Source: Acidithiobacillus sp. HP-2 (GTDB taxonomy: Bacteria > Pseudomonadota > Gammaproteobacteria > Acidithiobacillales > Acidithiobacillaceae). Taken from it: DNA of 64,000 nt. The translations under genes were made by a program, and so were the position numbers. Where the stretch lies: NCBI RefSeq assembly GCF_015100155.1, contig NZ_JACKZA010000005.1, forward strand, positions 1-64,000, read 5' to 3'. Below the pieces are notes generated by a model. It saw nothing but the letters and a program-made list of their open reading frames with translations. It had not been told where the DNA came from and did no database searches. Below are positions 1-64,000 of the stretch, in pieces; position 1 is the first letter of the stretch; each line of letters begins with the position of its first letter.

Positions 1-346
1 CATGAGAGACGTGCCACTGTTTGTCTTCGGGATAGTCCATCCGCAACCTCCCCGCTATCTGCTACGGTGACCACTTCCTTTGCAGAATAGCGTGTGTCAC
101 CGCGAGGGTTAAAGGCGAACCTTCAGTCAACTTCCTGACTCCCTTGCGTCGGCGCCTCTGCGCTTCTTCCCGAGCGCATACGGCGTCATAGGTCTCTTCC
201 ACACGACCTCGCTGAATCTCCCGACTGATCGTGCTAGGGCTTCGGCCCAACTGCCTGGCAATGCCACGAATACTCAGCCCCTGATTCAATCCACGCTGTA
301 TCTGGTTTCGCTGATCGGGCATCAATTGCCTGTATTTTCTGGCCAT
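1..346 (-). pseudogene. IS30-family transposase, interrupted by an amber codon and cut by the window edge
   Basis: The first 94 residues form the helix-turn-helix part of an IS30-family transposase (GIARQLGRSPSTISREIQRG). The frame stops at a TAG at 62-64 directly after WSP. Reading through it, the same frame continues QIAGRL, then MDYPEDKQW, then HVSH to the window edge, which is the expected continuation (IS30 proteins read WSPEQI at this point). A single GAG to TAG change therefore explains the stop. No second frame is needed. IS30 elements are known in Acidithiobacillus (IST3091). The end of the element probably lies near 370-400, where the sequence tgttgcacttcattt resembles IS30-type termini; this part is less certain. 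Confidence 0.8.
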
Positions 347-494
347 CTCTCACCTCCGTCTGCCTTCGACCAGAGGTGTTGCACTTCATTTTAGAGCGCG
401 CCATCTTATACAGCAACCCTGTTTTTCCGATTTGCTGTCGTTCCCGTCCACCGTAACGGAGACGTTTCTTCGCACCTGATTTGGTAATTTTAAT

Positions 495-2103
495 CTGAAG
501 TTTCACCGTTTTTCCGCGAGGAAAATCGGCATGGTTAACAAAAATGTCGGTCATTAAATATCGTGATTTATTCATGAATAATACTTATTTGCGAGCTATT
601 TTGTTACCCTGTTTTTTTTGTTTTATTTCTTGTGAATCAGTTAGATAAAGGTGAACAGAACCGCCTTCCGTGATATAATGAATGTTCATTAACTCACTGA
701 TTATAAAACGCAAGAGGCCCTGTTCGATGTCCATGCTACGCGATTTACTCCTCCCTTTCCAATCGGCATTTTCTGATTCGCGACTAGGGCGCGAACGGGC
801 TCAATGGTTCCCCTTCATCCTGTTGGCTATCATGGTCCCCTTCACCTCCTCCATGAGCAGCAATCTGCTGCGCTCCCTGCAGACCCTCTTTGGTCTGGAT
901 GTGAACGCCCGCCGCTTCTACCTCTTCATGGCCTCCACCCAGCTGGCCTGGGATCGCCTCTGGCCGATTGCCTGGAATCTGATTCCGTCCCCGCTGGTCG
1001 ATGGGCGCCTGATCCTGGCCCTCGATGACACCCTCAACGACAAAACCGGCAAGCGGATCTTCGGCTGCGGCTTTTTCTTCGATCATACCGCCAAGGTGAA
1101 TCATCCCACTTATCCCTGGGCACAGAATATCGTCATGCTCGGCCTGCTCAAGCCCATCAAAGGCCGCTGGGCCTGTCTGCCGCTGGGCTGTCGCTTCTAC
1201 CATCGGCAGAAGGACATTGCGGCCGGCAAGATTAACGTCCGCCGTCATGGACGGGTGCCGGTCTTTCAGTCAAAAATGGCCCAGGCTGCGGCCATGATCC
1301 TGCCGGTGGCTACCCATTTCAGCGGCCACTCTCCTCTGATCGTCTGCGACAGCTGGTTCGGGAACAATGGCCTGTGGAAACCCCTGAATGCAGCGGAACC
1401 ATCCATCCACCTGTTGTCCCGCTTGCGCAGTAGTACGGTCCTATATGCAGAGCCAGCGGATGCGGCCCGGACCGCCAAGGGTCGGCCCCGCAAATATGGG
1501 GATCGTTGCGGTTCAGTGACTGAGCTGGCGACGTCTTTGCGGGCGCAGGCGCAAAAGTACTCGGCCCAGCTTTATGGCAAAGCGCGGGAGATACGCGCCT
1601 ATGATCAGATCTTCCTGCTCAAAACCCTGCGCTGCCCGGTGCGGGTGGTCTGGGTCTTTCGCAAAACCCAGTGGGTAGCTTTCTTCACGACAGATCTGAC
1701 GCTCTCCGTCACCCAGATCATCGAATACTATGGTGCCCGCTGGAAAATCGAGGCCGGCTTCAAAGAAATCAAACAGGAAATCGGGAGCGCCCGCAGCCAG
1801 AACCGGACCGCTGATGCCGTCACCAACCACCTCCATTTCTGCCTGCTCGCCACGACCCTGACCTGGATTTACGCCGACCGGATCAAGGCCGACCCCAAGC
1901 GCCGCCATATCGTCAAGGGACGGACCAGTTTTGCCTTCTCCGATGTCCGCAAACTGATTGCAGATGAAGCACTCTCCGACCATTTTCTGGGACTTTGGCC
2001 CCATCTCTGCCAACCCCCTCATAAATCATTCACGCAGATGCTTATGCGTATGGTGGCGTAGCATTCGGCAAACTGTATCTCATGGAAATTGGTGAAACTT
2101 CAG
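495..2103 (+). mobile_element. IS4-family-like insertion sequence with readable terminal inverted repeats
   Basis: CTGAAGTTTCACC at 495-507 is the exact reverse complement of 2091-2103. Similarity continues inward (TTTCC, then GAG, on both sides), giving an imperfect terminal repeat of about 26 bases around a single transposase gene. The element is about 1.6 kb, a normal size for IS4 relatives. The flanking bases (taattttaat on the left, gcattgatac on the right) are not a target duplication. The disrupted TauE gene is found only on the right side, so the left flank has been deleted or rearranged. A third partial copy, AAGTTTCACC, lies at 2290-2299. Confidence 0.65.
727..2061 (+). CDS. IS4-family-like DDE transposase
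   Basis: A 444-residue transposase, complete in this copy. DDE-type features can be seen: LALDDT near the N-terminal third, VCDSWFG in the middle, and the C-terminal signature YYGARWKIEAGFKEIKQ. In that signature the spacing of Y, R, E and K fits the YREK motif of IS4-type enzymes. The ATG at 727 is preferred to one at 682, because the first 15 residues of the longer reading are unlike the family. It is the only gene of the 1.6-kb element and looks intact, so the element could still be active. IS701-type relatives share this fold and cannot be excluded. Confidence 0.8.
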   Translation: MSMLRDLLLPFQSAFSDSRLGRERAQWFPFILLAIMVPFTSSMSSNLLRSLQTLFGLDVNARRFYLFMASTQLAWDRLWPIAWNLIPSPLVDGRLILALDDTLNDKTGKRIFGCGFFFDHTAKVNHPTYPWAQNIVMLGLLKPIKGRWACLPLGCRFYHRQKDIAAGKINVRRHGRVPVFQSKMAQAAAMILPVATHFSGHSPLIVCDSWFGNNGLWKPLNAAEPSIHLLSRLRSSTVLYAEPADAARTAKGRPRKYGDRCGSVTELATSLRAQAQKYSAQLYGKAREIRAYDQIFLLKTLRCPVRVVWVFRKTQWVAFFTTDLTLSVTQIIEYYGARWKIEAGFKEIKQEIGSARSQNRTADAVTNHLHFCLLATTLTWIYADRIKADPKRRHIVKGRTSFAFSDVRKLIADEALSDHFLGLWPHLCQPPHKSFTQMLMRMVA

Positions 2104-2288
2104 GCATTGATACACACAGCCAGCGCCGTCGTGCCGATAACCAGATGAGGATTGTGTACACCGACCCAATAGAGCAACAACGGAACCGCCAGAATGGAGC
2201 CACCGCCACCTATCAGCCCCAAGGAAAACCCTACGATCACACCAGCCAGGATGCAATCAATATTTTGGCCTAATGTCAATGCAATCAT
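2100..2288 (-). pseudogene. TauE/SafE-family permease, N-terminal stump
   Basis: Sixty-two residues match the start of a TauE/SafE anion permease (IVGFSLGLIGGGGSILAVPL, then HLVIGTTALAV). Complete family members have about 250 residues and 7-8 membrane helices. The frame ends exactly where the IS4-type terminal repeat begins (junction 2103/2104), with the repeat supplying the TGA. The rest of the gene is not found on the other side of the element. It was probably a sulfite or sulfonate exporter gene, destroyed by IS insertion followed by deletion. Confidence 0.75.
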
Positions 2289-2815
2289 AAAGTTTCACCA
2301 TGACTAACAATTGAATAACTTTTTTCTAATAGAAAGTAGAGCTCCCTCGTCATCTTAGGCGATGGATCTGGGAATAAGCTTGAGCAGAATCAGGTAAGCC
2401 ATACATAGTGGAGCGTTGACCATGTCTCCCATATATTTGGAGTTTATGGTTTTAATTACCGTATGTCCATGCTTCCTAATCATCTGTCTAACCCCAATCA
2501 ATCAGCGGCTGCAATTCACAATTGCTGATCCCTAGCCGTGCAAAATCAAGAATATTTCCCGACTACGCCTCAATAGCAAACTCTTTAAGAATCATATAAT
2601 CGTTATTATTCTTCAATATCATTGATATCATGCCTGTCAAACAGCTGCTATGATTGGTCCCAATTCCGTAGAAGCCAGCATCAGAACTCTCCACCTTTGA
2701 CTGCATCAATAATATTGTCTTTTTAATCTACCAGTAATTTAAATATCTTTATTCCACGACATGGTGCGGTAGAACTGAAGCTGATAGTTGGCTTATAATT
2801 CATCAATTAAAATAA
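2289..2815. other. 527-base AT-rich stretch without a recognisable gene
   Basis: All six frames are broken by frequent stops and no codon pattern resembles a known family. The stretch separates the TauE stump from the rhodanese gene, which is transcribed towards it. It may be degraded coding sequence left by IS activity, but I could not recognise any remnant. Confidence 0.5.
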
Positions 2816-3235
2816 TCATCTCCTTTTAACGCTAAAAATATCAGTCTGGATTTTATTTAGGTTATATCCGTCTGCTACCCAAAGAGGAATCCCTCCCTTT
2901 AAATAGCTGACATCGACAAATTCCATCTCTTTGAGCGCCAACGCTGCCAATGAAGATCTACCTGCAGATGGACAGTCACAGATGCAACAGATTTTCATCT
3001 GACGCGCGGGAGCAAGCAATTTGTGGTGACCTCTGAATTTTAGATCAGCGGCCATCTCTATGATACCTCGGGGAATTGCTATAGCACCCGGAATACTCCC
3101 ATGAGATAGCTCATCCGCTTCTCTGACATCTATCACGATTATGGCTTTGCAGAGGATCAGATGATGCAGCTCGTTGGGCATCATCCCATGGATTGCTTCA
3201 TGCGCCTCGTATATGAGGCTTTTCAACGTAGACAT
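2816..3235 (-). CDS. rhodanese-like domain protein
   Basis: A single rhodanese domain of 139 residues. The family's IDVREADELSHGSIPGAI motif is present, as is a six-residue active-site loop CPSAGR that starts with the catalytic cysteine (about Cys88) and is followed by SSLAALAL. Such proteins carry sulfane sulfur, which fits a sulfur-oxidising host, though the substrate cannot be read from sequence. No signal peptide is seen, so it is probably cytoplasmic. The start is uncertain: an ATG at 3325 would add 30 residues with no clear ribosome site, and the ATG at 3235 lies just before the conserved domain. The gene is AT-richer than the conjugation locus. Confidence 0.7.
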   Translation of the reverse strand: MSTLKSLIYEAHEAIHGMMPNELHHLILCKAIIVIDVREADELSHGSIPGAIAIPRGIIEMAADLKFRGHHKLLAPARQMKICCICDCPSAGRSSLAALALKEMEFVDVSYLKGGIPLWVADGYNLNKIQTDIFSVKRR

Positions 3236-3398
3236 ATCATCACATAGGTAGTAGGATTCATTTGTAAATAGTACAGGAAATAGAAAAATTTTTCGAGATG
3301 GTTGAATATCAAATTTAAGCATCATAATTTCGGTTGCTTACATACACTAGTTGCTCCTTATTTAGGTATTGTTCATTATTTTAAAAAAGGATGGCATC

Positions 3399-3959
3399 AT
3401 GAACATAACACCACCAGATTTAACGACGATTATCAAGACAGAACAACATCATCTCGGAAAATATACTTTAGTGGTAGGTTTAATCTTGATTGTAATCGGC
3501 ATTTTCGGCTTGCTCAGTCCCGTGATTCTTTCCGCAGCAACTGATGGCATCCTGGCGGGGATTCTTATTCTTGGTGGCGCAGTATGGATAGCTCATAGCT
3601 ATCAACTGCATGCGCATGGGCTTGGAGACTGGCTCAGACCGCTTCTTTTGCTGATAACCGGAGCTATTATGGTAGCCCTTCCGGCCGCTGGCATCGCCAG
3701 CATTGGCTTGCTTTTTATTCTGTATTTCTTTATTGACGCTTACCGTAATTTTACGCGGCCCAAGATGTTGAGTGGAGTCGGACGTGGCTGGTTTTTTTTC
3801 AGCGGTATTATCGATGTGTTGATTGCGTTGCTTTTTATCGTCACCTGGCCGCAAGGTTCACTGATACTGGTCGGTATTTTTGTCGGGGTGAACCTTATTT
3901 TTGATGGAATAATCTTGATAATAGTGCGTAATGGTATCATCGGACTAACAAAGTCCTAA
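3399..3959 (+). CDS. HdeD-like (DUF308) membrane protein
   Basis: A 186-residue, very hydrophobic protein with about six membrane helices and the repeated GGAVWIAHSY / GVGRGWFFFSGIIDVLIALL pattern of the HdeD family. HdeD in E. coli supports acid resistance at high cell density; a similar role is plausible here but inferred. The ATG at 3399 is chosen because AAAAGG precedes it at a good distance. The ClC gene follows by 31 bases on the same strand, so the two are probably co-transcribed as an acid-stress pair. Confidence 0.75.
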   Translation: MNITPPDLTTIIKTEQHHLGKYTLVVGLILIVIGIFGLLSPVILSAATDGILAGILILGGAVWIAHSYQLHAHGLGDWLRPLLLLITGAIMVALPAAGIASIGLLFILYFFIDAYRNFTRPKMLSGVGRGWFFFSGIIDVLIALLFIVTWPQGSLILVGIFVGVNLIFDGIILIIVRNGIIGLTKS

Positions 3960-3990
3960 AGAATAACCAACCATTGTTGTGTCTGGTTCC

Positions 3991-5712
3991 ATGAATAAAC
4001 TTGTCCGTATGTTGCGGCAACTTTTTTATCCGCACGTTCACACCCTCGATTCAACCGGCCTTAGTTTCAGTCCAAAATTTTGGCTGCTTATTGTGTTTAC
4101 CGGTATCGGTGCTGGGTTGGGTGCAGATTTTTTGATGTTCCTACTCTCCACGGTTCAACATCTCAGCTACCACTACGCACATGGATATTTTCAGGTGGCG
4201 GCAGAGCATGTCTCCGGCTTACATCGCTTGGGCGTATTAATTTCTGCCGGAGTATTAGCTACCTTTGCAGTCTGGCTGTTACGCAGATTGTCGCATGGTG
4301 CCAATAGTGATGTAGTTCACGCTATATGGTTTCAATCTGGAAGCGTGAATTTTTGGCATACCATCGCTCAGGCAATACTTTCTATGACCATCGTCGGCAT
4401 GGGCGCTTCCCTTGGCAGGGAAGGAGCACCCAAACAGGTAGGAATGGCAATCGCTAGCCTGCTTTCACGGTGGGGAAGGCTCTCATCGACAGAGACGCGT
4501 TTCCTCGCCGCCTGCGGAGCCGGCGCAGGGATGGGAGCGGTTTATAATGTTCCACTCGGTGGCGCGCTTTTTGCGCTGGAAGTCCTGCTGGGTTCAGTGA
4601 CTTTACCTCTTCTATTGCCCGCCATTACCACGGCATTGATTGCTACTGCAGTATCCTGGATCACTCTTCCTGACCAGCCCACGTACACACTTCCGATTTA
4701 TACGTTTCATTTCGGAGAACTGTGCTGGTCGCTCCTATTTGGACCATTAGCCGGCGTTATGTCTGTTTTGTTTGTTCGTCTCATTATATGGGCGGATCTC
4801 CATAAGCCTCAGTCGGGATGGTTTATGTGGGCACCCCTGCTTATGTTTACCCTGCTTGGGATATTAGCCATTCCTTATCCACAACTCTTAGGAAATGGAA
4901 AGGATGTCACTGAGTTTGCTTTTAATAGTCAACTTCCTTTACTTCTAATGCTTACTCTTGTCGTGTTAAAACCCTTGGTGACGGCAGGGTGTCTTGGAAG
5001 TGGTGCCCCGGGTGGTCTTTTCACACCCAGTATTACCTATGGAGCGGTGTTAGGAGGATCAATGGGTGATTTGTGGTCTTTGATCTGGCCTGGAGCGGCT
5101 ATTGGAAGTTACGCCGTAATTGGCGCGGGTGCTTTACTCGCTGCAACGATGCAAGCGCCTCTGGCCGCCATAGTTTTGCTGCTGGAGCTCACGCACAATA
5201 CTATGGGCATTATGATTCCTGTTCTGTTAGCCATAGTATCCGCTGTTTTCACTGCTCGCCTGTTAGATAAGCGGTCTATTTATTCTGGCCCTGCCGGTAT
5301 TGAGCCATTCATTGAGCAAGTCTCTACGCACCCAGTACATACTGCATTTGATGACCTGATCACGCCGTCATTTCAGAATATCGTGCCGATCTCTGCCAGC
5401 TACAGCCACCTTGTAAAGTTGATGGGTACTGACGATCCCCCGCACAATTTCTATGTGGTGGATCACAGCGGTCAACTCGCCGGTATGATTTTTTCGAAAA
5501 ATCTAAGAACTGCGGACTTGCTGACGCGTACCTTGAATGTTGCAGCGGCCGACGATTTGAAAATACCAATTACCGCTATTCGATCTGATCAGAGCCGTAA
5601 AGAGGTCATCGATCTTCTTGATCAACCTTATTTTTCCGAGATGCCAGTGATTGATTGTGTCAACAAACGATATATAGGTGTTGTCAGGTCATCTTCGATA
5701 ATCTGTAAATAG
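3991..5712 (+). CDS. ClC-family chloride channel or H+/Cl- exchanger with CBS domains
   Basis: A 573-residue ClC protein. The motif GREGAPKQVG carries the gating glutamate, and GSGAPGGLFTPSITYGA forms the second part of the ion pathway. About 420 residues of membrane helices are followed by two CBS-like segments (SFQNIVPISASY, then KIPITAIRSDQS), which usually bind nucleotides and regulate the channel. In acidophiles ClC exchangers help remove protons or balance charge; here that is inference. The ATG at 3991 is used; a GTG at 3979 would add four residues. It follows the HdeD-like gene closely. Confidence 0.85.
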   Translation: MNKLVRMLRQLFYPHVHTLDSTGLSFSPKFWLLIVFTGIGAGLGADFLMFLLSTVQHLSYHYAHGYFQVAAEHVSGLHRLGVLISAGVLATFAVWLLRRLSHGANSDVVHAIWFQSGSVNFWHTIAQAILSMTIVGMGASLGREGAPKQVGMAIASLLSRWGRLSSTETRFLAACGAGAGMGAVYNVPLGGALFALEVLLGSVTLPLLLPAITTALIATAVSWITLPDQPTYTLPIYTFHFGELCWSLLFGPLAGVMSVLFVRLIIWADLHKPQSGWFMWAPLLMFTLLGILAIPYPQLLGNGKDVTEFAFNSQLPLLLMLTLVVLKPLVTAGCLGSGAPGGLFTPSITYGAVLGGSMGDLWSLIWPGAAIGSYAVIGAGALLAATMQAPLAAIVLLLELTHNTMGIMIPVLLAIVSAVFTARLLDKRSIYSGPAGIEPFIEQVSTHPVHTAFDDLITPSFQNIVPISASYSHLVKLMGTDDPPHNFYVVDHSGQLAGMIFSKNLRTADLLTRTLNVAAADDLKIPITAIRSDQSRKEVIDLLDQPYFSEMPVIDCVNKRYIGVVRSSSIICK

Positions 5713-5890
5713 CTATTCATCGTAATCCATCTGGCTAGCCGCACCGGGGTGAACGTCAGTCAGTTTGTAGCGCGAGGAGATTCGACCGCTATCATCATCC
5801 GCGACTACGTATGCATACACATCCCACCACCTGAGCGCCCCAGCCAGTCAGGTCCAGTCCAGAAGGACGCAGGCGGGCTGAGCATAAAAC
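5713..5890 (-). pseudogene. possible gene remnant beside the ClC gene
   Basis: On the minus strand one frame reads KPFYAQPACVLLDWT, stop, LAGALRWWDVYAYVVADD, then SGRISSRYKLTDVHPGA up to a TAG next to the ClC stop codon. The composition looks protein-like after the internal stop, but no start codon or known family is visible. It may be the decayed end of a gene. This is a weak call. Confidence 0.25.
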
Positions 5891-5912
5891 GGCTTGCGGC
5901 CTGATTCATGGC

Positions 5913-6359
5913 TCATTCCGAACAGCGCATACATTGCACCTCATACCGTTTGATCCAGGCCTCCAGTGCTTCAATAGCTTCACTACCGGTTTTGACGTTG
6001 TCCAGGGCATGTTGGGGATCATCCGGTTTGATGCGGGCAATCCAGGCGTCTTTGTAAGGATCAATATTGATCAGGTGCGGGTCTTCCAACAATTGCTCGT
6101 TGCGGGCAATGACTTCACCGGCAAAGGGCACGGGTACGCCGCCCGCCCATTTGCCACTTTCCAGCGTAGCCACATGCCGTCCGGCCTCCAGATGTGTACC
6201 GATCTTTTTAATACGGGCTTTTTGCAGGCGGCCCGACATGGTCTGCGCAGGGTCTGTGACGCCAATCGTCAGCGTACCGTCTTCTTCCGGACGTACCCAG
6301 ACATAATCGAGATCATAAAATAGGTCTTCAGGCAGTTCACAACCATTATATTCACTCAT
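5913..6359 (-). CDS. GcvH-like lipoyl-carrier protein
   Basis: A 148-residue protein with the H-protein fold signature: VWVRPEEDGTLTIGVTD near the start, the ESGKWAGGVPVPFAGEV segment whose lysine sits where lipoyl-lysine is found, then the turn NEQLLEDPHLIN. No P, T or L subunits of glycine cleavage are nearby. In sulfur oxidisers GcvH-like lipoate-binding proteins (LbpA) work with the sHdr system, so a role in sulfur metabolism is possible, but no sHdr genes are in view. Its ATG overlaps the hemerythrin stop (ATGA), so the two are translationally coupled. Confidence 0.75.
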   Translation of the reverse strand: MSEYNGCELPEDLFYDLDYVWVRPEEDGTLTIGVTDPAQTMSGRLQKARIKKIGTHLEAGRHVATLESGKWAGGVPVPFAGEVIARNEQLLEDPHLINIDPYKDAWIARIKPDDPQHALDNVKTGSEAIEALEAWIKRYEVQCMRCSE

Positions 6360-6814
6360 GATGTGGCCTCCGCCTCAAAGTCGAGAATACGTTTTCCCGC
6401 AGCTTCACCCTGATCCGCCAACGCGCTAGCCAGATAGGGATAAAGTTCGGTTTCTTCCTTGGCATCATGTTGCTTGAGTATGGTTTGGACGGTACTCAGC
6501 AGATCGTCAAAGGTCTCGGCATCCTGATCCGCAATGGCTTCCGCCATTTCTTCAAAAAACACCCGCAGATCCTGATGCCCCTTGCGAAGTAGCGCGGTCA
6601 GAGGATGATCTTCGCCACCTTCCTGTAGCTCGAAGGCAGGGAATAGGGTGCTTTCCTCCACGACCATATGACCATCGACAATCCCATGGCGAAAGGCTTC
6701 CAGGAACTGCGCAGCTTCCTGCCACGCATCTTTGCCGACAGCCTGGGCACTCTGCTCCAAAAGTTGATCCAGGCGTTCATGGTCATGTTGCATGATCTGA
6801 TCTATGGGTGTCAT
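6356..6814 (-). CDS. hemerythrin HHE-domain protein
   Basis: A 152-residue four-helix protein. Metal ligands expected of HHE proteins are visible: IMQHDHERL, the HGIVDGHMVVEESTLFPAF segment, GHQDLRVFFEEM and QHDAKEETELYPYL. Such proteins bind a di-iron centre and oxygen or NO. The ATG at 6814 is chosen over a TTG at 6826 because GGAG stands six bases before it. It overlaps the GcvH-like gene by four bases, suggesting a shared redox or sulfur-related role. Confidence 0.8.
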   Translation of the reverse strand: MTPIDQIMQHDHERLDQLLEQSAQAVGKDAWQEAAQFLEAFRHGIVDGHMVVEESTLFPAFELQEGGEDHPLTALLRKGHQDLRVFFEEMAEAIADQDAETFDDLLSTVQTILKQHDAKEETELYPYLASALADQGEAAGKRILDFEAEATS

Positions 6815-6899
6815 GACATTCTCCAAAAAGGTTGCGGTGTGTTTCTACGGGACATGAACATGGCCGAAGCTTTGTTCAAGCGTATTCAGGAGCTTGTGT

Positions 6900-7148
6900 T
6901 CATTGGGCGCCGAGCATTTTCAGCACTTCGCCCAGAGGCTGTGCGCCCACTGTCTTCAGGGCACCGTCCACGACAATGGCCGGGACCGTTTTAATGCGCA
7001 GATTGCTGACGATTTCGCGCCCCTCGCGATCCGCCACATCCAGTACCTGCAGTTCCATCGGCACCTTTTCTGCGGCTTCTTTCCACACGGCTTCAGCCTG
7101 CGGGCAAACCGGGCACCATTTCGAAACCAGAATTTGTACTTTCATCAT
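6900..7148 (-). CDS. small thioredoxin-like protein with CPVC motif
   Basis: An 82-residue single-domain protein beginning MKVQILVSKWCPVCPQAEAVW, with the redox motif WCPVC near residue 12 and the cis-proline context TVPAIVVDG. Its size and motif position fit the glutaredoxin-like/thioredoxin-3 group. No signal peptide is seen, so it is cytoplasmic. The first in-frame codon is a TTG; the next ATG at 7148, preceded by GGGGA, is the better start. It is the first gene of a minus-strand trio with hemerythrin and the GcvH-like protein. Confidence 0.75.
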   Translation of the reverse strand: MMKVQILVSKWCPVCPQAEAVWKEAAEKVPMELQVLDVADREGREIVSNLRIKTVPAIVVDGALKTVGAQPLGEVLKMLGAQ

Positions 7149-7164
7149 CAAATCCCCAACATAA

Positions 7165-7425
7165 AAAAGACGATCATGTCGCGAATCAGCGTAGCATTGC
7201 TAACCATCGGGCGCAAAAACGTCAAAATGGATCTGTGCATAGAACAAACCCCTGTCCATCTGGCAACCAAGAAGGGTTAAGAGGCATAAAAAATTAGCAA
7301 TCAATTTAAGCTATGGCTTTTTTGTGACTAAAATACGAGATACGCTGACGCCTTATGACTGGTAAGTTTTAGGAAATCATACGCTGCAGATTGTGGGTTG
7401 CAGCAACTTCTGAGAACATAAAAAC
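7165..7425. other. divergent intergenic region
   Basis: About 260 bases between the minus-strand thioredoxin-like trio and the plus-strand GGDEF-EAL gene. It must hold the promoters of both units. I could not pick out a confident -35/-10 pair or an operator. Confidence 0.4.
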
Positions 7426-9525
7426 ATGAGGAAATATATTTTTACCAAACAGGCACAACAACAATCCCCTCTCGGCGAGCAACTATCTACGCTTCTCGAA
7501 GCTCTCCCAGATGCATTTTTCTTCAAGGATGACGCGGGTCGCTGGCAGATCATCAATGAACCCGCCAAACGCCTTTTTCACCTGGAAGGAATTCCATGGA
7601 AAGGCAAGACCGATATGGAACTGGCGGAACTGCATCCGGACTTTCGGGAGATTCACGAGGCTTGCATAGCGGATGACGAAAAAGCCTGGCAAGCCAAACA
7701 ACTGATCGTTGTCGAAGAAAAAATGGTCCGTGAAGATGGCCATCAGGCGACCTATGAAACGCGGAAGCTGCCTTTATTCAAAGAAAATGGTGAACGCGCG
7801 GGCATCATGATCATCGGTCGCGACATCACCGCACAAAAGGCGGCCGAGGAACGGATTAAGCAAATGGCGTTTTACGACGACCTGACCGCTCTCCCCAACC
7901 GACGTTTCCTGGAGACCCTGATGAAACAGAGCATGGCGCGTGCCAAACGTCATGATCGGCTCCTGGCAGTCTGCATGATGGATCTGGACGGCTTCAAGCC
8001 CGTGAATGATATCTATGGCCACGAGGCCGGAGACGAAGTGCTGATGGCCCTGGGAAAACGTCTGCCCGAAGCCTTGCGTAAATCCGACTTTGTCGCGCGC
8101 CTGGGAGGAGATGAATTTGTCCTGCTGGTGGAGGATCTTGAGGATCTGGACGATCTTGCCAACATCATGAAAAAAATTGAGAGTGTCATCTCCGCCCCTA
8201 TTCCGCTGAGCCATGGCGAAAACGTTCAGATCGGAGCAAGCATGGGGGTCGCCATTTACCCCTTTGGGGATACGGACACAGGAGACAAACTCTTGCGCCT
8301 GGCCGATCAGGCCATGTACGAGAGTAAGGCAAACAAGGCCGATCGAGAGGGCTTCTGGGTACTTTTTGGTGAAGAAATCCACAAAGCCGTATCACTGACC
8401 CCTGCGCAACAGTTGCTGGATGCCGGGGCTCTGGAGGTCTGGTATCAACCAGTACTGAATACCCGGACACGCAAGGTGGTGGGTGTCGAAGCCCTGGCGC
8501 GGCTTAGGGATAAGGACGGTACCCTCTGGCCTCCGGCGAAGTTCCTGCCACAACTGCAGATTGGAGATCTTTCTGACCTGACCAAAAAAGTCTTGGCACA
8601 GTCTTTGTCCGACCTGCCTCTTCTGAATACACAAGGATGGTCTTTATGGGTTTCTGTCAATATGGATCCGCGCTCCGTCTCGAAAGGCTGCATCATCTGC
8701 CTGCAGGAAATGATCGCCCAAAGCAAAGTGGATCCCTCCCGCATCACTTTGGAGATTCTGGAGGGAGATGATTTCCTGGAACAGCAAAAGGCGTTGGATC
8801 ATCTTCTGGAAATGAAAGCATTAGGCGTCCGGCTAGCCCTGGACGATGTGGGAAGCGCCTATAGTTCCTTGCTGCGGCTCAAGGATCTTCCTATTGATGA
8901 GATCAAACTGGATCAGGGCTTTATCCGCTCCTTGGAGCAGCGACCCCAGGATCTGCATTTTGTGGGAGCTATTCAGGACCTCGCTGCTGGCATTGGCGTG
9001 GATCTGGTGGTGGAGGGAGTGGAAACTGAGGACATTCTGGATGCGATTGTGGCCACGGGCGCGCAGTTTCTACAGGGCTATGCCATCGCCAAACCTATGC
9101 CGCTATCAGAATTGCAGGCATTTCTCCAGAGTAACCCCTGCTATGATCATCCGCATCCAAGCAGTCTGCTTGGATTTTATGCCAAACAAATCGCCGCCCA
9201 TAATGCGTTGAAAAAAGTGATTTGCCAGGCCCCGCATCTAACCGACTATAGAACATTGGCGGACGCTACCGCCTGCCCCGGCCATCACTATATCCGCAGC
9301 TTAGGACTGAATGACAACCAACGTCTGGAACGACTCCATCAGGAGTACCACCGAACTATGGCAGCTATGGGAGAACAGTTGATTTCCTTTTCTGGTAATG
9401 GTGACTGGAGCGAAGCAGATCAAGCGGCAAGGGCTTTCGAGCAGGCCATCATAGAGTCTTATTGGAATAAGAAAATGACAGAGGAAAATTCGGTTCATCC
9501 TAAAAACAGCAGTTACCCCTACTGA
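7426..9525 (+). CDS. PAS-GGDEF-EAL cyclic-di-GMP enzyme with a C-terminal metal-binding-like domain
   Basis: A 699-residue protein. A PAS domain (about residues 20-135) is followed by GGDEF (about 145-310) with an intact RLGGDEF site, then EAL (about 325-570) with VGVEAL, LDDVGSAYSSL, DEIKLDQGFI, VVEGVET and FLQGY. Metal and base residues of EAL all appear present, so both synthesis and breakdown of cyclic di-GMP are possible. The last 130 residues resemble a CZB-type zinc domain (AAHNALKK, then CPGHHYIRSL), which often senses oxidants; this is inference. No membrane segments. It stands alone on the plus strand. Confidence 0.85.
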   Translation: MRKYIFTKQAQQQSPLGEQLSTLLEALPDAFFFKDDAGRWQIINEPAKRLFHLEGIPWKGKTDMELAELHPDFREIHEACIADDEKAWQAKQLIVVEEKMVREDGHQATYETRKLPLFKENGERAGIMIIGRDITAQKAAEERIKQMAFYDDLTALPNRRFLETLMKQSMARAKRHDRLLAVCMMDLDGFKPVNDIYGHEAGDEVLMALGKRLPEALRKSDFVARLGGDEFVLLVEDLEDLDDLANIMKKIESVISAPIPLSHGENVQIGASMGVAIYPFGDTDTGDKLLRLADQAMYESKANKADREGFWVLFGEEIHKAVSLTPAQQLLDAGALEVWYQPVLNTRTRKVVGVEALARLRDKDGTLWPPAKFLPQLQIGDLSDLTKKVLAQSLSDLPLLNTQGWSLWVSVNMDPRSVSKGCIICLQEMIAQSKVDPSRITLEILEGDDFLEQQKALDHLLEMKALGVRLALDDVGSAYSSLLRLKDLPIDEIKLDQGFIRSLEQRPQDLHFVGAIQDLAAGIGVDLVVEGVETEDILDAIVATGAQFLQGYAIAKPMPLSELQAFLQSNPCYDHPHPSSLLGFYAKQIAAHNALKKVICQAPHLTDYRTLADATACPGHHYIRSLGLNDNQRLERLHQEYHRTMAAMGEQLISFSGNGDWSEADQAARAFEQAIIESYWNKKMTEENSVHPKNSSYPY

Positions 9526-9578
9526 AATAAGATTATCCATTTGATAAGATGAGGCTTTTCCTGCACATGGAGGCCACC

Positions 9579-9977
9579 CTATGGGTGAAGAAGAAAAACA
9601 CCCGCAAAAGGCCATTCCGGAGGCGGTACAGACCATAATCGTCGACGCGTGACGCCCGGAAGGGATGTATTGACAATCATGCTTTGTTTTTCATCAGTAA
9701 CACAATCAATATGACCGCTATAAAGCTCCAGAAAAGGAACGTGAATGCATCCAGTGGTTTCCAGGACCACGATGGCGGAGCGCGTCAGTACCAGATGGTC
9801 GATCTGGGTGAGTCCATTTTTCCCCGGAATCGTGACATTGTTCTGGATGGGCAAGCCCATACCCCGGATGGTCAGCGATACGGATTGTTCGCCCAGGTCG
9901 CCTTTCAGTTGGCGACGCAGTAAGCGCCCGCCAAATATGAACAAAATCGCGCCCGGAACCATGGCTTCTATAATCAC
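9579..9977 (-). CDS. NERD-domain protein, C-terminally truncated
   Basis: A membrane-anchored NERD (nuclease-related) protein: a short hydrophobic start, then LKGDLGEQSV, VTIPGKNGLTQIDHLVLT and IVVLET. In the family the last motif normally reads ETKN and the domain goes on for about 60 residues. Here it turns into TGCIHVPFLELY and unrelated sequence. In another frame the same DNA encodes a hydrophobic tail (LDAFTFLFWSF, AVILIVLLMKNKA, stop) that looks like the end of a membrane protein, so a recombination junction near 9760 is likely. The GTG start at 9977 overlaps the preceding stop (GTGA). Confidence 0.5.
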   Translation of the reverse strand: MIIEAMVPGAILFIFGGRLLRRQLKGDLGEQSVSLTIRGMGLPIQNNVTIPGKNGLTQIDHLVLTRSAIVVLETTGCIHVPFLELYSGHIDCVTDEKQSMIVNTSLPGVTRRRLWSVPPPEWPFAGVFLLHP

Positions 9978-10753
9978 GATACCAACACCTCCCCCCAAGG
10001 GTCTGACAGAAAAACAAGCAAGCGGTGATGCAAGTCCGGCACCTGGATTTGCTCCACCGGGACAAAATCCTTCGGATCATCCTCCCAAACAGGCAATAAA
10101 AAACCCGGCTTCAGACGTTGGTGATAGTCATCAATGATTTCGTACTGATCGGCTATCAACACTTCCCGGTCATAGCGTCGTGCCAGCCTTTCCCGCTGGC
10201 ACAGGGCGACACAGGTTTTATGTCTTGCCGCAAAGCAGTCGCCATTATCCACGTTGATGGCGAGCATTCTGCCATCCCTCATGGCCCATTCCATGTCCGG
10301 ATAGGGATAGTCATCCTCCGCAAACATGCGGCGCGTCCAGAACTGGGCAATGCCCCCGGCATGGTAATTGGCGGCGGTGAGCTTTTGTGTCCAGATGCGC
10401 TCGTTGACACGCGGATCCTGGCATTCTTCCCAATTCATCTCTGGATACGGAAAGGGCTGCGGGTAGCGGTCCAGGATCATTTTCAGGCCTTTTTCGGTGA
10501 GTACCAGGACGGCCTCCGGCTTGTTTTTGCCTTTTTTGCCTTCACGGATTCCACAAGGCAGGCTCCTCACCCATCCCTGCGCGAAAAGTGTCCGGTCCAG
10601 ATCCCGCGATTCCTCTGGAGAAAAGAGATCGTTCAGCAAGAATGCCCGCGTTGTACTACCGAAGCGGTAAATCCAGTCCAAAGCAGCCAGTTGCACTTCT
10701 TTCGTGCGCCCTTCCGGGTTCAGGTTCGGGGCGAGTGTATGCACAGTCGCCAT
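9974..10753 (-). CDS. winged-helix protein resembling replication-relaxation/MobC proteins
   Basis: A 259-residue protein. Residues 15-100 look like a winged helix (VQLAALDWIYRFGSTTRAFL, then LFAQGWVRSL and VLVLTEKGL). The second half has a nuclease-like layout around ADQYEIIDDY and MRDGRMLAINVDNGD. This arrangement recalls the replication-relaxation/MobC proteins of mobile elements, but I could not confirm the family. Its ATG at 10753 overlaps the previous stop (TGATG), so it belongs to the transfer operon. If correct, it would act in DNA processing. A long upstream extension to 11158 only shadows its neighbour. Confidence 0.45.
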   Translation of the reverse strand: MATVHTLAPNLNPEGRTKEVQLAALDWIYRFGSTTRAFLLNDLFSPEESRDLDRTLFAQGWVRSLPCGIREGKKGKNKPEAVLVLTEKGLKMILDRYPQPFPYPEMNWEECQDPRVNERIWTQKLTAANYHAGGIAQFWTRRMFAEDDYPYPDMEWAMRDGRMLAINVDNGDCFAARHKTCVALCQRERLARRYDREVLIADQYEIIDDYHQRLKPGFLLPVWEDDPKDFVPVEQIQVPDLHHRLLVFLSDPWGEVLVS

Positions 10754-11079
10754 CAGAGCCCTCCCCTGCCGTTTTTCGCTATGGCCATGCCCAGCAGCGT
10801 GACAACCCCGCTGATCAGGTTGGCCACCAGTATCAATGCCAGCCCCGCACCCAGGGCAAGCACGGCCCAGATGCCGGCGATATGCAAAGCCTGGTGTATC
10901 GTATCTGCCCAGGAAGCCGGTTGCGCGGCTAACCAGGCAATATGCCCCGGATGAAAACCCATGAAGCGGTCCCTGTAGATCACGACCGCGCAGGCCAGAA
11001 GCCAGACCAGCACAGCAGCAGCCACACTGTAGAGCACCTGCCGAATCACGGAATCCTTGAAGGATTTTAAGGCGCTCAT
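10753..11079 (-). CDS. small membrane protein of the transfer locus
   Basis: 108 residues with three or four hydrophobic segments (VLYSVAAAVLVWLLACAVVI, IAGIWAVLALGAGLALIL, LISGVVTLLGMAIA). No recognised family. The ATG at 11079 overlaps the previous gene's stop as ATGA, and its own stop overlaps the next ATG, so it is translated as part of the same unit. Probably an inner-membrane accessory protein of the secretion system. Confidence 0.6.
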   Translation of the reverse strand: MSALKSFKDSVIRQVLYSVAAAVLVWLLACAVVIYRDRFMGFHPGHIAWLAAQPASWADTIHQALHIAGIWAVLALGAGLALILVANLISGVVTLLGMAIAKNGRGGL

Positions 11080-11609
11080 GACAGCGGATCCTTGTGCAAT
11101 ACCAAATGCACCCGGCCAATGGGATGAAAGATCCACCACCACATCGAGAAAATGCCAATCATGAAAAACAGAGGCAGATAAACAACGCCCATCGCCATGG
11201 GATTCGCCGGCAAGGTGGCAAGAACCATCACCAACAGGACAAACAGCAGGCTACTGCGCCAGTTAAAACCCCACCAGCAGGCAAACGCTCTATGCCAGGT
11301 AGAGACTGGCTGGCCATCTTTCTGCACGACTTCCATGCGGATATGTTCGCCACGGATTTTAATGGGCTTGGTGATCATGTGGCCGGCCCAGATTAGCACG
11401 CCGTAAAACAGCAGAATGAATAAAAAGATCAGGGTAAATGTCCGGCCCGCCTGAAGTGCCTGCGCCGGATCGTAGTGATGCAGGCTGATCCAGCCTTTTG
11501 CCGCCTCGTTAGAAACCACGCCGCCCAGCATCAGGAACACGGACATGCGCCAGAAATAGCGCCAGAACATGACGATGCTGACATCCAGATCCAAGCTAAA
11601 AAGTCTCAT
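11076..11609 (-). CDS. membrane protein of the transfer locus
   Basis: 177 residues beginning MRLFSLDLDVSIVMFWRYFW, with four hydrophobic segments, the last ending in MWWWIFHPIGRVHLV. A cytoplasmic loop contains ITKPIKIRGEHIRME. No family recognised. The start at 11609 is chosen because it overlaps the stop of the preceding gene (ATGA); the longer reading to 11714 overlaps that gene out of frame. Confidence 0.6.
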   Translation of the reverse strand: MRLFSLDLDVSIVMFWRYFWRMSVFLMLGGVVSNEAAKGWISLHHYDPAQALQAGRTFTLIFLFILLFYGVLIWAGHMITKPIKIRGEHIRMEVVQKDGQPVSTWHRAFACWWGFNWRSSLLFVLLVMVLATLPANPMAMGVVYLPLFFMIGIFSMWWWIFHPIGRVHLVLHKDPLS

Positions 11610-12103
11610 ATCGACGCCTCTCTGATCGTGTCCCAGGTATCCGATTCCATATCGGATACCTCTTCCCAATCTTTTTCTGTTGGCCCGGTTGCGGGATAAT
11701 CCACGGCTGCCCATAAAGCAGCCCTCAATGGCTCATCCAGATCATAGAAACGGATGCAACTCTCTATGGCTCTCATCATGCGCGGCAGCCAAATCTCGTA
11801 ATATTGGCCACAAGAACCTACATGGCTTTCGATGTCTTTAATGAGTTTTTCGGGATCCGTGATAATCCGCCGACGTTTTTCAAAGGCAATCGCCAGTCTG
11901 CTTGGCATATTCAGTTCTTTGGCCATGTCCCGCCTCCAGTAATAGCGGGCAAGTCGTTCAATGATCTCCAAAGAATCATCACGCCTGGAATCCAGATAAT
12001 CCTCCGGAGAAACCCCTGCGATGCGGGCATGGACCCGTATTTGCGCCACGCGCACTGCCGCGTCCGTATAAGCCTCTATTTTTTTGTTGCGTGATTTTCT
12101 CAT
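11606..12103 (-). CDS. hypothetical soluble protein
   Basis: A 165-residue charged protein without membrane segments, rich in Arg, Glu and Asp (YYWRRDMAKELN, FEKRRRIITDPEKLIKDIES). No family recognised. It starts MRKSRNKKIEAY and shares an ATGA overlap with the gene before it. Its place between a small protein and two membrane proteins suggests a cytoplasmic accessory role in transfer. Confidence 0.55.
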   Translation of the reverse strand: MRKSRNKKIEAYTDAAVRVAQIRVHARIAGVSPEDYLDSRRDDSLEIIERLARYYWRRDMAKELNMPSRLAIAFEKRRRIITDPEKLIKDIESHVGSCGQYYEIWLPRMMRAIESCIRFYDLDEPLRAALWAAVDYPATGPTEKDWEEVSDMESDTWDTIREASI

Positions 12104-12465
12104 AATAAAAGATCCTCAAACATATCGAGCTGCGCTTCTGCATCCTGCTTCGATTTTTCAGGAGTGGCAGGGCGGGGTTCGGTTTCCAATGTGGATTCCT
12201 TTATTTCCTCACGGGCTTGGAATAAGGGGCCAAGTTGCTGTGCGGCAGCCCGGATATTTGCCAGATCTTCAGAATCACCCGGATAGAACGGAGCTAAATA
12301 GGCCTGCGCCATTTCCTGCGTCCATCGCTCGGTCAAATGGTCCATAACCCCGGCCATGACCGCATAAGCACCCAGAGCTTTCCGCCAGGCCATAATCCAG
12401 TCTTCCTGACAGGCATCGAGGGCGGGAATGGCTGGCAGGCCGTTTTTATCAAGTTTCTCAGGCAT
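12100..12465 (-). CDS. hypothetical soluble protein
   Basis: 121 residues, acidic, with an Ala-rich helical centre (WRKALGAYAVMAGVMDHLTE) and the tail LDMFEDLLL. The ATG at 12465 overlaps the end of the DsbB-like gene by eight bases. No family recognised. A longer reading to 12549 only overlaps that neighbour. Confidence 0.55.
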   Translation of the reverse strand: MPEKLDKNGLPAIPALDACQEDWIMAWRKALGAYAVMAGVMDHLTERWTQEMAQAYLAPFYPGDSEDLANIRAAAQQLGPLFQAREEIKESTLETEPRPATPEKSKQDAEAQLDMFEDLLL

Positions 12466-13351
12466 GAGAAGCCTTTTTGGGCTTTTCACGATGATTTGGC
12501 CAGGATACCTGGGCCAGCAGAAGCAGCACGGCAAAGAGCACGCCCGCATCCAGGGCTATCGGCCAAGGACCGAGTGTTTGTGATCCCGCAACCGCGCAGG
12601 ATGTGTGCGAGAACAGGCTGCAAAAGCCCGTGAGGGCATGGGCGGCCTGGTGGATCTCCGCGAGCTGTAGAAGCACCGCTGTACTTCCCAGAACCCCGGA
12701 CGCCAATGCCACGTCCGGACGCCGTGCTATCGCCGCGAAAAGGATGCCAAACAATCCTATGCGCTCGATCCAGCACAATGCGCAGGGATCCCATCCATGA
12801 AAGATCTGCAGGGAGAACACCCAGATCAAAGCGATTCCGGCCAGGATTCCTGAAACAAAGCGGATTCCATTCTGGATACGGGTCCGGGTGAAGAATCTTT
12901 CCCAGCGAAGCAACAACGGTCCCAGAACCAGAGGCGTCACCCCGATACCGATGGCCAACAAGTTCCCATCCTTGCCAATCGGCAACCAATGCAGCTCGGC
13001 TACCACGGCGAATATCCCGCCCAAGGCGGCCAGAGCTGCCCATTTCCGATGCCCGGAGAGTATGGCTGTGGTGTAAACGGTCGAGAGCATGAGCGCGACG
13101 ATGGCGAGCTTCATCCACCAGGGAAAAGCAGTATCCAGTCCGGATCCAGAAACACTAGAAACGCCCTCTGCGGCACTACTGGCGGCAGCCATGGCCGCGA
13201 AGCTCGTGGACGATGCGGAAAACGCCGAGATCCCCGCCTGGGCACCGGCCAGGCACACACCCCCCGCGCAGGCTCCGGCACTGGCGGAGAATACTGCCGC
13301 CAGGGTGCTGCCCAGGCTGGTGGCACTTCCGGCAAAGTTCCGCGTACTCAT
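12458..13351 (-). CDS. DsbB-like membrane protein with an Ala/Ser-rich N-terminal extension
   Basis: 297 residues. From residue 80 on there are several membrane helices, and the DsbB signature DPCALCWIERIGLFG places a CxxC at about 190/193 at a membrane edge. A second cysteine pair (about 244 and 252, in GFCSLFSHTSC) sits in the next periplasmic loop, as in DsbB. DsbB reoxidises DsbA-type oxidases by passing electrons to quinone. The first 70 residues are Ala/Ser/Gly-rich and unlike DsbB. The start at 13351 overlaps the previous stop (ATGA). Together with the DsbA- and DsbC-like genes it suggests the locus brings its own disulfide pathway. Confidence 0.7.
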   Translation of the reverse strand: MSTRNFAGSATSLGSTLAAVFSASAGACAGGVCLAGAQAGISAFSASSTSFAAMAAASSAAEGVSSVSGSGLDTAFPWWMKLAIVALMLSTVYTTAILSGHRKWAALAALGGIFAVVAELHWLPIGKDGNLLAIGIGVTPLVLGPLLLRWERFFTRTRIQNGIRFVSGILAGIALIWVFSLQIFHGWDPCALCWIERIGLFGILFAAIARRPDVALASGVLGSTAVLLQLAEIHQAAHALTGFCSLFSHTSCAVAGSQTLGPWPIALDAGVLFAVLLLLAQVSWPNHREKPKKASHA

Positions 13352-14691
13352 CCACACCCTCCAGCCGCACAATTCTGCGGGGTGTAGCCTGCTGGGAGCA
13401 GGCTTTGGGGAGTAGGATCAGGGGTCGTTGGCGGTGCTGTTACCACATCCCAGTTCGACGCATTGCTCTGGATCAATACCTGTCCGGTGCTTGCCGTGAG
13501 CGCAAGGATACCTACAGATGGGTTGTTAGCCGGGGCGGTTGGAGAATACGGCACGGAAGGATAATTCATGACCATGTAATCAATGGTGTCCTGTCCTGCC
13601 GGAACAGAAACATTGCCGGACCAGGGTTCGGAATTGTTTTCTGATTCCCAGTTGCCGTAAGCAACCTGCTGGCCGTTTATCCACACCCAGCCAATGTTGT
13701 CTGCTAAAAAGGTAAGATTAGCCTGGATATTCCCCAGCGTATTATCAAAAGTGGCCTGCATGACGCTGTAAGCTGACTGAGGCACACCCGTTGCTCCATC
13801 ATTTGCGCCATATATCCACTGAGCATTTGCCGCCGTTATTTGCGGGTTCTGACACACATCCTGATACCAACCGCCGATAAGAGGGTTTCCTGTAAAATTG
13901 CAGGCCCAAGATGATGGATCCGGATATAAGGTTTCATCCGTGGGCGGTGTCGTGCATTCCGTGGATTGCGGGCCGTAATGACCGCAGACCCGTTCATACT
14001 CAACAGGGCATTCTCCCGTTATGTAGTACCAGGTAGAGGGGTTTGAGGTGATAATCGGCTGTTCGGTACCATTGATGTCTGCATTGACCTGCAGAATCCC
14101 ATAGGAAGAACCACTACCGTTCGTGATTCTCATCACGATGGTATCTTTTCCAGGTGGCAGAGAAATGGCAGACGACAGCAATCCGTCTGTACCGGGATAG
14201 GCGTGAGCACCGGTATGTCCCACGTCCGAGTAGCTGGCCACTTGTGCGCCATTGACATAGACCGCGCCAAAATCATTCATGGCATACCATGCAGTACCTT
14301 GAATGGTGCTATCCGTATTGTTGTTGTAGAAAGTTTCCAGGTATTGCGTTACTCCAGATCCGGCGTTTCTGCAGTTTGTTGTTCCATAAATCCATTGAGC
14401 GTCGGGTGCATCTCCGTTGCCCGCCCATCCGTTTACTGGACCCGCGCAATAAGAGGCCTTTGGATACGGCTGAGGAGAACACTCTTCCTGTTTCTTGCAC
14501 CGATAACACGGCCCCCAATACGGCATAAGACCTGTATGCCGGGAATGGATGTACTGGCTGCCGAGGGTGTTCATCTGCAGGTCATCGCCAGTGATGCCAT
14601 AGACGGATGCGGCCAGAGACGGGGCGGGCAAGATGATGCCTGCTGACGCCATCAGAAGAGCTATGGACAGGGCGGCATGGCGCGTGATCAT
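13348..14691 (-). CDS. secreted protein with two copies of a shared beta-rich module
   Basis: 447 residues with a signal peptide (about 1-28). Two copies of one module are visible, at about 98-223 and 289-415. Each starts AQWIYG, has a middle block such as NDFGAVYVNGAQVASY or DNIGWVWINGQQVAYG, a PPGKDTI or PAGQDTI block, and ends with an Ile/Ser/Asn strand before a Trp. The same module occurs in the TraN-like protein and in the pilin-like fusion protein of this locus. Between the copies is a Cys-rich linker. The pattern looks like a carbohydrate- or surface-binding beta sandwich; the function is inferred. The ATG at 14691 overlaps the previous stop. Confidence 0.7.
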   Translation of the reverse strand: MITRHAALSIALLMASAGIILPAPSLAASVYGITGDDLQMNTLGSQYIHSRHTGLMPYWGPCYRCKKQEECSPQPYPKASYCAGPVNGWAGNGDAPDAQWIYGTTNCRNAGSGVTQYLETFYNNNTDSTIQGTAWYAMNDFGAVYVNGAQVASYSDVGHTGAHAYPGTDGLLSSAISLPPGKDTIVMRITNGSGSSYGILQVNADINGTEQPIITSNPSTWYYITGECPVEYERVCGHYGPQSTECTTPPTDETLYPDPSSWACNFTGNPLIGGWYQDVCQNPQITAANAQWIYGANDGATGVPQSAYSVMQATFDNTLGNIQANLTFLADNIGWVWINGQQVAYGNWESENNSEPWSGNVSVPAGQDTIDYMVMNYPSVPYSPTAPANNPSVGILALTASTGQVLIQSNASNWDVVTAPPTTPDPTPQSLLPAGYTPQNCAAGGCG

Positions 14692-15818
14692 CCGGGCTCC
14701 TGAGTGCATTGGTTATCCGCGCACAACTGGCCTAAATACGCGACACCTCCGCTAGTCGGTGCATACCCATTCACACAACGGGGATTACTGGAGTCCACGG
14801 AAAAGGTAAAAGGGCCATATTCTGTGTTCACGGTAATAGGGCCACCGCTAAATGTTCCACCGTTCTGGGCTGATGCCAGCGTAATAGCTGACCCCGTTGC
14901 GGTCTGATTCGACTCTGTAGTTCCGCAAGAACCCGTTTGTGGATTATTAAATGCCTCAATACTGCTTCCTGAGCCAATCAGACCTGAATTTCCGCCGCAA
15001 TAATTCCCGACCTCGACGGTCCCTGTAATGTTGATAGATCCTGAAAAGGTGTTGGTAGCCGGGTCATATTGAATAGTCTGAGTGTATTCCCCGCCATATT
15101 GTGCTGCCTGCGGGCTAGTAAAAGACCAACTCGTTCCACCCGTTATGGTCCAGGCATTTCCACCATTGTATCCATCGTAGCTAATACTTCCCGTGATCGG
15201 TGATTTTTCACAACAGAGAGGATCAGGGCTGTTCTGGTCGCATGAGCAGGATGTTGTGGAATTATCGTAATTCCCTGCCGAACTCTCACAAATACTGTAA
15301 TCGCTGGTACATTCGGGCACCGCACTGGTTGCCGTCTGCGAACAGGTGCATTCATTGGTACTGTTCTGATAGCTGGGTAGAGCCGCCTCGCAGAGCTTGT
15401 AATAACTCGTGCATTGCGGGCTGGTGGCCCCTGTCGGACAGGTGCAATCATAATACTGGGCATCCGTCCCCAGACGGTTCTCCTCGATCTGCAAAAGATT
15501 CGGGCAATCCGATGCGGGAAGGGCTGAACAAACCGGTTGTGTGGCTCCGACTGGGCAGTAGCAATCCTCATTTGTCGGGATTTCTCCGGTCCCCATTTCC
15601 TGCTGCAAGGTCGTTTCGCAGTTATTCGTGGGTGGAGTTGTCGGCACCGATTGGGTTGGTGCCGACAAGGGAATGGTGTAGGACGTAGCCCCGCTAAATT
15701 CGCGGGCTATGTCGTCCTGAATGGTGTCGCCGGAATACGCCCAGGCCTGCGCCGAGAATCCCAAGAGGATTCCGGCAGCAAGCCATGCAAAGCGGGTATG
15801 GGCGACGGGCTTACTCAT
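14688..15818 (-). CDS. secreted Cys-rich repeat protein
   Basis: 376 residues with a clear signal peptide (LAAGILLGFSAQAWA). From about residue 65 to 210 it contains four or five short repeats with spaced cysteines. The unit looks like YxxC, about ten residues, then N-x-C-x-C, then P-x-C (for example NECTCSQTATSAVPECTSDY). The C-terminal half is a Gly/Thr/Ser-rich beta-type region. The same Cys unit occurs in the pilin-like fusion protein at 25510-26538. Likely extracellular and disulfide-bonded, which fits the Dsb genes in the locus. Its ends overlap both neighbours by four bases. Confidence 0.7.
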   Translation of the reverse strand: MSKPVAHTRFAWLAAGILLGFSAQAWAYSGDTIQDDIAREFSGATSYTIPLSAPTQSVPTTPPTNNCETTLQQEMGTGEIPTNEDCYCPVGATQPVCSALPASDCPNLLQIEENRLGTDAQYYDCTCPTGATSPQCTSYYKLCEAALPSYQNSTNECTCSQTATSAVPECTSDYSICESSAGNYDNSTTSCSCDQNSPDPLCCEKSPITGSISYDGYNGGNAWTITGGTSWSFTSPQAAQYGGEYTQTIQYDPATNTFSGSINITGTVEVGNYCGGNSGLIGSGSSIEAFNNPQTGSCGTTESNQTATGSAITLASAQNGGTFSGGPITVNTEYGPFTFSVDSSNPRCVNGYAPTSGGVAYLGQLCADNQCTQEPG

Positions 15819-16813
15819 TTTTTGAGTACCAGATCCTTCGGTTCTGGATAGGCTTGTGTTTTACCGTCTTTCCAGACCATTGCGTGATCGCCCTGGTGAT
15901 AGATCACCATCCAGCCGCCAGATGTGAGATCCGCTTCGTGCACCTGAATCCACTTGGGAATACTGAATCCGGGTTGGATGCGGTATTCAATGCTGGTCAG
16001 ATCCATGAAGGGATAGGCCGCTTTGTGGGGATTCACCACATAGAAAGGATCCTTCCTGGCGTTCTTCCAGGACTGCACGATCCAGTCCATGCGGGCGGGA
16101 ACTATGGGGATAACAGGAGCAACGCCATCGTATCCTTCCCAAGCCCAATCAACATTCGCATCTGCCCAGTTTTGCCAACTTACTTTATGAATTTTATAGA
16201 TCGCATCTCCGGCTTTGGGCGACGTTCCACTTGCCCAGCCCGCCTGTTCCAGATCTCCGGCCCAGAGAATCGCCCTATGCGCCAGATTGTCGATGCGATT
16301 ATCCACGTTATGCCCATCGGGGACGTAACGAGCGACCCAGAAGATTTTTCCGTTCTGGAGTTCCTGGCGTAAATGCTCGTACCCGACAACCACGGGATTG
16401 GCGTGAGGCGTCCGGGAAGCAGCCTGGAACAACAGCCCCAGGACGGGAACAGCGACCCCAGGACCAAAAGCGGTCATCGCCTCGCCGCCTAATCCGTTAC
16501 CGGAGATTTCTTTCTTTTCCGCAATGGATGTCGGGGATACGTGCATAAAGACTTCATGGGACACAATCGCACCAGGACCGTCATATTCTAGGTCGAAACG
16601 TGTGGCCAGCTTGTTTGATGTTGCCTCATAAGCATTCGCATAGTTCGTTTTGAGAAGGGCATTTAGTTCAGCAGATTTTAAGCCGGTTTTGGGTCGCTCA
16701 TGTGATGGTCCAACGCTTAACGTCGCTTCTCTTACAGAACATCCGGCCAACAAACCTACACAGCCCAATAACACGCCAGCGCGTAATACGATTTTCCAGT
16801 TTTCTTTCTGCAT
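15815..16813 (-). CDS. lipoprotein of the transfer locus
   Basis: 332 residues with a lipoprotein signal (VLLGCVGLLAGCSVREATLS, lipobox LAGC). The mature part is soluble and mixed, with an internal hydrophobic stretch GPGVAVPVLGLLFQAA. No known family recognised. It lies directly after TraN (nine bases) and overlaps the Cys-rich gene by four bases, so it is probably an outer-membrane partner of the secreted proteins around it. Confidence 0.65.
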   Translation of the reverse strand: MQKENWKIVLRAGVLLGCVGLLAGCSVREATLSVGPSHERPKTGLKSAELNALLKTNYANAYEATSNKLATRFDLEYDGPGAIVSHEVFMHVSPTSIAEKKEISGNGLGGEAMTAFGPGVAVPVLGLLFQAASRTPHANPVVVGYEHLRQELQNGKIFWVARYVPDGHNVDNRIDNLAHRAILWAGDLEQAGWASGTSPKAGDAIYKIHKVSWQNWADANVDWAWEGYDGVAPVIPIVPARMDWIVQSWKNARKDPFYVVNPHKAAYPFMDLTSIEYRIQPGFSIPKWIQVHEADLTSGGWMVIYHQGDHAMVWKDGKTQAYPEPKDLVLKK

Positions 16814-16822
16814 AGTTATCTC

Positions 16823-19822
16823 CTATTCTTCTATCGGTTGTGGAGCCAAATCAGCATTTACATCTCCGTTGGGGTGGTCAATCTGCCCCGGTGTGTACTC
16901 TGCAGCTCCAGCGGCATTGCTACCTGCGACGATTCCCGCTTTCTGAAGCATCGCAGTCCAGGCCGATAGAGATACCTCATTCCAGTCCACGTCACCAAGC
17001 TGCTGCGGTGTGAAGCCGTTGCAATTTGGATTCTTGGGCGTGCCATAACCACCCGCTACACTGGGCTGACCAATCTTGATCTGGGACGCGATGATCCGGT
17101 CCAAAGGAGAGGCGTAACAGCAAAAAATATCTTTGTGTTCCAGGCAGAAGCCCAGGAATTTTTCTGTGCAATAGGTGCCGATATTTTGGCACTTATGCAG
17201 CTTACGGCTTTCGCCCAATTCAAACTCTTCTTTTTTACAGGAAGTCATGATTTCCGTAATCATTTGAATAATCTGGAAAACCGAGTAGGCCAACATCAGA
17301 TCGCCAACCAACCCGGTAATAAACTTAGAGGTGACAAACTGCATAATCTTGTTTTTTATTGCTGTCCCAAAAAGATGTTTCAGAACATAACTAGCTGCTG
17401 TTTTGAGCCAACCTTCTACTTGATCTTGCAGGCCGCTCAGTAAACCTTTTGAAGCTGCCCCGGATGCATTAGCCGCATCGTGGGCTACTTTTGCCACATC
17501 CCCACCTAATTGCGCTCCCGCACTGGCTCCACCGACGCCAAATGCGTTTTCTACCGCCTCGGACGCACCTTTGAATGCCCCGGTTACATAGCTCCAGCCA
17601 TCGGATGCCCAGGTGTCAAATTTGCTATAAGCCGTTTCATACCAGCTTCCCTTGCCAAAAAGAAAACCATCCGGACTAATCGCCTTGGATCCGAATATCC
17701 ATGAGTCCATTGTGGAGTTGTTCGCTACAGACCAGACATTCCTGGTCAACTCAAGATATTGCATCAGACCAGGCCCACTCGCCCCGGCCTGTAATCCCTC
17801 CTTACAGCAATTATTGGTAAACACGCCACCAAACGGCCAGGTCCGGCAATAATCCGCCTTCCCCTGAAATATAATCGGCTTGCAGTTTCCAGCCTTGATA
17901 CTGGTTCCATCGGCGCACTGCATGTTCTGTTCCATCTGCTGAAGCGCCGAGAGCGCGGTCATCGCTTCCGAAAAGTGCAAATCCTGATTCCCAAAGAGCG
18001 CATGACATTGGGTACCCATGCACTTGATGGGGCTATTGCAGAGGATGCTCTGCGCGTGCGTATTGGGATTGGTGCCGGTCACGGTCTGGCCGGGATTTAT
18101 GGTCACGGTCCCGCTCGAAGAGGATCCATTGGTCGGGGTGTATAGCCAGTGGCTATTCGTGTCGATCAAGACCTGACGAGTGCCATTGACGGTGCCAATG
18201 ATGGTGAGTATTCCCCCTGAAGTATTGTCAGCCGTCGTGCCTGCTTGATCATTGGTGATGTAATACAGAATTTCATCCGGGCCAGGGGCCAGCGTTACGG
18301 GTACCGAAACCACTCCGCCCGTTGAGGGGTAGGTCTGTGCTCCAGTGACTCCCTGATCGTCATAGCTCGCCACTTGTGTCCCGTTGATGTCCACCACGCC
18401 CTTATCGTTTGCAGCGAGATACAACGTAGCGTCGATGGTTGCCCCTGTTGTATTCGAGTAAGTTCCTTCCATCATGTCGGTCTGACCGTTAGGCACACCC
18501 GCACCACAACCGCCTGTGGTCCCATAAATCCATTCCGCATTCGGATCCGGCCAGTCAGCCGCATCAATCCAGCCCGTGCTTGTATAGGTGCTCAAAGGCT
18601 CATCGCAGGCCACTGGATTCGACTGGATGCTGGGCGCACTGGTACTGGTTGTCGATACGGACGTGGAAGACGTGCCCGAATTGGCAATATCGAGATTGTT
18701 GTTGGTACAGGCGACGTTTTGATAATACTGGCTGAATACCGATGGATTACTCTCGATAAACGGCATCATCTTGTTGATCATGCCCTGATTCGAGGGATTC
18801 GCCAGAAACTTATTCAGCATGGGATCCGATGTGTAGCTGTTCAAGCCACCCGGATAGGTAGAGATATTCTCCAGATAAGATTGAGCATCGTTACATTGCC
18901 CGTAGATCTCCTGGTATTGCTGGGATGCAGTAGTGGTGTTGGCATAGTTGCTGGATAGGGCTATGGAGCCATTATCCCCGACCTCTGCGGTGCCCGTTGT
19001 CTGACCGATCAGGCTGTCAGCTTTGCTGGTCAGACCATTCAGGCTGTCGCTCAGGCTTTCCGCCGCCGCAGGGGACGTAATGCTGGTCGGTAAATCACTG
19101 CATTCGTCAGCGACACTATCCAGTGTCCCGGCCCAGGTATCGCCCAGACTGTTCAGAGTCGGCACTCCAGATCGACTTAACAGATTGCAGGCCGGCGCAT
19201 ACTGGTACTGATTATGAATGTCCGGCGCACAGGTGGTGAGCAAGGCATTGCCCGCAGAATGCACATCTGCGAGGGATGTACCGAAATGGTGTATGTTCTC
19301 CAGCGCATCCGTGTAAGCTGCATTGCTTCCACTACTTTCTGCATCCTCAATGGAAGCAGATTCCGCATTGAGGGCCGTCTGGCAGACGGTTTGAGCATGG
19401 GTGACGGCCCCTATCCCGGTGCTGTCAAAGCTGTTCAGCGGTCCCGGCCAGCCATTCGGACAAGTCGGATCGCTCATCAGGGCGGCATTGGCACTGTCGG
19501 CCTGGTTGATGGCATTACCTTGGGTCAATCCCACATTATCCGGTAGGTAATAGCTGGAAGCCCCCGACTCTCCGGGTGTGGGATTGCTTCCCGCAAAGCC
19601 CTGCATTTCCTGTTGTCCGGCCCCAGAAGCCGCATCTTCCTGTCCACCCAGCAGCAGGCTATTCCCGAAGTTCACGCCGCCTTGAGCCTGATTGACGAAC
19701 TGCCCGGCCATGGCGGTTGCCGTGGATTCGTAATAAATGCCGATCCCAAGCATGGCGGCAATAAAGGCCGAGGCTACCGGCCTGCGCCGTGTGGGATGCG
19801 CCATCCAGCAAAAGAAAGCCAT
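16823..19822 (-). CDS. traN: TraN-like mating-pair stabilisation protein
   Basis: 999 residues. The C-terminal 400 carry TraN features: many spaced cysteines, the segment ADYCRTWPFGGVFTNNCCKE, hydrophobic helices, and the end EKFLGFCLEHKDIFCCY. TraN sits in the outer membrane and helps hold donor and recipient together. Residues about 426-563 are an inserted copy of the beta-rich module shared with two neighbours (AEWIYG, ANDKGVVDINGTQVASY, LAPGPDEI). The N-terminal 400 residues are Ser/Ala/Asn-rich. The start MAFFCWMAHP at 19822 overlaps the TraU stop (TGATG); the longer reading is a shadow. About 1.6 times the length of F TraN. Confidence 0.8.
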   Translation of the reverse strand: MAFFCWMAHPTRRRPVASAFIAAMLGIGIYYESTATAMAGQFVNQAQGGVNFGNSLLLGGQEDAASGAGQQEMQGFAGSNPTPGESGASSYYLPDNVGLTQGNAINQADSANAALMSDPTCPNGWPGPLNSFDSTGIGAVTHAQTVCQTALNAESASIEDAESSGSNAAYTDALENIHHFGTSLADVHSAGNALLTTCAPDIHNQYQYAPACNLLSRSGVPTLNSLGDTWAGTLDSVADECSDLPTSITSPAAAESLSDSLNGLTSKADSLIGQTTGTAEVGDNGSIALSSNYANTTTASQQYQEIYGQCNDAQSYLENISTYPGGLNSYTSDPMLNKFLANPSNQGMINKMMPFIESNPSVFSQYYQNVACTNNNLDIANSGTSSTSVSTTSTSAPSIQSNPVACDEPLSTYTSTGWIDAADWPDPNAEWIYGTTGGCGAGVPNGQTDMMEGTYSNTTGATIDATLYLAANDKGVVDINGTQVASYDDQGVTGAQTYPSTGGVVSVPVTLAPGPDEILYYITNDQAGTTADNTSGGILTIIGTVNGTRQVLIDTNSHWLYTPTNGSSSSGTVTINPGQTVTGTNPNTHAQSILCNSPIKCMGTQCHALFGNQDLHFSEAMTALSALQQMEQNMQCADGTSIKAGNCKPIIFQGKADYCRTWPFGGVFTNNCCKEGLQAGASGPGLMQYLELTRNVWSVANNSTMDSWIFGSKAISPDGFLFGKGSWYETAYSKFDTWASDGWSYVTGAFKGASEAVENAFGVGGASAGAQLGGDVAKVAHDAANASGAASKGLLSGLQDQVEGWLKTAASYVLKHLFGTAIKNKIMQFVTSKFITGLVGDLMLAYSVFQIIQMITEIMTSCKKEEFELGESRKLHKCQNIGTYCTEKFLGFCLEHKDIFCCYASPLDRIIASQIKIGQPSVAGGYGTPKNPNCNGFTPQQLGDVDWNEVSLSAWTAMLQKAGIVAGSNAAGAAEYTPGQIDHPNGDVNADLAPQPIEE

Positions 19823-21198
19823 CAGCCACTCATCCCCGTGTGGCCAATGACGCCCAGGCAGCAGTTGGTCCATTGCCAGACGAGATACACATAGTTGCTT
19901 CCCGTTCCCGGCTGGCTGTCCCACTCACCCCACTGAAAAGGTGTTTGCCCCATCCAGTGCGTGCATTCACCCGACTGGGTTGGTGGAGCCTGAATGTTTA
20001 CGCCACCATTTTGCGCCACGGTACCCTGATTGCTGGCCGCAGGATGAACAACGTTCGCAGGCGGTATGCTGCCGCCCTGTTGCTGCGAGTTGCTGAGATC
20101 CGGGGCGGTTACACTGGCATTGGGCTCCTGATTGGTTTCGTCATTCGGGAACATGATCTGGAAGCGATACTGGGCCTTGGGCAGCACATAGGTCCGCCGG
20201 GGACCGCACACCACGCTGTTGCCGGTTGTGCGCTCCAGAAATCCTAAGCGGAATCCCATAGCCAGCATCCGGGCTACATCGAGACTGGATGCCTGAATAG
20301 GATCATCGCCGCCGAGATTGGATCCGACCATGGGATAGAGCAATCCCCAACAACCTGCAGTCCAGTATTCATCGTCAATGGGCTGTGCGCCGAGGCTTTC
20401 TTGAGCGCACTCTTCCGTGGCTCCCAGAAGCCCTATGGGATTGTCATAAAGCAATTCTTCCGGAGAAGCCAGGAACGAAAGCAGATCGTTATTCCAGGTC
20501 GGGAACACTTCGCTCATCAGCATAAGATTCATCCCGTGGTAGCCGGTATTGCAATCCGGGATGTCAGCGAGCTGCATCATGGTGATCAGCGGAAAAGTCC
20601 AGAGCTGGACGTTGAAAAAGGTACTGTTGTGTTCAGACGTGCTGACACCGGTTCCGACATCGCCGCCCCAGGAGCCAGTCCACTGACTGCCAACCGTAGA
20701 ACTCGGATCCAGGCTGACACCGCCCAGAACCGGCGAGCAAAACGGATGAGATACCGCCTCGATCAGCATGGATGGCTGCCAGTATCCAATCTGGATACCA
20801 ATAGTCGGGAGCTGCAGATGCCGCAGACTTCCGCCGCAGATGCAGGTAGCGCCCGAAGCCGCGCCATTGGGCACGCCGGAATTACCGCCGAACCAGGTCA
20901 TACCGGCCACGCGCAGCGGGAACATGGCTGACCAGCACACGCCGCCGATCAGTTCCTTGAAAATGCCAGCATCCGGGCACATGGTTGCGACCTGTGCGCC
21001 AGAGGCCAAGGCAGGAACAGAACAAAGCAGCCCCAGGGCCAGCGATGCGCCCTGTAGCCAGCGACGTAGTGGATTGCTGGTTTTCTTGGGCTTATCAGCA
21101 GGCAAGAAAATGGCGGGAGACCCCAACCCCTTGTATCTTTGGATTTCCACGTCCTGATACTCAAGAAAGGAGTTACTCCCATGAAAACGGCTCTTCAT
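19822..21198 (-). CDS. traU: TraU-like conjugation protein
   Basis: After a signal-like stretch (LQGASLALGLLCSVPALASG) the protein shows the TraU pattern: CPDAGIFKELIGGVCWSAMF, then PLRVAG, many cysteines, NPIGLLGATEECAQESLG and GYWQPSMLIEAV. F TraU is a periplasmic protein needed for DNA transfer. The C-terminal 100 residues are Gln/Asn/Pro-rich. The start is uncertain: the ATG at 21198 lies inside the divergent gene, and GTG at 21150 or a TTG nearer the signal peptide are alternatives. The frame stays open to 21960, but that part is antisense to another gene. Confidence 0.75.
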   Translation of the reverse strand: MKSRFHGSNSFLEYQDVEIQRYKGLGSPAIFLPADKPKKTSNPLRRWLQGASLALGLLCSVPALASGAQVATMCPDAGIFKELIGGVCWSAMFPLRVAGMTWFGGNSGVPNGAASGATCICGGSLRHLQLPTIGIQIGYWQPSMLIEAVSHPFCSPVLGGVSLDPSSTVGSQWTGSWGGDVGTGVSTSEHNSTFFNVQLWTFPLITMMQLADIPDCNTGYHGMNLMLMSEVFPTWNNDLLSFLASPEELLYDNPIGLLGATEECAQESLGAQPIDDEYWTAGCWGLLYPMVGSNLGGDDPIQASSLDVARMLAMGFRLGFLERTTGNSVVCGPRRTYVLPKAQYRFQIMFPNDETNQEPNASVTAPDLSNSQQQGGSIPPANVVHPAASNQGTVAQNGGVNIQAPPTQSGECTHWMGQTPFQWGEWDSQPGTGSNYVYLVWQWTNCCLGVIGHTGMSG

Positions 21199-21957
21199 CC
21201 TTACAACGACAGAAAAGAAGTTACTGTTCAAGCATATACTGCAGAATTTGGACCAAAATTGGATTCTCATGGTCGCCATAGAGAGCGACCCAACGCTCGC
21301 TGTCCTGGCTGTCTTGAGCCTTTGATTATCAGAGGGAACGATCGTCCACTTCAGGATCAGATTTTTTCGCATAACAGAAACGAAAATCCACCGTCGTGCC
21401 CATTGCGTAACATGGCCGATCACCGATACGCATTCCTGCAGCCAGTCCCAGCGGACACGCAACGTGGACGCCTTTTGCGTGCTGATTTTTTCGCGCACTG
21501 GCAAGCTCACTACGGGCACATGCGCCGTCTTCTCAATGGATACATGGACGTTGACGATTTTATAGCGCTGATCAGAGAAGCAGACGCTGATCGCCTTTGG
21601 AGCCGTAACCAAATCGAGAAATGGGAAATCACCTATATTTTTCTCGCATGGAAAGAGTGGCCCCCAGTCAGAAACAATAGGGATGAGATATTGCGTGCGG
21701 AATGGTTGCGTTTCTGGTTCGACTCCAGGGTGAGGACGTTTGAAGATATATGGATTCGCACTGAGGGTGATCCGAGAATCATAAAAGCCACTTACCAGAA
21801 TCCAGCTCGTGCCAGAATTCCCTCTCTGCAACACCTGGAAGATACAAGAATTCTCTATATCGACCGAAACTTCCTTCAGGCTAATTATCGTCCCGCCGTA
21901 GATTATGTCGTCACGAAATTGCATCAGGCCTTCCCCAATGAAGTTGAAGCACCCTGA
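21181..21957 (+). CDS. hypothetical protein with a CoiA-like zinc-finger start
   Basis: 258 residues on the strand opposite to the transfer operon. The ATG at 21181 has AAGGAG eight bases upstream. Residues about 40-80 contain CPGCLEPLIIRG, then IFSHNRN and SCPL, a Cys/His arrangement like the zinc finger that opens CoiA-type and related nuclease-like proteins. The rest is rich in Arg, Trp and Asp and matches nothing I recognise. It overlaps the TraU start region and interrupts the operon, so it is probably a later insertion. Confidence 0.5.
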   Translation: MKTALHPYNDRKEVTVQAYTAEFGPKLDSHGRHRERPNARCPGCLEPLIIRGNDRPLQDQIFSHNRNENPPSCPLRNMADHRYAFLQPVPADTQRGRLLRADFFAHWQAHYGHMRRLLNGYMDVDDFIALIREADADRLWSRNQIEKWEITYIFLAWKEWPPVRNNRDEILRAEWLRFWFDSRVRTFEDIWIRTEGDPRIIKATYQNPARARIPSLQHLEDTRILYIDRNFLQANYRPAVDYVVTKLHQAFPNEVEAP

Positions 21958-22397
21958 CAAATCTCAGGGCGGCTCATGGCCCAGGCTTTCGCCTCTGCCA
22001 AAGTCTGGAACGGCATCATCTTTTCTTGGCAAACGGGCATATCGTTCCAGAACACCGCGCACAATCCGCCGTATGGCCCGGAAGAGATCACGATCAGATA
22101 CCCTGGCGCATTTTTCCCAACCCATACGGCGGACATCCATTCCACAAAAACCTCATCCAAACGGTGAGGACGATATGGAATATGGCGTTGATACCATCGT
22201 GCCCAATACCCATCAGGGCCACAGGGAACATGATTGCGGGTTTCCTTCGCCTGCAATCTTTGCAAATCCGCAGGATTTAGATGCTTCAACCCTGAAAACA
22301 AGGTCATTTCCGCTTCTCTTATTTCCAGAAGCGGAAATACATTTATGGCAGCATCAAACACCGCTTTTTCTTGAATTTTCCAGGGAAGCATAGTCAT
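21924..22397 (-). CDS. hypothetical protein
   Basis: 157 residues, Trp-rich (PDGYWARWYQRHIPYRPHRL, then EWMSAVWVGKNAPGYLIVIS), no membrane segment. GAGGAA just before the ATG at 22397 supports the start. The C-terminal part PFQTLAEAKAWAMSRPEICQ resembles short conserved tails of phage or plasmid proteins, but no family is certain. Its 3' end overlaps that of the plus-strand gene by 34 bases. Confidence 0.5.
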   Translation of the reverse strand: MTMLPWKIQEKAVFDAAINVFPLLEIREAEMTLFSGLKHLNPADLQRLQAKETRNHVPCGPDGYWARWYQRHIPYRPHRLDEVFVEWMSAVWVGKNAPGYLIVISSGPYGGLCAVFWNDMPVCQEKMMPFQTLAEAKAWAMSRPEICQGASTSLGKA

Positions 22398-22461
22398 TTC
22401 CTCACAGCCCTAATGACCCATTAAATGTGCTATAGTTATTGCGAAACAGTGGAGTAACTAA

Positions 22462-22740
22462 ATGATGAGTGAAGCATTTACCCCTTGGAATAGCGCCGAT
22501 TACCTTAAAACGGACGAAGATATAGCGGCCTATTTCGATGCCTGCCTTGAAGATGATCCCGGTGATGGCTCGCTGATTCGACTGGGTTTGCAAAACATCG
22601 CCCGCGCTCAAGGTTTGAGCCATCTGAACGAAGAGCAGGTGAATGCGCTTTCCGCAAGCGAAAATGCGTCGTTCGCCGCCGTGCTCAGAATTATAAACAG
22701 CCTGGGCCTGCGGTTGCATACGGAAGTTTTGCATTCCTGA
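22462..22740 (+). CDS. addiction-module antidote protein, HigA-like
   Basis: 92 residues matching the small antidote family that pairs with RelE/HigB-type toxins: WNSADYLKTDEDIAAYFDAC, LGLQNIARAQGLSHL, then SFAAVLRIINSLGLRLH. The conserved IARA(R/Q)G and ILRII-like segments form the helix-turn-helix. GGAG lies seven bases before the ATG. The toxin gene normally just upstream is missing: the upstream gene is on the other strand and is not a RelE/HigB protein. This looks like an orphan antidote. Confidence 0.7.
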   Translation: MMSEAFTPWNSADYLKTDEDIAAYFDACLEDDPGDGSLIRLGLQNIARAQGLSHLNEEQVNALSASENASFAAVLRIINSLGLRLHTEVLHS

Positions 22741-22750
22741 CACTCTGCTG

Positions 22751-23356
22751 CTACTCCGCGCCCGCAACCGACTGTTGCTCTGCCTTTCCATCAAGCGAGG
22801 CAGAATGCAAAGCCAATCTATTCAAAGCCAATCGCGCAGTTAATCCACCAAAACAATCCTTTAGTTTGCCTTCCGTTACTCGGAATCCTGCGCCTGTCTC
22901 GGCTCTGAACTTGTCCAGAAAGGCATCCAGATCATGCCCTTCCTCAGTACCCGATATACCCTTCCAGACGGGCACGTTTTCTATCACTTCAGCATGAGTC
23001 AAGATGTTTACTACGTCTTCGTCTGCGACCGAATAACCGCCTTTTTCCAGGGCAGCACAAAGCAGCCTGTAACCAGAAAGCGTATTATTCAGGTAATAAT
23101 CAGCACCGGGATTGCTTCCCCTGATCAAAGTTGGGAACATCGCCAAGATTTCTTCCTCTGTATGTGCTTTGCTTACAGGAACCTGTTTATCTTCTGCATC
23201 CAGTTCAAAAACGATTTTGCCTTTGGCGTTTTGCAGCACGCTTAAAGCATCAGCCAGGGACATCCCTTGCCTCGTTTTTCCAAGAACTACCTGATGCTGA
23301 TGGTTTCCCGCATTGCAATGAAAATCGAAATAAAACTCGTGTTTCTGACTGGTCAT
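22751..23356 (-). CDS. hypothetical transfer-locus protein
   Basis: 201 residues, soluble, no family recognised. It begins MTSQKHEFYFDFHCNAGNHQ and contains an EEEILAMFPTLIRG segment. AGGAGG precedes the ATG at 23356, which overlaps the TrbC-TraW stop (ATGA). It is the last gene of the long overlapping series that starts at 40487, before two plus-strand genes break the operon. Confidence 0.55.
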   Translation of the reverse strand: MTSQKHEFYFDFHCNAGNHQHQVVLGKTRQGMSLADALSVLQNAKGKIVFELDAEDKQVPVSKAHTEEEILAMFPTLIRGSNPGADYYLNNTLSGYRLLCAALEKGGYSVADEDVVNILTHAEVIENVPVWKGISGTEEGHDLDAFLDKFRAETGAGFRVTEGKLKDCFGGLTARLALNRLALHSASLDGKAEQQSVAGAE

Positions 23357-24618
23357 TTCTTCCTCCTTTCCAAAGGTTCTTTCGGAACCGTAATCGACAA
23401 AACCTTCCCATCAGGCCGAATCAGCGCCGGTACCCGGTTGATGCCAAGCCTCTGTGCCAAATGTGGGGTAATGCCATAGACGGGGTGCTGCAGACGCTCT
23501 ACCAGCGCATTTTCTGCCTGCCATGAATCGGGCAGCTCGCTGGCCATCATCACGACATTCGGATAGGTGCTCTCCCAGGCCTCTACCTGGGCAACCTGCC
23601 AGGCTTGCGCGGGATTGAACACGATATAGCTCTGGGTCCATCCAAAGGGCATGGCGGTCAGGGGATCGAGGATCTGACCCTTGTGGACCAGAACCTTTCC
23701 GGATGGCAGGCGAATCGTCGCGGTAGCGATGATGCTGGGATTGTAGGTGTAGTGACGACCGTTCTTTGAATCCGGCAGCTTATCCCCGATCCGTGAACGG
23801 ACTTCCTGCCAGTCACGATCCTTGGCCTCTTCTTCCGTTTTTTTCCAGTTAAAGGTTTTAATCTTCTTCTCGAAGACCGAGATCATGTTGGGTTCAGCAA
23901 TTTTCCACGTTTGGCCGTGAATCTTATGCGGATTCCCTTTCCCGTGATTGATGGCTGTGATCGCCCCGCGTAGGCCATCACCATCCCCGACGATGGCTCC
24001 CCATTTCCCGTCCGGAGCATGGTGAATAATGACCGGGGCCAGATTCACATGATGATCCGTGAACTGGATTGGATTGATCTCGACGTTCGCGGTCTTTTTG
24101 TACGACGGCATCAGACCGTTGACCTGGCTGATCATGTCCGGCAGGCCTTCGGGCTTGTTGGGCCAGCCGCGCAGCACAAACACCGTGCTCTCAAAGAGCT
24201 TTTTGTTGTCGGCCACGGCCTTGAACCATCGCCGCAGTATGCTGTGCGGCATATTCATGGAGATGAACACCAGGGTTTTCGCCTGCATCTCCTCTTTTTT
24301 CATCAGGGTATGATCCACATACTCCTGCAGAGCTTTTCCGTGGAGATTGGCGGGAATAACGGGCACCCCGTTTACCCGCTTACGCAGAAACTCCTGCGCC
24401 TGGGCATTGGATTCTGCCGCATACTCTGCCGCGTATTGCTGCAGATCGTTTTTCGCGGGCTGCATGAAGGTTTTTTGGGTAGGCGTATCCTGCGCGGAAA
24501 GCTGAACGCCGTGCGTTTCCCAATCCGGTGCGGATTGCTTACCCGCCGAACGCATAATCCCATCGGATCGCTGCACGATGGACTGCACCTGGGCCATGTT
24601 GACCGCCGGGGTAATCAA
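23353..24618 (-). CDS. TrbC-TraW fusion protein
   Basis: 421 residues combining two F-type proteins. The first half has the TrbC pattern (KTLVFISMNMPHSILRRWF, then FVLRGWPNKPEGL). The second half has the TraW pattern (DWQEVRSRIGDKLPD, HYTYNPSII, LDPLTAMPFGWTQSYIVFN, GINRVPALI). In F these are separate periplasmic proteins of the assembly machine; fused forms are known in other F-like systems. The TTG at 24618 overlaps the previous stop (TTGA). No signal peptide is visible in this reading, odd for periplasmic proteins, so an upstream frameshift or a different start is possible. Confidence 0.75.
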   Translation of the reverse strand: MITPAVNMAQVQSIVQRSDGIMRSAGKQSAPDWETHGVQLSAQDTPTQKTFMQPAKNDLQQYAAEYAAESNAQAQEFLRKRVNGVPVIPANLHGKALQEYVDHTLMKKEEMQAKTLVFISMNMPHSILRRWFKAVADNKKLFESTVFVLRGWPNKPEGLPDMISQVNGLMPSYKKTANVEINPIQFTDHHVNLAPVIIHHAPDGKWGAIVGDGDGLRGAITAINHGKGNPHKIHGQTWKIAEPNMISVFEKKIKTFNWKKTEEEAKDRDWQEVRSRIGDKLPDSKNGRHYTYNPSIIATATIRLPSGKVLVHKGQILDPLTAMPFGWTQSYIVFNPAQAWQVAQVEAWESTYPNVVMMASELPDSWQAENALVERLQHPVYGITPHLAQRLGINRVPALIRPDGKVLSITVPKEPLERRKK

Positions 24619-25448
24619 CGTGCCCCCGCCGGATTCTGGACGCTGTTGGCCAGCACTTCAGCGGATCCTACAGCGGATCCCACGCGCAGCAGATTATGCA
24701 CGGGGATGGCAGCTTCCATATTCGCCTGTGGAAAATAAATCACCAGAAATGGCGGCTTCATAGGGATCTGACTCAACACCGTTTTATTTCTTGCCGCGAA
24801 TCGGGATCCGAGTGGAATCGGCGCACCGGCAGGTTGATGATGCAGCACATTCAGAAGCCGGTCCTCGCGGCCTCGATTGCCTGCCGAGAGGATGGCAGGG
24901 GCCAGAGGACCAATGGGCACGAGCTTCAACGCCATGACGTTCAATGCGCCCTTTTTCTGCATCTGGCCAGCCTCTCCCATCATCGCTCCCATGACCTTGT
25001 AGCCCATCGGGGTGGATGGATTGAAGACGGCAATCATGTAATTCTTGGCCGTCTTGTTTCCGACTGTGATTCCAGAAAGGGAAGCACATTGGAACGCTAT
25101 CCGGCTGGCTGCTGGACCCTTGAGGATGTCCACCTTGCCGATATACTTCAGGCCATAGCCATTGGTCATGTTGTGACCATTTTCGAGGTTGGCCACCAGG
25201 CCACTGATCAGGTATTTCCCATCGGGCGTGAGATAGGCTATGGCTTTGCTGCCATTGTATTCCATCACGATTCCGGTCAGGCCGCCTGGCCCCGGAAAGG
25301 TTTTGATGATCTTCCCGGCATGATGCGAGGCCAGCACATGCGCGAGCAACGCGGTCGGCGCAGCTATCGCCTGGGTTGCCACGGTCAGCATCCCTGCTGC
25401 CAGGAATCCAGATAATGTTTTTCGCCAGGGAAAAATACCCACAAACAA
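24615..25448 (-). CDS. DsbC/DsbG-like protein without the CxxC motif
   Basis: 277 residues with a signal peptide (FLAAGMLTVATQAIA). The N-terminal domain looks like the DsbC dimerisation domain (VMEYNGSKAIAYLTPDGKYL). Where active relatives have DPNCxxCH, this protein reads FNPSTPMGY, so both cysteines are gone (about residues 146-149). It cannot be a redox isomerase and may act as a chaperone or structural part. The TTG start at 25448 follows AGGGGC; the 60-base gap before it is the largest in this stretch of operon and may hold a promoter. Confidence 0.65.
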   Translation of the reverse strand: MFVGIFPWRKTLSGFLAAGMLTVATQAIAAPTALLAHVLASHHAGKIIKTFPGPGGLTGIVMEYNGSKAIAYLTPDGKYLISGLVANLENGHNMTNGYGLKYIGKVDILKGPAASRIAFQCASLSGITVGNKTAKNYMIAVFNPSTPMGYKVMGAMMGEAGQMQKKGALNVMALKLVPIGPLAPAILSAGNRGREDRLLNVLHHQPAGAPIPLGSRFAARNKTVLSQIPMKPPFLVIYFPQANMEAAIPVHNLLRVGSAVGSAEVLANSVQNPAGAR

Positions 25449-25509
25449 GCCCCTATGTTGTAGTGTATTTAATTATCTTACATGATCTCTAAAAATTCTC
25501 CAAGGCACC

Positions 25510-26538
25510 CTATCCAGCGCAGCTTTGGGTGTAGCAGTTCACGATTGGACCGGAAGGGGGTGGCGACAAAGAAGAGGGAGAAACTGTTTGTACCTGATAC
25601 CAGGACTTTCCTCCGGTAGTTGAGTAAACGGTTTTGTTGGAGCCTTCCACCTGATCAATCGTCCCACTTGGATTCGGTCCGTACTCCTCCTGTGCTGATG
25701 AAGACTGTGGAAAATTATGAACAGTTACCGAAAGGGTATTTTCTCCTGGCTGGAGAACAATAGGTATTTGTTGCACCTTATCGGAATTGTTTCCGTAACC
25801 CACCTGCACCCCATTCAGGTCGTACCAACCCTGGTTATCACTCTCTGCAAACCAATAGACGGTTTTGGGTTTTCCTGTGGGATTATCTATCTTCGTTTGG
25901 TATGTATAGAAGGCGGCCCCGTTAATATTCCCTTTAGAAAAACCTACAGTTGGCCCTATCCATTTCGATTTGTCGTTTTCAAAATATATCGGGTCTTGAC
26001 AAGCCTCGGCACTGGAATTCCACGAGGATTGAGTGCATGTTGCGGAGTATGCGGGCTTTGCATTGTTCGGAATAGAACTACAAATTGGTGTTGCGTCCTG
26101 AACCTGAGTAGAAAAACTGCATGAACAGGTGTTGCTTGATGTCGCATAACCTTGGAGGTTTCCTTCACAAGACGAATAATACGTCTGGCACTGTGGCGTA
26201 GCCGACCTTCCATTACACGAACAATCTTCTCCCGTTTGCTCGTCTGTATTAAACAGATTGTTTTCGCACACCCGCGTATTCGCCGCATAGTGTTCTTGCT
26301 GGGCAAACTGCGCTCTGACCACGGCACAGTCTTGATCCCAGTGGAACATACTCTCGATAATCGGCACGCCGTAGTACATGGCGAGTGCTCCACCAATGAC
26401 ATACGGAATGGCCCCGGACCAGCGTAAATACACCATAAGCCCTATGGCGAAAACCAAGCCTGCGCCGAGGACAGCCATCCCCAGGCCGCCCTGTGCCCAG
26501 CCCTGGAATGTGCAGATCATCGGAGAAAAACCCAGCAT
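25510..26538 (-). CDS. pilin-like domain fused to Cys-rich repeats and a beta-rich module
   Basis: 342 residues in three parts. Residues 11-66 (GWAQGGLGMAVLGAGLVF, then VIGGALAMYYGVPIIESMF) match the mature part of the pilin at 32998-33417 (GWAQGDLGLTIVAGGLIF, VVGGAVALYYGIPVLVSIF), with about half the positions identical. Residues 70-155 carry the Cys repeat unit also found at 14688-15818. Residues 190-318 are a divergent copy of the beta-rich module of TraN and the 13348-14691 protein (NDKSKWIG, SDNQGWYDLNGVQVGYG, LQPGENTL). I infer a minor pilin carrying a tip domain. There is no long pilin leader. The ATG follows the peptidase gene by nine bases. Confidence 0.75.
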   Translation of the reverse strand: MLGFSPMICTFQGWAQGGLGMAVLGAGLVFAIGLMVYLRWSGAIPYVIGGALAMYYGVPIIESMFHWDQDCAVVRAQFAQQEHYAANTRVCENNLFNTDEQTGEDCSCNGRSATPQCQTYYSSCEGNLQGYATSSNTCSCSFSTQVQDATPICSSIPNNAKPAYSATCTQSSWNSSAEACQDPIYFENDKSKWIGPTVGFSKGNINGAAFYTYQTKIDNPTGKPKTVYWFAESDNQGWYDLNGVQVGYGNNSDKVQQIPIVLQPGENTLSVTVHNFPQSSSAQEEYGPNPSGTIDQVEGSNKTVYSTTGGKSWYQVQTVSPSSLSPPPSGPIVNCYTQSCAG

Positions 26539-26547
26539 CTTAGTATC

Positions 26548-27078
26548 CTATAAGGCCCAAGCCCTTCCGGTGATGTTTTTCGCGGGCACCAATCCCCAGT
26601 AACGACCGTCATAGGAACCGGGTGTGACGCCCATCAACAGGTATTTCCCTTTGGGAATGGTGATCGTCTGCGGTGACAACACCTTCAAGTGTTTGTAATG
26701 CACCCACGGCATCAGCCAGCGTTTGCCCCAGTAGCGATAAGGACCGGAAGGACCAGCAATCCAGATGCTATCGGGCTTGATTTTCACCCGGTCCCCTGGA
26801 ACCCCCACGACCATTTTCACCACTTCGATCCTTTGTCCACCGGAGATGATGTTGATCTTCCGGTCATGAAACAGGACCAGTTCACCAGGCTTCGGATCTG
26901 TCTGCCCGTACTGCACCAGGAAGTTCGACCAGGGCAGGCAGGACTGGTACTGCGGATCTATGGAAATGCCGTAGTGCATGGCGATACCCGGCCCCAGAAA
27001 CATGCCGAGAAACACGGCAACGGCCCCCATGCCCATAATCAGGATGAATTTCGATTTCAGCGTCAGTCCGCTAGTCAT
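26548..27078 (-). CDS. TraF-type signal peptidase (S26 family)
   Basis: 176 residues: one membrane segment (ILIMGMGAVAVFLGMFLGP), a serine in DPQYQSCLPWSNFLV at the position of the catalytic serine, the lysine region EVVKMVVGVPGDRVKI, and the closing box YLLMGVTPGSYDGRYWG. This matches plasmid TraF/LepB-type peptidases that mature or cyclise pilins. It lies between TrbI and the pilin-like fusion gene, so pilin-type substrates are likely. The ATG at 27078 overlaps the previous stop (ATGA). Confidence 0.75.
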   Translation of the reverse strand: MTSGLTLKSKFILIMGMGAVAVFLGMFLGPGIAMHYGISIDPQYQSCLPWSNFLVQYGQTDPKPGELVLFHDRKINIISGGQRIEVVKMVVGVPGDRVKIKPDSIWIAGPSGPYRYWGKRWLMPWVHYKHLKVLSPQTITIPKGKYLLMGVTPGSYDGRYWGLVPAKNITGRAWAL

Positions 27079-27590
27079 CCCGCCCCTCCAAAATCCTGGG
27101 CCAGTCGCGCCTGTACGATCTTTTCCACCTGTGCGGTTACGTTGTTCGTTTCCGGCGCGGCCAGCACGTTGCGCGAAAGCACCAGATCGCCACGACGCGC
27201 ATAGTTTGCGGCGACTGCTTGTATCGTCTGCCCGATAACATGCCCCATTTCTGCGGCTTCATGACGGGTCAACGCGCCATTCTCCACCTGCGATTTGATG
27301 ACATCAGCCATGATCTTTCCGGTATTGATATACACCACCGGCACACTGCGCGGGCCACCGCTGACTGCCGCTGCACGGGAATGCTCGCCCCCTGCCATCA
27401 GATCGGAGAGTGTGCCGGACTGCACCAGAAAAGAGATACCCCCCGCAGCGACTACACCGACCAGCAACATGATGGGATAGGCAAAACGCTCCCGAAAAGA
27501 GGGCTTTTTGTTGGGCGTCGCATTCTGCGGGTTTGCTACTTCCGCCGAAGATTCTGCTGGATCAGTTTTGTTGGTTAAAAGATCTTCCAT
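27075..27590 (-). CDS. trbI: TrbI-like conjugation protein
   Basis: 171 residues with one N-terminal membrane helix (YPIMLLVGVVAAGGISFLV) and a periplasmic domain containing SVPVVYINTGKIMADVIKSQ. This fits the F-type TrbI, an inner-membrane protein that affects pilus outgrowth and retraction. It overlaps TraC by 16 bases and the TraF peptidase by four. In F, trbI also follows traC. Confidence 0.7.
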   Translation of the reverse strand: MEDLLTNKTDPAESSAEVANPQNATPNKKPSFRERFAYPIMLLVGVVAAGGISFLVQSGTLSDLMAGGEHSRAAAVSGGPRSVPVVYINTGKIMADVIKSQVENGALTRHEAAEMGHVIGQTIQAVAANYARRGDLVLSRNVLAAPETNNVTAQVEKIVQARLAQDFGGAG

Positions 27591-30238
27591 TTGCGCCTCT
27601 TTCTGCCCGATTGTGTTGTATCCGCTTGCGATACCTTCTCTTGATCTGCTTTTTGCTGATCCATCTGATTTTCCAAATCCGTGATGGATTTGAGGTAGTC
27701 CAGATCCTCTCCCTTGGCATCGTTCGGATCGTTTTCTTCAGGAGCCAATTCCTGTTTGGCGATATAGGTTTTCTCGCGGTCCAGAAAATCCCGAATAGCC
27801 TGATCCGGCGATACACCGCTTCGCATGGCGGCAATGACATCCTCCTTTTCCGGCCCGTCTGTGGCGTACAGCACCCGGCGATACGGATCGAGCTTCAGAC
27901 GCCCTACCCCCATCTGGTCTTCGCTCATGATGAAGCATTCTGCGTACTCGCCGGTTTTTCTCAGGCTTCGCATCATTTCATAAGCGGATGTCCCGACGGA
28001 GAAGAGCTGATCTTTCTCAAGCTGGGCCAATACATCCTGATGTTGCTTCATCACCAGAAAATGTGCGGTTTGCGAAGCAATAACCCGCGTGTAATCGTTC
28101 ATATACAAGTCCCGCAACCCTTGCAGGCCCAATCCCAGGGAACCGCGATTCTTGGCAACGCGCCGCGAAAGGCCTTCCAGAAACTTTGCAGCCGTGGGTA
28201 TCTGCAACAGGACACTGGCTTCATCGACGAACAGTATCCGGCGGCGATGTTCCCCGTCGGCATCACCCCGCCCGATTTCCCGGCCAATGGCGAACATCAT
28301 CTGCATGAGAACCACCATCAACAGATGCTTGCGATTTTCCAGTTCCTTGAGTTCCAGATTGACGAATCGGCCATTGAGATCGACGTTCATCGGCTGGTTG
28401 AACCAGTGTCCATAAGCCCCGTGGTCGGTGAAACGATGGAGCATCTTGCCCATCTCCATGGCACGAGGATCGTTGTCCTGGGCCACCAGATATTCGGCCA
28501 TGTGGGTTGGGGTCGCATCTTTGCCCATGTTGCCGAAGATGGATTCGATGGCCAGTTCGATGATGTTCAGGTCGCGGTCGCTCAACTGGCCGCTGGGAGA
28601 GATCATGGTCCCGAAGATGCCGACCAGTTCATCCATTTCATCGTGCAGATTTTCCACCACGGTAAAGGGATTCAGTCCGATCTCCATATCGGGACGCAGA
28701 TCAATATGATCGCCACCAAACATGGTGCAAAGTTTTTCAAAGGACCGGCCAATTTCGATCACCCAGGCCTGAGCACCGAGGCTGAGTTGATCCGTGATGA
28801 GCTGCTGTGCAGTCACGGACTTGCCGGAACGGGTACGTCCGGCCAGCACAAAGTTATATCCGGACTCGGAAGCATAGAGATCAAATAAGAGCGGGTGCCC
28901 ACGGCGCGTTATGAAGATGGTCCCTGCACCGGGTACCGTCATGCGTTGATTGTCCTGCACGTTTCCGGTCCAATCCACCAGAAGCGGCGCACAGACCGCT
29001 GCCTGCGCGGTCGTTCCGGACAGCATCCGCTTGGTCATGAACAGGCTTTGTTCATCCGGAAACAACGGGAGCGCATTGAGGAACATGGGCAATGCAAGGA
29101 AATTATCTTCCAGAAAAGTGAAACCGCCTTTAGCTCCGTTGGTAATAAACGCTTTGGCGGCTTTGTCGGCTTCCTCCTGGGTTTTTCCCCAGATAATCCC
29201 CGTCAGATTCATTTCCAGCGCATGTTCGCCGCTATCCAGCGCGTTAATCAGGAAGTCGATGCCCTCTTTTCGCATTCCGAGGCGAGGCGACCACTTGGCC
29301 ATGCGGCCCCGTGCCTGCATGTTGGTGATCACCTGCTTGCTGTTCAGTTCATTCCGTTTTTTCACCTGATCTGGCAAGCGGACGGTCAACACCACGGCGG
29401 TTGGCGTGAGGAGTTGGCCCCCCTTACCCAGTGGATCCCCCATCAGGAAATTCGTGGAAGCCACACTGATAGGTCGGGTGAAACTTTTGATCGAAAGCAC
29501 CTTGATCACATCGCTCATGCCGTCGCCATGCTGGATAGAGAACAGATCGGAGCGATCATCTACGGCGTCACCCGGCCCCAATATCTGATCCCGCAAAAGC
29601 TGATGAGGATCCTCTCCGTCAAACCAGTTCCCCCGGATATGTACGAAGCGCCGCCACAGGGCGAGAGTTTCCCCTCTGGAAAGACGCTGCGGCGCAAAGC
29701 TGTTCATACTCGACTGAAAGGAGGTGATTCGCTCGTGGACCATCTGAATCTCGGCATCGGTCGGATATTCCGCTACAGGCATCTTGATGGCGATATAGAC
29801 CTGGCTCTCTGTCAGCGGCACGCCAGAATCCCGGAAGACCGGCTCTTTCGCCGCATGATAACTGTCAAAGTATTCAACAGTCTTTTGGGTAATCCCATGG
29901 AGCAGGCTGCGCTGTTCTTTGGTTAATCCGGTATCATGGCCTATGGCGCTGCGTGCAGACTGGTATTGAAGCATCTGTTGCTGCACGTCCGGAACATTCA
30001 TCCCGATAATCTGGATAAAGGTGTCCGGGGGCAGATTCATGGACCAGGCCGATTCCAGTTCATTAGTAATGCTGTCATCCATGCCCGAAAACAGGTTGCA
30101 GGCCATCACACAACCGACATACCCATGCGCCATGTAAACCAGTTTGAAATTTTCGTCCCAGGCATACCAGGGAAAGAGCGTATCGAGACTATGCCGTTCC
30201 AGCAGCCGATACAGTTGGTCGTTCAGTGTCGTGCTCAA
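27575..30238 (-). CDS. traC: TraC/VirB4-family ATPase
   Basis: 887 residues. Walker A is GRTRSGKSVT at about residue 465, followed by AWVIEIGRSFEKLC; Walker B is RRILFVDEASVLL near 662; the arginine-finger region is RRVAKNRGSLGLGLQGL. Size and order match TraC, the cytoplasmic motor that drives pilus assembly. The last 80 residues are highly charged. The TTG start at 30238 overlaps the DsbA-like stop (TTGA). Confidence 0.9.
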   Translation of the reverse strand: MSTTLNDQLYRLLERHSLDTLFPWYAWDENFKLVYMAHGYVGCVMACNLFSGMDDSITNELESAWSMNLPPDTFIQIIGMNVPDVQQQMLQYQSARSAIGHDTGLTKEQRSLLHGITQKTVEYFDSYHAAKEPVFRDSGVPLTESQVYIAIKMPVAEYPTDAEIQMVHERITSFQSSMNSFAPQRLSRGETLALWRRFVHIRGNWFDGEDPHQLLRDQILGPGDAVDDRSDLFSIQHGDGMSDVIKVLSIKSFTRPISVASTNFLMGDPLGKGGQLLTPTAVVLTVRLPDQVKKRNELNSKQVITNMQARGRMAKWSPRLGMRKEGIDFLINALDSGEHALEMNLTGIIWGKTQEEADKAAKAFITNGAKGGFTFLEDNFLALPMFLNALPLFPDEQSLFMTKRMLSGTTAQAAVCAPLLVDWTGNVQDNQRMTVPGAGTIFITRRGHPLLFDLYASESGYNFVLAGRTRSGKSVTAQQLITDQLSLGAQAWVIEIGRSFEKLCTMFGGDHIDLRPDMEIGLNPFTVVENLHDEMDELVGIFGTMISPSGQLSDRDLNIIELAIESIFGNMGKDATPTHMAEYLVAQDNDPRAMEMGKMLHRFTDHGAYGHWFNQPMNVDLNGRFVNLELKELENRKHLLMVVLMQMMFAIGREIGRGDADGEHRRRILFVDEASVLLQIPTAAKFLEGLSRRVAKNRGSLGLGLQGLRDLYMNDYTRVIASQTAHFLVMKQHQDVLAQLEKDQLFSVGTSAYEMMRSLRKTGEYAECFIMSEDQMGVGRLKLDPYRRVLYATDGPEKEDVIAAMRSGVSPDQAIRDFLDREKTYIAKQELAPEENDPNDAKGEDLDYLKSITDLENQMDQQKADQEKVSQADTTQSGRKRRKWKIF

Positions 30239-30975
30239 GGCTGTCCCCCTAACCGGTTTTCAGAAATACACCGCGACACCAGCGCATTGGCCATCTGGAA
30301 AAATTCACTGTAATTGCCCTGCACGTCGCCGGGATTCAGGACGTAATGGCCGCAAATAATGAGCGAGGGGGTTTTGCGGATCCTGGCTTTTGCCATGATT
30401 TTCACGTCCCGAAAAACCATGTGTTTGACGGGCTCCAGATGGATGCCGATGGCAAAAACATTCGCAGGCACCCCGACATCCTCTGCAGCAATCCGATAGG
30501 TATCGAGACTCCAGTAGGGCGAATGACGATCCTGAACTTCGGCAAAAGCCGCATCATCAAAACGCGGGAGCAAAGCGGGGTTGTAGCCTTCCACGGTAAA
30601 AAAAGCGCGAGTCATGGGGATCCAGGACTTACCCACTGCTGCGGGCATCTGCTGAAAATGCACATCACTGGGCAAAGTTTGCGCCCAGCGCAGAATTTCA
30701 CCATTCAGTGCCCGACAGAACGGGCATTCATAGGCCATCGCCTCGATCACGGCACTGTTCATCCCGGTAAGATGTACGGTACGGTAGGGCTGAAAGTGGG
30801 GCATGGCATGACCCGCAGATCCCGACATTCCCATCCCTGCCCCGGCCATACCCGCAGAGGAATCCAGACTGCTCAGACCATCCAGACTGTCCATCGCCCA
30901 TGCCGGTGCCGCGCAAACCAGACCGATGCACAGGATGAACGCGCTGATTTTGTGATTATTTTTAATCTTCGACAT
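30235..30975 (-). CDS. DsbA-like thiol oxidoreductase
   Basis: 246 residues with a signal peptide and a Gly/Met/Ser-rich spacer, then a thioredoxin-like fold with the active site AYECPFCRALNGE (CPFC at about 84-87) and the cis-proline region IRKTPSLIICG. Probably a periplasmic disulfide oxidase for transfer proteins. It may replace F TraF or TrbB. The ATG at 30975 overlaps the ATPase gene by 14 bases. Confidence 0.75.
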   Translation of the reverse strand: MSKIKNNHKISAFILCIGLVCAAPAWAMDSLDGLSSLDSSAGMAGAGMGMSGSAGHAMPHFQPYRTVHLTGMNSAVIEAMAYECPFCRALNGEILRWAQTLPSDVHFQQMPAAVGKSWIPMTRAFFTVEGYNPALLPRFDDAAFAEVQDRHSPYWSLDTYRIAAEDVGVPANVFAIGIHLEPVKHMVFRDVKIMAKARIRKTPSLIICGHYVLNPGDVQGNYSEFFQMANALVSRCISENRLGGQP

Positions 30976-32164
30976 CCGACAACCCCGCAATCAAGGCCTT
31001 GCTATTAGTGATCCCCTCATGCACCAGACGGCATCCCCAGGTAATGAGCGGCGCGAATTGCGGCTGTTTCTGGGCTGCCGCAAGCATGGCTTCCTCATCG
31101 CCCAGTACGTTCCGATAGGCTTTGTCATAACGGATTGCCTCGAAGAGTACCCGGCGCAAAGCGTAGCCGGGTGTGGCGTGGCAATGATCGCAGCCGTTGC
31201 CGATCATCTCCGAATCAGGAACCGCTACACCGCTACCCTCAAAGATTTCCGGATGCTGGACGGGCTGCGCCTGGGCGCAATGTGGGCATACGCACTTGAT
31301 GATTCTTTGCGCGAAGACAACGCGAATTGCGGCTTTCATGAGATGGATCGGCAGGCCCAGATCTTTCAGCCGCGTATAAACGCCGTTGGCGGAATTGGCA
31401 TGAATAGACGCCAGTACCTTGTGTCCGGTAATGGCCGCCCGCACTGCCATTTGCGCGGTTTCTTCGTCGCGTATTTCGCCAATCAGAATATCATCGGGAT
31501 CCTGACGCATCATGGCGCGAATCGCGCTGGCGAAAGACCGCCCGGTTCCGGATCCTACGGGGATTTGCTGGATACCCGGCAGAACAAATTCCACCGGGTC
31601 TTCAGCGGTAATAAATTTGTTATCGGGACGACTGATCGCGCCGATCCCGGCATAGAGTGTGGTGGTCTTGCCGGATCCGGTGGGTCCACCGGCAATGATG
31701 GCTCCTTCTTTCTGCTGCAGCGCCCAGCGATAGAGATCCTGAACGGCTGGCGGCATACCGAGTTTTTCAATCGGCATCCCTGCGTTTTTGGAGTCCAGTA
31801 ACCGGCATACGGCAGAAACGCCATTCACCGTCGGAACGATGTTCAGACGCACTTCTACGCGCCGGCCTTCAATTTCCTGCACGAACCTGCCGTCCTGCTC
31901 TTTGCGGGTTTCATCGACGGGGAGCTTGGACCGATAGCGGAGCTTCGCCAGAAGCAGGATGGCTTTGTGTGGGGAGATCACCTCCAGTTCGGCCAGTGTT
32001 CCGCGAATCCGCGCACGAATCCGCATGGATTGATCCAGTTGGGTTTCAAAATGCAGATCCGACCAGCCCTCCTCCGCCCCCTGATAGAACAGATCATTCA
32101 GCAGACTGACGACCGGGCCATCCCGGTCGCTGGTGGAGATAAAGGCATGTGATTCCTGTGCCAT
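30962..32164 (-). CDS. GspE/PilB-type secretion ATPase
   Basis: 400 residues of the type II secretion/type IV pilus ATPase family: Walker A GGPTGSGKTTTL (about 159-170), Asp box TAEDPVEFVLPGIQQIPV, Walker B DDILIGEIRDEETAQMA, His box ITGHKVLASIHA, and a zinc part with CVCPHC and CDHCH. The long N1 domain of true GspE is missing, so it is closer to PilT/TrbB in size, though the zinc motif is GspE/PilB-like. F-type systems normally lack a VirB11-like ATPase, so its place between DsbC and DsbA-like genes is unusual. It starts three bases after the DsbC-like stop. Confidence 0.85.
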   Translation of the reverse strand: MAQESHAFISTSDRDGPVVSLLNDLFYQGAEEGWSDLHFETQLDQSMRIRARIRGTLAELEVISPHKAILLLAKLRYRSKLPVDETRKEQDGRFVQEIEGRRVEVRLNIVPTVNGVSAVCRLLDSKNAGMPIEKLGMPPAVQDLYRWALQQKEGAIIAGGPTGSGKTTTLYAGIGAISRPDNKFITAEDPVEFVLPGIQQIPVGSGTGRSFASAIRAMMRQDPDDILIGEIRDEETAQMAVRAAITGHKVLASIHANSANGVYTRLKDLGLPIHLMKAAIRVVFAQRIIKCVCPHCAQAQPVQHPEIFEGSGVAVPDSEMIGNGCDHCHATPGYALRRVLFEAIRYDKAYRNVLGDEEAMLAAAQKQPQFAPLITWGCRLVHEGITNSKALIAGLSDVED

Positions 32165-32167
32165 GAG

Positions 32168-32998
32168 TTAGCCCCCAATCCCTTGCACAAAGGCTTTGGT
32201 ATCTTCCGGCATACCGGGATTCACGGCCCAGTGTCCCTGAGCATTTTGATACACCAGGAACGGGGTACCGTTGATACCGTGATGACTCATCCAGGCGGTA
32301 TTTGCCTGAATATCCTTCTGATCATTGGCCGGGATTTTGGCCAGCGGCACGATGCCGCCCTCTTCTTCTGGCACGTTGAAGTGAGCTTCGTCATAGGCCC
32401 AGGCTTTGGCCGGGTTCTTTGACGCAATAATCGTTTCCGCCTTGGGTGCCGAAGAGGGCTTCAGGAATCCTACGGGGATCAGGTGGATTTTGAGTTCCCC
32501 TTTATCTACATAAGGCAACAAGTGCTCATAGGTCATGTGACAGAAAATGCAGTTGGGATCCCCGACGAACCAGATTTGTTTGGTCGCCTTGGGACTTCCA
32601 ATCAGGAAATTCGTGGTCTTTTCGACCGCCTTGCCCATCGCTGACGGGGAGATCTTTTGGGGCAAATCCGTTTTCGGAAGATATTGATGGGCATAGGCGA
32701 CCGACAGGTTATGGCCTGCCTTGTCGAATACCCCCCCCATAAAAACATATTTGCCGTTTGGACTGGTGTACATTACGAGCGCATGTCCTGGCGAAAGCTG
32801 CACGGTATAGCCGTTGAGCCCCGCTTTTGCGCGAAACGTGCGAAGAATTTTCGCCTGACCGTGGCTCATAGCCACAATGGTCTTGGCTCCAGCCTGATAA
32901 CTATGCGGTATGGTTCCCGCCATCGCCCAGGCAGACGAGGTGAGAAGCAGGCCGGCGGCGAGGCCGCCGACCAGGGACCGCGCTGGTCCCAACCGCAT
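32168..32998 (-). CDS. DsbC-like disulfide isomerase
   Basis: 276 residues with a signal peptide, an N-terminal DsbC-type domain (LNGYTVQLSPGHALVMYTSP) and a thioredoxin domain with the active site GDPNCIFCHMTYEHL (Cys150 and Cys153). The cis-proline region is INGTPFLVYQN. This is the only DsbC-like protein of the locus with an intact CxxC. It probably corrects disulfides in TraN, TraU and the Cys-rich proteins. The ATG overlaps the pilin stop (TAATG); the longer reading to 33226 is a shadow. Confidence 0.8.
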   Translation of the reverse strand: MRLGPARSLVGGLAAGLLLTSSAWAMAGTIPHSYQAGAKTIVAMSHGQAKILRTFRAKAGLNGYTVQLSPGHALVMYTSPNGKYVFMGGVFDKAGHNLSVAYAHQYLPKTDLPQKISPSAMGKAVEKTTNFLIGSPKATKQIWFVGDPNCIFCHMTYEHLLPYVDKGELKIHLIPVGFLKPSSAPKAETIIASKNPAKAWAYDEAHFNVPEEEGGIVPLAKIPANDQKDIQANTAWMSHHGINGTPFLVYQNAQGHWAVNPGMPEDTKAFVQGIGG

Positions 32999-33417
32999 TA
33001 GAGCAATCCGGTCATGTGTGCGCCGTGAACCACGAGGGTTTTGGCAACACTGGCACCACCCGTAGCGGAAAAGATGCTGACCAACACCGGAATACCGTAA
33101 TACAACGCCACGGCACCACCGACGACGACGGCGAGGACTGTTCCGCGACCGGTGAAGACCATGCTGGCCACACCGAAGATCAAGCCACCAGCGACGATGG
33201 TAAGCCCCAGATCGCCCTGCGCCCAACCTTCAATTCGTTTCGCTATGTCTTTGAAAGACGCACCACCCGTACCGGCATGGGCCATGACCAGCATCGCCAG
33301 CGCCGTGATGAACAGCGACACGACGGCGATGACCACCTTTTTGTTGCTCAGAAGACCATTCACCTTCTCCATGAACAACTGATACCGCATTGCGGTTGAC
33401 TGCATTGTTGCTTCCAT
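32998..33417 (-). CDS. TraA/VirB2-type pilin
   Basis: 139 residues. A leader of about 48 residues ends VMAHAG, followed by a mature part of about 90 residues with two hydrophobic segments (GLTIVAGGLIFGVASMVF and VLAVVVGGAVALYYGIPVLV). This fits a TrbC/VirB2-type pilin made as a precursor. AGGAGG five bases before the ATG at 33417 is the best ribosome site in the operon, as expected for the main pilin. The gap of 43 bases before it also sets it apart from the overlapping genes. The mature part is similar to residues 11-66 of the fusion protein at 25510-26538. Confidence 0.8.
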   Translation of the reverse strand: MEATMQSTAMRYQLFMEKVNGLLSNKKVVIAVVSLFITALAMLVMAHAGTGGASFKDIAKRIEGWAQGDLGLTIVAGGLIFGVASMVFTGRGTVLAVVVGGAVALYYGIPVLVSIFSATGGASVAKTLVVHGAHMTGLL

Positions 33418-33460
33418 AAAATCCTCCTAAAAAAGTAAAGGAAGCCAACGAAACCCACCC

Positions 33461-33973
33461 TCAATCCACAGGCACAGGTACACGGGCAGAGCCCGCTGCA
33501 AAATCCCAGCTTTGTGGATGGAGAATGGAATACACCATGCCCGGGAAATGTAGATTGCCTCCCGGACCACGGTAGGGTGCGACCCACACCCGCAATACCC
33601 TGGGCTGCGTAATCAGCGGCCTGGGATAATGCAGAGGAGCCAACAACGATCCGGGAGTTCCACCCGGTACACCCGCGTTGGATGTATGGACTACGGACCC
33701 GGAATCCACCGTGGATTCGGGGTGTAAATTTGGTGTTTTATCGGCCTGCGTAGGCGATTCCCGCAAGAGCTTCCGCGCCAGTGCGTCTTCGTGCAGGGTT
33801 TCCTTGTCAGGTTTGACCTGATCCCGATGATTGGTCACACCGTACATGGTGCGGGCATTGAGGCAGACCCCGCCCTTTCCGTGAATACAGGGGTGTGCTG
33901 CACCGCAGCCTGCGAGCATGGCCGTCACCCCCAGCAGTATCCAGGTACGATTCAAGTGATGATGTTTTTTCAA
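33461..33973 (-). CDS. traV: TraV-like outer-membrane lipoprotein
   Basis: 170 residues with lipobox MLAGC, then cysteines in HPCIHGKGGVCLNARTMYGV, and the family end VLRVWVAPYRGPGGNLHFPG followed by MVYSIL. TraV forms the outer ring of the core complex with TraK and TraB. Start TTG at 33973 overlaps the TraB stop (TTGA). Confidence 0.85.
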   Translation of the reverse strand: MKKHHHLNRTWILLGVTAMLAGCGAAHPCIHGKGGVCLNARTMYGVTNHRDQVKPDKETLHEDALARKLLRESPTQADKTPNLHPESTVDSGSVVHTSNAGVPGGTPGSLLAPLHYPRPLITQPRVLRVWVAPYRGPGGNLHFPGMVYSILHPQSWDFAAGSARVPVPVD

Positions 33974-35532
33974 GGTTGCCCCCTTAGATTCGGTGTCTGT
34001 CCGTCCTGTTCTTCGCGCTGCACGGTTTGCCGATCCGGGAATGCGGCGCTAACCGCGCTGGATTGTCCCGTGCCGACATAAGGAGAGGTTCCGGCATCCG
34101 CCGTGGATGTCTGTTGCGGCGCTGGCGTCGCCTGGTTATTCATGGACGATGCCGCCGCATAGCTGGCTTCCGCCAGTTGTCCGGAGGTTTCACCATTGGT
34201 ATGGATCCTGGTCCCCGACACCAGGAACATATCCACGGCCACGCCGGGATTGATCTGAATGGTGGGCAGGAGCGATTCCGCCTCGTGCAGATAGAATTTG
34301 GAGATCTCACCTGCAGGCGTGCTGATGCCCCCCGCCAGGGCGCTTTCGCCCAGATAAGCCGGATTGAAAGACTGGAATCCTGCCGCCGATCCGCTGGTCG
34401 GATTGAGGTTCAATCCCTGTACACTGGTCGGCTGCACCGCATTGCCCAACCCAGAGAAGATTCCAGCTAACAGGGATTTCAAAATCACTGGCCCTTGATG
34501 GGAAATAACCTTGCCGGGCACACCGAGTAAACCGCCGCTTTCGACTTCCGCCTTGATGGGGGCGGTAATGACCTTGCCACCCCGCCGACGCACGCAGGAG
34601 AGCATGTTCGAGCGTAAATACACCCGGCGGGTGGACATATCGCCGTATCCGGACGCGATAATGAAACAACTGGAGAAATTGGCCCGGACCCCGTTGGGCA
34701 GAACCGCACGGCGCTTGACGCGAATGTCCACGATTTGCGGATTGGAATGCGCCTGTGGCCCGGTTCCCGCCTGCAAGCCGGTCAGCAACACGCCAGAAAG
34801 GATCGTCCCTGCGGGGAGATACACGCCTTTTTTGCTTTTCACCTTCACTACATGGCTGATATGCTTCAGCTTACTGACAGGATGAATCTGCAATGCGGTC
34901 TTGCTGGGCGCTGCGGGCGCTTTCGGCACCCCATTACTGGGCATGGTCGTTGGTTCATTCACCGAGGGCACCTTCGCGCCCAACACCTGTGGCATCTGGG
35001 CCGGATAAAAGACCTGCGCGGGTGTGGTTGGTGTATAGGGCACTCGCCTTTTTTCCATCTTCAACTCGGAGATCTCGTTCTGCAGGGCAGAAATATCGTT
35101 TTTCATGCCCCTCATATCGGGATTGCTGGTTGTGGTCGCCACGGCTATTCCACGATCCTTGGCGATCTGGGCCAACAGCTTTTTGCTGACGTGCTGGCTT
35201 AGATCCTTGATCTCCGACTCTTTCAGCCCGGTCATCTTCTCGTCGAGCTTCACCAGCCTTTTCATCTGGTCGCTCAGGTTATTGATCTCGCTTTGCATCT
35301 CTTTCGGACTCATGGACTTGGGATGCTCGATATACACCTGATGGTTGGTAGCTTCGGCATTTTTCAGCGCCGCTTCCTGGGCCGCATGGTTCCCGGTCCC
35401 GGACATTTGCGAGCCCACAATGACGGCCCCCATGACGCCTGCCGCCAGCCCCGCAAATTTGAATTGCTGCTTGCGCTTTGGCGGTTGGGTTTTCCACCAG
35501 AGCCGAAGACGGTCTTTGGGTGTCAGCGCCAT
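33970..35532 (-). CDS. traB: TraB/VirB10-like core protein
   Basis: 520 residues: a cytoplasmic start, one membrane helix (FKFAGLAAGVMGAVIVGSQM), a coiled coil (about 60-135), a Pro-rich linker, and the periplasmic beta-barrel domain (GVYLPAGTILSGVLLTGLQA, SSCFIIASGYGDMSTRRVYL, LLPTIQINPGVAVDMFL). This is the TraB layout; it spans from inner to outer membrane. The ATG at 35532 overlaps TraK by ten bases. Confidence 0.9.
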   Translation of the reverse strand: MALTPKDRLRLWWKTQPPKRKQQFKFAGLAAGVMGAVIVGSQMSGTGNHAAQEAALKNAEATNHQVYIEHPKSMSPKEMQSEINNLSDQMKRLVKLDEKMTGLKESEIKDLSQHVSKKLLAQIAKDRGIAVATTTSNPDMRGMKNDISALQNEISELKMEKRRVPYTPTTPAQVFYPAQMPQVLGAKVPSVNEPTTMPSNGVPKAPAAPSKTALQIHPVSKLKHISHVVKVKSKKGVYLPAGTILSGVLLTGLQAGTGPQAHSNPQIVDIRVKRRAVLPNGVRANFSSCFIIASGYGDMSTRRVYLRSNMLSCVRRRGGKVITAPIKAEVESGGLLGVPGKVISHQGPVILKSLLAGIFSGLGNAVQPTSVQGLNLNPTSGSAAGFQSFNPAYLGESALAGGISTPAGEISKFYLHEAESLLPTIQINPGVAVDMFLVSGTRIHTNGETSGQLAEASYAAASSMNNQATPAPQQTSTADAGTSPYVGTGQSSAVSAAFPDRQTVQREEQDGQTPNLRGQP

Positions 35533-36707
35533 ACGGCCCCCAGGCCATGCTTGGATGGCGGCAGGGTTTCGATCAAAAAGAGCTTGGTGCTTTCACCGGG
35601 GTACAGAAGATGATGCGTATAGAGCGAAACTGCCAGCACCCCCTTACTGTAAAAGTCGTTCTCTGTCAGTGTCACTTTCTGATTCAGATGGTTGGTGATC
35701 CGGTATTCCACAATCTGATGATGATTCCCGACCCAGCGCATCTGTGCGGCCCATGACAAGGGAATGGCAGCAGCCAGAGGCGGAATCCGATGAGACTGAC
35801 GATAATCTTCGGGCACCTGCTGCATGACGGCATCCCGCATGAGGGCGACCATCTGGCTGGAATAAGCAGAATGTTCGGGGACTATCGGAGCCTGTGCAGG
35901 TACAAAACCCGGAATGACCAGATGATAGGTTTTCGCGGGTCTTTTACTTGGAATCAGTGTTAAGGACACCACGGGATCATGGGGATTCTTGCCGGTGATA
36001 TAGACACCTACCGGGAAACTCAGCGTCGAGCTGATGATCAGATCCCGGCCATGCCGGATACGCTTGGCATATCGGGTGCTACCCACAATAATCTGCGGAT
36101 CCTTGAACGGCGTAATAAAGAGATTCGGCGACACCCCGGATACGCGCACGCCATACGTCACGCCGTTTTGCACCCGGATGGTTTTGCCGACTACGGGTGT
36201 GCTGTCCTTTTTAGCCTGGGCAAAACTCATGTGCGGAACCATTCCGCTGTCGATGCTATACCCATTGATATTCATGGCGGCCTGATGAATCTGCCCAGGA
36301 CTGGCCCCGCTTGGGGGTGGCGCATAGCCGTTATGCGGATAAGCCGCAGGGGGCCGACCTGGGACAGCAGGGGCGGGTTGATGGCTGACCTGATCAAAAT
36401 GCGAACTGGTCGGCGGCGGCGGAGCCGCTGCGGGGATGCGTCCCATGCCCTTAAAAGCCGGACTAACCGGTGCAGCACCGCGAATGGGGCTGGTCGGCAG
36501 ATGAAATTGCCCGGACCCGTCGTTAGCCCCTTGAGCAAAAGCCTTCTGGCCGGAGAACCGGTCATATTCGGCTTGCGTGTGCTGCCCCATGACCGCACCC
36601 GCATCCACGGCGGATGTCGGTGCTTGTCCGGGGGGCGGTGGGACGACCCCGGCCCAGGCCAGAGCGGGGCATGTGGCCAGGACCGCGAGAACAAGAACTT
36701 TCTTCAA
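35523..36707 (-). CDS. traK: TraK-like secretin-related protein
   Basis: 394 residues with a signal peptide (VLVLAVLATCPALAWA), a long Pro/Ala-rich stretch to about 150, and a TraK/VirB9-type C-terminal part (GVTYGVRVSGVSPNLFITPF, VGVYITGKNP, VEYRITNHLNQKVTLTENDF, LLYPGESTKLFL). The Pro-rich insertion makes it longer than F TraK (about 240). Start TTG at 36707 overlaps the TraE stop (TTGA). Confidence 0.85.
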   Translation of the reverse strand: MKKVLVLAVLATCPALAWAGVVPPPPGQAPTSAVDAGAVMGQHTQAEYDRFSGQKAFAQGANDGSGQFHLPTSPIRGAAPVSPAFKGMGRIPAAAPPPPTSSHFDQVSHQPAPAVPGRPPAAYPHNGYAPPPSGASPGQIHQAAMNINGYSIDSGMVPHMSFAQAKKDSTPVVGKTIRVQNGVTYGVRVSGVSPNLFITPFKDPQIIVGSTRYAKRIRHGRDLIISSTLSFPVGVYITGKNPHDPVVSLTLIPSKRPAKTYHLVIPGFVPAQAPIVPEHSAYSSQMVALMRDAVMQQVPEDYRQSHRIPPLAAAIPLSWAAQMRWVGNHHQIVEYRITNHLNQKVTLTENDFYSKGVLAVSLYTHHLLYPGESTKLFLIETLPPSKHGLGAVWR

Positions 36708-37327
36708 TGTACTCCCCCTGTTTTCTTGGGCTGATGTTCCATTTCCCACGCAATCGTATGGGCAGATCCGGGATAGGGCTCAAAGCTGGACAGTACGGGC
36801 TGTCCGGCCTCAATGCGTACTTGCATCTGGAAGGTGTAGGGCAACTTTTCGACGGTTTCCCCGCTGGAATTGATCTGGTGCAGCACGCCTTCGATAAAGA
36901 CGGTGTGGTTCGATGCCTGCCAGATGGTCTTGTGGGCAGAAAAACAGAAATTAGCGTCATCCGCTTTCTCTTCTGCCGCTGAAGTCATCACCTTGCTGCG
37001 GACTTTTTCATAGGCCTCCGCCCCAAAAAGTTTTCCCAGTGCATGAGCGACATAGGGCGCGTCACCCGGCGTGAGATTACCGACCAACTCGGCCACATAC
37101 AGCCCGAAACTTTCGTAGTAGGCATCGTCTGCCGTTGCGTAGCCGACTTTGACCGACTGGTTCAGATAGGGCGGAACAATAACAATCCGTGTGCTTTGTG
37201 TGGCAATCACCCAGCCCTCAAACCCGATAATTACGGCCAACAAAACGACGAGGCCCAGCAGGATTCGTGACTTGGAAGCCAGTTCATCGAGATTTTTACG
37301 GAACAGGTCGAGATTCAAGAGATCCAC
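36704..37327 (-). CDS. traE: TraE-like conjugation protein
   Basis: 207 residues with one N-terminal membrane helix (LLGLVVLLAVIIGFEGWVIA) and a periplasmic NTF2-like domain (VKVGYATADDAYYESFGLYV, then AELVGNLTPGDAPYV). This fits TraE/VirB8-like proteins. The GTG at 37327 with TAAGGA before it is the start; it overlaps TraL by 13 bases. Confidence 0.85.
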   Translation of the reverse strand: MDLLNLDLFRKNLDELASKSRILLGLVVLLAVIIGFEGWVIATQSTRIVIVPPYLNQSVKVGYATADDAYYESFGLYVAELVGNLTPGDAPYVAHALGKLFGAEAYEKVRSKVMTSAAEEKADDANFCFSAHKTIWQASNHTVFIEGVLHQINSSGETVEKLPYTFQMQVRIEAGQPVLSSFEPYPGSAHTIAWEMEHQPKKTGGVH

Positions 37328-37593
37328 TCCTTAATGTTGCCGTTTTTGAAGACCTCATTAAGTCGCCACCAGCCGAACTTGTAACTCATGTGGACCAATA
37401 CCCCGTTAAGCTGATTGTTTTTCCAGCCCTGAAAGAGCTTGACCATGATGAAGGCCAGCACAATACAGATGGTGAGTTCGCGCATGACGTAGCCAATGAT
37501 AAAAAACATCGAACCCACAGCTACTTCATCCATTTCCCAGAAGAGAATCATGGGTTGATCGTCCACATGGCCGGGGATCTGTACGGTTTTCAA
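37315..37593 (-). CDS. traL: TraL-like conjugation protein
   Basis: 92 residues beginning MKTVQIPGHVDDQPMILFWE, then MDEVAVGSMFFIIGYVM, the pattern of TraL, a small inner-membrane protein near VirB3 in function. The TTG start at 37593 overlaps the previous stop (TTGA). The order traL-traE-traK-traB-traV is that of F. Confidence 0.8.
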   Translation of the reverse strand: MKTVQIPGHVDDQPMILFWEMDEVAVGSMFFIIGYVMRELTICIVLAFIMVKLFQGWKNNQLNGVLVHMSYKFGWWRLNEVFKNGNIKEWIS

Positions 37594-37967
37594 CGCGCAC
37601 CCCCTTGGGCAGTAATGCTGTCCCAGGATTTTTTAAGATTGGTCTGACAGTGATGCACGACGTTTTGCAGGGCAGCTTTTGCTGTTTTTTTGCAGGCCCA
37701 ATAAGCAGTGTCAGTTTTTCCGCAAGGCAAATGCGTAGGCTGGCAATGCCAGGGATTTTTGTTGATCTTTTTATGAATCGCCGCACGCTTTTGCCCCTCC
37801 ACAAACCAAGCCTCTGGAATCCTGAAAGGATGCGCTTTGTGCGGAATCACCTCTGTCACCTGTTGATTCTGATGATTATTGGGGTGGTACCCGCCAGGAT
37901 AGGCCTGAAACCAGAGCGGTTTCGGCGCGGGTGAAACCACGACAGCCGGATTTTTCTGGACGATCAC
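37590..37967 (-). CDS. Cys-containing accessory protein
   Basis: 125 residues. The C-terminal half has spaced cysteines (WHCQPTHLPCGKTDTAYWAC, then VHHCQTN), suggesting a periplasmic or disulfide-bonded protein, though no signal peptide is visible from the GTG at 37967. That start overlaps the previous stop (GTGA). The reading frame stays open to 38501 and passes a lipobox-like LSAC near 38120, so a longer lipoprotein form overlapping the upstream gene is possible. No family recognised. Confidence 0.5.
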   Translation of the reverse strand: MIVQKNPAVVVSPAPKPLWFQAYPGGYHPNNHQNQQVTEVIPHKAHPFRIPEAWFVEGQKRAAIHKKINKNPWHCQPTHLPCGKTDTAYWACKKTAKAALQNVVHHCQTNLKKSWDSITAQGGAR

Positions 37968-38542
37968 GCGGGCGAGTCCTGCTTTTCCGACGCTTCCCTG
38001 CCAACTGGTTCCGAGCCTGGGCTGGGCAGCATAATGGATGGGGGTGTTTTCCCCGGCGTTGCTACGGGTCTTTTGGATGGCAGGGTGGCTGTTACCTGCT
38101 GCCACTTCGAGCCCATGCTGTAATTGGGCGCAGGCCGAAAGGCCCATGCCAAGACTGCCCCATAAAGCCACACGAAAAAGAACGTGAAGGCTGTGGCGTA
38201 CACGCGGAAAGCCGGAAATGCCGCATGAGCGAAGGGCGTATAGGCCCACGGTGGCACCCCCGCTCCCTCGTTGACGTAGCTGCATCCCTTGGGGATGGCG
38301 TAACCGTCCGGCCAGAATCCCAGGGCCATTCCCGAATAAACGCCCGTCCAGAGCGGGTGGCTCATCTGCCAGTCCAGTGCCTCTTTGTAAGGATCGTGCT
38401 GATAATCCTGATAACAGGGCAGCATGGCACCGGGCACCCAGGCGCTTTCCCAGGTATGCCAAGCGAAGCCTGCGGCCAACAGCAAAACGATGAATCGCCA
38501 CTTAACGGCCCTCCTGATTCTCTGCAACAGGGCAACGGTCAT
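37964..38542 (-). CDS. membrane-associated accessory protein
   Basis: 192 residues: an N-terminal helix (WRFIVLLLAAGFAWHTW), a loop with cysteines (MLPCYQDYQ and PKGCSYVNEG), a second helix (TAFTFFFVWLYGAVLAWAF) and a Pro/Ser-rich tail. No family recognised. It overlaps the upstream gene by about 40 bases and the downstream gene by four. Confidence 0.5.
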   Translation of the reverse strand: MTVALLQRIRRAVKWRFIVLLLAAGFAWHTWESAWVPGAMLPCYQDYQHDPYKEALDWQMSHPLWTGVYSGMALGFWPDGYAIPKGCSYVNEGAGVPPWAYTPFAHAAFPAFRVYATAFTFFFVWLYGAVLAWAFRPAPNYSMGSKWQQVTATLPSKRPVATPGKTPPSIMLPSPGSEPVGREASEKQDSPA

Positions 38543-38840
38543 ACTGATCTCCAGGTATCAATTCTCCGGGATGGGACAGACACCACTTTTGGGCATAGAA
38601 ATAATCCCAGATGGTGAGCTGACATCCCTTGTCAAAGTTGCTGAATCCGCTGCTAATACCGCCGCTGTAATCGGTATCGGCAGCCATGGAAGCCGAACTG
38701 AACACCTTGCCGACCCACACGGTTGGCCGACAGGCGCGTGCAATACGCTCATCGGGTGCTCCTGCAAGAAAGACCCAGGCCACGAACAAAACCAGCATGG
38801 CGACGAGGGTTCCGGCGAAAAATTCCATCAGCTTTTTCAC
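38502..38840 (-). CDS. small membrane-anchored accessory protein
   Basis: 112 residues: one N-terminal helix (TLVAMLVLFVAWVFLAG) and a periplasmic part with four cysteines (IARACRP, DKGCQLT, AQKWCLS, YDRCPVA). The GTG at 38840 overlaps the previous stop (GTGA). No family recognised. Its cysteines fit the disulfide theme of the locus. Confidence 0.5.
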   Translation of the reverse strand: MKKLMEFFAGTLVAMLVLFVAWVFLAGAPDERIARACRPTVWVGKVFSSASMAADTDYSGGISSGFSNFDKGCQLTIWDYFYAQKWCLSHPGELIPGDQYDRCPVAENQEGR

Positions 38841-40081
38841 CGACAATTTCCGGCGGCGCTGAGAATCGCGTCCATGTCGCCCACGGCACCATCATTGGTC
38901 GCAACCTGGGCTTTGCCTGCTTTGTCACACCAGATCACCACGGGATCCCCGATATAGCCTGCTGCAGCGAGTAGTGCGGTATTGCTGTTGATTTCCTGCG
39001 CCATATACAGACTGCCCCGAATGCCCGGAATCCCGCCCGACCAGGAACCATTCGCCCGCTTTTTCCCCAGCCGTTCGTCTTGGCTCAAGACCTTTTCTGG
39101 AGAGGGTGCGGAGAGGATTTCTTCGGCCTTTTTGATGCTGCCCTGATTTTTGAGCGCAACCAGAACATAACGCGCCCGCACTTTTCCGGTATCCACGGCG
39201 GTTTCCAGCGCATCATAAAGACGATGACTGGTTTGACTGTTGGGATCGATGTAAGCGGTGATGACGGGTCCGGTGGATCCCACGAGGATGCCCTGTCCAC
39301 CATTTTTAAGCTGCATGAGCGTATTCTTGGAGGTGTCCGTAGTCGCGGATACCGAAGATGCCGGCGCGGTTACATGACCCGTGATCGGCTGGTGTGCCGC
39401 CATCCCGAACGTGGCGGTGGTGTTGTAATTTATTCCGTTTGCGCCGACCAGTGTCCCGATCAGGACGAGCTTGTTCTGCACATTGACCCATGCTACGCCC
39501 TCTTCCTGATCGGCATCCTTGTAAATGACGCCCATGAGATTTCCCGGTCCCTGCCAGACCTGAACCACTGTAGCGGTCCCGTTACTGGCAGCCCCCAAAA
39601 TGTTCTGGATAGCCTGTATGGGAACAGCGTTTGTCGCGGGTTCTTGCGCCGTTGCAGTCGGCAACGGTTTCATCGCCATCAACGCACCATTGGCAGGGGC
39701 CGCTGGCAGGGCGGCGTTTTGCGGTGCTTTGGGAGGCTGTGCGGGGTGCATACTGATGTGCATGGTGGGCAATGCCGCGTTCTGTGCGCTGGTAGTTTGA
39801 GCACTGGCTTTCACCCCATCATCGGGATGCTTGGGCACCATCACTTTATTGGCGATCATGATGGCCACCACGAAAACCGCGAGGCCGCCCCAGATCAGCT
39901 TTTTCTTGCTGGCTTTAACCTTGCTGCTTCCGCCTGCGATACCACTGATCGGTGTACGTTCCGGTACGGTGCTTTTTTCGTTTGCTTCAGAGGCATTTTC
40001 TTCAGAGGGATTAGCCTCTGCTTGCGGTTCTGCCGGATTTTCTACGTTTTCTACGGGTGCTTTTTTGTTCCTTCCGAACAT
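38837..40081 (-). CDS. membrane-anchored DsbC-like protein with SxxS in place of CxxC
   Basis: 414 residues: an acidic cytoplasmic start, one membrane helix (KLIWGGLAVFVVAIMIANKV), a Pro/Ala linker, then two DsbC-like domains. The first reads LMGVIYKDADQEEGVAWVNV. In the second the active-site region is AYIDPNSQTSHRLYDAL, where active enzymes have DPNCxxCH; both cysteines are serines (about 282 and 285). The rest of the site is kept, so loss is specific. It probably serves as a scaffold or chaperone for the core complex. The ATG overlaps the previous stop (TGATG). Confidence 0.65.
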   Translation of the reverse strand: MFGRNKKAPVENVENPAEPQAEANPSEENASEANEKSTVPERTPISGIAGGSSKVKASKKKLIWGGLAVFVVAIMIANKVMVPKHPDDGVKASAQTTSAQNAALPTMHISMHPAQPPKAPQNAALPAAPANGALMAMKPLPTATAQEPATNAVPIQAIQNILGAASNGTATVVQVWQGPGNLMGVIYKDADQEEGVAWVNVQNKLVLIGTLVGANGINYNTTATFGMAAHQPITGHVTAPASSVSATTDTSKNTLMQLKNGGQGILVGSTGPVITAYIDPNSQTSHRLYDALETAVDTGKVRARYVLVALKNQGSIKKAEEILSAPSPEKVLSQDERLGKKRANGSWSGGIPGIRGSLYMAQEINSNTALLAAAGYIGDPVVIWCDKAGKAQVATNDGAVGDMDAILSAAGNCR

Positions 40082-40335
40082 CAAAATTTCTCCCTGGTTT
40101 TAGCAATTTCTCCGGCCAGCGCGGTTTTCGCGTTGAGCAAGTTCTGCAGGACATCCTTTTCTCCAATAGAAATTACACTACCATTAACTATCACGACCAT
40201 ATCTTTTATCCCCCTGGGATGCAGAATCTTCGTGAACAACATGGTCAGTATGAATCCTGCAAACTGAACCGGCGGAAGCCCGACCAGTTTTTGCGCTTCC
40301 TCTTCTAAGAGTTTCTGATCAAGATCATGATCCAA
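40081..40335 (-). CDS. small accessory protein with one membrane segment
   Basis: 84 residues if the TTG at 40335 (GGGGA seven bases upstream) is used. It contains QFAGFILTMLFTKIL and ends KTALAGEIAKTREKF. The frame is open to 40416, but that part overlaps the gene before it. No family recognised. Confidence 0.45.
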   Translation of the reverse strand: MDHDLDQKLLEEEAQKLVGLPPVQFAGFILTMLFTKILHPRGIKDMVVIVNGSVISIGEKDVLQNLLNAKTALAGEIAKTREKF

Positions 40336-40487
40336 TTCAGTATCCCCGTATGCAGCACCCAGAAAAGTCCCATGGCAAGCCCCAGACTCGCGCCACCCAA
40401 TCCCAACAAAATCCATCCGTAGCGATGATGCGTTTTCGCCTTTTCCGGGATCTTATGATGGATGGTTTCCACGGACCATTTCTGCAT
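40305..40487 (-). CDS. small membrane protein, first gene of the transfer operon
   Basis: 60 residues with one membrane helix (YGWILLGLGGASLGLAMGLF). The ATG at 40487 lies about 16 bases after a good promoter -10, with AGG eight bases upstream. No family recognised. It is the first of a run of overlapping genes that continues for about 18 kb. Confidence 0.5.
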   Translation of the reverse strand: MQKWSVETIHHKIPEKAKTHHRYGWILLGLGGASLGLAMGLFWVLHTGILNWIMILIRNS

Positions 40488-40502
40488 TTAATTAACCTAT
40501 AC

Positions 40503-40531
40503 ACTATAATATTAAAGATTACACAAGACAA
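40503..40531 (-). promoter_or_regulatory. promoter of the transfer operon
   Basis: Reading on the minus strand: TTGTCT (rc of 40526-40531), 17 bases, TATAGT (rc of 40503-40508). Both boxes are close to the sigma-70 consensus and the spacing is ideal. It points at the 60-aa gene starting at 40487, ahead of TraL to TrbC-TraW. Confidence 0.65.
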
Positions 40532-40547
40532 GATCGCCCTACACTTG

Positions 40548-41570
40548 TCATTTGACAATAATCAGTCCCTCGCGCCGACAGGTAGCCACAATCATGGCAG
40601 AGAGCTTCCCAGATGAGACAAAAGCCCGGTATCTTGGCTGATCATTCCGGGCCGCCAGATTGGTATTCGCCGTAACCACCTTGAGCAGATCCACCCGATG
40701 TGTAATGTCTTTGGCGATCTTGAAATACAGATCCTGCCGCCAGTTCACGAAATGATGGTAGATCTCGGTATCTTCGCCGGTGATCGAAAGATGATGGGCT
40801 TTTCTGGCCCTGCTGATGACGCCTGCGGGTAGATGATACTGGATGTCTTTGGATGTCCGGTCGAGATAGTCGATATGCAATTCACCGACCAGGACACTAC
40901 CATCTGGTTCCGCGTGCCAGCGCGGTTGCCACGTCCCTACCCTGCGCGGCTGACGTGGTTCCGGTTCCGGCATTTCGACCCGCACTCCGATTTCCCAGCG
41001 GCAGCCTATCCGTTTCCCCTGGCGAATCTTGGGCCAGGCCACCAGAAAAAACCGATACATGGTTCCATTGTCCGGAAACGGCCTGTGCATGATAAACCGG
41101 AACCGTAGTGGTTCTTTTTCCCGGTCCATCCAGAGTGGCATTTGCACCTCATAGACCGGATGACCGTTTTTTTCATCCACGAGGGCTGTTGTTACCAGTA
41201 CGGTATTCCCTTTTTTCTGGCTATGCTCGATGACCTGTTTCCAGGTTTTCTGCTCGGCTTTGGTATGAAACACCCCGAAAATAACGCCTTTATCTCCTGT
41301 TTCCTTGCGTTCTTCCAGCGTTTTTAAGGGTTTTGTCTTTTTGCGTCTGGCCATGACTCTGCGCTGCTCGGTCTGTAACCAGCGAATTGGATCCTGGCGA
41401 TTCGGTGTCCACAAGTCCGCGAGGCTTTTATAAACATGATTGCGGGCTTCGACGATTTCATCCAGTCGTGCCGCACTCTCGAACTCATAAAACACCCGCT
41501 GCGCCTCTTGTAGAGCGACTTCTTCGTCCGGGCAAACAATCCACGCTTTGTACTTGTACGTTCTGTGCAT
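40548..41570 (-). CDS. Cas12m/TnpB-like protein, short and probably nuclease-dead
   Basis: 340 residues. No family is certain, but the order of elements resembles Cas12m-type effectors: a basic beta start (YKYKAWIV), a helical part (17-80), wedge-type beta strands with RFRFIMHRPFP, then GTWQPRWHAEPDGSVLVGEL where RuvC-I would be, and IQYHLPAGVISRARKAHHLS. The RuvC-I aspartate is replaced (GTW). The protein ends at GLIIVK, about where RuvC-II would start. Such a protein could bind nucleic acid without cutting. No CRISPR array was seen nearby. This is my own visual comparison; other families are possible. Confidence 0.35.
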   Translation of the reverse strand: MHRTYKYKAWIVCPDEEVALQEAQRVFYEFESAARLDEIVEARNHVYKSLADLWTPNRQDPIRWLQTEQRRVMARRKKTKPLKTLEERKETGDKGVIFGVFHTKAEQKTWKQVIEHSQKKGNTVLVTTALVDEKNGHPVYEVQMPLWMDREKEPLRFRFIMHRPFPDNGTMYRFFLVAWPKIRQGKRIGCRWEIGVRVEMPEPEPRQPRRVGTWQPRWHAEPDGSVLVGELHIDYLDRTSKDIQYHLPAGVISRARKAHHLSITGEDTEIYHHFVNWRQDLYFKIAKDITHRVDLLKVVTANTNLAARNDQPRYRAFVSSGKLSAMIVATCRREGLIIVK

Positions 41571-41672
41571 CCAAAAATCTCGATTCTCGGTTTTCGTTTC
41601 TCTTCTGATCGTAACACACTATAACAACAAGTCCCTACCTGCCTATCCATACTTTTTGTCCAGCCACTTATC

Positions 41673-41689
41673 TCCGGAACTGTTCCGGA
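41673..41689. promoter_or_regulatory. 17-base palindromic operator candidate
   Basis: TCCGGAAC T GTTCCGGA is a perfect palindrome around one central base, in the 162-base divergent region between the Cas12m-like gene and the MoxR-type ATPase gene, 43 bases before the latter. A related half site (TGTTCGGA) follows at about 41693. A dimeric regulator probably binds here and may control both genes. Confidence 0.55.
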
Positions 41690-41732
41690 CATCCTGTTCG
41701 GATTCTTTTATTACTTTCAAAAGGAGATGGCT

Positions 41733-42656
41733 ATGAGCACCATAGATTTAGGCGCAGCATTCGGGATACAAGAACTGGCAGGAAAGCAGTTTCCCGCAAA
41801 AAAGGCAGGGGATCGAACCCCGGCCCCGGTGTTCGAGTACATCTTCCGCATTGATCTTTTGCGGAAGATGCTAGCCTGGGCATCGGGCAACATTACCACC
41901 AGCCTGTATCTTTCCGGTCCAGCCGGAGCAGGGAAAACGAGTCTGCCTGAACAGATGGCCGCTCGTCTTGGGCATGGCTGTACTACGTTGTCGTGTAACT
42001 CACGGACCGAGAAAGCCGATATTGTTGGCTATATCGGCCTGGAAGACTCCAAAACGGCTTTCATTGAAGGCCCACTGGTTCGGGCCATGCGTGAAGGCGA
42101 GTGGATTGTTTTCGATGAGGGCGATGCCCTGCCCCCTTCTGTCACCATTACCCTGAACCGTGTTTTGGAAGGCAGTCCACTCGCCATACCTGAAACGGGT
42201 GATGTGATCTATCCCCATGCCGACTTTCGTGTGGCCTTCACGGGAAACACCCGTGGTCGTGGCGACACAACTGGTCAGTTTCGGTCCAGAAACGTCCAGG
42301 ATGCTGCAGTTTTGGATAGATTCCTCTTTGTGGAAGTGGATTATCCCACTTCACAAGAGGAATTGAACATCATCGCTGGCAAGTGCCCCAACCTTCCAGA
42401 AGATGTGGCTGCCATTCTGGTGCAACTGGCTGGAGAAACGCGCAACGCGCACATGGCCGGGGAGCTTTCAGCCCCGATCTCAACAAGAGGCTTAGTCCGC
42501 ATTGCTTCCATTCTGGAAGCGGGAGTTTTCGCCAAACTGGGGGATGCAAATCTTTGGGAGAGCATTGCCTTCGGCTTTGCCGACGGTCTTGGCCCTGACG
42601 AAAGTGAGGGCATTAAGCAAATATTGGAAACGCTTATGCTTCCAGCCTCAGTTTGA
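41733..42656 (+). CDS. MoxR/CobS-type AAA+ ATPase
   Basis: 307 residues. Walker A GPAGAGKTSLPEQMAARL, Walker B GEWIVFDEGDALPP, sensor AFTGNTRGRGD and the arginine region DAAVLDRFLFVEVDYP place it in the MoxR/CobS group of AAA+ chaperones. These usually work with a von Willebrand-type partner, but none is next to it. The ATG at 41733 has AAGGAG seven bases before it; an ATG at 41727 is too close to that site. It is divergent from the Cas12m-like gene and ends in a terminator. Confidence 0.8.
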   Translation: MSTIDLGAAFGIQELAGKQFPAKKAGDRTPAPVFEYIFRIDLLRKMLAWASGNITTSLYLSGPAGAGKTSLPEQMAARLGHGCTTLSCNSRTEKADIVGYIGLEDSKTAFIEGPLVRAMREGEWIVFDEGDALPPSVTITLNRVLEGSPLAIPETGDVIYPHADFRVAFTGNTRGRGDTTGQFRSRNVQDAAVLDRFLFVEVDYPTSQEELNIIAGKCPNLPEDVAAILVQLAGETRNAHMAGELSAPISTRGLVRIASILEAGVFAKLGDANLWESIAFGFADGLGPDESEGIKQILETLMLPASV

Positions 42657-42688
42657 TTCTACCCCACCCCATGCTTCGGCCTGGGGGT
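42656..42688 (+). repeat. direct repeat, copy 1, at the left edge of the STAND-NTPase segment
   Basis: ATTCTACCC, CACCCCA, TGCTTCGGCC, TGGGGG. The copy at 47325-47358 differs only by one substitution and three single-base insertions. The two copies are direct repeats 4.6 kb apart and enclose the 1223-aa gene. Confidence 0.6.
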
Positions 42689-42697
42689 TTTCTTTGT
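42667..42697 (+). terminator. terminator after the AAA+ ATPase gene
   Basis: CCCCATGC, loop TTCG, then GCCTGGGG forms a stem with one mismatch and a UUCG loop, followed by a T-rich run (ggttttctttg). It starts 11 bases after the ATPase stop. A near copy lies at 47325-47358. Confidence 0.65.
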
Positions 42698-43007
42698 CTA
42701 CACCGGGGGACACTTCCATACTTCTTGTCCAGCCCAAGAAGGACGATCTTCGAGAAAGGATATACCGAGACGATTCGCAAAATTCTGTATGCATGTCAAA
42801 CAGCGGGAACTGAGAATCGGCGCTAGTTGTAAAAACATTAGAGTTCGCCTTCCTGCAAAGAACCCCCTTGTTGGATCACGCTAAGGAAGTTTTTATATTA
42901 TTCGCACACCGGCCGTAATAGTGGCACATAAGATCAGGTTGTCAAGGTTATCACCTGTCGTCAGAGAAGTGCCCATTATTCCCATAATTACTTTATTATT
43001 ATACTTA
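42689..43007. other. intergenic stretch after the ATPase terminator
   Basis: About 320 bases with no gene. It holds a 19-base sequence at 42716-42734 (CCATACTTCTTGTCCAGCC) that repeats 41647-41665 with one mismatch. The rest is AT-rich before the 3' end of the NTPase gene. Confidence 0.5.
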
Positions 43008-46000
43008 TCAAGAACGAAGACTGCGTCGTTGCATTGCGAATATAGTATCTAGTATAATTTCTCGCGCTTGAACCTCTGGCAAGCCATCAAGATCTTCAAG
43101 TACATCCAAATCCAGCCGTGATCCTTTATGTTGAATCGCGGAGGCAAATACAATTAAAGCCTCAAACGTAAGTCGTTGTAACAACCATTTATGTATAGTA
43201 TCGCGAATTTCCTCCCACGATATGCCAGTCTTTACGAATTCATCAATCCAATGGTCAATCGGGGTAGGTAGTTTTCTGGAAACCATCTTATCGAGATCAA
43301 TCACTGCGAGTTCAGGATCCCATTTGCGTAATGTGAAGGGTGGAATTAAGCGATCATCCAGCAGATCCCGTCGCAATGCATACCATCCATGGTCGTTACA
43401 CGTCTCCCATAGCATCAGGACATCCCAAGCTGATAAATGCTCTAAAAAAGGCTCGAGAGCATAGACTTGATCCTCACGAGTAACACCTATACGTCCAGTC
43501 GTGCGGATACCGTAGCGAAAACCTAGATGCTCCATCATCTGACGTGGTTCAGTGCAAGTGTTAACTGCAGTCTGCGCCATTTCAACTAGGCGCGGCGTGG
43601 CAACATATAGGGCAGCTTGCACAAAGCATGAACTAAATTGGAGGTGAGCCCAGTGTTTCAAAAGGATTTGCTCTGCCTCTCTCTCGGGCAGGCGCATGAT
43701 GAGTTCAGAAGTAATCCAGTCGCTCTCAAAAGAAGCCCCCCAGATATGTTCCACCCTGTTGCCGCGTGTCTCCAAATGCTCGTCTAAGGCATTCGACAGA
43801 TCGGCCGACCAGATATGGCGCCCGAATTGCCACCAAAAGCCGCGTGTGTCCGTCTCCAGCTTCTTAATCATTGCAGGGATTGCGCTTTGGTCGCCACGGG
43901 AAAGGCGTGTTCTAAGAATGTCGTCAGCCAATCTATCCGACGGCGCTGCAGTGCGCAGTATTTCAATGTCTTCTGGATATTGCGTTGCGGCCCACAGCGA
44001 AAAAGCTTGGGCGCACAAGTGGCTGTCAGTAAATTCATCTTGCCAAAGTTCAAGCAGGAGCATGCGGGAAGCCGCTGACATCGGTCGAGCGTACTCCTCT
44101 TGTGCGCGCTGCCATTCGCTTCGTACGAGGTCGACAAATGGTGAAAATGAGCCGGCCTCCTGGCATCGCTGTTGGATGGCGGCGAGTTCACGCACAACAA
44201 ACTGGACTGCAATAAGATGATCCATACTGTGGAGCATGAACGTAATCGGCCCATTGAGATCGTCTTGCGCTCCCCGTTGGGCAAAATATTCGATAGCCGC
44301 AGTACGGGGGAGGTTTTTACGAAAAGCCCAGCGAAGTTCATGGGCTGCCAGATCCTCGCGCGGTGATGGCCATGTTCCGGTAGCAGCATTGCTTGGAAGT
44401 TCTGCCCAGGCATTGCAGACTGGTCCAAGATAGCGTGCAGGATCATGTTCACAGCACTGCCCGAATGCCCAAAGGTAGTCCGCTAGATGATCATTACGCA
44501 TTGCGTCGGCATTCCAGCACTCTTCAATAGCTGATACTAGACTCGGGGTGCCCATATAACCAGCCAACCTCAAGGCACCAATCCTAACTGCACCATTCAA
44601 CTCAGTGATCTTTAGGAAATTATTCAAGGCATTAGAGATGCCTTTGCCGTAATGGCTCTTCGCGTGTTCAATGTGAGCATCCAGCCACCCTGCTGTCACG
44701 CCAGGGGCTATTCCCTGAAGAAGTTCTATTCCTCCAGAGACATCCCCGTTGCGAAGCCGTGCAAGCTGTCCAGCTGTGGAGTGGCCGGGGAATTTACGGA
44801 CAAGCATGGGAACGCTTGGTGAGTCGGTTTCAGATAACAGTGCCAGCGCTTCCCATCTTAAATGAGAGCAGGACTGATTACGGATAGCCGAACAATCCAG
44901 GAGCGCGGTGACTGTATCAAAAATGGTTTGCCGATAAGGTGGGTTATTTCGACCATAAATGCGAAGTGCATAGAAAAGCGCAAGTGGGTTAGATGTGGCG
45001 ACGCTTTCTAGGAAATTTACGTCTTGGTGTCCCCATACGAGAACTGCACCCCATATTCCAGCATAATAGGGCTCGGCGATTAACTCGTTCGACAGATCCC
45101 CTAGCTTGACAAGCTCGCCTGCAGCATCCGCAAGTATCCAATCGCGTACACGGTCATGCCGGAATGAAAGCTGCTCGTTCGCTGATGTGCCGGATAGACG
45201 TATCAACTCACCTCTGTGTATCAGGAGACGGAGAGATTCTAAAGTTTCAGATCGTGATCCCAGCCATTCGACAAGCTCGCCCCAACGTGGTTCAAGATTG
45301 CGATTCCTGAGCATCGCTTCTGCAACATGCCTTAGGGCTAGACGAAAATCCGATGCTAGATGAGTCTTATTTCCTGCTACCGCTCGTGAAAGTGACGTAT
45401 CCACGAATTGACTGATGACATGGTGTGAGTGTAGTGCTGTTTGTTGGTCATAGAGTGCAATGAGAAGCGGGTCTTTACCAAGCGCGCACGAGATTTCTTC
45501 TGCCTGCAGGTGACTCATTTCGCGGCCATTAAGCCGTTCCCGTGCTATGACGGCATCGCGCCCTTCACTGTCGGTGAACGTGCCGACCACATGGACCAAT
45601 GAACCAATCCGCTTTTGGGCCTGCTCTCCCATGGATGCGATTACTTCTGGCCAGAGCGGACAGATAAGGCGCCAAGGTGAGGTGGCACCTGCCTGTGCCA
45701 CGCGGCTCCAGCTGGTTAGCTTTTCGGCCAGACGCTGCGCGTCTCCTGAACGATTTATATCCTCTACCAAAAGAAGCATCGGCCTGTCTGGCGAACAAAA
45801 ACTAAAAGCCATCGGCCTTATTGGGGCTAGATGCGGGTCGAGTTGTAATAGAGTCGTCGCTACTGCCTGATCAATGGTATTAGCTGAAGCAATCGTCTCG
45901 GGAGATATAACCATCCCGAACAGGCCACATTTCAAATGATTTTCGAGCATACGAATGCAGGCCACTGATTTTCCCATTCCTGATCCGGCAATCAGGAATG

Positions 46001-46679
46001 TGACGTCGCGAGAAAGACTTAATCTCAGATCGGCATCAAGCGATCGGGGAATCCAGGCTGCGGGCTTATCCATGAGGCGTTCGATCTGTATTTCACAACT
46101 TTTTTTTGAAAGTTTCTGGAGCAGATCGGGAGAAAGTAGTTCCTGATAAATCTTCAGGTGGGAATATCGAATCCACTGGCCTGTGGGGTCGTTGTCAAGG
46201 AAATGACAAAGCCTAGAGCGTGACCAGATAATCACCTCCAGATTGTGTTCGCGCCCTTTAGCCTCGACAGAGCGGACCAATGCCTCGTCTGGCTCCTGGT
46301 TGGTCGTGAGGATCAGTGTGGCACGCAAATTAGCAGTCCTCAGCCGTTCCTCTGCCACCAATGCCGAGGTCTTGATCAGGTCGCCAGGAGGTGATCGCCG
46401 AGGACTCTGAGGTTCGTTTAGCCATTTATGTTCCAGCGCACTGCGCGCGACAGTCGTATGGTGGACGGCAATCAAATGAGGAGGATTCGCGCCCATCTCG
46501 TAGCAGATCGCATCTACTGGTGATTTGACAGTCTGGCCCTTGGCATTCACACCTGTGTGGACCAAATTTTTACATGCAGGCTCGGCTTCTCTCAGTATAG
46601 CCGTCGCCAAGCGTTCAAAAAGTCCCGAATCTGTAATAGCAGATAGCATTTCTGCAGTTGACGTATTGGGTAATGCCAT
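43008..46679 (-). CDS. nuclease-STAND NTPase, probable antiphage defence protein
   Basis: 1223 residues. The first 90 resemble a restriction-endonuclease-like fold (GVNAKGQTVKSPVDAICY, then HLIAVHHTTV), though the usual E-x-K pair is not clear. An NTPase follows with Walker A FLIAGSGMGKSVACIRML (about 228-245) and Walker B RPMLLLVEDINRSG. The C-terminal 700 residues are helical and repeat-like. Nuclease, STAND-type NTPase and helical sensor in that order is the layout of Avs-type defence proteins; exact family is not established. It is a single-gene unit flanked by a duplicated sequence. Cytoplasmic, no membrane helices. Confidence 0.6.
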   Translation of the reverse strand: MALPNTSTAEMLSAITDSGLFERLATAILREAEPACKNLVHTGVNAKGQTVKSPVDAICYEMGANPPHLIAVHHTTVARSALEHKWLNEPQSPRRSPPGDLIKTSALVAEERLRTANLRATLILTTNQEPDEALVRSVEAKGREHNLEVIIWSRSRLCHFLDNDPTGQWIRYSHLKIYQELLSPDLLQKLSKKSCEIQIERLMDKPAAWIPRSLDADLRLSLSRDVTFLIAGSGMGKSVACIRMLENHLKCGLFGMVISPETIASANTIDQAVATTLLQLDPHLAPIRPMAFSFCSPDRPMLLLVEDINRSGDAQRLAEKLTSWSRVAQAGATSPWRLICPLWPEVIASMGEQAQKRIGSLVHVVGTFTDSEGRDAVIARERLNGREMSHLQAEEISCALGKDPLLIALYDQQTALHSHHVISQFVDTSLSRAVAGNKTHLASDFRLALRHVAEAMLRNRNLEPRWGELVEWLGSRSETLESLRLLIHRGELIRLSGTSANEQLSFRHDRVRDWILADAAGELVKLGDLSNELIAEPYYAGIWGAVLVWGHQDVNFLESVATSNPLALFYALRIYGRNNPPYRQTIFDTVTALLDCSAIRNQSCSHLRWEALALLSETDSPSVPMLVRKFPGHSTAGQLARLRNGDVSGGIELLQGIAPGVTAGWLDAHIEHAKSHYGKGISNALNNFLKITELNGAVRIGALRLAGYMGTPSLVSAIEECWNADAMRNDHLADYLWAFGQCCEHDPARYLGPVCNAWAELPSNAATGTWPSPREDLAAHELRWAFRKNLPRTAAIEYFAQRGAQDDLNGPITFMLHSMDHLIAVQFVVRELAAIQQRCQEAGSFSPFVDLVRSEWQRAQEEYARPMSAASRMLLLELWQDEFTDSHLCAQAFSLWAATQYPEDIEILRTAAPSDRLADDILRTRLSRGDQSAIPAMIKKLETDTRGFWWQFGRHIWSADLSNALDEHLETRGNRVEHIWGASFESDWITSELIMRLPEREAEQILLKHWAHLQFSSCFVQAALYVATPRLVEMAQTAVNTCTEPRQMMEHLGFRYGIRTTGRIGVTREDQVYALEPFLEHLSAWDVLMLWETCNDHGWYALRRDLLDDRLIPPFTLRKWDPELAVIDLDKMVSRKLPTPIDHWIDEFVKTGISWEEIRDTIHKWLLQRLTFEALIVFASAIQHKGSRLDLDVLEDLDGLPEVQAREIILDTIFAMQRRSLRS

Positions 46680-47324
46680 AAAAATGCTCTGTCTAGAAAT
46701 TGTACGCCAACGTTGAGTGTAGTACTTGTTCTACAACCGAGCATCCCCACTGCGGCCACTAGCCCCACAAAGGTAAGTAGTGCCTGACAGAAAAAGGGCG
46801 TTTTTCAAAATTCAGTCGGGTAAAATCTAAGCGAACAGCCAATGCCAATCGGGAGCATTTCCGGTAGATGGATGCTCAAGCCAACCGGCAAGTATCCAGG
46901 TAGGGATGATTGTCAGCATGGAACTCAGCATCTTCAAGCATTTCTGGGAAGAACTTTCGTGGATGGTGCGCATTAGATACTCATCATCAGCACATACTAT
47001 ATATTTATATAGTATCCATCCAGCTCGGTGCAAGTCCACCAGCCTGCGAGATTTTCAAAACTCAGCGCGATGGTCGGGCTGCACACGCAATTGGACACCC
47101 GTCGGAGCGGTAGATCTGAATCCGCAGCGGCAGGACAAAAAGGCTACTTGAGAAATGGTTGACGCGACAACTTGACAGACGCAGTGGGGAGTCATCCCCG
47201 CAAGCCATGTTCTTGCATCGCGATGGTCTCTACCCACGTTGAACCTATTTTTTTCGAGGATCCGCAGGACTGATCGGAGTATTCCGTACATTTGCCTGAG
47301 CAGGCCAAGTCTTCGGACCCTTCG
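46680..47324. other. intergenic stretch upstream of the NTPase gene
   Basis: About 645 bases. It must hold the promoter of the minus-strand NTPase gene. The short open frames here are not protein-like. No RNA gene was identified. Confidence 0.45.
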
Positions 47325-47358
47325 ATTCTACCCTCACACCACTGCTTCGGCCTTGGGG
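47325..47358 (+). repeat. direct repeat, copy 2, at the right edge of the STAND-NTPase segment
   Basis: Near-identical to 42656-42688. It lies seven bases beyond the stop codon of the minus-strand 208-aa gene. The arrangement suggests that the ATPase gene and the 208-aa gene were once convergent neighbours sharing this sequence. Confidence 0.6.
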
Positions 47359-47365
47359 GGGGTGC

Positions 47366-47992
47366 CTATTTTCTACCAAGAATCGAGATCACATCTTCAG
47401 GCTGACCCGCAAACTGCACTTCCGGTACGTTGATTAGAGCCTCTTCCATATCATCCCAAATCACGCCAAATGCTTCCATCGCAGCGATGTTTGCTTGTGA
47501 TGGCCGCCAATAAATGACGGTTTCGGGCATCTCGACACACTGATTCAACGTATTGATCATCCTTTCAGAAACACAGTCGATATAAATGTTTGGCGTAATC
47601 TTTGGCGGATAGGCCATCTGGTCCATTGCTAGAATGCTTGATACGGGCGGTTCTTGGGGCCAGAGTGTTGCTTTCTTCTTGTCGCCAAAGCAACCGTTCA
47701 ATCCGGAAGTCAGCAACACCAGATCCCAGTATTCGGCGACATTCTGGCGGATAGGGAGCGAGATCATGGTTCTCAAATCCTCATAATCCAGCAGACCGCT
47801 TCGCAGCACCTGCATAAAGTTGTCCAGCCACGGTGCTGTCTGCCATCCTTTCCCGTCCCAGATAATGAGCGTACCAATCGGATTGACCAGCAGATCGGGC
47901 AGCATCCACTCCCGCCGCGTGCTGAAGTATTGCGCTGCGCGTGACATCCGTTTGTGATTCCGGTTCTCCCAGTTTTCTTCCGATACGCCCAT
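47366..47992 (-). CDS. hypothetical protein
   Basis: 208 residues, soluble, no signal peptide. Segments such as REWMLPDLLVNPIGTLIIWD and EYWDLVLLTSGLNGCFG give no known family. It follows the hairpin array and is separated from the next minus-strand genes by 254 bases. Confidence 0.5.
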   Translation of the reverse strand: MGVSEENWENRNHKRMSRAAQYFSTRREWMLPDLLVNPIGTLIIWDGKGWQTAPWLDNFMQVLRSGLLDYEDLRTMISLPIRQNVAEYWDLVLLTSGLNGCFGDKKKATLWPQEPPVSSILAMDQMAYPPKITPNIYIDCVSERMINTLNQCVEMPETVIYWRPSQANIAAMEAFGVIWDDMEEALINVPEVQFAGQPEDVISILGRK

Positions 47993-48052
47993 TTTTGTGC
48001 CTCCGTATTTCTATCTCTGATACCCAAAGATCGCAGGATATTGGTTTTAACA

Positions 48053-48214
48053 GCCCCTATCGGGGCGGGTACAGGTTCCCGGCTTACGCCGGGACCGTAT
48101 CAGGCCCATGCGGGCCGGTTCAGGCTCTTCGAGCCGGGTCACGCCCTAACGGGCGCTGGGCACGTCCGGGAACGTGCGGGCCGCTGTCGCGGCCCTTGGG
48201 GTGCCAGCCCAGCT
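48053..48214. repeat. array of seven or eight consecutive GC-rich hairpins
   Basis: Perfect inverted repeats follow one another every 18-25 bases: 48053-48066 (GCCCC/GGGGC), 48077-48094 (TCCCGGC/GCCGGGA), 48103-48116 (GGCCC/GGGCC), 48123-48135 (GGCTC/GAGCC), 48142-48155 (CGCCC/GGGCG), 48160-48177 (GCACGT/ACGTGC) and 48178-48195 (GGGCCGC/GCGGCCC), then a weaker TGGG/CCCA. Loops are 3-6 bases. Stem sequences differ, so structure and not sequence is repeated. It fills most of the gap between two minus-strand genes. Function unknown: protein-binding region, transfer origin, RNA or transcription block are possible. Confidence 0.7.
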
Positions 48215-48246
48215 TTTCGTACTGCGATTCCGATTGTGTGCCACCC

Positions 48247-48744
48247 TTAGTTTCGGGTCCGGGGTCGAATTGGTGTGACCACATCGCTCCGTCCTAATGC
48301 ACACGTTTTCTTGCGAAAATAATCCGCCCTGTGTTTCAACACTGGATTCAGGATCAAGCGCATTAGGACGCCTGCCACCATCACCGCCGCACCATAAGCA
48401 ATCCACATCTTGTTTATTGGCAATTCTGTTCCTAGATTGGCATTCAGTATCGGGGCCACATAGATATTCCAGAGCCCTGCAGCTAACATCCAAAAGAGTC
48501 CAGCCGTAGCCAATAGGGTAATTGCCGTGAATAACCAGTCTTTTCGCATTGCAAGTTGGCGCAGCAAACAATCTTTTACTTCTGCGTCCGTTGCCTCCCT
48601 CGTATCTAACCAATTCTGGTGCATATAGATCACTTTTGGGAATGGCCACGCGCTGATGCTGCCCACCCCAATCCCACTCTTTAACCCGATTCTTACCTTC
48701 GCCTCTCCATGAATCATGTTTTCCAAATCGCTTATTGTTCGCAT
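48247..48744 (-). CDS. membrane protein
   Basis: 165 residues with two or three hydrophobic segments (WLFTAITLLATAGLFWMLAA and WIAYGAAVMVAGVLMRLIL). A basic tail follows. No family recognised. It starts MRTISDLENMI, six bases after the next upstream gene, and ends just before the hairpin array. Confidence 0.55.
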   Translation of the reverse strand: MRTISDLENMIHGEAKVRIGLKSGIGVGSISAWPFPKVIYMHQNWLDTREATDAEVKDCLLRQLAMRKDWLFTAITLLATAGLFWMLAAGLWNIYVAPILNANLGTELPINKMWIAYGAAVMVAGVLMRLILNPVLKHRADYFRKKTCALGRSDVVTPIRPRTRN

Positions 48745-48750
48745 TGAATG

Positions 48751-49512
48751 TTACCTCCTTTTGGCCCACAAGATCAGGATTTCACGGTTACGGTGTGTCC
48801 AGTCTATGTGTGATAACCACGTTGGCAAAGAAAGTGCGAACCAAAACACAGTCATCCCCCAAAGATAAACCACCAACCAGAATCGATTTGGTGTGATCAT
48901 TACAGGATTGGTTACATGCAACACATAAAAAACCACCGCCAGCGACACGAAAAACCCACCCAGAAAAACGGCGACACGCAGCAGGGTGGTAAACACACCC
49001 GTATCCACCCAGAACCACCAGGGTAATCGTTCGTCACTAGAGATCTGTGATGAGGGAGCCGGATTATTCGCAAGCCACTGTGCTTTTCGCTTACGAAAGT
49101 TTAACGGTATCCCTTTTCGCCACAACAATATCATCTCTGTAATAAGTAAAAACAGTAAAATCAGAACAGACAGGGCCCAAAGCGAAGTAATGCCTGCAAC
49201 AGACCACATAACTACTGGTCCTTTGGGTAAAAGACCCACAATAAAAACACTAAAAAATACCGAAATCGCCAACAAAAAGACCCAGGATGCCCAGGCGACA
49301 GGTGCTATCGCTTTTTGTACCCACCGATAGCCGCAGTCAGGAGAAAATGTTTCCTGATACATCTGCACAGCCCAAGTTTCCATAGGATTGCTGGGTGGAC
49401 TGGCATTGTTTTCAAGAAGAATCAGAAGCCTGCCCCCGTCCGGAAAGAAAGCAAATTGCCCCATCCAAAACACTCCTACAATTATCAAAAAGGGAACTAT
49501 TCCATCAGTCAT
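48751..49512 (-). CDS. membrane protein
   Basis: 253 residues with about six hydrophobic segments. A cytoplasmic loop has KGIPLNFRKRKAQWL followed by a PWWFW segment; the 273-aa protein at 50130-50951 has a similar loop (SGVPLNKKMLALEEI, then SIWWWPY), so the two may be distant paralogues. No family recognised. Confidence 0.55.
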   Translation of the reverse strand: MTDGIVPFLIIVGVFWMGQFAFFPDGGRLLILLENNASPPSNPMETWAVQMYQETFSPDCGYRWVQKAIAPVAWASWVFLLAISVFFSVFIVGLLPKGPVVMWSVAGITSLWALSVLILLFLLITEMILLWRKGIPLNFRKRKAQWLANNPAPSSQISSDERLPWWFWVDTGVFTTLLRVAVFLGGFFVSLAVVFYVLHVTNPVMITPNRFWLVVYLWGMTVFWFALSLPTWLSHIDWTHRNREILILWAKRR

Positions 49513-49562
49513 ATATCACCCACAATGCAGGATACTTAAATATCCAAGGCTTGGAGCCACCC

Positions 49563-50111
49563 CTAATGCCGTGTTACCCCAGCATCCTGAATTTTCGCCG
49601 CAGATCCCGCCGGAAATACTTTCTGGAACCACTTTGCAAATTCCTTGTACGATGCCATTCCTATGCTGCAATCGAAACCGCAGCCGTCCCATTCCTGGTC
49701 CTGTCCATAAACAAATTCATTCCGCACGAGCAGACAGACCGTGTTCTCGTCTTCAGGAATCCTACAGGGATACTTTGTTTCCAGGGCGACAGCGGTTTCA
49801 GCAAAAGCCCGGATCAGATCGAGAAAAAACGGATCACCCATTCCAACTCGCGCCATCGCATCCGGATCATCGCCTACGTTCAAAAAAATAGGTGTTTCAT
49901 CTTCGGAAGGATCCACGATATACACATTTGCAGCGGCTGCGCTGCCCAAAACGCCTACGCGACAGGGCATGATATTTTTGGCAGGGCTGAAGATACTCTG
50001 CATTTGCGCGGGCCGAATCGTATAAACGAAGCCTCTACACTTCGGATCCGGCTGGAACGGTATTTTGGATTCCGGTGATTCCTGATTTTCGGTTTTTTTG
50101 AAAACGCTCAT
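49563..50111 (-). CDS. hypothetical soluble protein
   Basis: 182 residues without signal peptide. Some spaced cysteines (KYPCRIPE, DGCGFDCSIG). No family recognised. It lies between the two related membrane-protein genes, so it may act with them. Confidence 0.5.
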   Translation of the reverse strand: MSVFKKTENQESPESKIPFQPDPKCRGFVYTIRPAQMQSIFSPAKNIMPCRVGVLGSAAAANVYIVDPSEDETPIFLNVGDDPDAMARVGMGDPFFLDLIRAFAETAVALETKYPCRIPEDENTVCLLVRNEFVYGQDQEWDGCGFDCSIGMASYKEFAKWFQKVFPAGSAAKIQDAGVTRH

Positions 50112-50129
50112 CTCATATTTCTCCTTTTG

Positions 50130-50951
50130 TCAGCAAGTAAGATCCGCTATATCTTTGATCAGTATATACAGCGGGAAAGTTTCCCAGGATGATTTCGAGC
50201 TACCCTGCCAATCTCCCCACCAAACCAGAGCGGAAACAAAAAGCATCCACTCCACGCCCATCGCCAGAATCAAAAGGATGGAACTGATGAGATTGTGTTC
50301 TTCAAAATAGGGAGAACAGGCCACATGCGCCTGAATAAAATGCACGACTGCCCAAGCCGCTGGCAGACAAACCGCCAGCAGCTTCAGCATGTTCCTGAAA
50401 AACCGGCCACGTCCTTGCGGGTATGGCCACCACCAGATCGAAGGTGGATGCACTTCAGACAGGGCTGCATCTATGGCGGATCCATGCGGGCCTTGCCTGA
50501 TTTTGCTTATCTCCTCCAACGCCAGCATTTTCTTATTCAACGGCACTCCCGATTGTTTCAGCTTCCACAAAACTACCGTCCAGATAATGACAGCAGACAA
50601 GAAGAACAGGGCAAACGCAACAAAGAAGCATTCGGTCAAAGAGTGCGCTGCGCCGACAAGCAGTAACAAGATAAACACATAGAGCGTCACCACCCAGCCC
50701 ATTACGAAAGAGGCTAAACATCGCCGCCAAAACTTTCCTGCGGCACGGTAGCCATAAACGCTTGCCACATATTGTGCAGCCGCCGCGTTCAGTTCTGGTT
50801 GCAACTTGCCTACTGGACCTTGCGTTCTGAAGTTTTCCAAACAGGAAGTCCAGAATCCAACGCTGGGACCATCCAGATAAACCGGTTTTTCGCGGATTAG
50901 TACCCAATACATCCAAAAAGCCAACAGGAGTATCCAGATTGTTGTTGTCAT
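50130..50951 (-). CDS. membrane protein
   Basis: 273 residues with about six hydrophobic segments (WVVTLYVFILLLLVGAA, FFVAFALFFLSAVIIWTVVL and others). Similar loop to the 48751-49512 protein. The start at 50951 overlaps the stop of the next upstream small gene. Confidence 0.55.
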   Translation of the reverse strand: MTTTIWILLLAFWMYWVLIREKPVYLDGPSVGFWTSCLENFRTQGPVGKLQPELNAAAAQYVASVYGYRAAGKFWRRCLASFVMGWVVTLYVFILLLLVGAAHSLTECFFVAFALFFLSAVIIWTVVLWKLKQSGVPLNKKMLALEEISKIRQGPHGSAIDAALSEVHPPSIWWWPYPQGRGRFFRNMLKLLAVCLPAAWAVVHFIQAHVACSPYFEEHNLISSILLILAMGVEWMLFVSALVWWGDWQGSSKSSWETFPLYILIKDIADLTC

Positions 50952-51151
50952 AAGCCCCTCAGCACACTAAAAGCATCCAGAATAAATTTAGTCAGGACCA
51001 GGCACGCGGGCACCAAAACGAATAGCCATACCCGCGCTCCACCGGACTGGATGAATATCCGTCCAAAAACGAGTGTCGCCAGCAAGCAAATAAAAAGTCC
51101 GGTGATATAGCCCCATGTTGACCATTTCAGTAACACTCTCGCTTTAATCAT
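50948..51151 (-). CDS. small membrane protein
   Basis: 67 residues with two hydrophobic segments (WGYITGLFICLLATLVFG and VWLFVLVPACLVLTKFIL). The ATG at 51151 overlaps the transglycosylase stop by eight bases (ATGATTAA). No family recognised. Confidence 0.5.
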   Translation of the reverse strand: MIKARVLLKWSTWGYITGLFICLLATLVFGRIFIQSGGARVWLFVLVPACLVLTKFILDAFSVLRGL

Positions 51152-51698
51152 CCCCCCTCCAAACCCGCACCACTTTTTTTGCATACGCTACGGCCTGCAC
51201 ATACCGGGTTCCTTCCGCCACCGCCGTCGGCCCCTCGTTATAGGCCATCAAAGCTAGCCGGGTATTCCCATGAAAACGATGCAGCATCCTCTTCAGAAAC
51301 CGGACTCCACCCTGGATATTTTGCCGGGGCTTGTATGGATTCACACTGAGCAGTCTGGCCGTGACCGGCATGAGCTGCATGGGGCCAATGGCTCCGGCCT
51401 GGCTGATACGATGTGCTGATCCCGCAAAATCCCCGCCGTTCTCGACATAGAGCACGGAAGCCACGAGCTGCGGCTGCAGATCAAAGCTGCGTGCTTCGGT
51501 CACGACCTGCTGCGCGTATGGCCCTGCGAGCTTTGTCAGACGCTTCACCTGCGCCGCATGAGCCAATAGCTCTGCCCGCTTTGCCGCTTCCGCCTGTGAT
51601 GCCTGTTGCGCGATAGCGCAATGGGCACCGAACAGGATGGCCAAACCTAGTCCCGCGTAGGAAATCCCACCCGCGATCCCTGTGGATAAGCGGGTCAT
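51144..51698 (-). CDS. lytic transglycosylase (VirB1/SLT-type)
   Basis: 184 residues with a signal peptide and an SLT-type domain: LVASVLYVENGGDF with the catalytic glutamate, then AGAIGPMQLMPVTARLL, GGVRFLKRMLHRFHGN and LALMAYNEGP. It cuts peptidoglycan locally for passage of the secretion machine. It heads a short series of membrane-protein genes. Confidence 0.85.
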   Translation of the reverse strand: MTRLSTGIAGGISYAGLGLAILFGAHCAIAQQASQAEAAKRAELLAHAAQVKRLTKLAGPYAQQVVTEARSFDLQPQLVASVLYVENGGDFAGSAHRISQAGAIGPMQLMPVTARLLSVNPYKPRQNIQGGVRFLKRMLHRFHGNTRLALMAYNEGPTAVAEGTRYVQAVAYAKKVVRVWRGDD

Positions 51699-51788
51699 GA
51701 TCGCGCATTACCCACATTTTCTGTGGATAACCTACCGGATAAGGTCGCAAACTGATGACAGAACAGCGTGATCCACAATGCCTGCAAT

Positions 51789-52055
51789 TTAATCCCCCTC
51801 ATCCTGCTTTGATTCCCCACTCCCTGCGAGATCCGCCGCTGTATCCAGCGTATCCCGTTCTTCTTCCACCACATCTCCGGACTCGCGCTCTTTCTCGACC
51901 AGGCTGATGATTTTGTTCAGCTTGGCGGGCTTGATGTCTAGGTATTCCGCAATGGCCTTCACATCCTCTTTCAGTTGCTCCTGCATCGAGGCGATGGCTG
52001 CCCGGCGGTTGATCACGTCTTCGATGGCCGTTCTGGACTTCGTATCTATCTGCAT
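51789..52055 (-). CDS. small helical acidic protein
   Basis: 88 residues, helical at the start (IDTKSRTAIEDVINRRAAIA) and acidic at the end. It resembles small phage or plasmid helical proteins, but no family is certain. It is divergent from mqsRA. Confidence 0.5.
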   Translation of the reverse strand: MQIDTKSRTAIEDVINRRAAIASMQEQLKEDVKAIAEYLDIKPAKLNKIISLVEKERESGDVVEEERDTLDTAADLAGSGESKQDEGD

Positions 52056-52103
52056 GGTGTTGCTCCTTTTGTGTCTGGGACTGCTGCACTATATTGAAAA
52101 ATG

Positions 52104-52120
52104 TTTATGGAATCCATAAA
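52104..52120. promoter_or_regulatory. operator candidate before mqsR
   Basis: TTTATGGA A TCCATAAA is a perfect 17-base palindrome, nine bases before the mqsR start. MqsA-type antitoxins repress their own operon through palindromes of this kind, so autoregulation is likely. The half site differs from that of E. coli. Confidence 0.6.
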
Positions 52121-52129
52121 CTCTAAGTG

Positions 52130-52432
52130 ATGGAGAAACGTAAACCGCACTACTCTCTGGCGGAGATTAAAGCGACCATCACTCATCTTGGCCTGGATGC
52201 TTTTACCGCTACTGCTTTGCGGGGAATAGATCTGATGGGCCTTACGGTTGCTGAGGGAATGGCGGTTGTATTGGGCCTGCAATCGGAAATGCTGTTTAAG
52301 AGCATGACGACCTTTGCCGATCATCGGGTATGGCAGGACGTGTACCATGCGCCCTGTCCAAACGGAAAAATGGCCTACATTAAAGTCACGCTGCGATCTG
52401 GAGCCGTCGTGATTCAGTTTAAGGAGCTTTGA
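52130..52432 (+). CDS. mqsR: MqsR-family mRNA interferase toxin
   Basis: 100 residues with the MqsR start MEKRKPHYSLAEIKATITHL and the conserved end WQDVYHAPCPNGKMAYIKVT. MqsR is a RelE-fold ribonuclease that cuts mRNA at GCU. Toxin-first order with mqsA, separated by one base, is typical. GTG at 52127 is a possible alternative start. Confidence 0.85.
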   Translation: MEKRKPHYSLAEIKATITHLGLDAFTATALRGIDLMGLTVAEGMAVVLGLQSEMLFKSMTTFADHRVWQDVYHAPCPNGKMAYIKVTLRSGAVVIQFKEL

Positions 52433-52433
52433 T

Positions 52434-52847
52434 ATGACCGAAAAACGCTTCTGTCTGCAGTGCGATGACGGTACGGAACTTGTGCATGAGCGCAGGGACA
52501 TGCACGTTTTCATTGAAGGCAGGACCGCCAATATCGCAGAGGTTTCCGGATGGCATTGCCCGGTCTGTGGAGAGTGCGAATTTGATGCGGGCGAGGCACA
52601 CCGGTATGCCGACACGCTGCAGCAATTACGCAGGGAAGTCGCACAGCGCCGGGGCGAGGAACTGCGTAATGCCAGAAAGCGCCTGCATCTTAGCCAGAAA
52701 GAGGCGGGCACGCTCTTTGGCGGCGGGGCATCAGCCTTTTCCGAATATGAGCGCGGCAAAACCCAGCCCCACAAGTCCACGGTTTTACTGCTGAAGTTAC
52801 TTGGGCAGCATCCTGAACTGTTGCAGGAAATTCGACGGGCAGAGTAG
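52434..52847 (+). CDS. mqsA: MqsA-family antitoxin
   Basis: 137 residues. An N-terminal zinc part (FCLQCDDG, then HCPVCGECEF) and a C-terminal Xre-type helix-turn-helix (LHLSQKEAGTLFGGG, then AFSEYERGKTQPHKSTVLLL) are the MqsA layout. It neutralises MqsR and represses the operon. Its stop is one base from the topA stop (convergent). Confidence 0.85.
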   Translation: MTEKRFCLQCDDGTELVHERRDMHVFIEGRTANIAEVSGWHCPVCGECEFDAGEAHRYADTLQQLRREVAQRRGEELRNARKRLHLSQKEAGTLFGGGASAFSEYERGKTQPHKSTVLLLKLLGQHPELLQEIRRAE

Positions 52848-52848
52848 G

Positions 52849-54927
52849 TCATGATTTTTTCCTTCTGCTACCACTGGCTTTCTTTCCCGCTTTCTTCCCC
52901 TTTCCTGCTGGCAACGGCTCCCAGGCCTTACCAATAGCGCCGTTATCGTCCCACCAGGTACCGTGGCCCTTGCTGCAGCGGTAATAGGGATGACCATTGC
53001 GGGTTTCGTACTTCCCTGTAGGATCCCCGCACTCCGGACAGGCAGGACCATCGGTATTGGTGTTGGCTGGTCCTGATCCGGCTTCCCCGAAAGGTTCTCC
53101 GGGATTTCCGTTTTTATCGGTCAGTAAATCGTGGGCGTCCCGGTTGGAACAGACCCAGAAGAATGCACCGGGTTTTCTCTTGCTCTCCCGGCGCGTCACA
53201 ATACCGTCACAGCCGTCCACCGGGCAGGGCTGGGCGGTTGGATCTCCGGGCATGGCATCCAGTGTGCTTTTCAAATCCGCATAGGATTTGGAGAGCAGAT
53301 CACGCGGCGGCATCTTTCCCTGGGTAATATCATCCAGGCTGTCCTCAATAAGCCGGGTGTAATCCAGACTGGAAAAATCAAAGGGCAATAACGCATCCGA
53401 CACGGATTCGCCGTGTTCGGTGGCATAGAGAGCCGGGGCTTTGCCCTTGCGCTTCATATAATCGCGCTTGTAGAGCACATTGATGATGCTGGCATAGGTC
53501 GAAGGCCTGCCGACGCCATGATCTTCCAGTGCCTTGATGAGCGTGGATTCCGTGTAGCGGGGCGGTGCCTTGGTTTTCTTGGCCAGCATCTCACCCCGGT
53601 CTGCACGGAGCTTGTCACCGACGGAGAGCCTGGGTACCGGGTTGGCCGCCACTTTCTCGGACCCCTTACCGTCCTCTTCCGCATCCTCTTCGGATTCCTG
53701 ATAGAGTGCCTGCCAGCCGGGATCCGTCAGGACAGATCCGACGGCACGGAATATCGCGGGCTTTTCCTGAAACTTCCCACCATCCAGCGTGCAGGAAGTC
53801 TGCTGATAAATCGCGTCCGGCATCTGGCTGGCCAGTGCCCGCTTGCGAATCAGGTCATACAGGGCTTGCTGGTTTTTATCTTCGCCGGCGTTTTCCCGAT
53901 CCGATTTTGTGGGTCGGATCGCTTCATGGGCTTCCTGGGCATCGCCCTTGGCTTTCCAGCGCCGGGGCGTTTCCACAACGGGTAGCCCGATTTTCTTCAG
54001 GGTTTCCCGCAGCATGGTTTCCCCTTCCTCAGAGAGATTCGGGGAGTCGGTACGGTGATAGGTGATAGCACCCGCCTCAAAGAGTGCCTGCGCTGCCTTC
54101 ATGATGTCATCAACGCCAATTTTGAGGGCACGGGCACCGTCCATCTGCATGGAGCTGGTCGTAAAGGGCGGGGCGGGGGATTTGCGAGTCGGTTTCGATT
54201 CCGCCTTGGATACTGCAAGCGGCATCGCGGGGATCGCATCAGCAAGTGCCTGGGCAAAGGCCTTGTCCTGGAAATACTCACCCTCTTTGGTCCCGTCCTG
54301 CCAGATCGCTCGCCATGCACCTTTTGCTCCGGGCATGTGGGCCACTACCTGATAGAAGGGCGTGGGCTTAAAGCTCTTGATGGCCCGTTCGCGCTCGACG
54401 ATCAGGCGGAGTGCGGGGCTTTGTACCCGGCCTGCAGAGGCCTTGGCACCGATGGCGCGGCTCAGAATCGGAGAGACTTCCCAGCCGACCATCCGATCCA
54501 GGGCGCGACGGGCTTCCTGGGCCGCCACCAGGCGCATATTGACCGGCCTGGGCTTGGCCAGTGCCTTGCGGATCGCGCTTTCAGTCACTTCCTGATAAGA
54601 AATGCGTTTGGCTTCTCCGGGTTTGATCTTCAACACCTGGCAGACATGCCAGGCAATGCCTTCCCCTTCCCGATCCGGGTCAGTGGCGATGAATACGGTA
54701 TCAGCGCTCGACGCGGCGGCGCGTAGGCCGGATACGATTTCCTTGTGCTTCGTATCCAGAATCTCGTAGCGCATGGCGAAGTCCGGCGGGCGGATATAAG
54801 CGGCTTCTCCGGTCAACGGCAGATCCCGGATGTGCCCCAGTGTGGCTTTCACATTCCAGCCATCGCCCAGCATGTGCCGGATGTGGCTGGCTTTCTTTGG
54901 TGATTCGACGATGAGTAAGTTTCCCAA
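52849..54927 (-). CDS. topA: type IA DNA topoisomerase
   Basis: 692 residues: Toprim (LLIVESPKKASHIRHML, ATDPDREGEGIAWH), the active tyrosine in AITYHRTDSPNLS, TLIKALEDHGVGRPSTYASI, and two zinc-type modules (CPVDGCDG and CPECGDPTGKYETR) before a Lys-rich end. It is shorter than chromosomal TopA and belongs to the element-borne kind. Likely relieves supercoils during element replication or transfer. Confidence 0.85.
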   Translation of the reverse strand: MGNLLIVESPKKASHIRHMLGDGWNVKATLGHIRDLPLTGEAAYIRPPDFAMRYEILDTKHKEIVSGLRAAASSADTVFIATDPDREGEGIAWHVCQVLKIKPGEAKRISYQEVTESAIRKALAKPRPVNMRLVAAQEARRALDRMVGWEVSPILSRAIGAKASAGRVQSPALRLIVERERAIKSFKPTPFYQVVAHMPGAKGAWRAIWQDGTKEGEYFQDKAFAQALADAIPAMPLAVSKAESKPTRKSPAPPFTTSSMQMDGARALKIGVDDIMKAAQALFEAGAITYHRTDSPNLSEEGETMLRETLKKIGLPVVETPRRWKAKGDAQEAHEAIRPTKSDRENAGEDKNQQALYDLIRKRALASQMPDAIYQQTSCTLDGGKFQEKPAIFRAVGSVLTDPGWQALYQESEEDAEEDGKGSEKVAANPVPRLSVGDKLRADRGEMLAKKTKAPPRYTESTLIKALEDHGVGRPSTYASIINVLYKRDYMKRKGKAPALYATEHGESVSDALLPFDFSSLDYTRLIEDSLDDITQGKMPPRDLLSKSYADLKSTLDAMPGDPTAQPCPVDGCDGIVTRRESKRKPGAFFWVCSNRDAHDLLTDKNGNPGEPFGEAGSGPANTNTDGPACPECGDPTGKYETRNGHPYYRCSKGHGTWWDDNGAIGKAWEPLPAGKGKKAGKKASGSRRKKS

Positions 54928-54942
54928 GGATGTTTCCTCTGT

Positions 54943-55752
54943 TTAGTGGGCGACAGCGTTGGCCGTATCGAGATCTTCAATGCCGACTCTGGTGCGGTAG
55001 CTGTTCCAGTCGAACGGGACGGCGATTCCGCCATTGGATCGGATACGGTCCAGTGCTCTATCGCCAATAGCCTGCTGCATTTCTACTATCCGTGCGTTGC
55101 CGATCAGAAGCACGGGACGCCTGATCTGATACCGGGCATTCAGAATTTCATAAATGATCAGCCGTTCGGAATCTGTGCCGTACTGCGTACCCACCTCATC
55201 GAGGATCAGCAAGTCCGGTCGGGTAAAGGCCGCTATTGCTTCACGCTCTTTTTTCTCCGCATCTCGACGATAGGTTTCCCGTACCGTCAAAACCGCTTCC
55301 ATGACTGAGGTGAACAGGGCCGTGTAACCGCGCCGGATGATGTCGTTGGCAATGGCTGTGGACAAATGCGTTTTTCCGGTCCCCGTCCGCCCCAAAAATA
55401 TCATGGAGCGTCCTGAGCGAACCGCCTCATCAAAACTCGCCGCATACTCCCGTGCAAAATCCAGCGCCCGCTGCTGCTTGGGGTTAGTCGCATCCACCCG
55501 GTAATTATCCAGCGTACACCCCTGGAATCGCAGCGGAATCGCAGCGCGATGGAGCAGTCCATCCATGCTGGCCTTTTTGCGGCGCTCGTCCACTGCCTGC
55601 ATACGTTCCTTATCTTCATTCTCTAGGCATTCTTTGCAGCCGGACCAGATTTCACGGCTGCCGAAGCAAAGTTTTTTCGCAGTGTACGCCCCGTGGACTT
55701 CGCAGGTACGTTCTTCGGTTTCAATAACTGATCCGCTAATCAACCGTGTCAT
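54943..55752 (-). CDS. DnaC/IstB-like helicase loader
   Basis: 269 residues. A short zinc-type start (CEVHGAY, then CFGS and GCKEC), then AAA+ motifs: Walker A FLGRTGTGKTHLSTAIA, Walker B DLLILDEVGTQYGTDSERL. This fits phage/plasmid DnaC-type loaders rather than IstB of IS21 (no IstA nearby). It overlaps the DnaT-domain gene by 17 bases and precedes topA, forming a replication unit. Confidence 0.75.
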   Translation of the reverse strand: MTRLISGSVIETEERTCEVHGAYTAKKLCFGSREIWSGCKECLENEDKERMQAVDERRKKASMDGLLHRAAIPLRFQGCTLDNYRVDATNPKQQRALDFAREYAASFDEAVRSGRSMIFLGRTGTGKTHLSTAIANDIIRRGYTALFTSVMEAVLTVRETYRRDAEKKEREAIAAFTRPDLLILDEVGTQYGTDSERLIIYEILNARYQIRRPVLLIGNARIVEMQQAIGDRALDRIRSNGGIAVPFDWNSYRTRVGIEDLDTANAVAH

Positions 55753-57121
55753 AACTGTCTCCTTTTTCCAGAATACCTCTGTATTCTTCTGTTTCGTGCC
55801 TGTATCTCACGTCCCCGTCCGATGTAATCACGGCCTCATCCCAGTAACCTGGGGGGGACGTAGTTCCGTTGAATGCTGCATCCGTAATGGAACCGTCGTC
55901 GGTAATGCCTTCTTCATAGTTAGTATTGATCTGCGACCAGTTATGCCGCGTAGATACCTCTTTTTTCCTGTCGGGTTTTCCGGGTTCATGGCTTTTTGCC
56001 AAATATCGTTTCCAACTAAAGATGAGCGACTTCTCCCAGCGAGACTGACTGCGGGTTTCGTCTGGTCTTAAAGACCAGTACGCGACGAACTCCTGTAGCG
56101 CCTTCGGATAGTCCGGGCTGTCCATCTTCAGGCCAGCCCGCTTTGCCATTCCGACAAAGACTTTGGACGGTTCCCAATCGGCTGAAATAGGGATGGATGA
56201 CGAATAGTATCTGTTGATATTCAATGGCTTTTCTGATTCTTGCTGTTGATCTGCTTCCCACTCCCAGCCTTCCTGAATCTTCTCGCCGTTCAGGACTTTC
56301 CGGACCAGTGATCGGAGATAGCCTCCGACATTTTTGGCTTTTTCCAGCGCAAAGCGTTTGCGGGTAACTATGCCGGATAGATCCAGTGATGATCGGTTTT
56401 TCCGTAATTCCTTTTGCCAGCGGAAAAGATCACTGGCCCGCACCCCTCTTTCCAGCAGGAAGAGCAGTTCGGCAGGCAGGGAAAGTTTCTGTAATAGCTG
56501 GCTATTAGCCACCGATTCACGGTGCCGGAACCATGCTGCGGTCCATTTTTTTACGTCTAATTTTTCAGCAACCAGGCCACAGACCTGTTTGAAGCCGGAC
56601 ATGGCCTGTTCAAACAGGCTTTTTTGGTGGACGTGGTGCGGCTCGTAAGGCATCTGCACAAGCTCTGCCAGCATCGGGGTAAAGTAGGTATGGGTAACGC
56701 CACGGTAGCGGCCATGCGCCTTGCGCCGGACCTGCCGGACGATGTATCCAGCCTGTACCAGATTGCGGAGTGCCGTGCTGACAGTGCAGACGCCCCGGCC
56801 AATCATCTGGCCTATGCGTTCCAGACTGGGGAATACGGGCTCGGCGAGATTATCATAACGAGCGTGCAGTAAAAGCGCCTGCAAAACAACGCGCTCTGTC
56901 ATTTTTAAGTGCGCCAACCTATACAGCGTGAACAGTGGTTGGGACAAAATACAGGGAATATTCAGGTCTGGTGACAAGCCCAGAGCATCCAGCGGCCTGC
57001 GTTTGCTCGGAAGCGCATCCGGGCATCCCAGATCCAATGTGACCTGGGTGTTTTCTGGAATCGAATCAGACTTGCAACCGATCTGACCAGATTCTATAAT
57101 GGAATCGGTAAGATCGGTCAC
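55736..57121 (-). CDS. DnaT-domain replication protein with winged-helix N-terminus
   Basis: 461 residues. Residues 70-140 form a winged helix of the HTH_36 type (FTLYRLAHLKMTERVVLQAL, then ERIGQMIGRGVCTVSTALRN). Near 320-375 is a DnaT-like region (GLKMDSPDYPKALQEFVAYW, then RWEKSLIFSWKRYL). With the DnaC-like gene it would load helicase, so the element may replicate as a circle. GTG at 57121 overlaps the small frame upstream (GTGA), with AAGGAG 11 bases before. Confidence 0.65.
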   Translation of the reverse strand: MTDLTDSIIESGQIGCKSDSIPENTQVTLDLGCPDALPSKRRPLDALGLSPDLNIPCILSQPLFTLYRLAHLKMTERVVLQALLLHARYDNLAEPVFPSLERIGQMIGRGVCTVSTALRNLVQAGYIVRQVRRKAHGRYRGVTHTYFTPMLAELVQMPYEPHHVHQKSLFEQAMSGFKQVCGLVAEKLDVKKWTAAWFRHRESVANSQLLQKLSLPAELLFLLERGVRASDLFRWQKELRKNRSSLDLSGIVTRKRFALEKAKNVGGYLRSLVRKVLNGEKIQEGWEWEADQQQESEKPLNINRYYSSSIPISADWEPSKVFVGMAKRAGLKMDSPDYPKALQEFVAYWSLRPDETRSQSRWEKSLIFSWKRYLAKSHEPGKPDRKKEVSTRHNWSQINTNYEEGITDDGSITDAAFNGTTSPPGYWDEAVITSDGDVRYRHETEEYRGILEKGDSYDTVD

Positions 57122-57351
57122 GTTGTGTAGTGCTCCTTCTTTTTCTTGTAGTGCTCATTTTTGTGATCCTTTCTTCTATGACTTAGCTTGGTTCTTTGGT
57201 TGGTCCAGGTTGGGTTTGAGTTGAAGATCGTCACGTTGTTGTTGCGACGCTGATCGTACCAAGGCTGCCGAGCCAACAGATGTACCCCCCGACGACTTAC
57301 GAGGTCTTCGGGGGTTTTGTTTTTTAAGGGGTTCTCAGAAATAGCGGTCAT
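57118..57351 (-). CDS. possible leader peptide gene before the replication gene
   Basis: 77 codons, very rich in Lys, Asn and Arg at the end (DHKNEHYKKKKEHYTT). It overlaps its neighbours on both sides (17 bases; GTGA), which favours translation coupling, but the sequence looks unlike a protein. It covers the strand opposite a strong plus-strand terminator. Confidence 0.3.
   Translation of the reverse strand: MTAISENPLKNKTPEDLVSRRGVHLLARQPWYDQRRNNNVTIFNSNPTWTNQRTKLSHRRKDHKNEHYKKKKEHYTT
57285..57327 (+). terminator. strong plus-strand terminator opposite the replication leader
   Basis: CCCCCGA, GAC, loop, GTC, TCGGGGG forms a 7-bp stem with an inner 3-bp stem, followed by TTTTGTTTTTT. It would end a plus-strand transcript, yet the genes here all lie on the minus strand. 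An antisense RNA in the leader of the replication gene is a possible source. Confidence 0.6.
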
Positions 57352-57562
57352 TCTGGCGACTGTCCACTACCACAAATCGTTCGATGTCATCGACCGTCCC
57401 TGGGACGCGCATGTATCCCAAATCTTCTCGTGCATCTTCTGCCGCCTTGCGGGTGGCAAAATTCTTTCCCGGCCATCGCCGGATGCCGTAAGTATCTGAT
57501 ATACTGTAGATCTGATATGGTCTTGTTTTTTTGTGTTGCGATTGTGTTGCGTGAGTTGTCAT
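57335..57562 (-). CDS. small hypothetical protein
   Basis: 75 residues (YGIRRWPGKNFATRKAAEDA, then FVVVDSRQNDRYF). No family recognised. It follows the Cro-like gene by 16 bases, so it belongs to the early operon. Confidence 0.45.
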   Translation of the reverse strand: MTTHATQSQHKKTRPYQIYSISDTYGIRRWPGKNFATRKAAEDAREDLGYMRVPGTVDDIERFVVVDSRQNDRYF

Positions 57563-57578
57563 TGGGTCGCCTCCTGAG

Positions 57579-57833
57579 TCATCCAGTTAAGGATTCCATA
57601 GATTCACGAACGGTCCTCAGTTTATAGTTTTTATAAATCGCCTCAGGCTCATCCATGGCTTTGGATATATCCTGAATAGGGATGCCCATTCGCAACGCAG
57701 CACCAATGACCTCGTTACTTTGTCTGGGGGTAAGGACATCAGGCCAAGCTGACATGCAGGCCTTGCTTATGCCGATCACCTTCGCCAGCCGTGATGCGGT
57801 CCCAAACATCTTCACTGCCGTCGCTTTTTTCAT
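57579..57833 (-). CDS. Cro-like DNA-binding protein
   Basis: 84 residues. The start AVKMFGTASRLAKVIGISKA, then CMSAWPDVLTPRQSNEV, has the helix-turn-helix of Cro-type regulators. It is divergent from a CI-like repressor, forming a phage-type switch that controls the replication genes. Confidence 0.7.
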   Translation of the reverse strand: MKKATAVKMFGTASRLAKVIGISKACMSAWPDVLTPRQSNEVIGAALRMGIPIQDISKAMDEPEAIYKNYKLRTVRESMESLTG

Positions 57834-57888
57834 CGTAAAAACTCCAGTGACAGATTGCGTTCCCTATGTTTTACCACTTTTTAACTGG

Positions 57889-57900
57889 ATATTGCAATAT
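57889..57900. promoter_or_regulatory. palindromic operator candidate of the Cro/CI switch
   Basis: ATATTGCAATAT is a perfect 12-base palindrome five bases before the CI-like start, in the 72-base divergent region. A related half site (ATTGCG) lies at 57854. It probably binds one or both regulators. Confidence 0.5.
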
Positions 57901-57905
57901 GGGGT

Positions 57906-58289
57906 ATGACTACAACGCTAGGTGACAGAGTGAAAATCGCCCGTGAAGCTGCAGGCCTCTCAATGACAGAATTGGCCCGCCGCTTAAACGTGTCCAAGCA
58001 AGTCGTATGGGCCTGGGAGAACGGGGGCATAAAAGATCCCAAGCTGATACACACTCTCGCTATCCGTGATGTCCTTGGCATTTCAATAGATTGGCTAGTT
58101 TACGGGAAAGGGGAAATGCGCGAAGATCAGAATCCTTTTCGGGTACTATCCGAGCGACAAAAGTGCCTGCTCACTCTGTTTGAATCTCTGCCGGAATCAG
58201 AACAAAAGGAATTTTTCAAAACTCTTCAAGACAAAAAATCGTACTTTGACACAATCATGAAAGAACTTTTAGCCAAGCAAAAATATTAA
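57906..58289 (+). CDS. CI-like Xre-family repressor
   Basis: 127 residues. N-terminal helix-turn-helix LGDRVKIAREAAGLSMTELA, then RRLNVSKQVVWAWENGG, and a helical C-terminal part without a peptidase domain, so not a LexA-like self-cleaving repressor. Likely represses the divergent Cro/replication operon. The ribosome site before ATG is weak (ggggt). A terminator follows. Confidence 0.75.
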   Translation: MTTTLGDRVKIAREAAGLSMTELARRLNVSKQVVWAWENGGIKDPKLIHTLAIRDVLGISIDWLVYGKGEMREDQNPFRVLSERQKCLLTLFESLPESEQKEFFKTLQDKKSYFDTIMKELLAKQKY

Positions 58290-58311
58290 AGTCCATCATG
58301 TTGGACTTTTA
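58290..58311 (+). terminator. terminator after the CI-like gene
   Basis: AAGTCCA, six-base loop, TGGACTT followed by TT forms a perfect stem right after the repressor stop codon, closing this transcription unit before the recombinase. Confidence 0.65.
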
Positions 58312-58338
58312 AGACAGGCCTACATTACAATCCTCAAG

Positions 58339-58536
58339 GTGTTCCACCCTTTCGAGGACGATCCATTGCCCCGTCCCGGTCGCAAATCTCCCACGATTAC
58401 CGTGAAGGTTGCCCGTGAACCTAACCTGAACCTGCTAGCTCAAATGCTGGCGGAGATGTTGGCGGCTGAGGACCAGAAAAACAGTGCGATGGACAACCCC
58501 AAGCAGCATGTAGCCCCTCCGAAAACCCCGCATTAG
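58339..58536 (+). CDS. small hypothetical protein before the recombinase
   Basis: 65 residues from a GTG start, with a charged middle (NLNLLAQMLAEMLAAEDQKN). No family recognised. It is co-directional with the recombinase, 36 bases upstream, and might be an excision helper, but nothing in the sequence proves it. Confidence 0.35.
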   Translation: MFHPFEDDPLPRPGRKSPTITVKVAREPNLNLLAQMLAEMLAAEDQKNSAMDNPKQHVAPPKTPH

Positions 58537-58572
58537 CTTGCTTTAACCACCCCATCAGGGCGAAAATGAGCC

Positions 58573-60093
58573 ATGCCCAGAGAACAGGCCGTCCTCTATC
58601 TTCGTTCCTCCAAAGATCGTTCCGATGTCTCCATCGACGCGCAACGCAGAGAACTCTATGTGTTGGCCAAAGCGCGTGAAATCATTATCGTTGGAGAGTA
58701 TGCCGACGCTGTAGAATCCGGAAAGGATGAAGATAGACCGGGCTTTCAAAATCTTCTATGCGACCTACGATCCCCAAGTCGTACCTGGAACCTGATCCTG
58801 GTCCTCGATACAGCCCGCATCAGCCGCAGAAGGCTGCACGCCGTTATCTTCGAGGAACAGGAATGTCGTCGTTACAATGTTCGCATCCTCTACAAATCCT
58901 TGCCGGACGCCGATCCCATTACCGAAATGCTCCTCAAATCCATCCTGCAGGCGATGGATGAATGGCACTCGCTCACCAGTAAAACCAAAGGGTTAGCAGG
59001 CATGGCCGAGAATATCCGACAAGGCTATCGAGCGGGTGGGACGCCGCCTACCGGCTATCGAATAAAGCGTATCGAAACGGGGGCTATTCGTGAAGGCGCT
59101 CCCGTAACCAAGTCCAAGCTGATCCCCGATGAAAATGCCTTGCAAATACGCGCCTACCTACAAAACAGGGCGCGTGGGGTCAGCCGGAATGATGCGGCAA
59201 AACTGGCAGGAATCTACGGCAAAACGGGGACCACCCTGTTAGGCATTAAAAAAAACGCAATGACCTACGCCGGCCATACGATCTGGAATCGGCATCAGGA
59301 AAAAGGGAGCAAGGACTATAGCTCTGTTTTACGAGATGAATCAGAGTGGGTGATTCACAAAAACACGCATGAACCGTTGATTTCCGAAGAGGAAGCGCAA
59401 CAAATCCTGGAAATGCTGGCCACCACCAGCAAGCGAAGAAAACGCAATGGAAACAATTACACCTATATGCTTTCGGGAATACTATTCGCCCCGAAAGGCG
59501 AGGCCTGGTGGGGCGACTGCGGGTACTATCGACTCGGAAAGACGGTTCGTGTGGCAGCGCATAATGTCGATAAGGCGATATTGGAAAACGTCCGCGAGTA
59601 TGCGACCTCCCCAGCGGTCGCTGAGGCTGTTGCAAAGCACTACCAGAAAATGAGGGCAGAGCAGCAGTACCAAAAAAGGAATTTGGATAAAATTGACAAC
59701 AAAATCAATGAATTTGATAAAAAAATCAGCAAACTGGTGGATTATCTGGCTGAAACCAGTTCGCCAGCCCCCATACTCAGAAACATCGAAGGAATGGAAA
59801 AGGACAGGGATGTCCTTGTTTCTACAAAAACGGCTTTACTCAACCAGTTAGAAGGCATTTCCGCTTATAAAAACGTCACACCGGCGGTTATCCAAAAGAC
59901 CTTGAGCAATCTGATCGAAAACATGCAGCAGGAAGCGCCTGAACAGTTACGCGCCGGACTACACCGGCTGATTCAGAAAGTCGAACTCTGCCCGGAAACC
60001 TTCCAGGCAACCATCACCTACCAAATCAACCTCACAGAAAGCGGGGGTAAGGTGGTGCTCCCAAGGGGGTTCGAACCCCTGTTACCGACGTGA
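58573..60093 (+). CDS. large serine recombinase (integrase)
   Basis: 506 residues. N-terminal resolvase domain with YLRSSKDRSDVSIDAQR (likely catalytic Ser13) and VLDTARISRRRLHA; a recombinase domain (GYRAGGTPPTGYRI); a zinc-ribbon position in which the usual cysteines are mostly lost (LSGILFAPKGEAWWGDCGYY); then a coiled coil. The last 15 codons (KVVLPRGFEPLLPT) run through the 3' part of the tRNA-Glu gene. This is probably the integrase of the element. Serine integrases in tRNA genes are less common than tyrosine ones. Confidence 0.85.
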   Translation: MPREQAVLYLRSSKDRSDVSIDAQRRELYVLAKAREIIIVGEYADAVESGKDEDRPGFQNLLCDLRSPSRTWNLILVLDTARISRRRLHAVIFEEQECRRYNVRILYKSLPDADPITEMLLKSILQAMDEWHSLTSKTKGLAGMAENIRQGYRAGGTPPTGYRIKRIETGAIREGAPVTKSKLIPDENALQIRAYLQNRARGVSRNDAAKLAGIYGKTGTTLLGIKKNAMTYAGHTIWNRHQEKGSKDYSSVLRDESEWVIHKNTHEPLISEEEAQQILEMLATTSKRRKRNGNNYTYMLSGILFAPKGEAWWGDCGYYRLGKTVRVAAHNVDKAILENVREYATSPAVAEAVAKHYQKMRAEQQYQKRNLDKIDNKINEFDKKISKLVDYLAETSSPAPILRNIEGMEKDRDVLVSTKTALLNQLEGISAYKNVTPAVIQKTLSNLIENMQQEAPEQLRAGLHRLIQKVELCPETFQATITYQINLTESGGKVVLPRGFEPLLPT

Positions 60094-60128
60094 GAGGCCA
60101 GTGTCCTAGACCGCTAGACGATGGGAGC
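60053..60128 (-). tRNA. tRNA-Glu (CTC)
   Basis: Minus strand, from GCTCCCA at 60128 to TGGGAGC, A, then an encoded CCA at 60053. Cloverleaf parts are visible: D-loop TCTAGCGGTCTAGGAC, anticodon loop CTCTCAC (anticodon CTC), T-arm CAGGGGTTCGAACCCC. It closely resembles E. coli tRNA-Glu. Its 3' end is overlapped by the recombinase gene on the other strand, so it is the likely integration site. Confidence 0.9.
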
Positions 60129-60138
60129 AGGGCCACAG

Positions 60139-60166
60139 ATTATAAGGATCCGACGAATAATAGCAA
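60139..60166 (-). promoter_or_regulatory. promoter of tRNA-Glu
   Basis: On the minus strand TTGCTA (rc of 60161-60166), 16 bases, TATAAT (rc of 60139-60144, perfect consensus), about ten bases before the tRNA 5' end. Confidence 0.6.
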
Positions 60167-60177
60167 GTACAATCAGG

Positions 60178-60837
60178 TCAACCCGCAAACTGCAGGATAG
60201 CCCAGAATTGCAGAGCCGTACCGGCAATGACAAAAATATGCCAGATCGAATGGAAGTATTTACGTCGGTCCAACAGAAAGAAAACAACTCCCAGCATATA
60301 GGCAGCACCACCACCCAGTAACAGCCACAAAAACCAGCCTGGAGAGGCGCGATACAAAGGCAGCACCGCAAACACTGCCATCCAACCCATCAGCAAATAG
60401 AGCATCAGAGACAGGGTATAAAAGCGCTTTCCGGTGAACACCAACAGTAAAATACCCGCCAACGCCAGCACCCATTCCAGCACCAGAAGAATCATCCCCC
60501 AGACATCGTGCAAAACCATCAGGGTCACGGGCGTATAGGTGCCGGCAATCAACAGGTAAATGGCCGAACGATCCACCCATTGAAAAAACAGCTTGGCGGG
60601 TCCCTGTGGCAGCAAATGATAGATGGTGGACGCAGCATATAAAATCAGGATGGTAGCCACAAATACCGAAACGCTGACAATGGCCAGCGCCTTACTGTGC
60701 AACGCCGCTTCCAGCAACCAGATAATAAATATCAGCAAGGCACCCATGGCTCCAGCACCATGCAAGAGTCCGTTAATCCACTCTTCGAGCCGCGTCTGAT
60801 TTCTTTCTGTCCGGGGTTCTGTCTGAGAATACTGCAA
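60178..60837 (-). CDS. hemolysin III (YqfA/PAQR-like) membrane protein
   Basis: 219 residues with seven membrane helices and family motifs: WINGLLHGAGAMGALLI at the start, AASTIYHLL, WVDRSAIYLLIAGTYTPV, and the closing HSIWHIFVIAGTALQF. Its conserved histidines and Ser/Asp residues are of the PAQR hydrolase type. Probably chromosomal, lying just outside the element. Confidence 0.85.
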   Translation of the reverse strand: MQYSQTEPRTERNQTRLEEWINGLLHGAGAMGALLIFIIWLLEAALHSKALAIVSVSVFVATILILYAASTIYHLLPQGPAKLFFQWVDRSAIYLLIAGTYTPVTLMVLHDVWGMILLVLEWVLALAGILLLVFTGKRFYTLSLMLYLLMGWMAVFAVLPLYRASPGWFLWLLLGGGAAYMLGVVFFLLDRRKYFHSIWHIFVIAGTALQFWAILQFAG

Positions 60838-60909
60838 TGTCCACCTATGGTTTTGTCGGCCAACTGCTTAGTTATAACACTTGCCAGTAAAACTGCACAG
60901 AAGCTGATC

Positions 60910-61896
60910 TCAGGCACCCATGATCGGAACGCGCAGATGAGTGCCTGCCGGCTCTTCACCATGAGAAAGATTATTGGCGAGGCGGAGCGCTTCAACACTG
61001 AGGCCATAACGACGCGCGACTTCCGAGAGGGTTTCATGATGGCCCAGAATATGATTGGCCGATGACCAACGGCTATCAGTGGGTGGTGCCTTCACAAAGT
61101 GGGCAACAATGGCATCGTGCATACTGCGTGCAAGAGTCTGACGAAATTCCCGGTCACGCAGTCGTTGTTCTTCCTGCGGGTTGGAAATAAAGGCGGTCTC
61201 GACCAACATGGAGGGTACATCGGGCGCACGCAACACCACAAAATTAGCATGTTGCACGGCCGCATTATGCAGCCCTTCCACCCCCACCAGCCCACGAATC
61301 ATCACATCTGCTGCCGCTGCCGCTGCATTCATGGCAGCCGTCTGGGTCATATTGATTAATACTTCATTGAGCATGGGATTCGGGCTGCCTGCAGGTAACC
61401 TGCTCAGTAAGGGGTCCGCTGCATTTTGGGTTTTCGCCAGCCAGCGCGCTGCGGCATTGCTGGCGCCCTTCCCTGACAATGCCCAGACCGTTGAGCCCCG
61501 TACGTCGGGGTCAGGAAAAGCATCCGCATGAATGGAAATAAACAGATCAGCCCGATGTTGCGAACCCAGATGCATACGTGACAACAGCGGAATATATTGA
61601 TCCGTATGCCGGGTCATGACGACCTGTATCCCCGGGGTTTCGCGCAAACGTTGGGCCAGAGCAAGGCTGACGTCGAGCACCACATCTTTTTCCCGGGTGC
61701 CACGCAAACCAACCGCGCCAGGGTCATGGCCCCCATGGCCAGGATCCAGGCAAACCACAATGGGACGTTCTTTCGCTCGGCTGAGCAGAAGGCTACCCGC
61801 ATCAGCTATTTTCCAGGTTCCGAGCAGAGTTCCACCCAGTGCTAACTGCTGAAGAAATTGACGCCGATTGGAATAAGCTCTGGAAGAATCACACAC
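60910..61896 (-). CDS. N-acetylmuramoyl-L-alanine amidase with LysM
   Basis: 328 residues. Tat-like signal with RRQFLQQLALGGTLLG, Amidase_3 domain with zinc ligands in LDPGHGGHDPGAVG, TREKDVVLD, FISIHADAF and the catalytic MLVETAFISN, then a LysM motif (HETLSEVARRYGLSVEALRL). AmiC-type enzymes split daughter cells. The fold and order are typical; chromosomal housekeeping gene. Confidence 0.85.
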   Translation of the reverse strand: MCDSSRAYSNRRQFLQQLALGGTLLGTWKIADAGSLLLSRAKERPIVVCLDPGHGGHDPGAVGLRGTREKDVVLDVSLALAQRLRETPGIQVVMTRHTDQYIPLLSRMHLGSQHRADLFISIHADAFPDPDVRGSTVWALSGKGASNAAARWLAKTQNAADPLLSRLPAGSPNPMLNEVLINMTQTAAMNAAAAAADVMIRGLVGVEGLHNAAVQHANFVVLRAPDVPSMLVETAFISNPQEEQRLRDREFRQTLARSMHDAIVAHFVKAPPTDSRWSSANHILGHHETLSEVARRYGLSVEALRLANNLSHGEEPAGTHLRVPIMGA

Positions 61897-62014
61897 AACA
61901 CGCCCCCAACTTGTTTTAAAGTATCAAGTTATAGAGCTAATTTAGTGTTTATTCGAAAGAAGTCAAGCTAGAGAGATGATGGCTTGCCGTTTTACTGGAT
62001 GAATTCTGCTCTAG

Positions 62015-63564
62015 CAGCTTGTCGGACTTTCCCTTTGCGTCGAATTATCATATAATTACTTATAATTCAATGTGATGAGTGATTTCATGGCCCACTTCCT
62101 CGATACTAACCGCAAGACCGATTATCTTCTGCCCCCCTCCATGGACGACTGGCTCCCGGAAGGGCACCTGGCGCGATTTATTGTAGAAGTCATTGATCAG
62201 CTCGATCTCTCGCTACTGGTCCAACAATATGCAGGTCGTGGCCATAAGGCCTATCACCCGGCCACCCTCCTGGCGATTCTGGTCTACGGCTATGCCAACG
62301 GGGTCTTTTCCAGCCGTAAACTGGAACAAGCCACCTATGATTCCGTGGCTTTCCGTTACCTCGCGGCCGGCAGCCATCCGGATCACGATACCTTGGCCAC
62401 CTTCCGTCGCCGTTTTCTGGGCGAACTGCAAGGATTGTTCGTGCAGGTCCTGGAACTGGCACAGGAGATGAAACTGCTGAAGATCGGCCGGGTGTGTCTG
62501 GATGGCACCAAGATCCACGCCAATGCTTCCAAACATCAAGCCCTGTCCCATGGGCATATCGAACAGATGGAGCGTCATCTCCAGGCCGAAGTACAGGAAC
62601 TCTTTGCACTGGCAGAACAGGCGGATCAGTCCGGGATTCCCGAGGGCGTGAATCTGCCCGAAGAGATCCAGCGCCGAGAAGACCGGCTGGCCGTGATGGC
62701 AATAGCCAAGGCGAAGATTGCCGAGCGGGCACAGGTCCGTTATGCCAAAGAGAAAGCGCAGTACGACACGCAAATGGCACGCCGTGCGGAACAAGAAGCC
62801 CTGGGACAAAAGCCCCGAGGCAAAGCCCCCCAGGCACCGGACCCGGCGCCTAAAGCGCAGGACCAGATCAATCTCACCGATGAAGAATCCCGCATCATGC
62901 CGGTCTCAGGCGGTGGCTTTGAACAAACCTATAATGCCCAAGCCGCCGTGGATGACCAGACAATGCTGGTGGTAGCCACCGGAGTCAGCCAGGCCCCCAA
63001 TGACAAGGAACAGGTCATCCCCATGTTGGAAACCCTCCAGGCACAAACAGCGCAACTGGGGCCCATAGAAGCGCTGGTGTCCGATACGGGTTACTGCAGC
63101 GAAAAGAATGTGGAGGCCTGCGAAGCGCTGGGGATTACCCCATTCATTGCCGTGGCCCGAGAAGAACACCATCCCGACTGGCGGCAACGGCATACAGAAC
63201 CGGAAGCCCTCCCTGAAAATGCAACCCGCATGCAGGCGATGATACATCGTCTGAAGACGCAGGCAGGCCGAAGCGTTTATCGTCTGCGCAAACAAACGGT
63301 AGAACCGGTCTTCGGGATTATCAAATCGGTGATAGGATTCCGGCAGTTCTCCTTGCGCGGCCTGCGTCAGGTTCAAGGAGAATGGAGTCTGGTCTGCCTG
63401 GCGTGGAACATAAAACGCATGGCCGTATTGCGTCTGTAGGGCAGGAAAATGCAGATAAACCGCAAAAAACAGGGCAATAATGACCAAAAAAGACTCAAAA
63501 CGAGTGATTTCAAAAAAATCGTGGCGAAATTTGGCAGTAGTCCGAAGTTAAAACCGACGGGCTG
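62015..63564 (+). mobile_element. IS1182-family-like insertion sequence with CTAG target duplication
   Basis: Inverted ends: CAGCTTGTCGGACTTT at 62015 and, reverse complement at the right, CAGCCCGTCGGTTTT ending at 63564. Each end is bordered by CTAG (62011-62014 and 63565-63568). Removing the element and one CTAG restores the reading frame of the gene it interrupts. Length about 1.55 kb with one transposase gene. Confidence 0.75.
62075..63439 (+). CDS. IS1182-family transposase
   Basis: 454 residues: N-terminal part MAHFLDTNRKTDYLLPPSMD, then DDWLPEGHLARFIVEVID, a DUF772-like segment (YHPATLLAILVYGYANGVFS, then FRYLAAGSHPDHDTLATFRR), a catalytic aspartate in CLDGTKIHANAS, a coiled coil, VSDTGYCSEKN, and the end RKQTVEPVFGIIKSVIGFRQ with the catalytic glutamate. 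All parts seem intact. ATG at 62075 after a GTG at 62072. Confidence 0.85.
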   Translation: MSDFMAHFLDTNRKTDYLLPPSMDDWLPEGHLARFIVEVIDQLDLSLLVQQYAGRGHKAYHPATLLAILVYGYANGVFSSRKLEQATYDSVAFRYLAAGSHPDHDTLATFRRRFLGELQGLFVQVLELAQEMKLLKIGRVCLDGTKIHANASKHQALSHGHIEQMERHLQAEVQELFALAEQADQSGIPEGVNLPEEIQRREDRLAVMAIAKAKIAERAQVRYAKEKAQYDTQMARRAEQEALGQKPRGKAPQAPDPAPKAQDQINLTDEESRIMPVSGGGFEQTYNAQAAVDDQTMLVVATGVSQAPNDKEQVIPMLETLQAQTAQLGPIEALVSDTGYCSEKNVEACEALGITPFIAVAREEHHPDWRQRHTEPEALPENATRMQAMIHRLKTQAGRSVYRLRKQTVEPVFGIIKSVIGFRQFSLRGLRQVQGEWSLVCLAWNIKRMAVLRL

Positions 63565-63896
63565 CTAGCGCGGTCCCTGCTCTCGGTGGCAGCATTCCAA
63601 AATATATCCAGGGTGGGATCGTCTACCCCATCGCTGTGCAGTCTCGTTACCCAGAAACAGCGATTGGCCCATTCCTGAGCGGTTGCCTGTTCCATATCGC
63701 CACGGGCAAGGGCAGCGGTCAGCATGGCACGAGTGAACATCTGGAAAAAATCGCCAGCGGCATATATCGCGGTCGGGGCGGTATCAGCCAGGCGGTTGGC
63801 TTCGGTGTGATCCTCCCTACCGAGTGCAGAAAAAATAACGCTGCATCGTTGCGCGGGGGTGAGATTGCTCAAGAGGCTATCAGAAAGGCTTTTCAC
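63510..63896 (-). pseudogene. hypothetical gene interrupted near its 3' end by the IS1182-type element
   Basis: The original 110 codons are intact (LTPAQRCSVIFSALGREDHT and AMLTAALARGDMEQATAQEW). After the insertion site the frame reads IS sequence to a stop at 63510. Without the IS, the frame would end ESRDRARAEFIQ, stop, using 61997-62010, so only about six residues are replaced by about 19. The product may still work. No family recognised. GTG at 63896 overlaps the stop of the gene upstream. Confidence 0.6.
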
Positions 63897-64000
63897 TTTC
63901 GGGCCTCCGCTTTAAGTGCGCGCTCCAGGGCAGCGGTGCGCTGCTCCAGATCATCAATCCGCATGAGATTAGCAAGCTGACTGAGGATATAGGCCAGCTT
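63893..64000 (-). CDS. C-terminal end of a hypothetical protein, cut by the window edge
   Basis: About 35 codons ending IDDLEQRTAALERALKAEAR and K. Helical, heptad-like. The stop overlaps the GTG start of the next gene (GTGA). No family can be read from this part. Confidence 0.5.
   Translation of the reverse strand, partial: KLAYILSQLANLMRIDDLEQRTAALERALKAEARK

Follow-up and report, generated by a model that had tools for sequence, protein, structure and literature searches.

The 64,000-nucleotide stretch of DNA analysed here, referred to as the window, carries on its minus strand an F-type conjugation cluster. The first half of this cluster encodes TraE, TraK, TraB, TraV, a pilin, a DsbC-like protein, a PilB-type ATPase, a DsbA-like protein and TraC. 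Following TraC, there are genes for a small protein in the position of TrbI, an S26 peptidase, the fusion protein that is the subject of this work, a further DsbC-like protein and a TrbC-TraW fusion. The cluster ends with TraU, TraN and additional secreted proteins (Table 1). Assignment to the F-type is confirmed, as the locus encodes the set of TraC, TraU, TraN, TraW/TrbC, TraV, TraE and TraK, all of which match F families.

Table 1. Positions of the fusion protein domains and of relevant cluster genes in the window.
Feature	Position	Strand	Basis
TraA/VirB2-type major pilin, leader of ~48 aa	32998..33417	-	NCBIfam TraA_gammapb 4e-10; Pfam TrbC/VirB2 0.0019
TraC, VirB4-type ATPase of F-type system	27575..30238	-	TIGR02746 1e-200
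S26 signal peptidase (TraF/LepB-like)	26548..27078	-	Pfam Peptidase_S26 2.6e-22
Fusion: pilin-like domain, aa 1-68	26335..26538	-	BLASTP, HHalign, shuffles, hydropathy, charges
Fusion: Cys-rich neck, aa 69-182, predicted to be periplasmic/extracellular and disulfide-bonded	25993..26334	-	invariant Cys; match to ORF 14688-15818
Fusion: lectin-like beta module, aa ~186-320, core WYxxNGxQVG	25579..25983	-	PDB profile, Foldseek, HHalign
Fusion: C-terminal tail, aa 321-342, ending NCYTQSCAG, conserved Cys pair	25513..25578	-	homolog alignment
Protein with DsbC/DsbG-like N-terminal domain, directly downstream of fusion	24615..25448	-	Pfam DsbC_N 4.5e-5; NCBIfam DsbG 2e-11
TrbC-TraW fusion, pilus assembly	23353..24618	-	Pfam TrbC_Ftype 4e-14; TIGR02743 TraW 9e-16
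TraU, conserved part (ORF runs further upstream)	19822..21066	-	Pfam TraU 1.4e-58; relatives
TraN, mating-pair stabilisation protein	16823..19924	-	Pfam F_T4SS_TraN 2e-28
Beta module in TraN, aa ~460-600	18125-18547	-	profile E=4e-14
Secreted protein with Cys-rich repeats as in fusion neck	14688..15818	-	sequence match
Secreted protein with two beta-module copies	13348..14709	-	profile

Further features of this region were noted. The PilB/T2SSE-type ATPase (30962-32164; Pfam T2SSE 4e-92) is encoded between Dsb-like genes; to our knowledge, canonical F has no VirB11-type ATPase. Five genes of the cluster look Dsb-related (12458-13372, 24615-25448, 30235-30990, 32168-32992 and 38837-40084), in line with an unusually high number of disulfide-rich surface proteins. 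Adjoining the transfer cluster, positions 43008-46679 encode a protein of 1223 residues, in which an NTPase part was recognised by eye and which is possibly a defence-type gene product.

The gene of interest (25510-26538, minus strand) starts 9 bases downstream of the S26 peptidase gene and encodes a protein of 342 residues, subsequently designated the fusion. The initial annotation had described it as a pilin-like domain joined to a Cys-rich part and a beta module, and sequence and profile comparisons bear out all three; no Pfam family is matched by the fusion. The ORF is real and intact. A frameshift or assembly artefact fusing two genes is ruled out, since the ORF is intact in six genomes with identities down to 34%.

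Similarity to the pilin was assessed by several comparisons. Residues 4-83 of the fusion align with residues 55-134 of the window pilin at 26 of 80 identical positions (33%; BLASTP, E=2e-9). As noted initially, this alignment is free of gaps, while the range given at that time (residues 11-66) has to be corrected: the match extends over residues 4-83 and is strongest from 4 to 66. The motifs GWAQG, LG and GGAxAxYYGxP, likewise noted initially, are indeed present in both proteins, and the core GWxxGxLG also recurs in TraA of other genera and is hence characteristic of pilins. The Smith-Waterman score of fusion and pilin is 148, as compared to 34+/-7 for shuffles that keep the hydrophobic pattern (maximum 63 of 2000) and to 45 for the second-best reading frame across the whole window. 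A profile of the six fusion N-termini matched a profile of eight pilins with a probability of 98.6% (HHalign, E=1e-15). Together, the shuffles and the profile match rule out chance likeness of two hydrophobic hairpins. Hence, the fusion possesses the core sequence of a mature TraA/VirB2 pilin, and also its two hydrophobic helices with a positively charged loop in between, which contains a conserved Arg residue (R39 in five of six homologs).

A cleavable leader of ~50 residues is missing, as the fusion begins at the pilin core. In-frame stop codons a few codons 5' of the gene, in the window and in three homologs (L004, L005 and L006), rule out an overlooked leader in these four cases. The fusion scores 13.9 bits with the TraA_gammapb model, compared to 39.5 for the window major pilin and a cut-off of 50, and stays under the cut-off of every curated pilin model. 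AlphaFold models built from thin alignments were weak. The full-length model reached a mean pLDDT of 42 (about 56-71 in the pilin part, up to 73 in the beta part), too low for the structural comparison suggested initially, but placed helices at residues 5-15, 18-38 and 44-84 with modest confidence, which is the layout expected for a pilin.

The outer part of the fusion contains 14 Cys residues, 12 of which are invariant across the six homologs. Ten invariant Cys lie in the neck between residues 71 and 180, while in the tail C335, Y336, T337, S339 and C340 are invariant. The neck resembles the repeats of the secreted protein encoded by ORF 14688-15818 (41% identity over 64 residues, E=3e-9). 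The number of Cys is even (14) in five of six homologs and C9 is located in the pilin part, which fits a hairpin with both ends on the oxidising side.

When the module profile of the fusion family was compared with the PDB, the lectin of Pleurotus ostreatus was matched with E~1e-6, including both lectin repeats. A second, independent profile, that of the ORF 13348 family, retrieved the same lectin (E=2e-5). Foldseek likewise found lectin 6t1d (E=3e-4), among beta-galactosidase-type domains, using the weak full-length model, and the isolated beta-domain model gave no significant match in the fold search. The lectin assignment is consequently carried by the sequence profiles. From these we conclude that the module is a remote relative of the tandem beta domains of the P. 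ostreatus lectin, a relation that is new in the present analysis. According to the titles of its PDB entries, this lectin was crystallised with melibiose, GalNAc and rhamnose. A search of the genome with the module profile detected four copies, all within the conjugation cluster: one each in the fusion and in TraN and two in ORF 13348-14709 (E=1e-81 and 4e-11). In HHalign, the fusion module matched the module of ORF 13348-14709 with P=99.6 and that of TraN with P=96.5. The profile search did not find the module in 398 other genomes of the phylum. TraN is a known adhesin and stabiliser of mating pairs. The earlier idea that the fusion carries an adhesin thus gains support, given that the beta module also occurs in TraN and has a galactose-type lectin as a relative.

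Next, the distribution of the gene was considered. Full-length homologs (34-72% identity) are present in six Acidithiobacillus genomes including the source genome, the nearest named relative being A. concretivorus ATCC 19703. Gene-by-gene comparison revealed a constant locus, i.e. S26 peptidase, fusion, DsbC-like protein and TraW, the exception being a second, divergent copy carried by one genome. Among 17 genomes of the genus, the fusion occurs in 6/6 with full-length TraU and in 0/11 without, one of the latter having its cluster cut by a contig end. Three plasmids among the closest TraC matches outside the genus share the gene order, except that TraW/TrbC directly follows the S26 peptidase and the fusion is missing. 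Judged from these comparisons, the gene is therefore an insertion in the Acidithiobacillus lineage of the F-type system, as far as sampled. No further members were detected in plasmids by tblastn or in viral contigs by a peptide-pattern scan, and in 399 genomes of the phylum only short stand-alone pilins were found outside the genus. A pilin-profile search of 369 genomes of the class yielded no clear second fusion; a few long frames at E~1e-4 are taken for unrelated membrane proteins. A hypothetical gene at a comparable place in Allochromatium pAt1 was rejected, as its product has no pilin motif.

The system may already be known in another strain. Tandem pilins of 135 and 136 residues, as encoded by one of the fusion-bearing genomes, are the published sizes of TraA1 and TraA2 of ICEAfe1 in A. 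ferrooxidans ATCC 23270 (PMC6370655). We infer from this agreement that the cluster of that genome is ICEAfe1, in which case the fusion would fall between AFE1091 and AFE1095. The same publication describes transcription of the T4SS genes of ICEAfe1 and TraA pilin at the cell surface; in its main table the fusion is absent, and the text, as far as accessible, assigns it no role (PMC6370655).

Conservation differs between the parts of the fusion. When the fusion is compared with its two closest homologs, identity in the pilin part amounts to 87% and 82%, close to TraC of the same genomes (92% and 86%), whereas the Cys part (62% and 48%) and the beta part (68% and 46%) diverge faster. Synonymous sites are saturated. 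The membrane part is thus kept like the proteins of the machine and the outer part is variable, as would be expected of a recognition head.

Rearrangements of related sequences were observed in relatives. At L031:68-3000 (genome G013, contig C873), a copy comprising only the C-terminal part comes after the divergent second fusion gene. This copy lies in a direct repeat of ~334 bases (88% identical), whose end is also similar to the first of the two fusion genes in that genome (DNA identity 82-84%). Such an arrangement suggests that adhesin ends are exchanged or that the copy is a silent donor. The secreted ORFs beside TraN (13348-14709 and 14688-15818; L031:16790-18082) differ between relatives by whole domains: in the window, ORF 13348-14709 has two beta modules, while its G013 version includes a segment that resembles the C-terminal portion of ORF 14688-15818. 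This suggests that the surface proteins of the system swap modules.

We regard it as the best reading, with a probability of roughly 60%, that the fusion is a minor pilin of the conjugation system that exposes a lectin-like adhesin, and thus probably the built-in adhesin of the mating pilus. F pilin is drawn from the inner membrane into a five-start helix and exposes both ends on the exterior of the assembled pilus (PMC7555446), so that a C-terminal domain of the fusion would be displayed. Accordingly, the fusion might reside in the inner membrane as a leaderless, TraA-like hairpin whose two ends face outward while the Arg loop is cytoplasmic, and the pilus assembly machinery might recruit it along with the major pilin. 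Neck and beta module would then be exposed on the pilus exterior. The most likely position would be the first layer, at the tip, because subunits of later layers would have to carry the bulky head through the outer-membrane channel. At the tip, the beta module would bind a glycan or glycoconjugate of the recipient cell; glycan binding is probable by analogy, as the nearest solved relative is a lectin and TraN carries the same module. Subsequently, the contact could be stabilised by TraN and by both secreted proteins that share modules with the fusion. Incorporation into the pilus, topology, position at the tip, glycan binding and role in mating are all proposals of this model. Lack of a processing leader and scores under all curated pilin cut-offs are points against a minor pilin, as is the folded domain of 270 residues, which would need to pass the outer-membrane channel.

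The missing leader and processing site would also fit an assembly factor that stays in the inner membrane. Its hairpin would bind either pilin or the TraG/TraE platform, and its Cys-rich/beta part would act in the periplasm, e.g. in nucleation, as a TraQ-like pilin chaperone or in quality control. The tight linkage to the S26 peptidase and the Dsb-like gene agrees with such a role, and TraQ, a membrane helper that binds pilin, provides a precedent (PMC7555446). However, a lectin-related module common to TraN and secreted proteins is not expected in a periplasmic helper, nor is fastest divergence in precisely the Cys/beta part, and we consider this explanation unlikely. Still less probable is a surface adhesin that is anchored by the hairpin outside pilus shaft and tip and acts with TraN in mating-pair stabilisation. 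Occurrence of the module in TraN and ORF 13348-14709 would suit this role, but the hairpin must exit the inner membrane, for which the known route of pilin hairpins is pilus assembly, and the conserved pilin sequence would be left without explanation. It is improbable that the fusion binds minerals or biofilm matrix instead of recipient cells. The host does attach to minerals (PMC6370655) and lectin-like modules can bind exopolysaccharide, but the gene occurs exclusively in the conjugation cluster and is missing in the 11 genomes of the genus that have no full-length TraU.

The fusion was compared with known systems. With the F-type TraA/VirB2 major pilin the fusion shares the mature core sequence, the hairpin with positive loop and the cluster, but it lacks the leader, has 270 extra residues (neck and beta module) and is encoded by a gene separate from that of the major pilin. 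In P-type systems, the minor tip component VirB5 (TrwJ, TraC of pKM101) contacts the recipient, which is the role proposed for the fusion. In contrast to the fusion, VirB5 is helical and possesses a signal peptide and no pilin domain. The VirB5 family (PF07996) gave no match in the fusion and none in the source genome, the latter search being silent in its control as well. We propose that the fusion works like a tip pilin or VirB5 while being neither VirB5 by sequence nor, regarding size, leader and cut-off, a standard TraA; it might serve as a functional stand-in for VirB5, probably at the tip. In the idea of a minor pilin whose exchangeable adhesin end selects the recipient, the fusion resembles PilV of IncI plasmids with its shufflon C-termini. 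PilV, however, is an unrelated pilin and belongs to a type IV pilus system with prepilin peptidase. VirB2 of X-T4SS also bears a C-terminal extension that varies and may, as has been suggested, decorate the pilus. These proteins of 80-104 residues are, however, major pilins, and their short extensions comprise no folded adhesin (PMC6536674). The fungal tandem lectin (PDB 6t1d, 6t0q, 6kbj) is a remote relative of the beta module.

A more far-reaching version can be put forward tentatively, as less probable than the minor-pilin reading itself. In Acidithiobacillus, F-type systems might build the pilus tip from a pilin-lectin fusion dedicated to this purpose, of which five copies could form the first layer of the five-start helix. 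The fusion would replace VirB5 in pilus start and in glycan-based choice of recipients, and specificity might change as outer modules are exchanged between the fusion, TraN and both secreted partners.

F systems lack VirB5, the tip protein known from other conjugation systems, and the fusion bears on the composition of the F-type pilus tip and on first recognition of the recipient. The absence of VirB5 tip proteins from F is stated in a 2025 review (PMC12857230), in agreement with the initial view that a minor pilin bearing an adhesin at the pilus tip would be new for F-type systems. A pilin equipped with a lectin-like adhesin offers a concrete candidate for the F-type tip, and antibody labelling has already been achieved for pili of the related ICEAfe1 system in A. 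ferrooxidans. If the proposal is true, it would also provide a natural example of a pilus whose binding head can be exchanged, and a means of approaching gene transfer among bioleaching bacteria.
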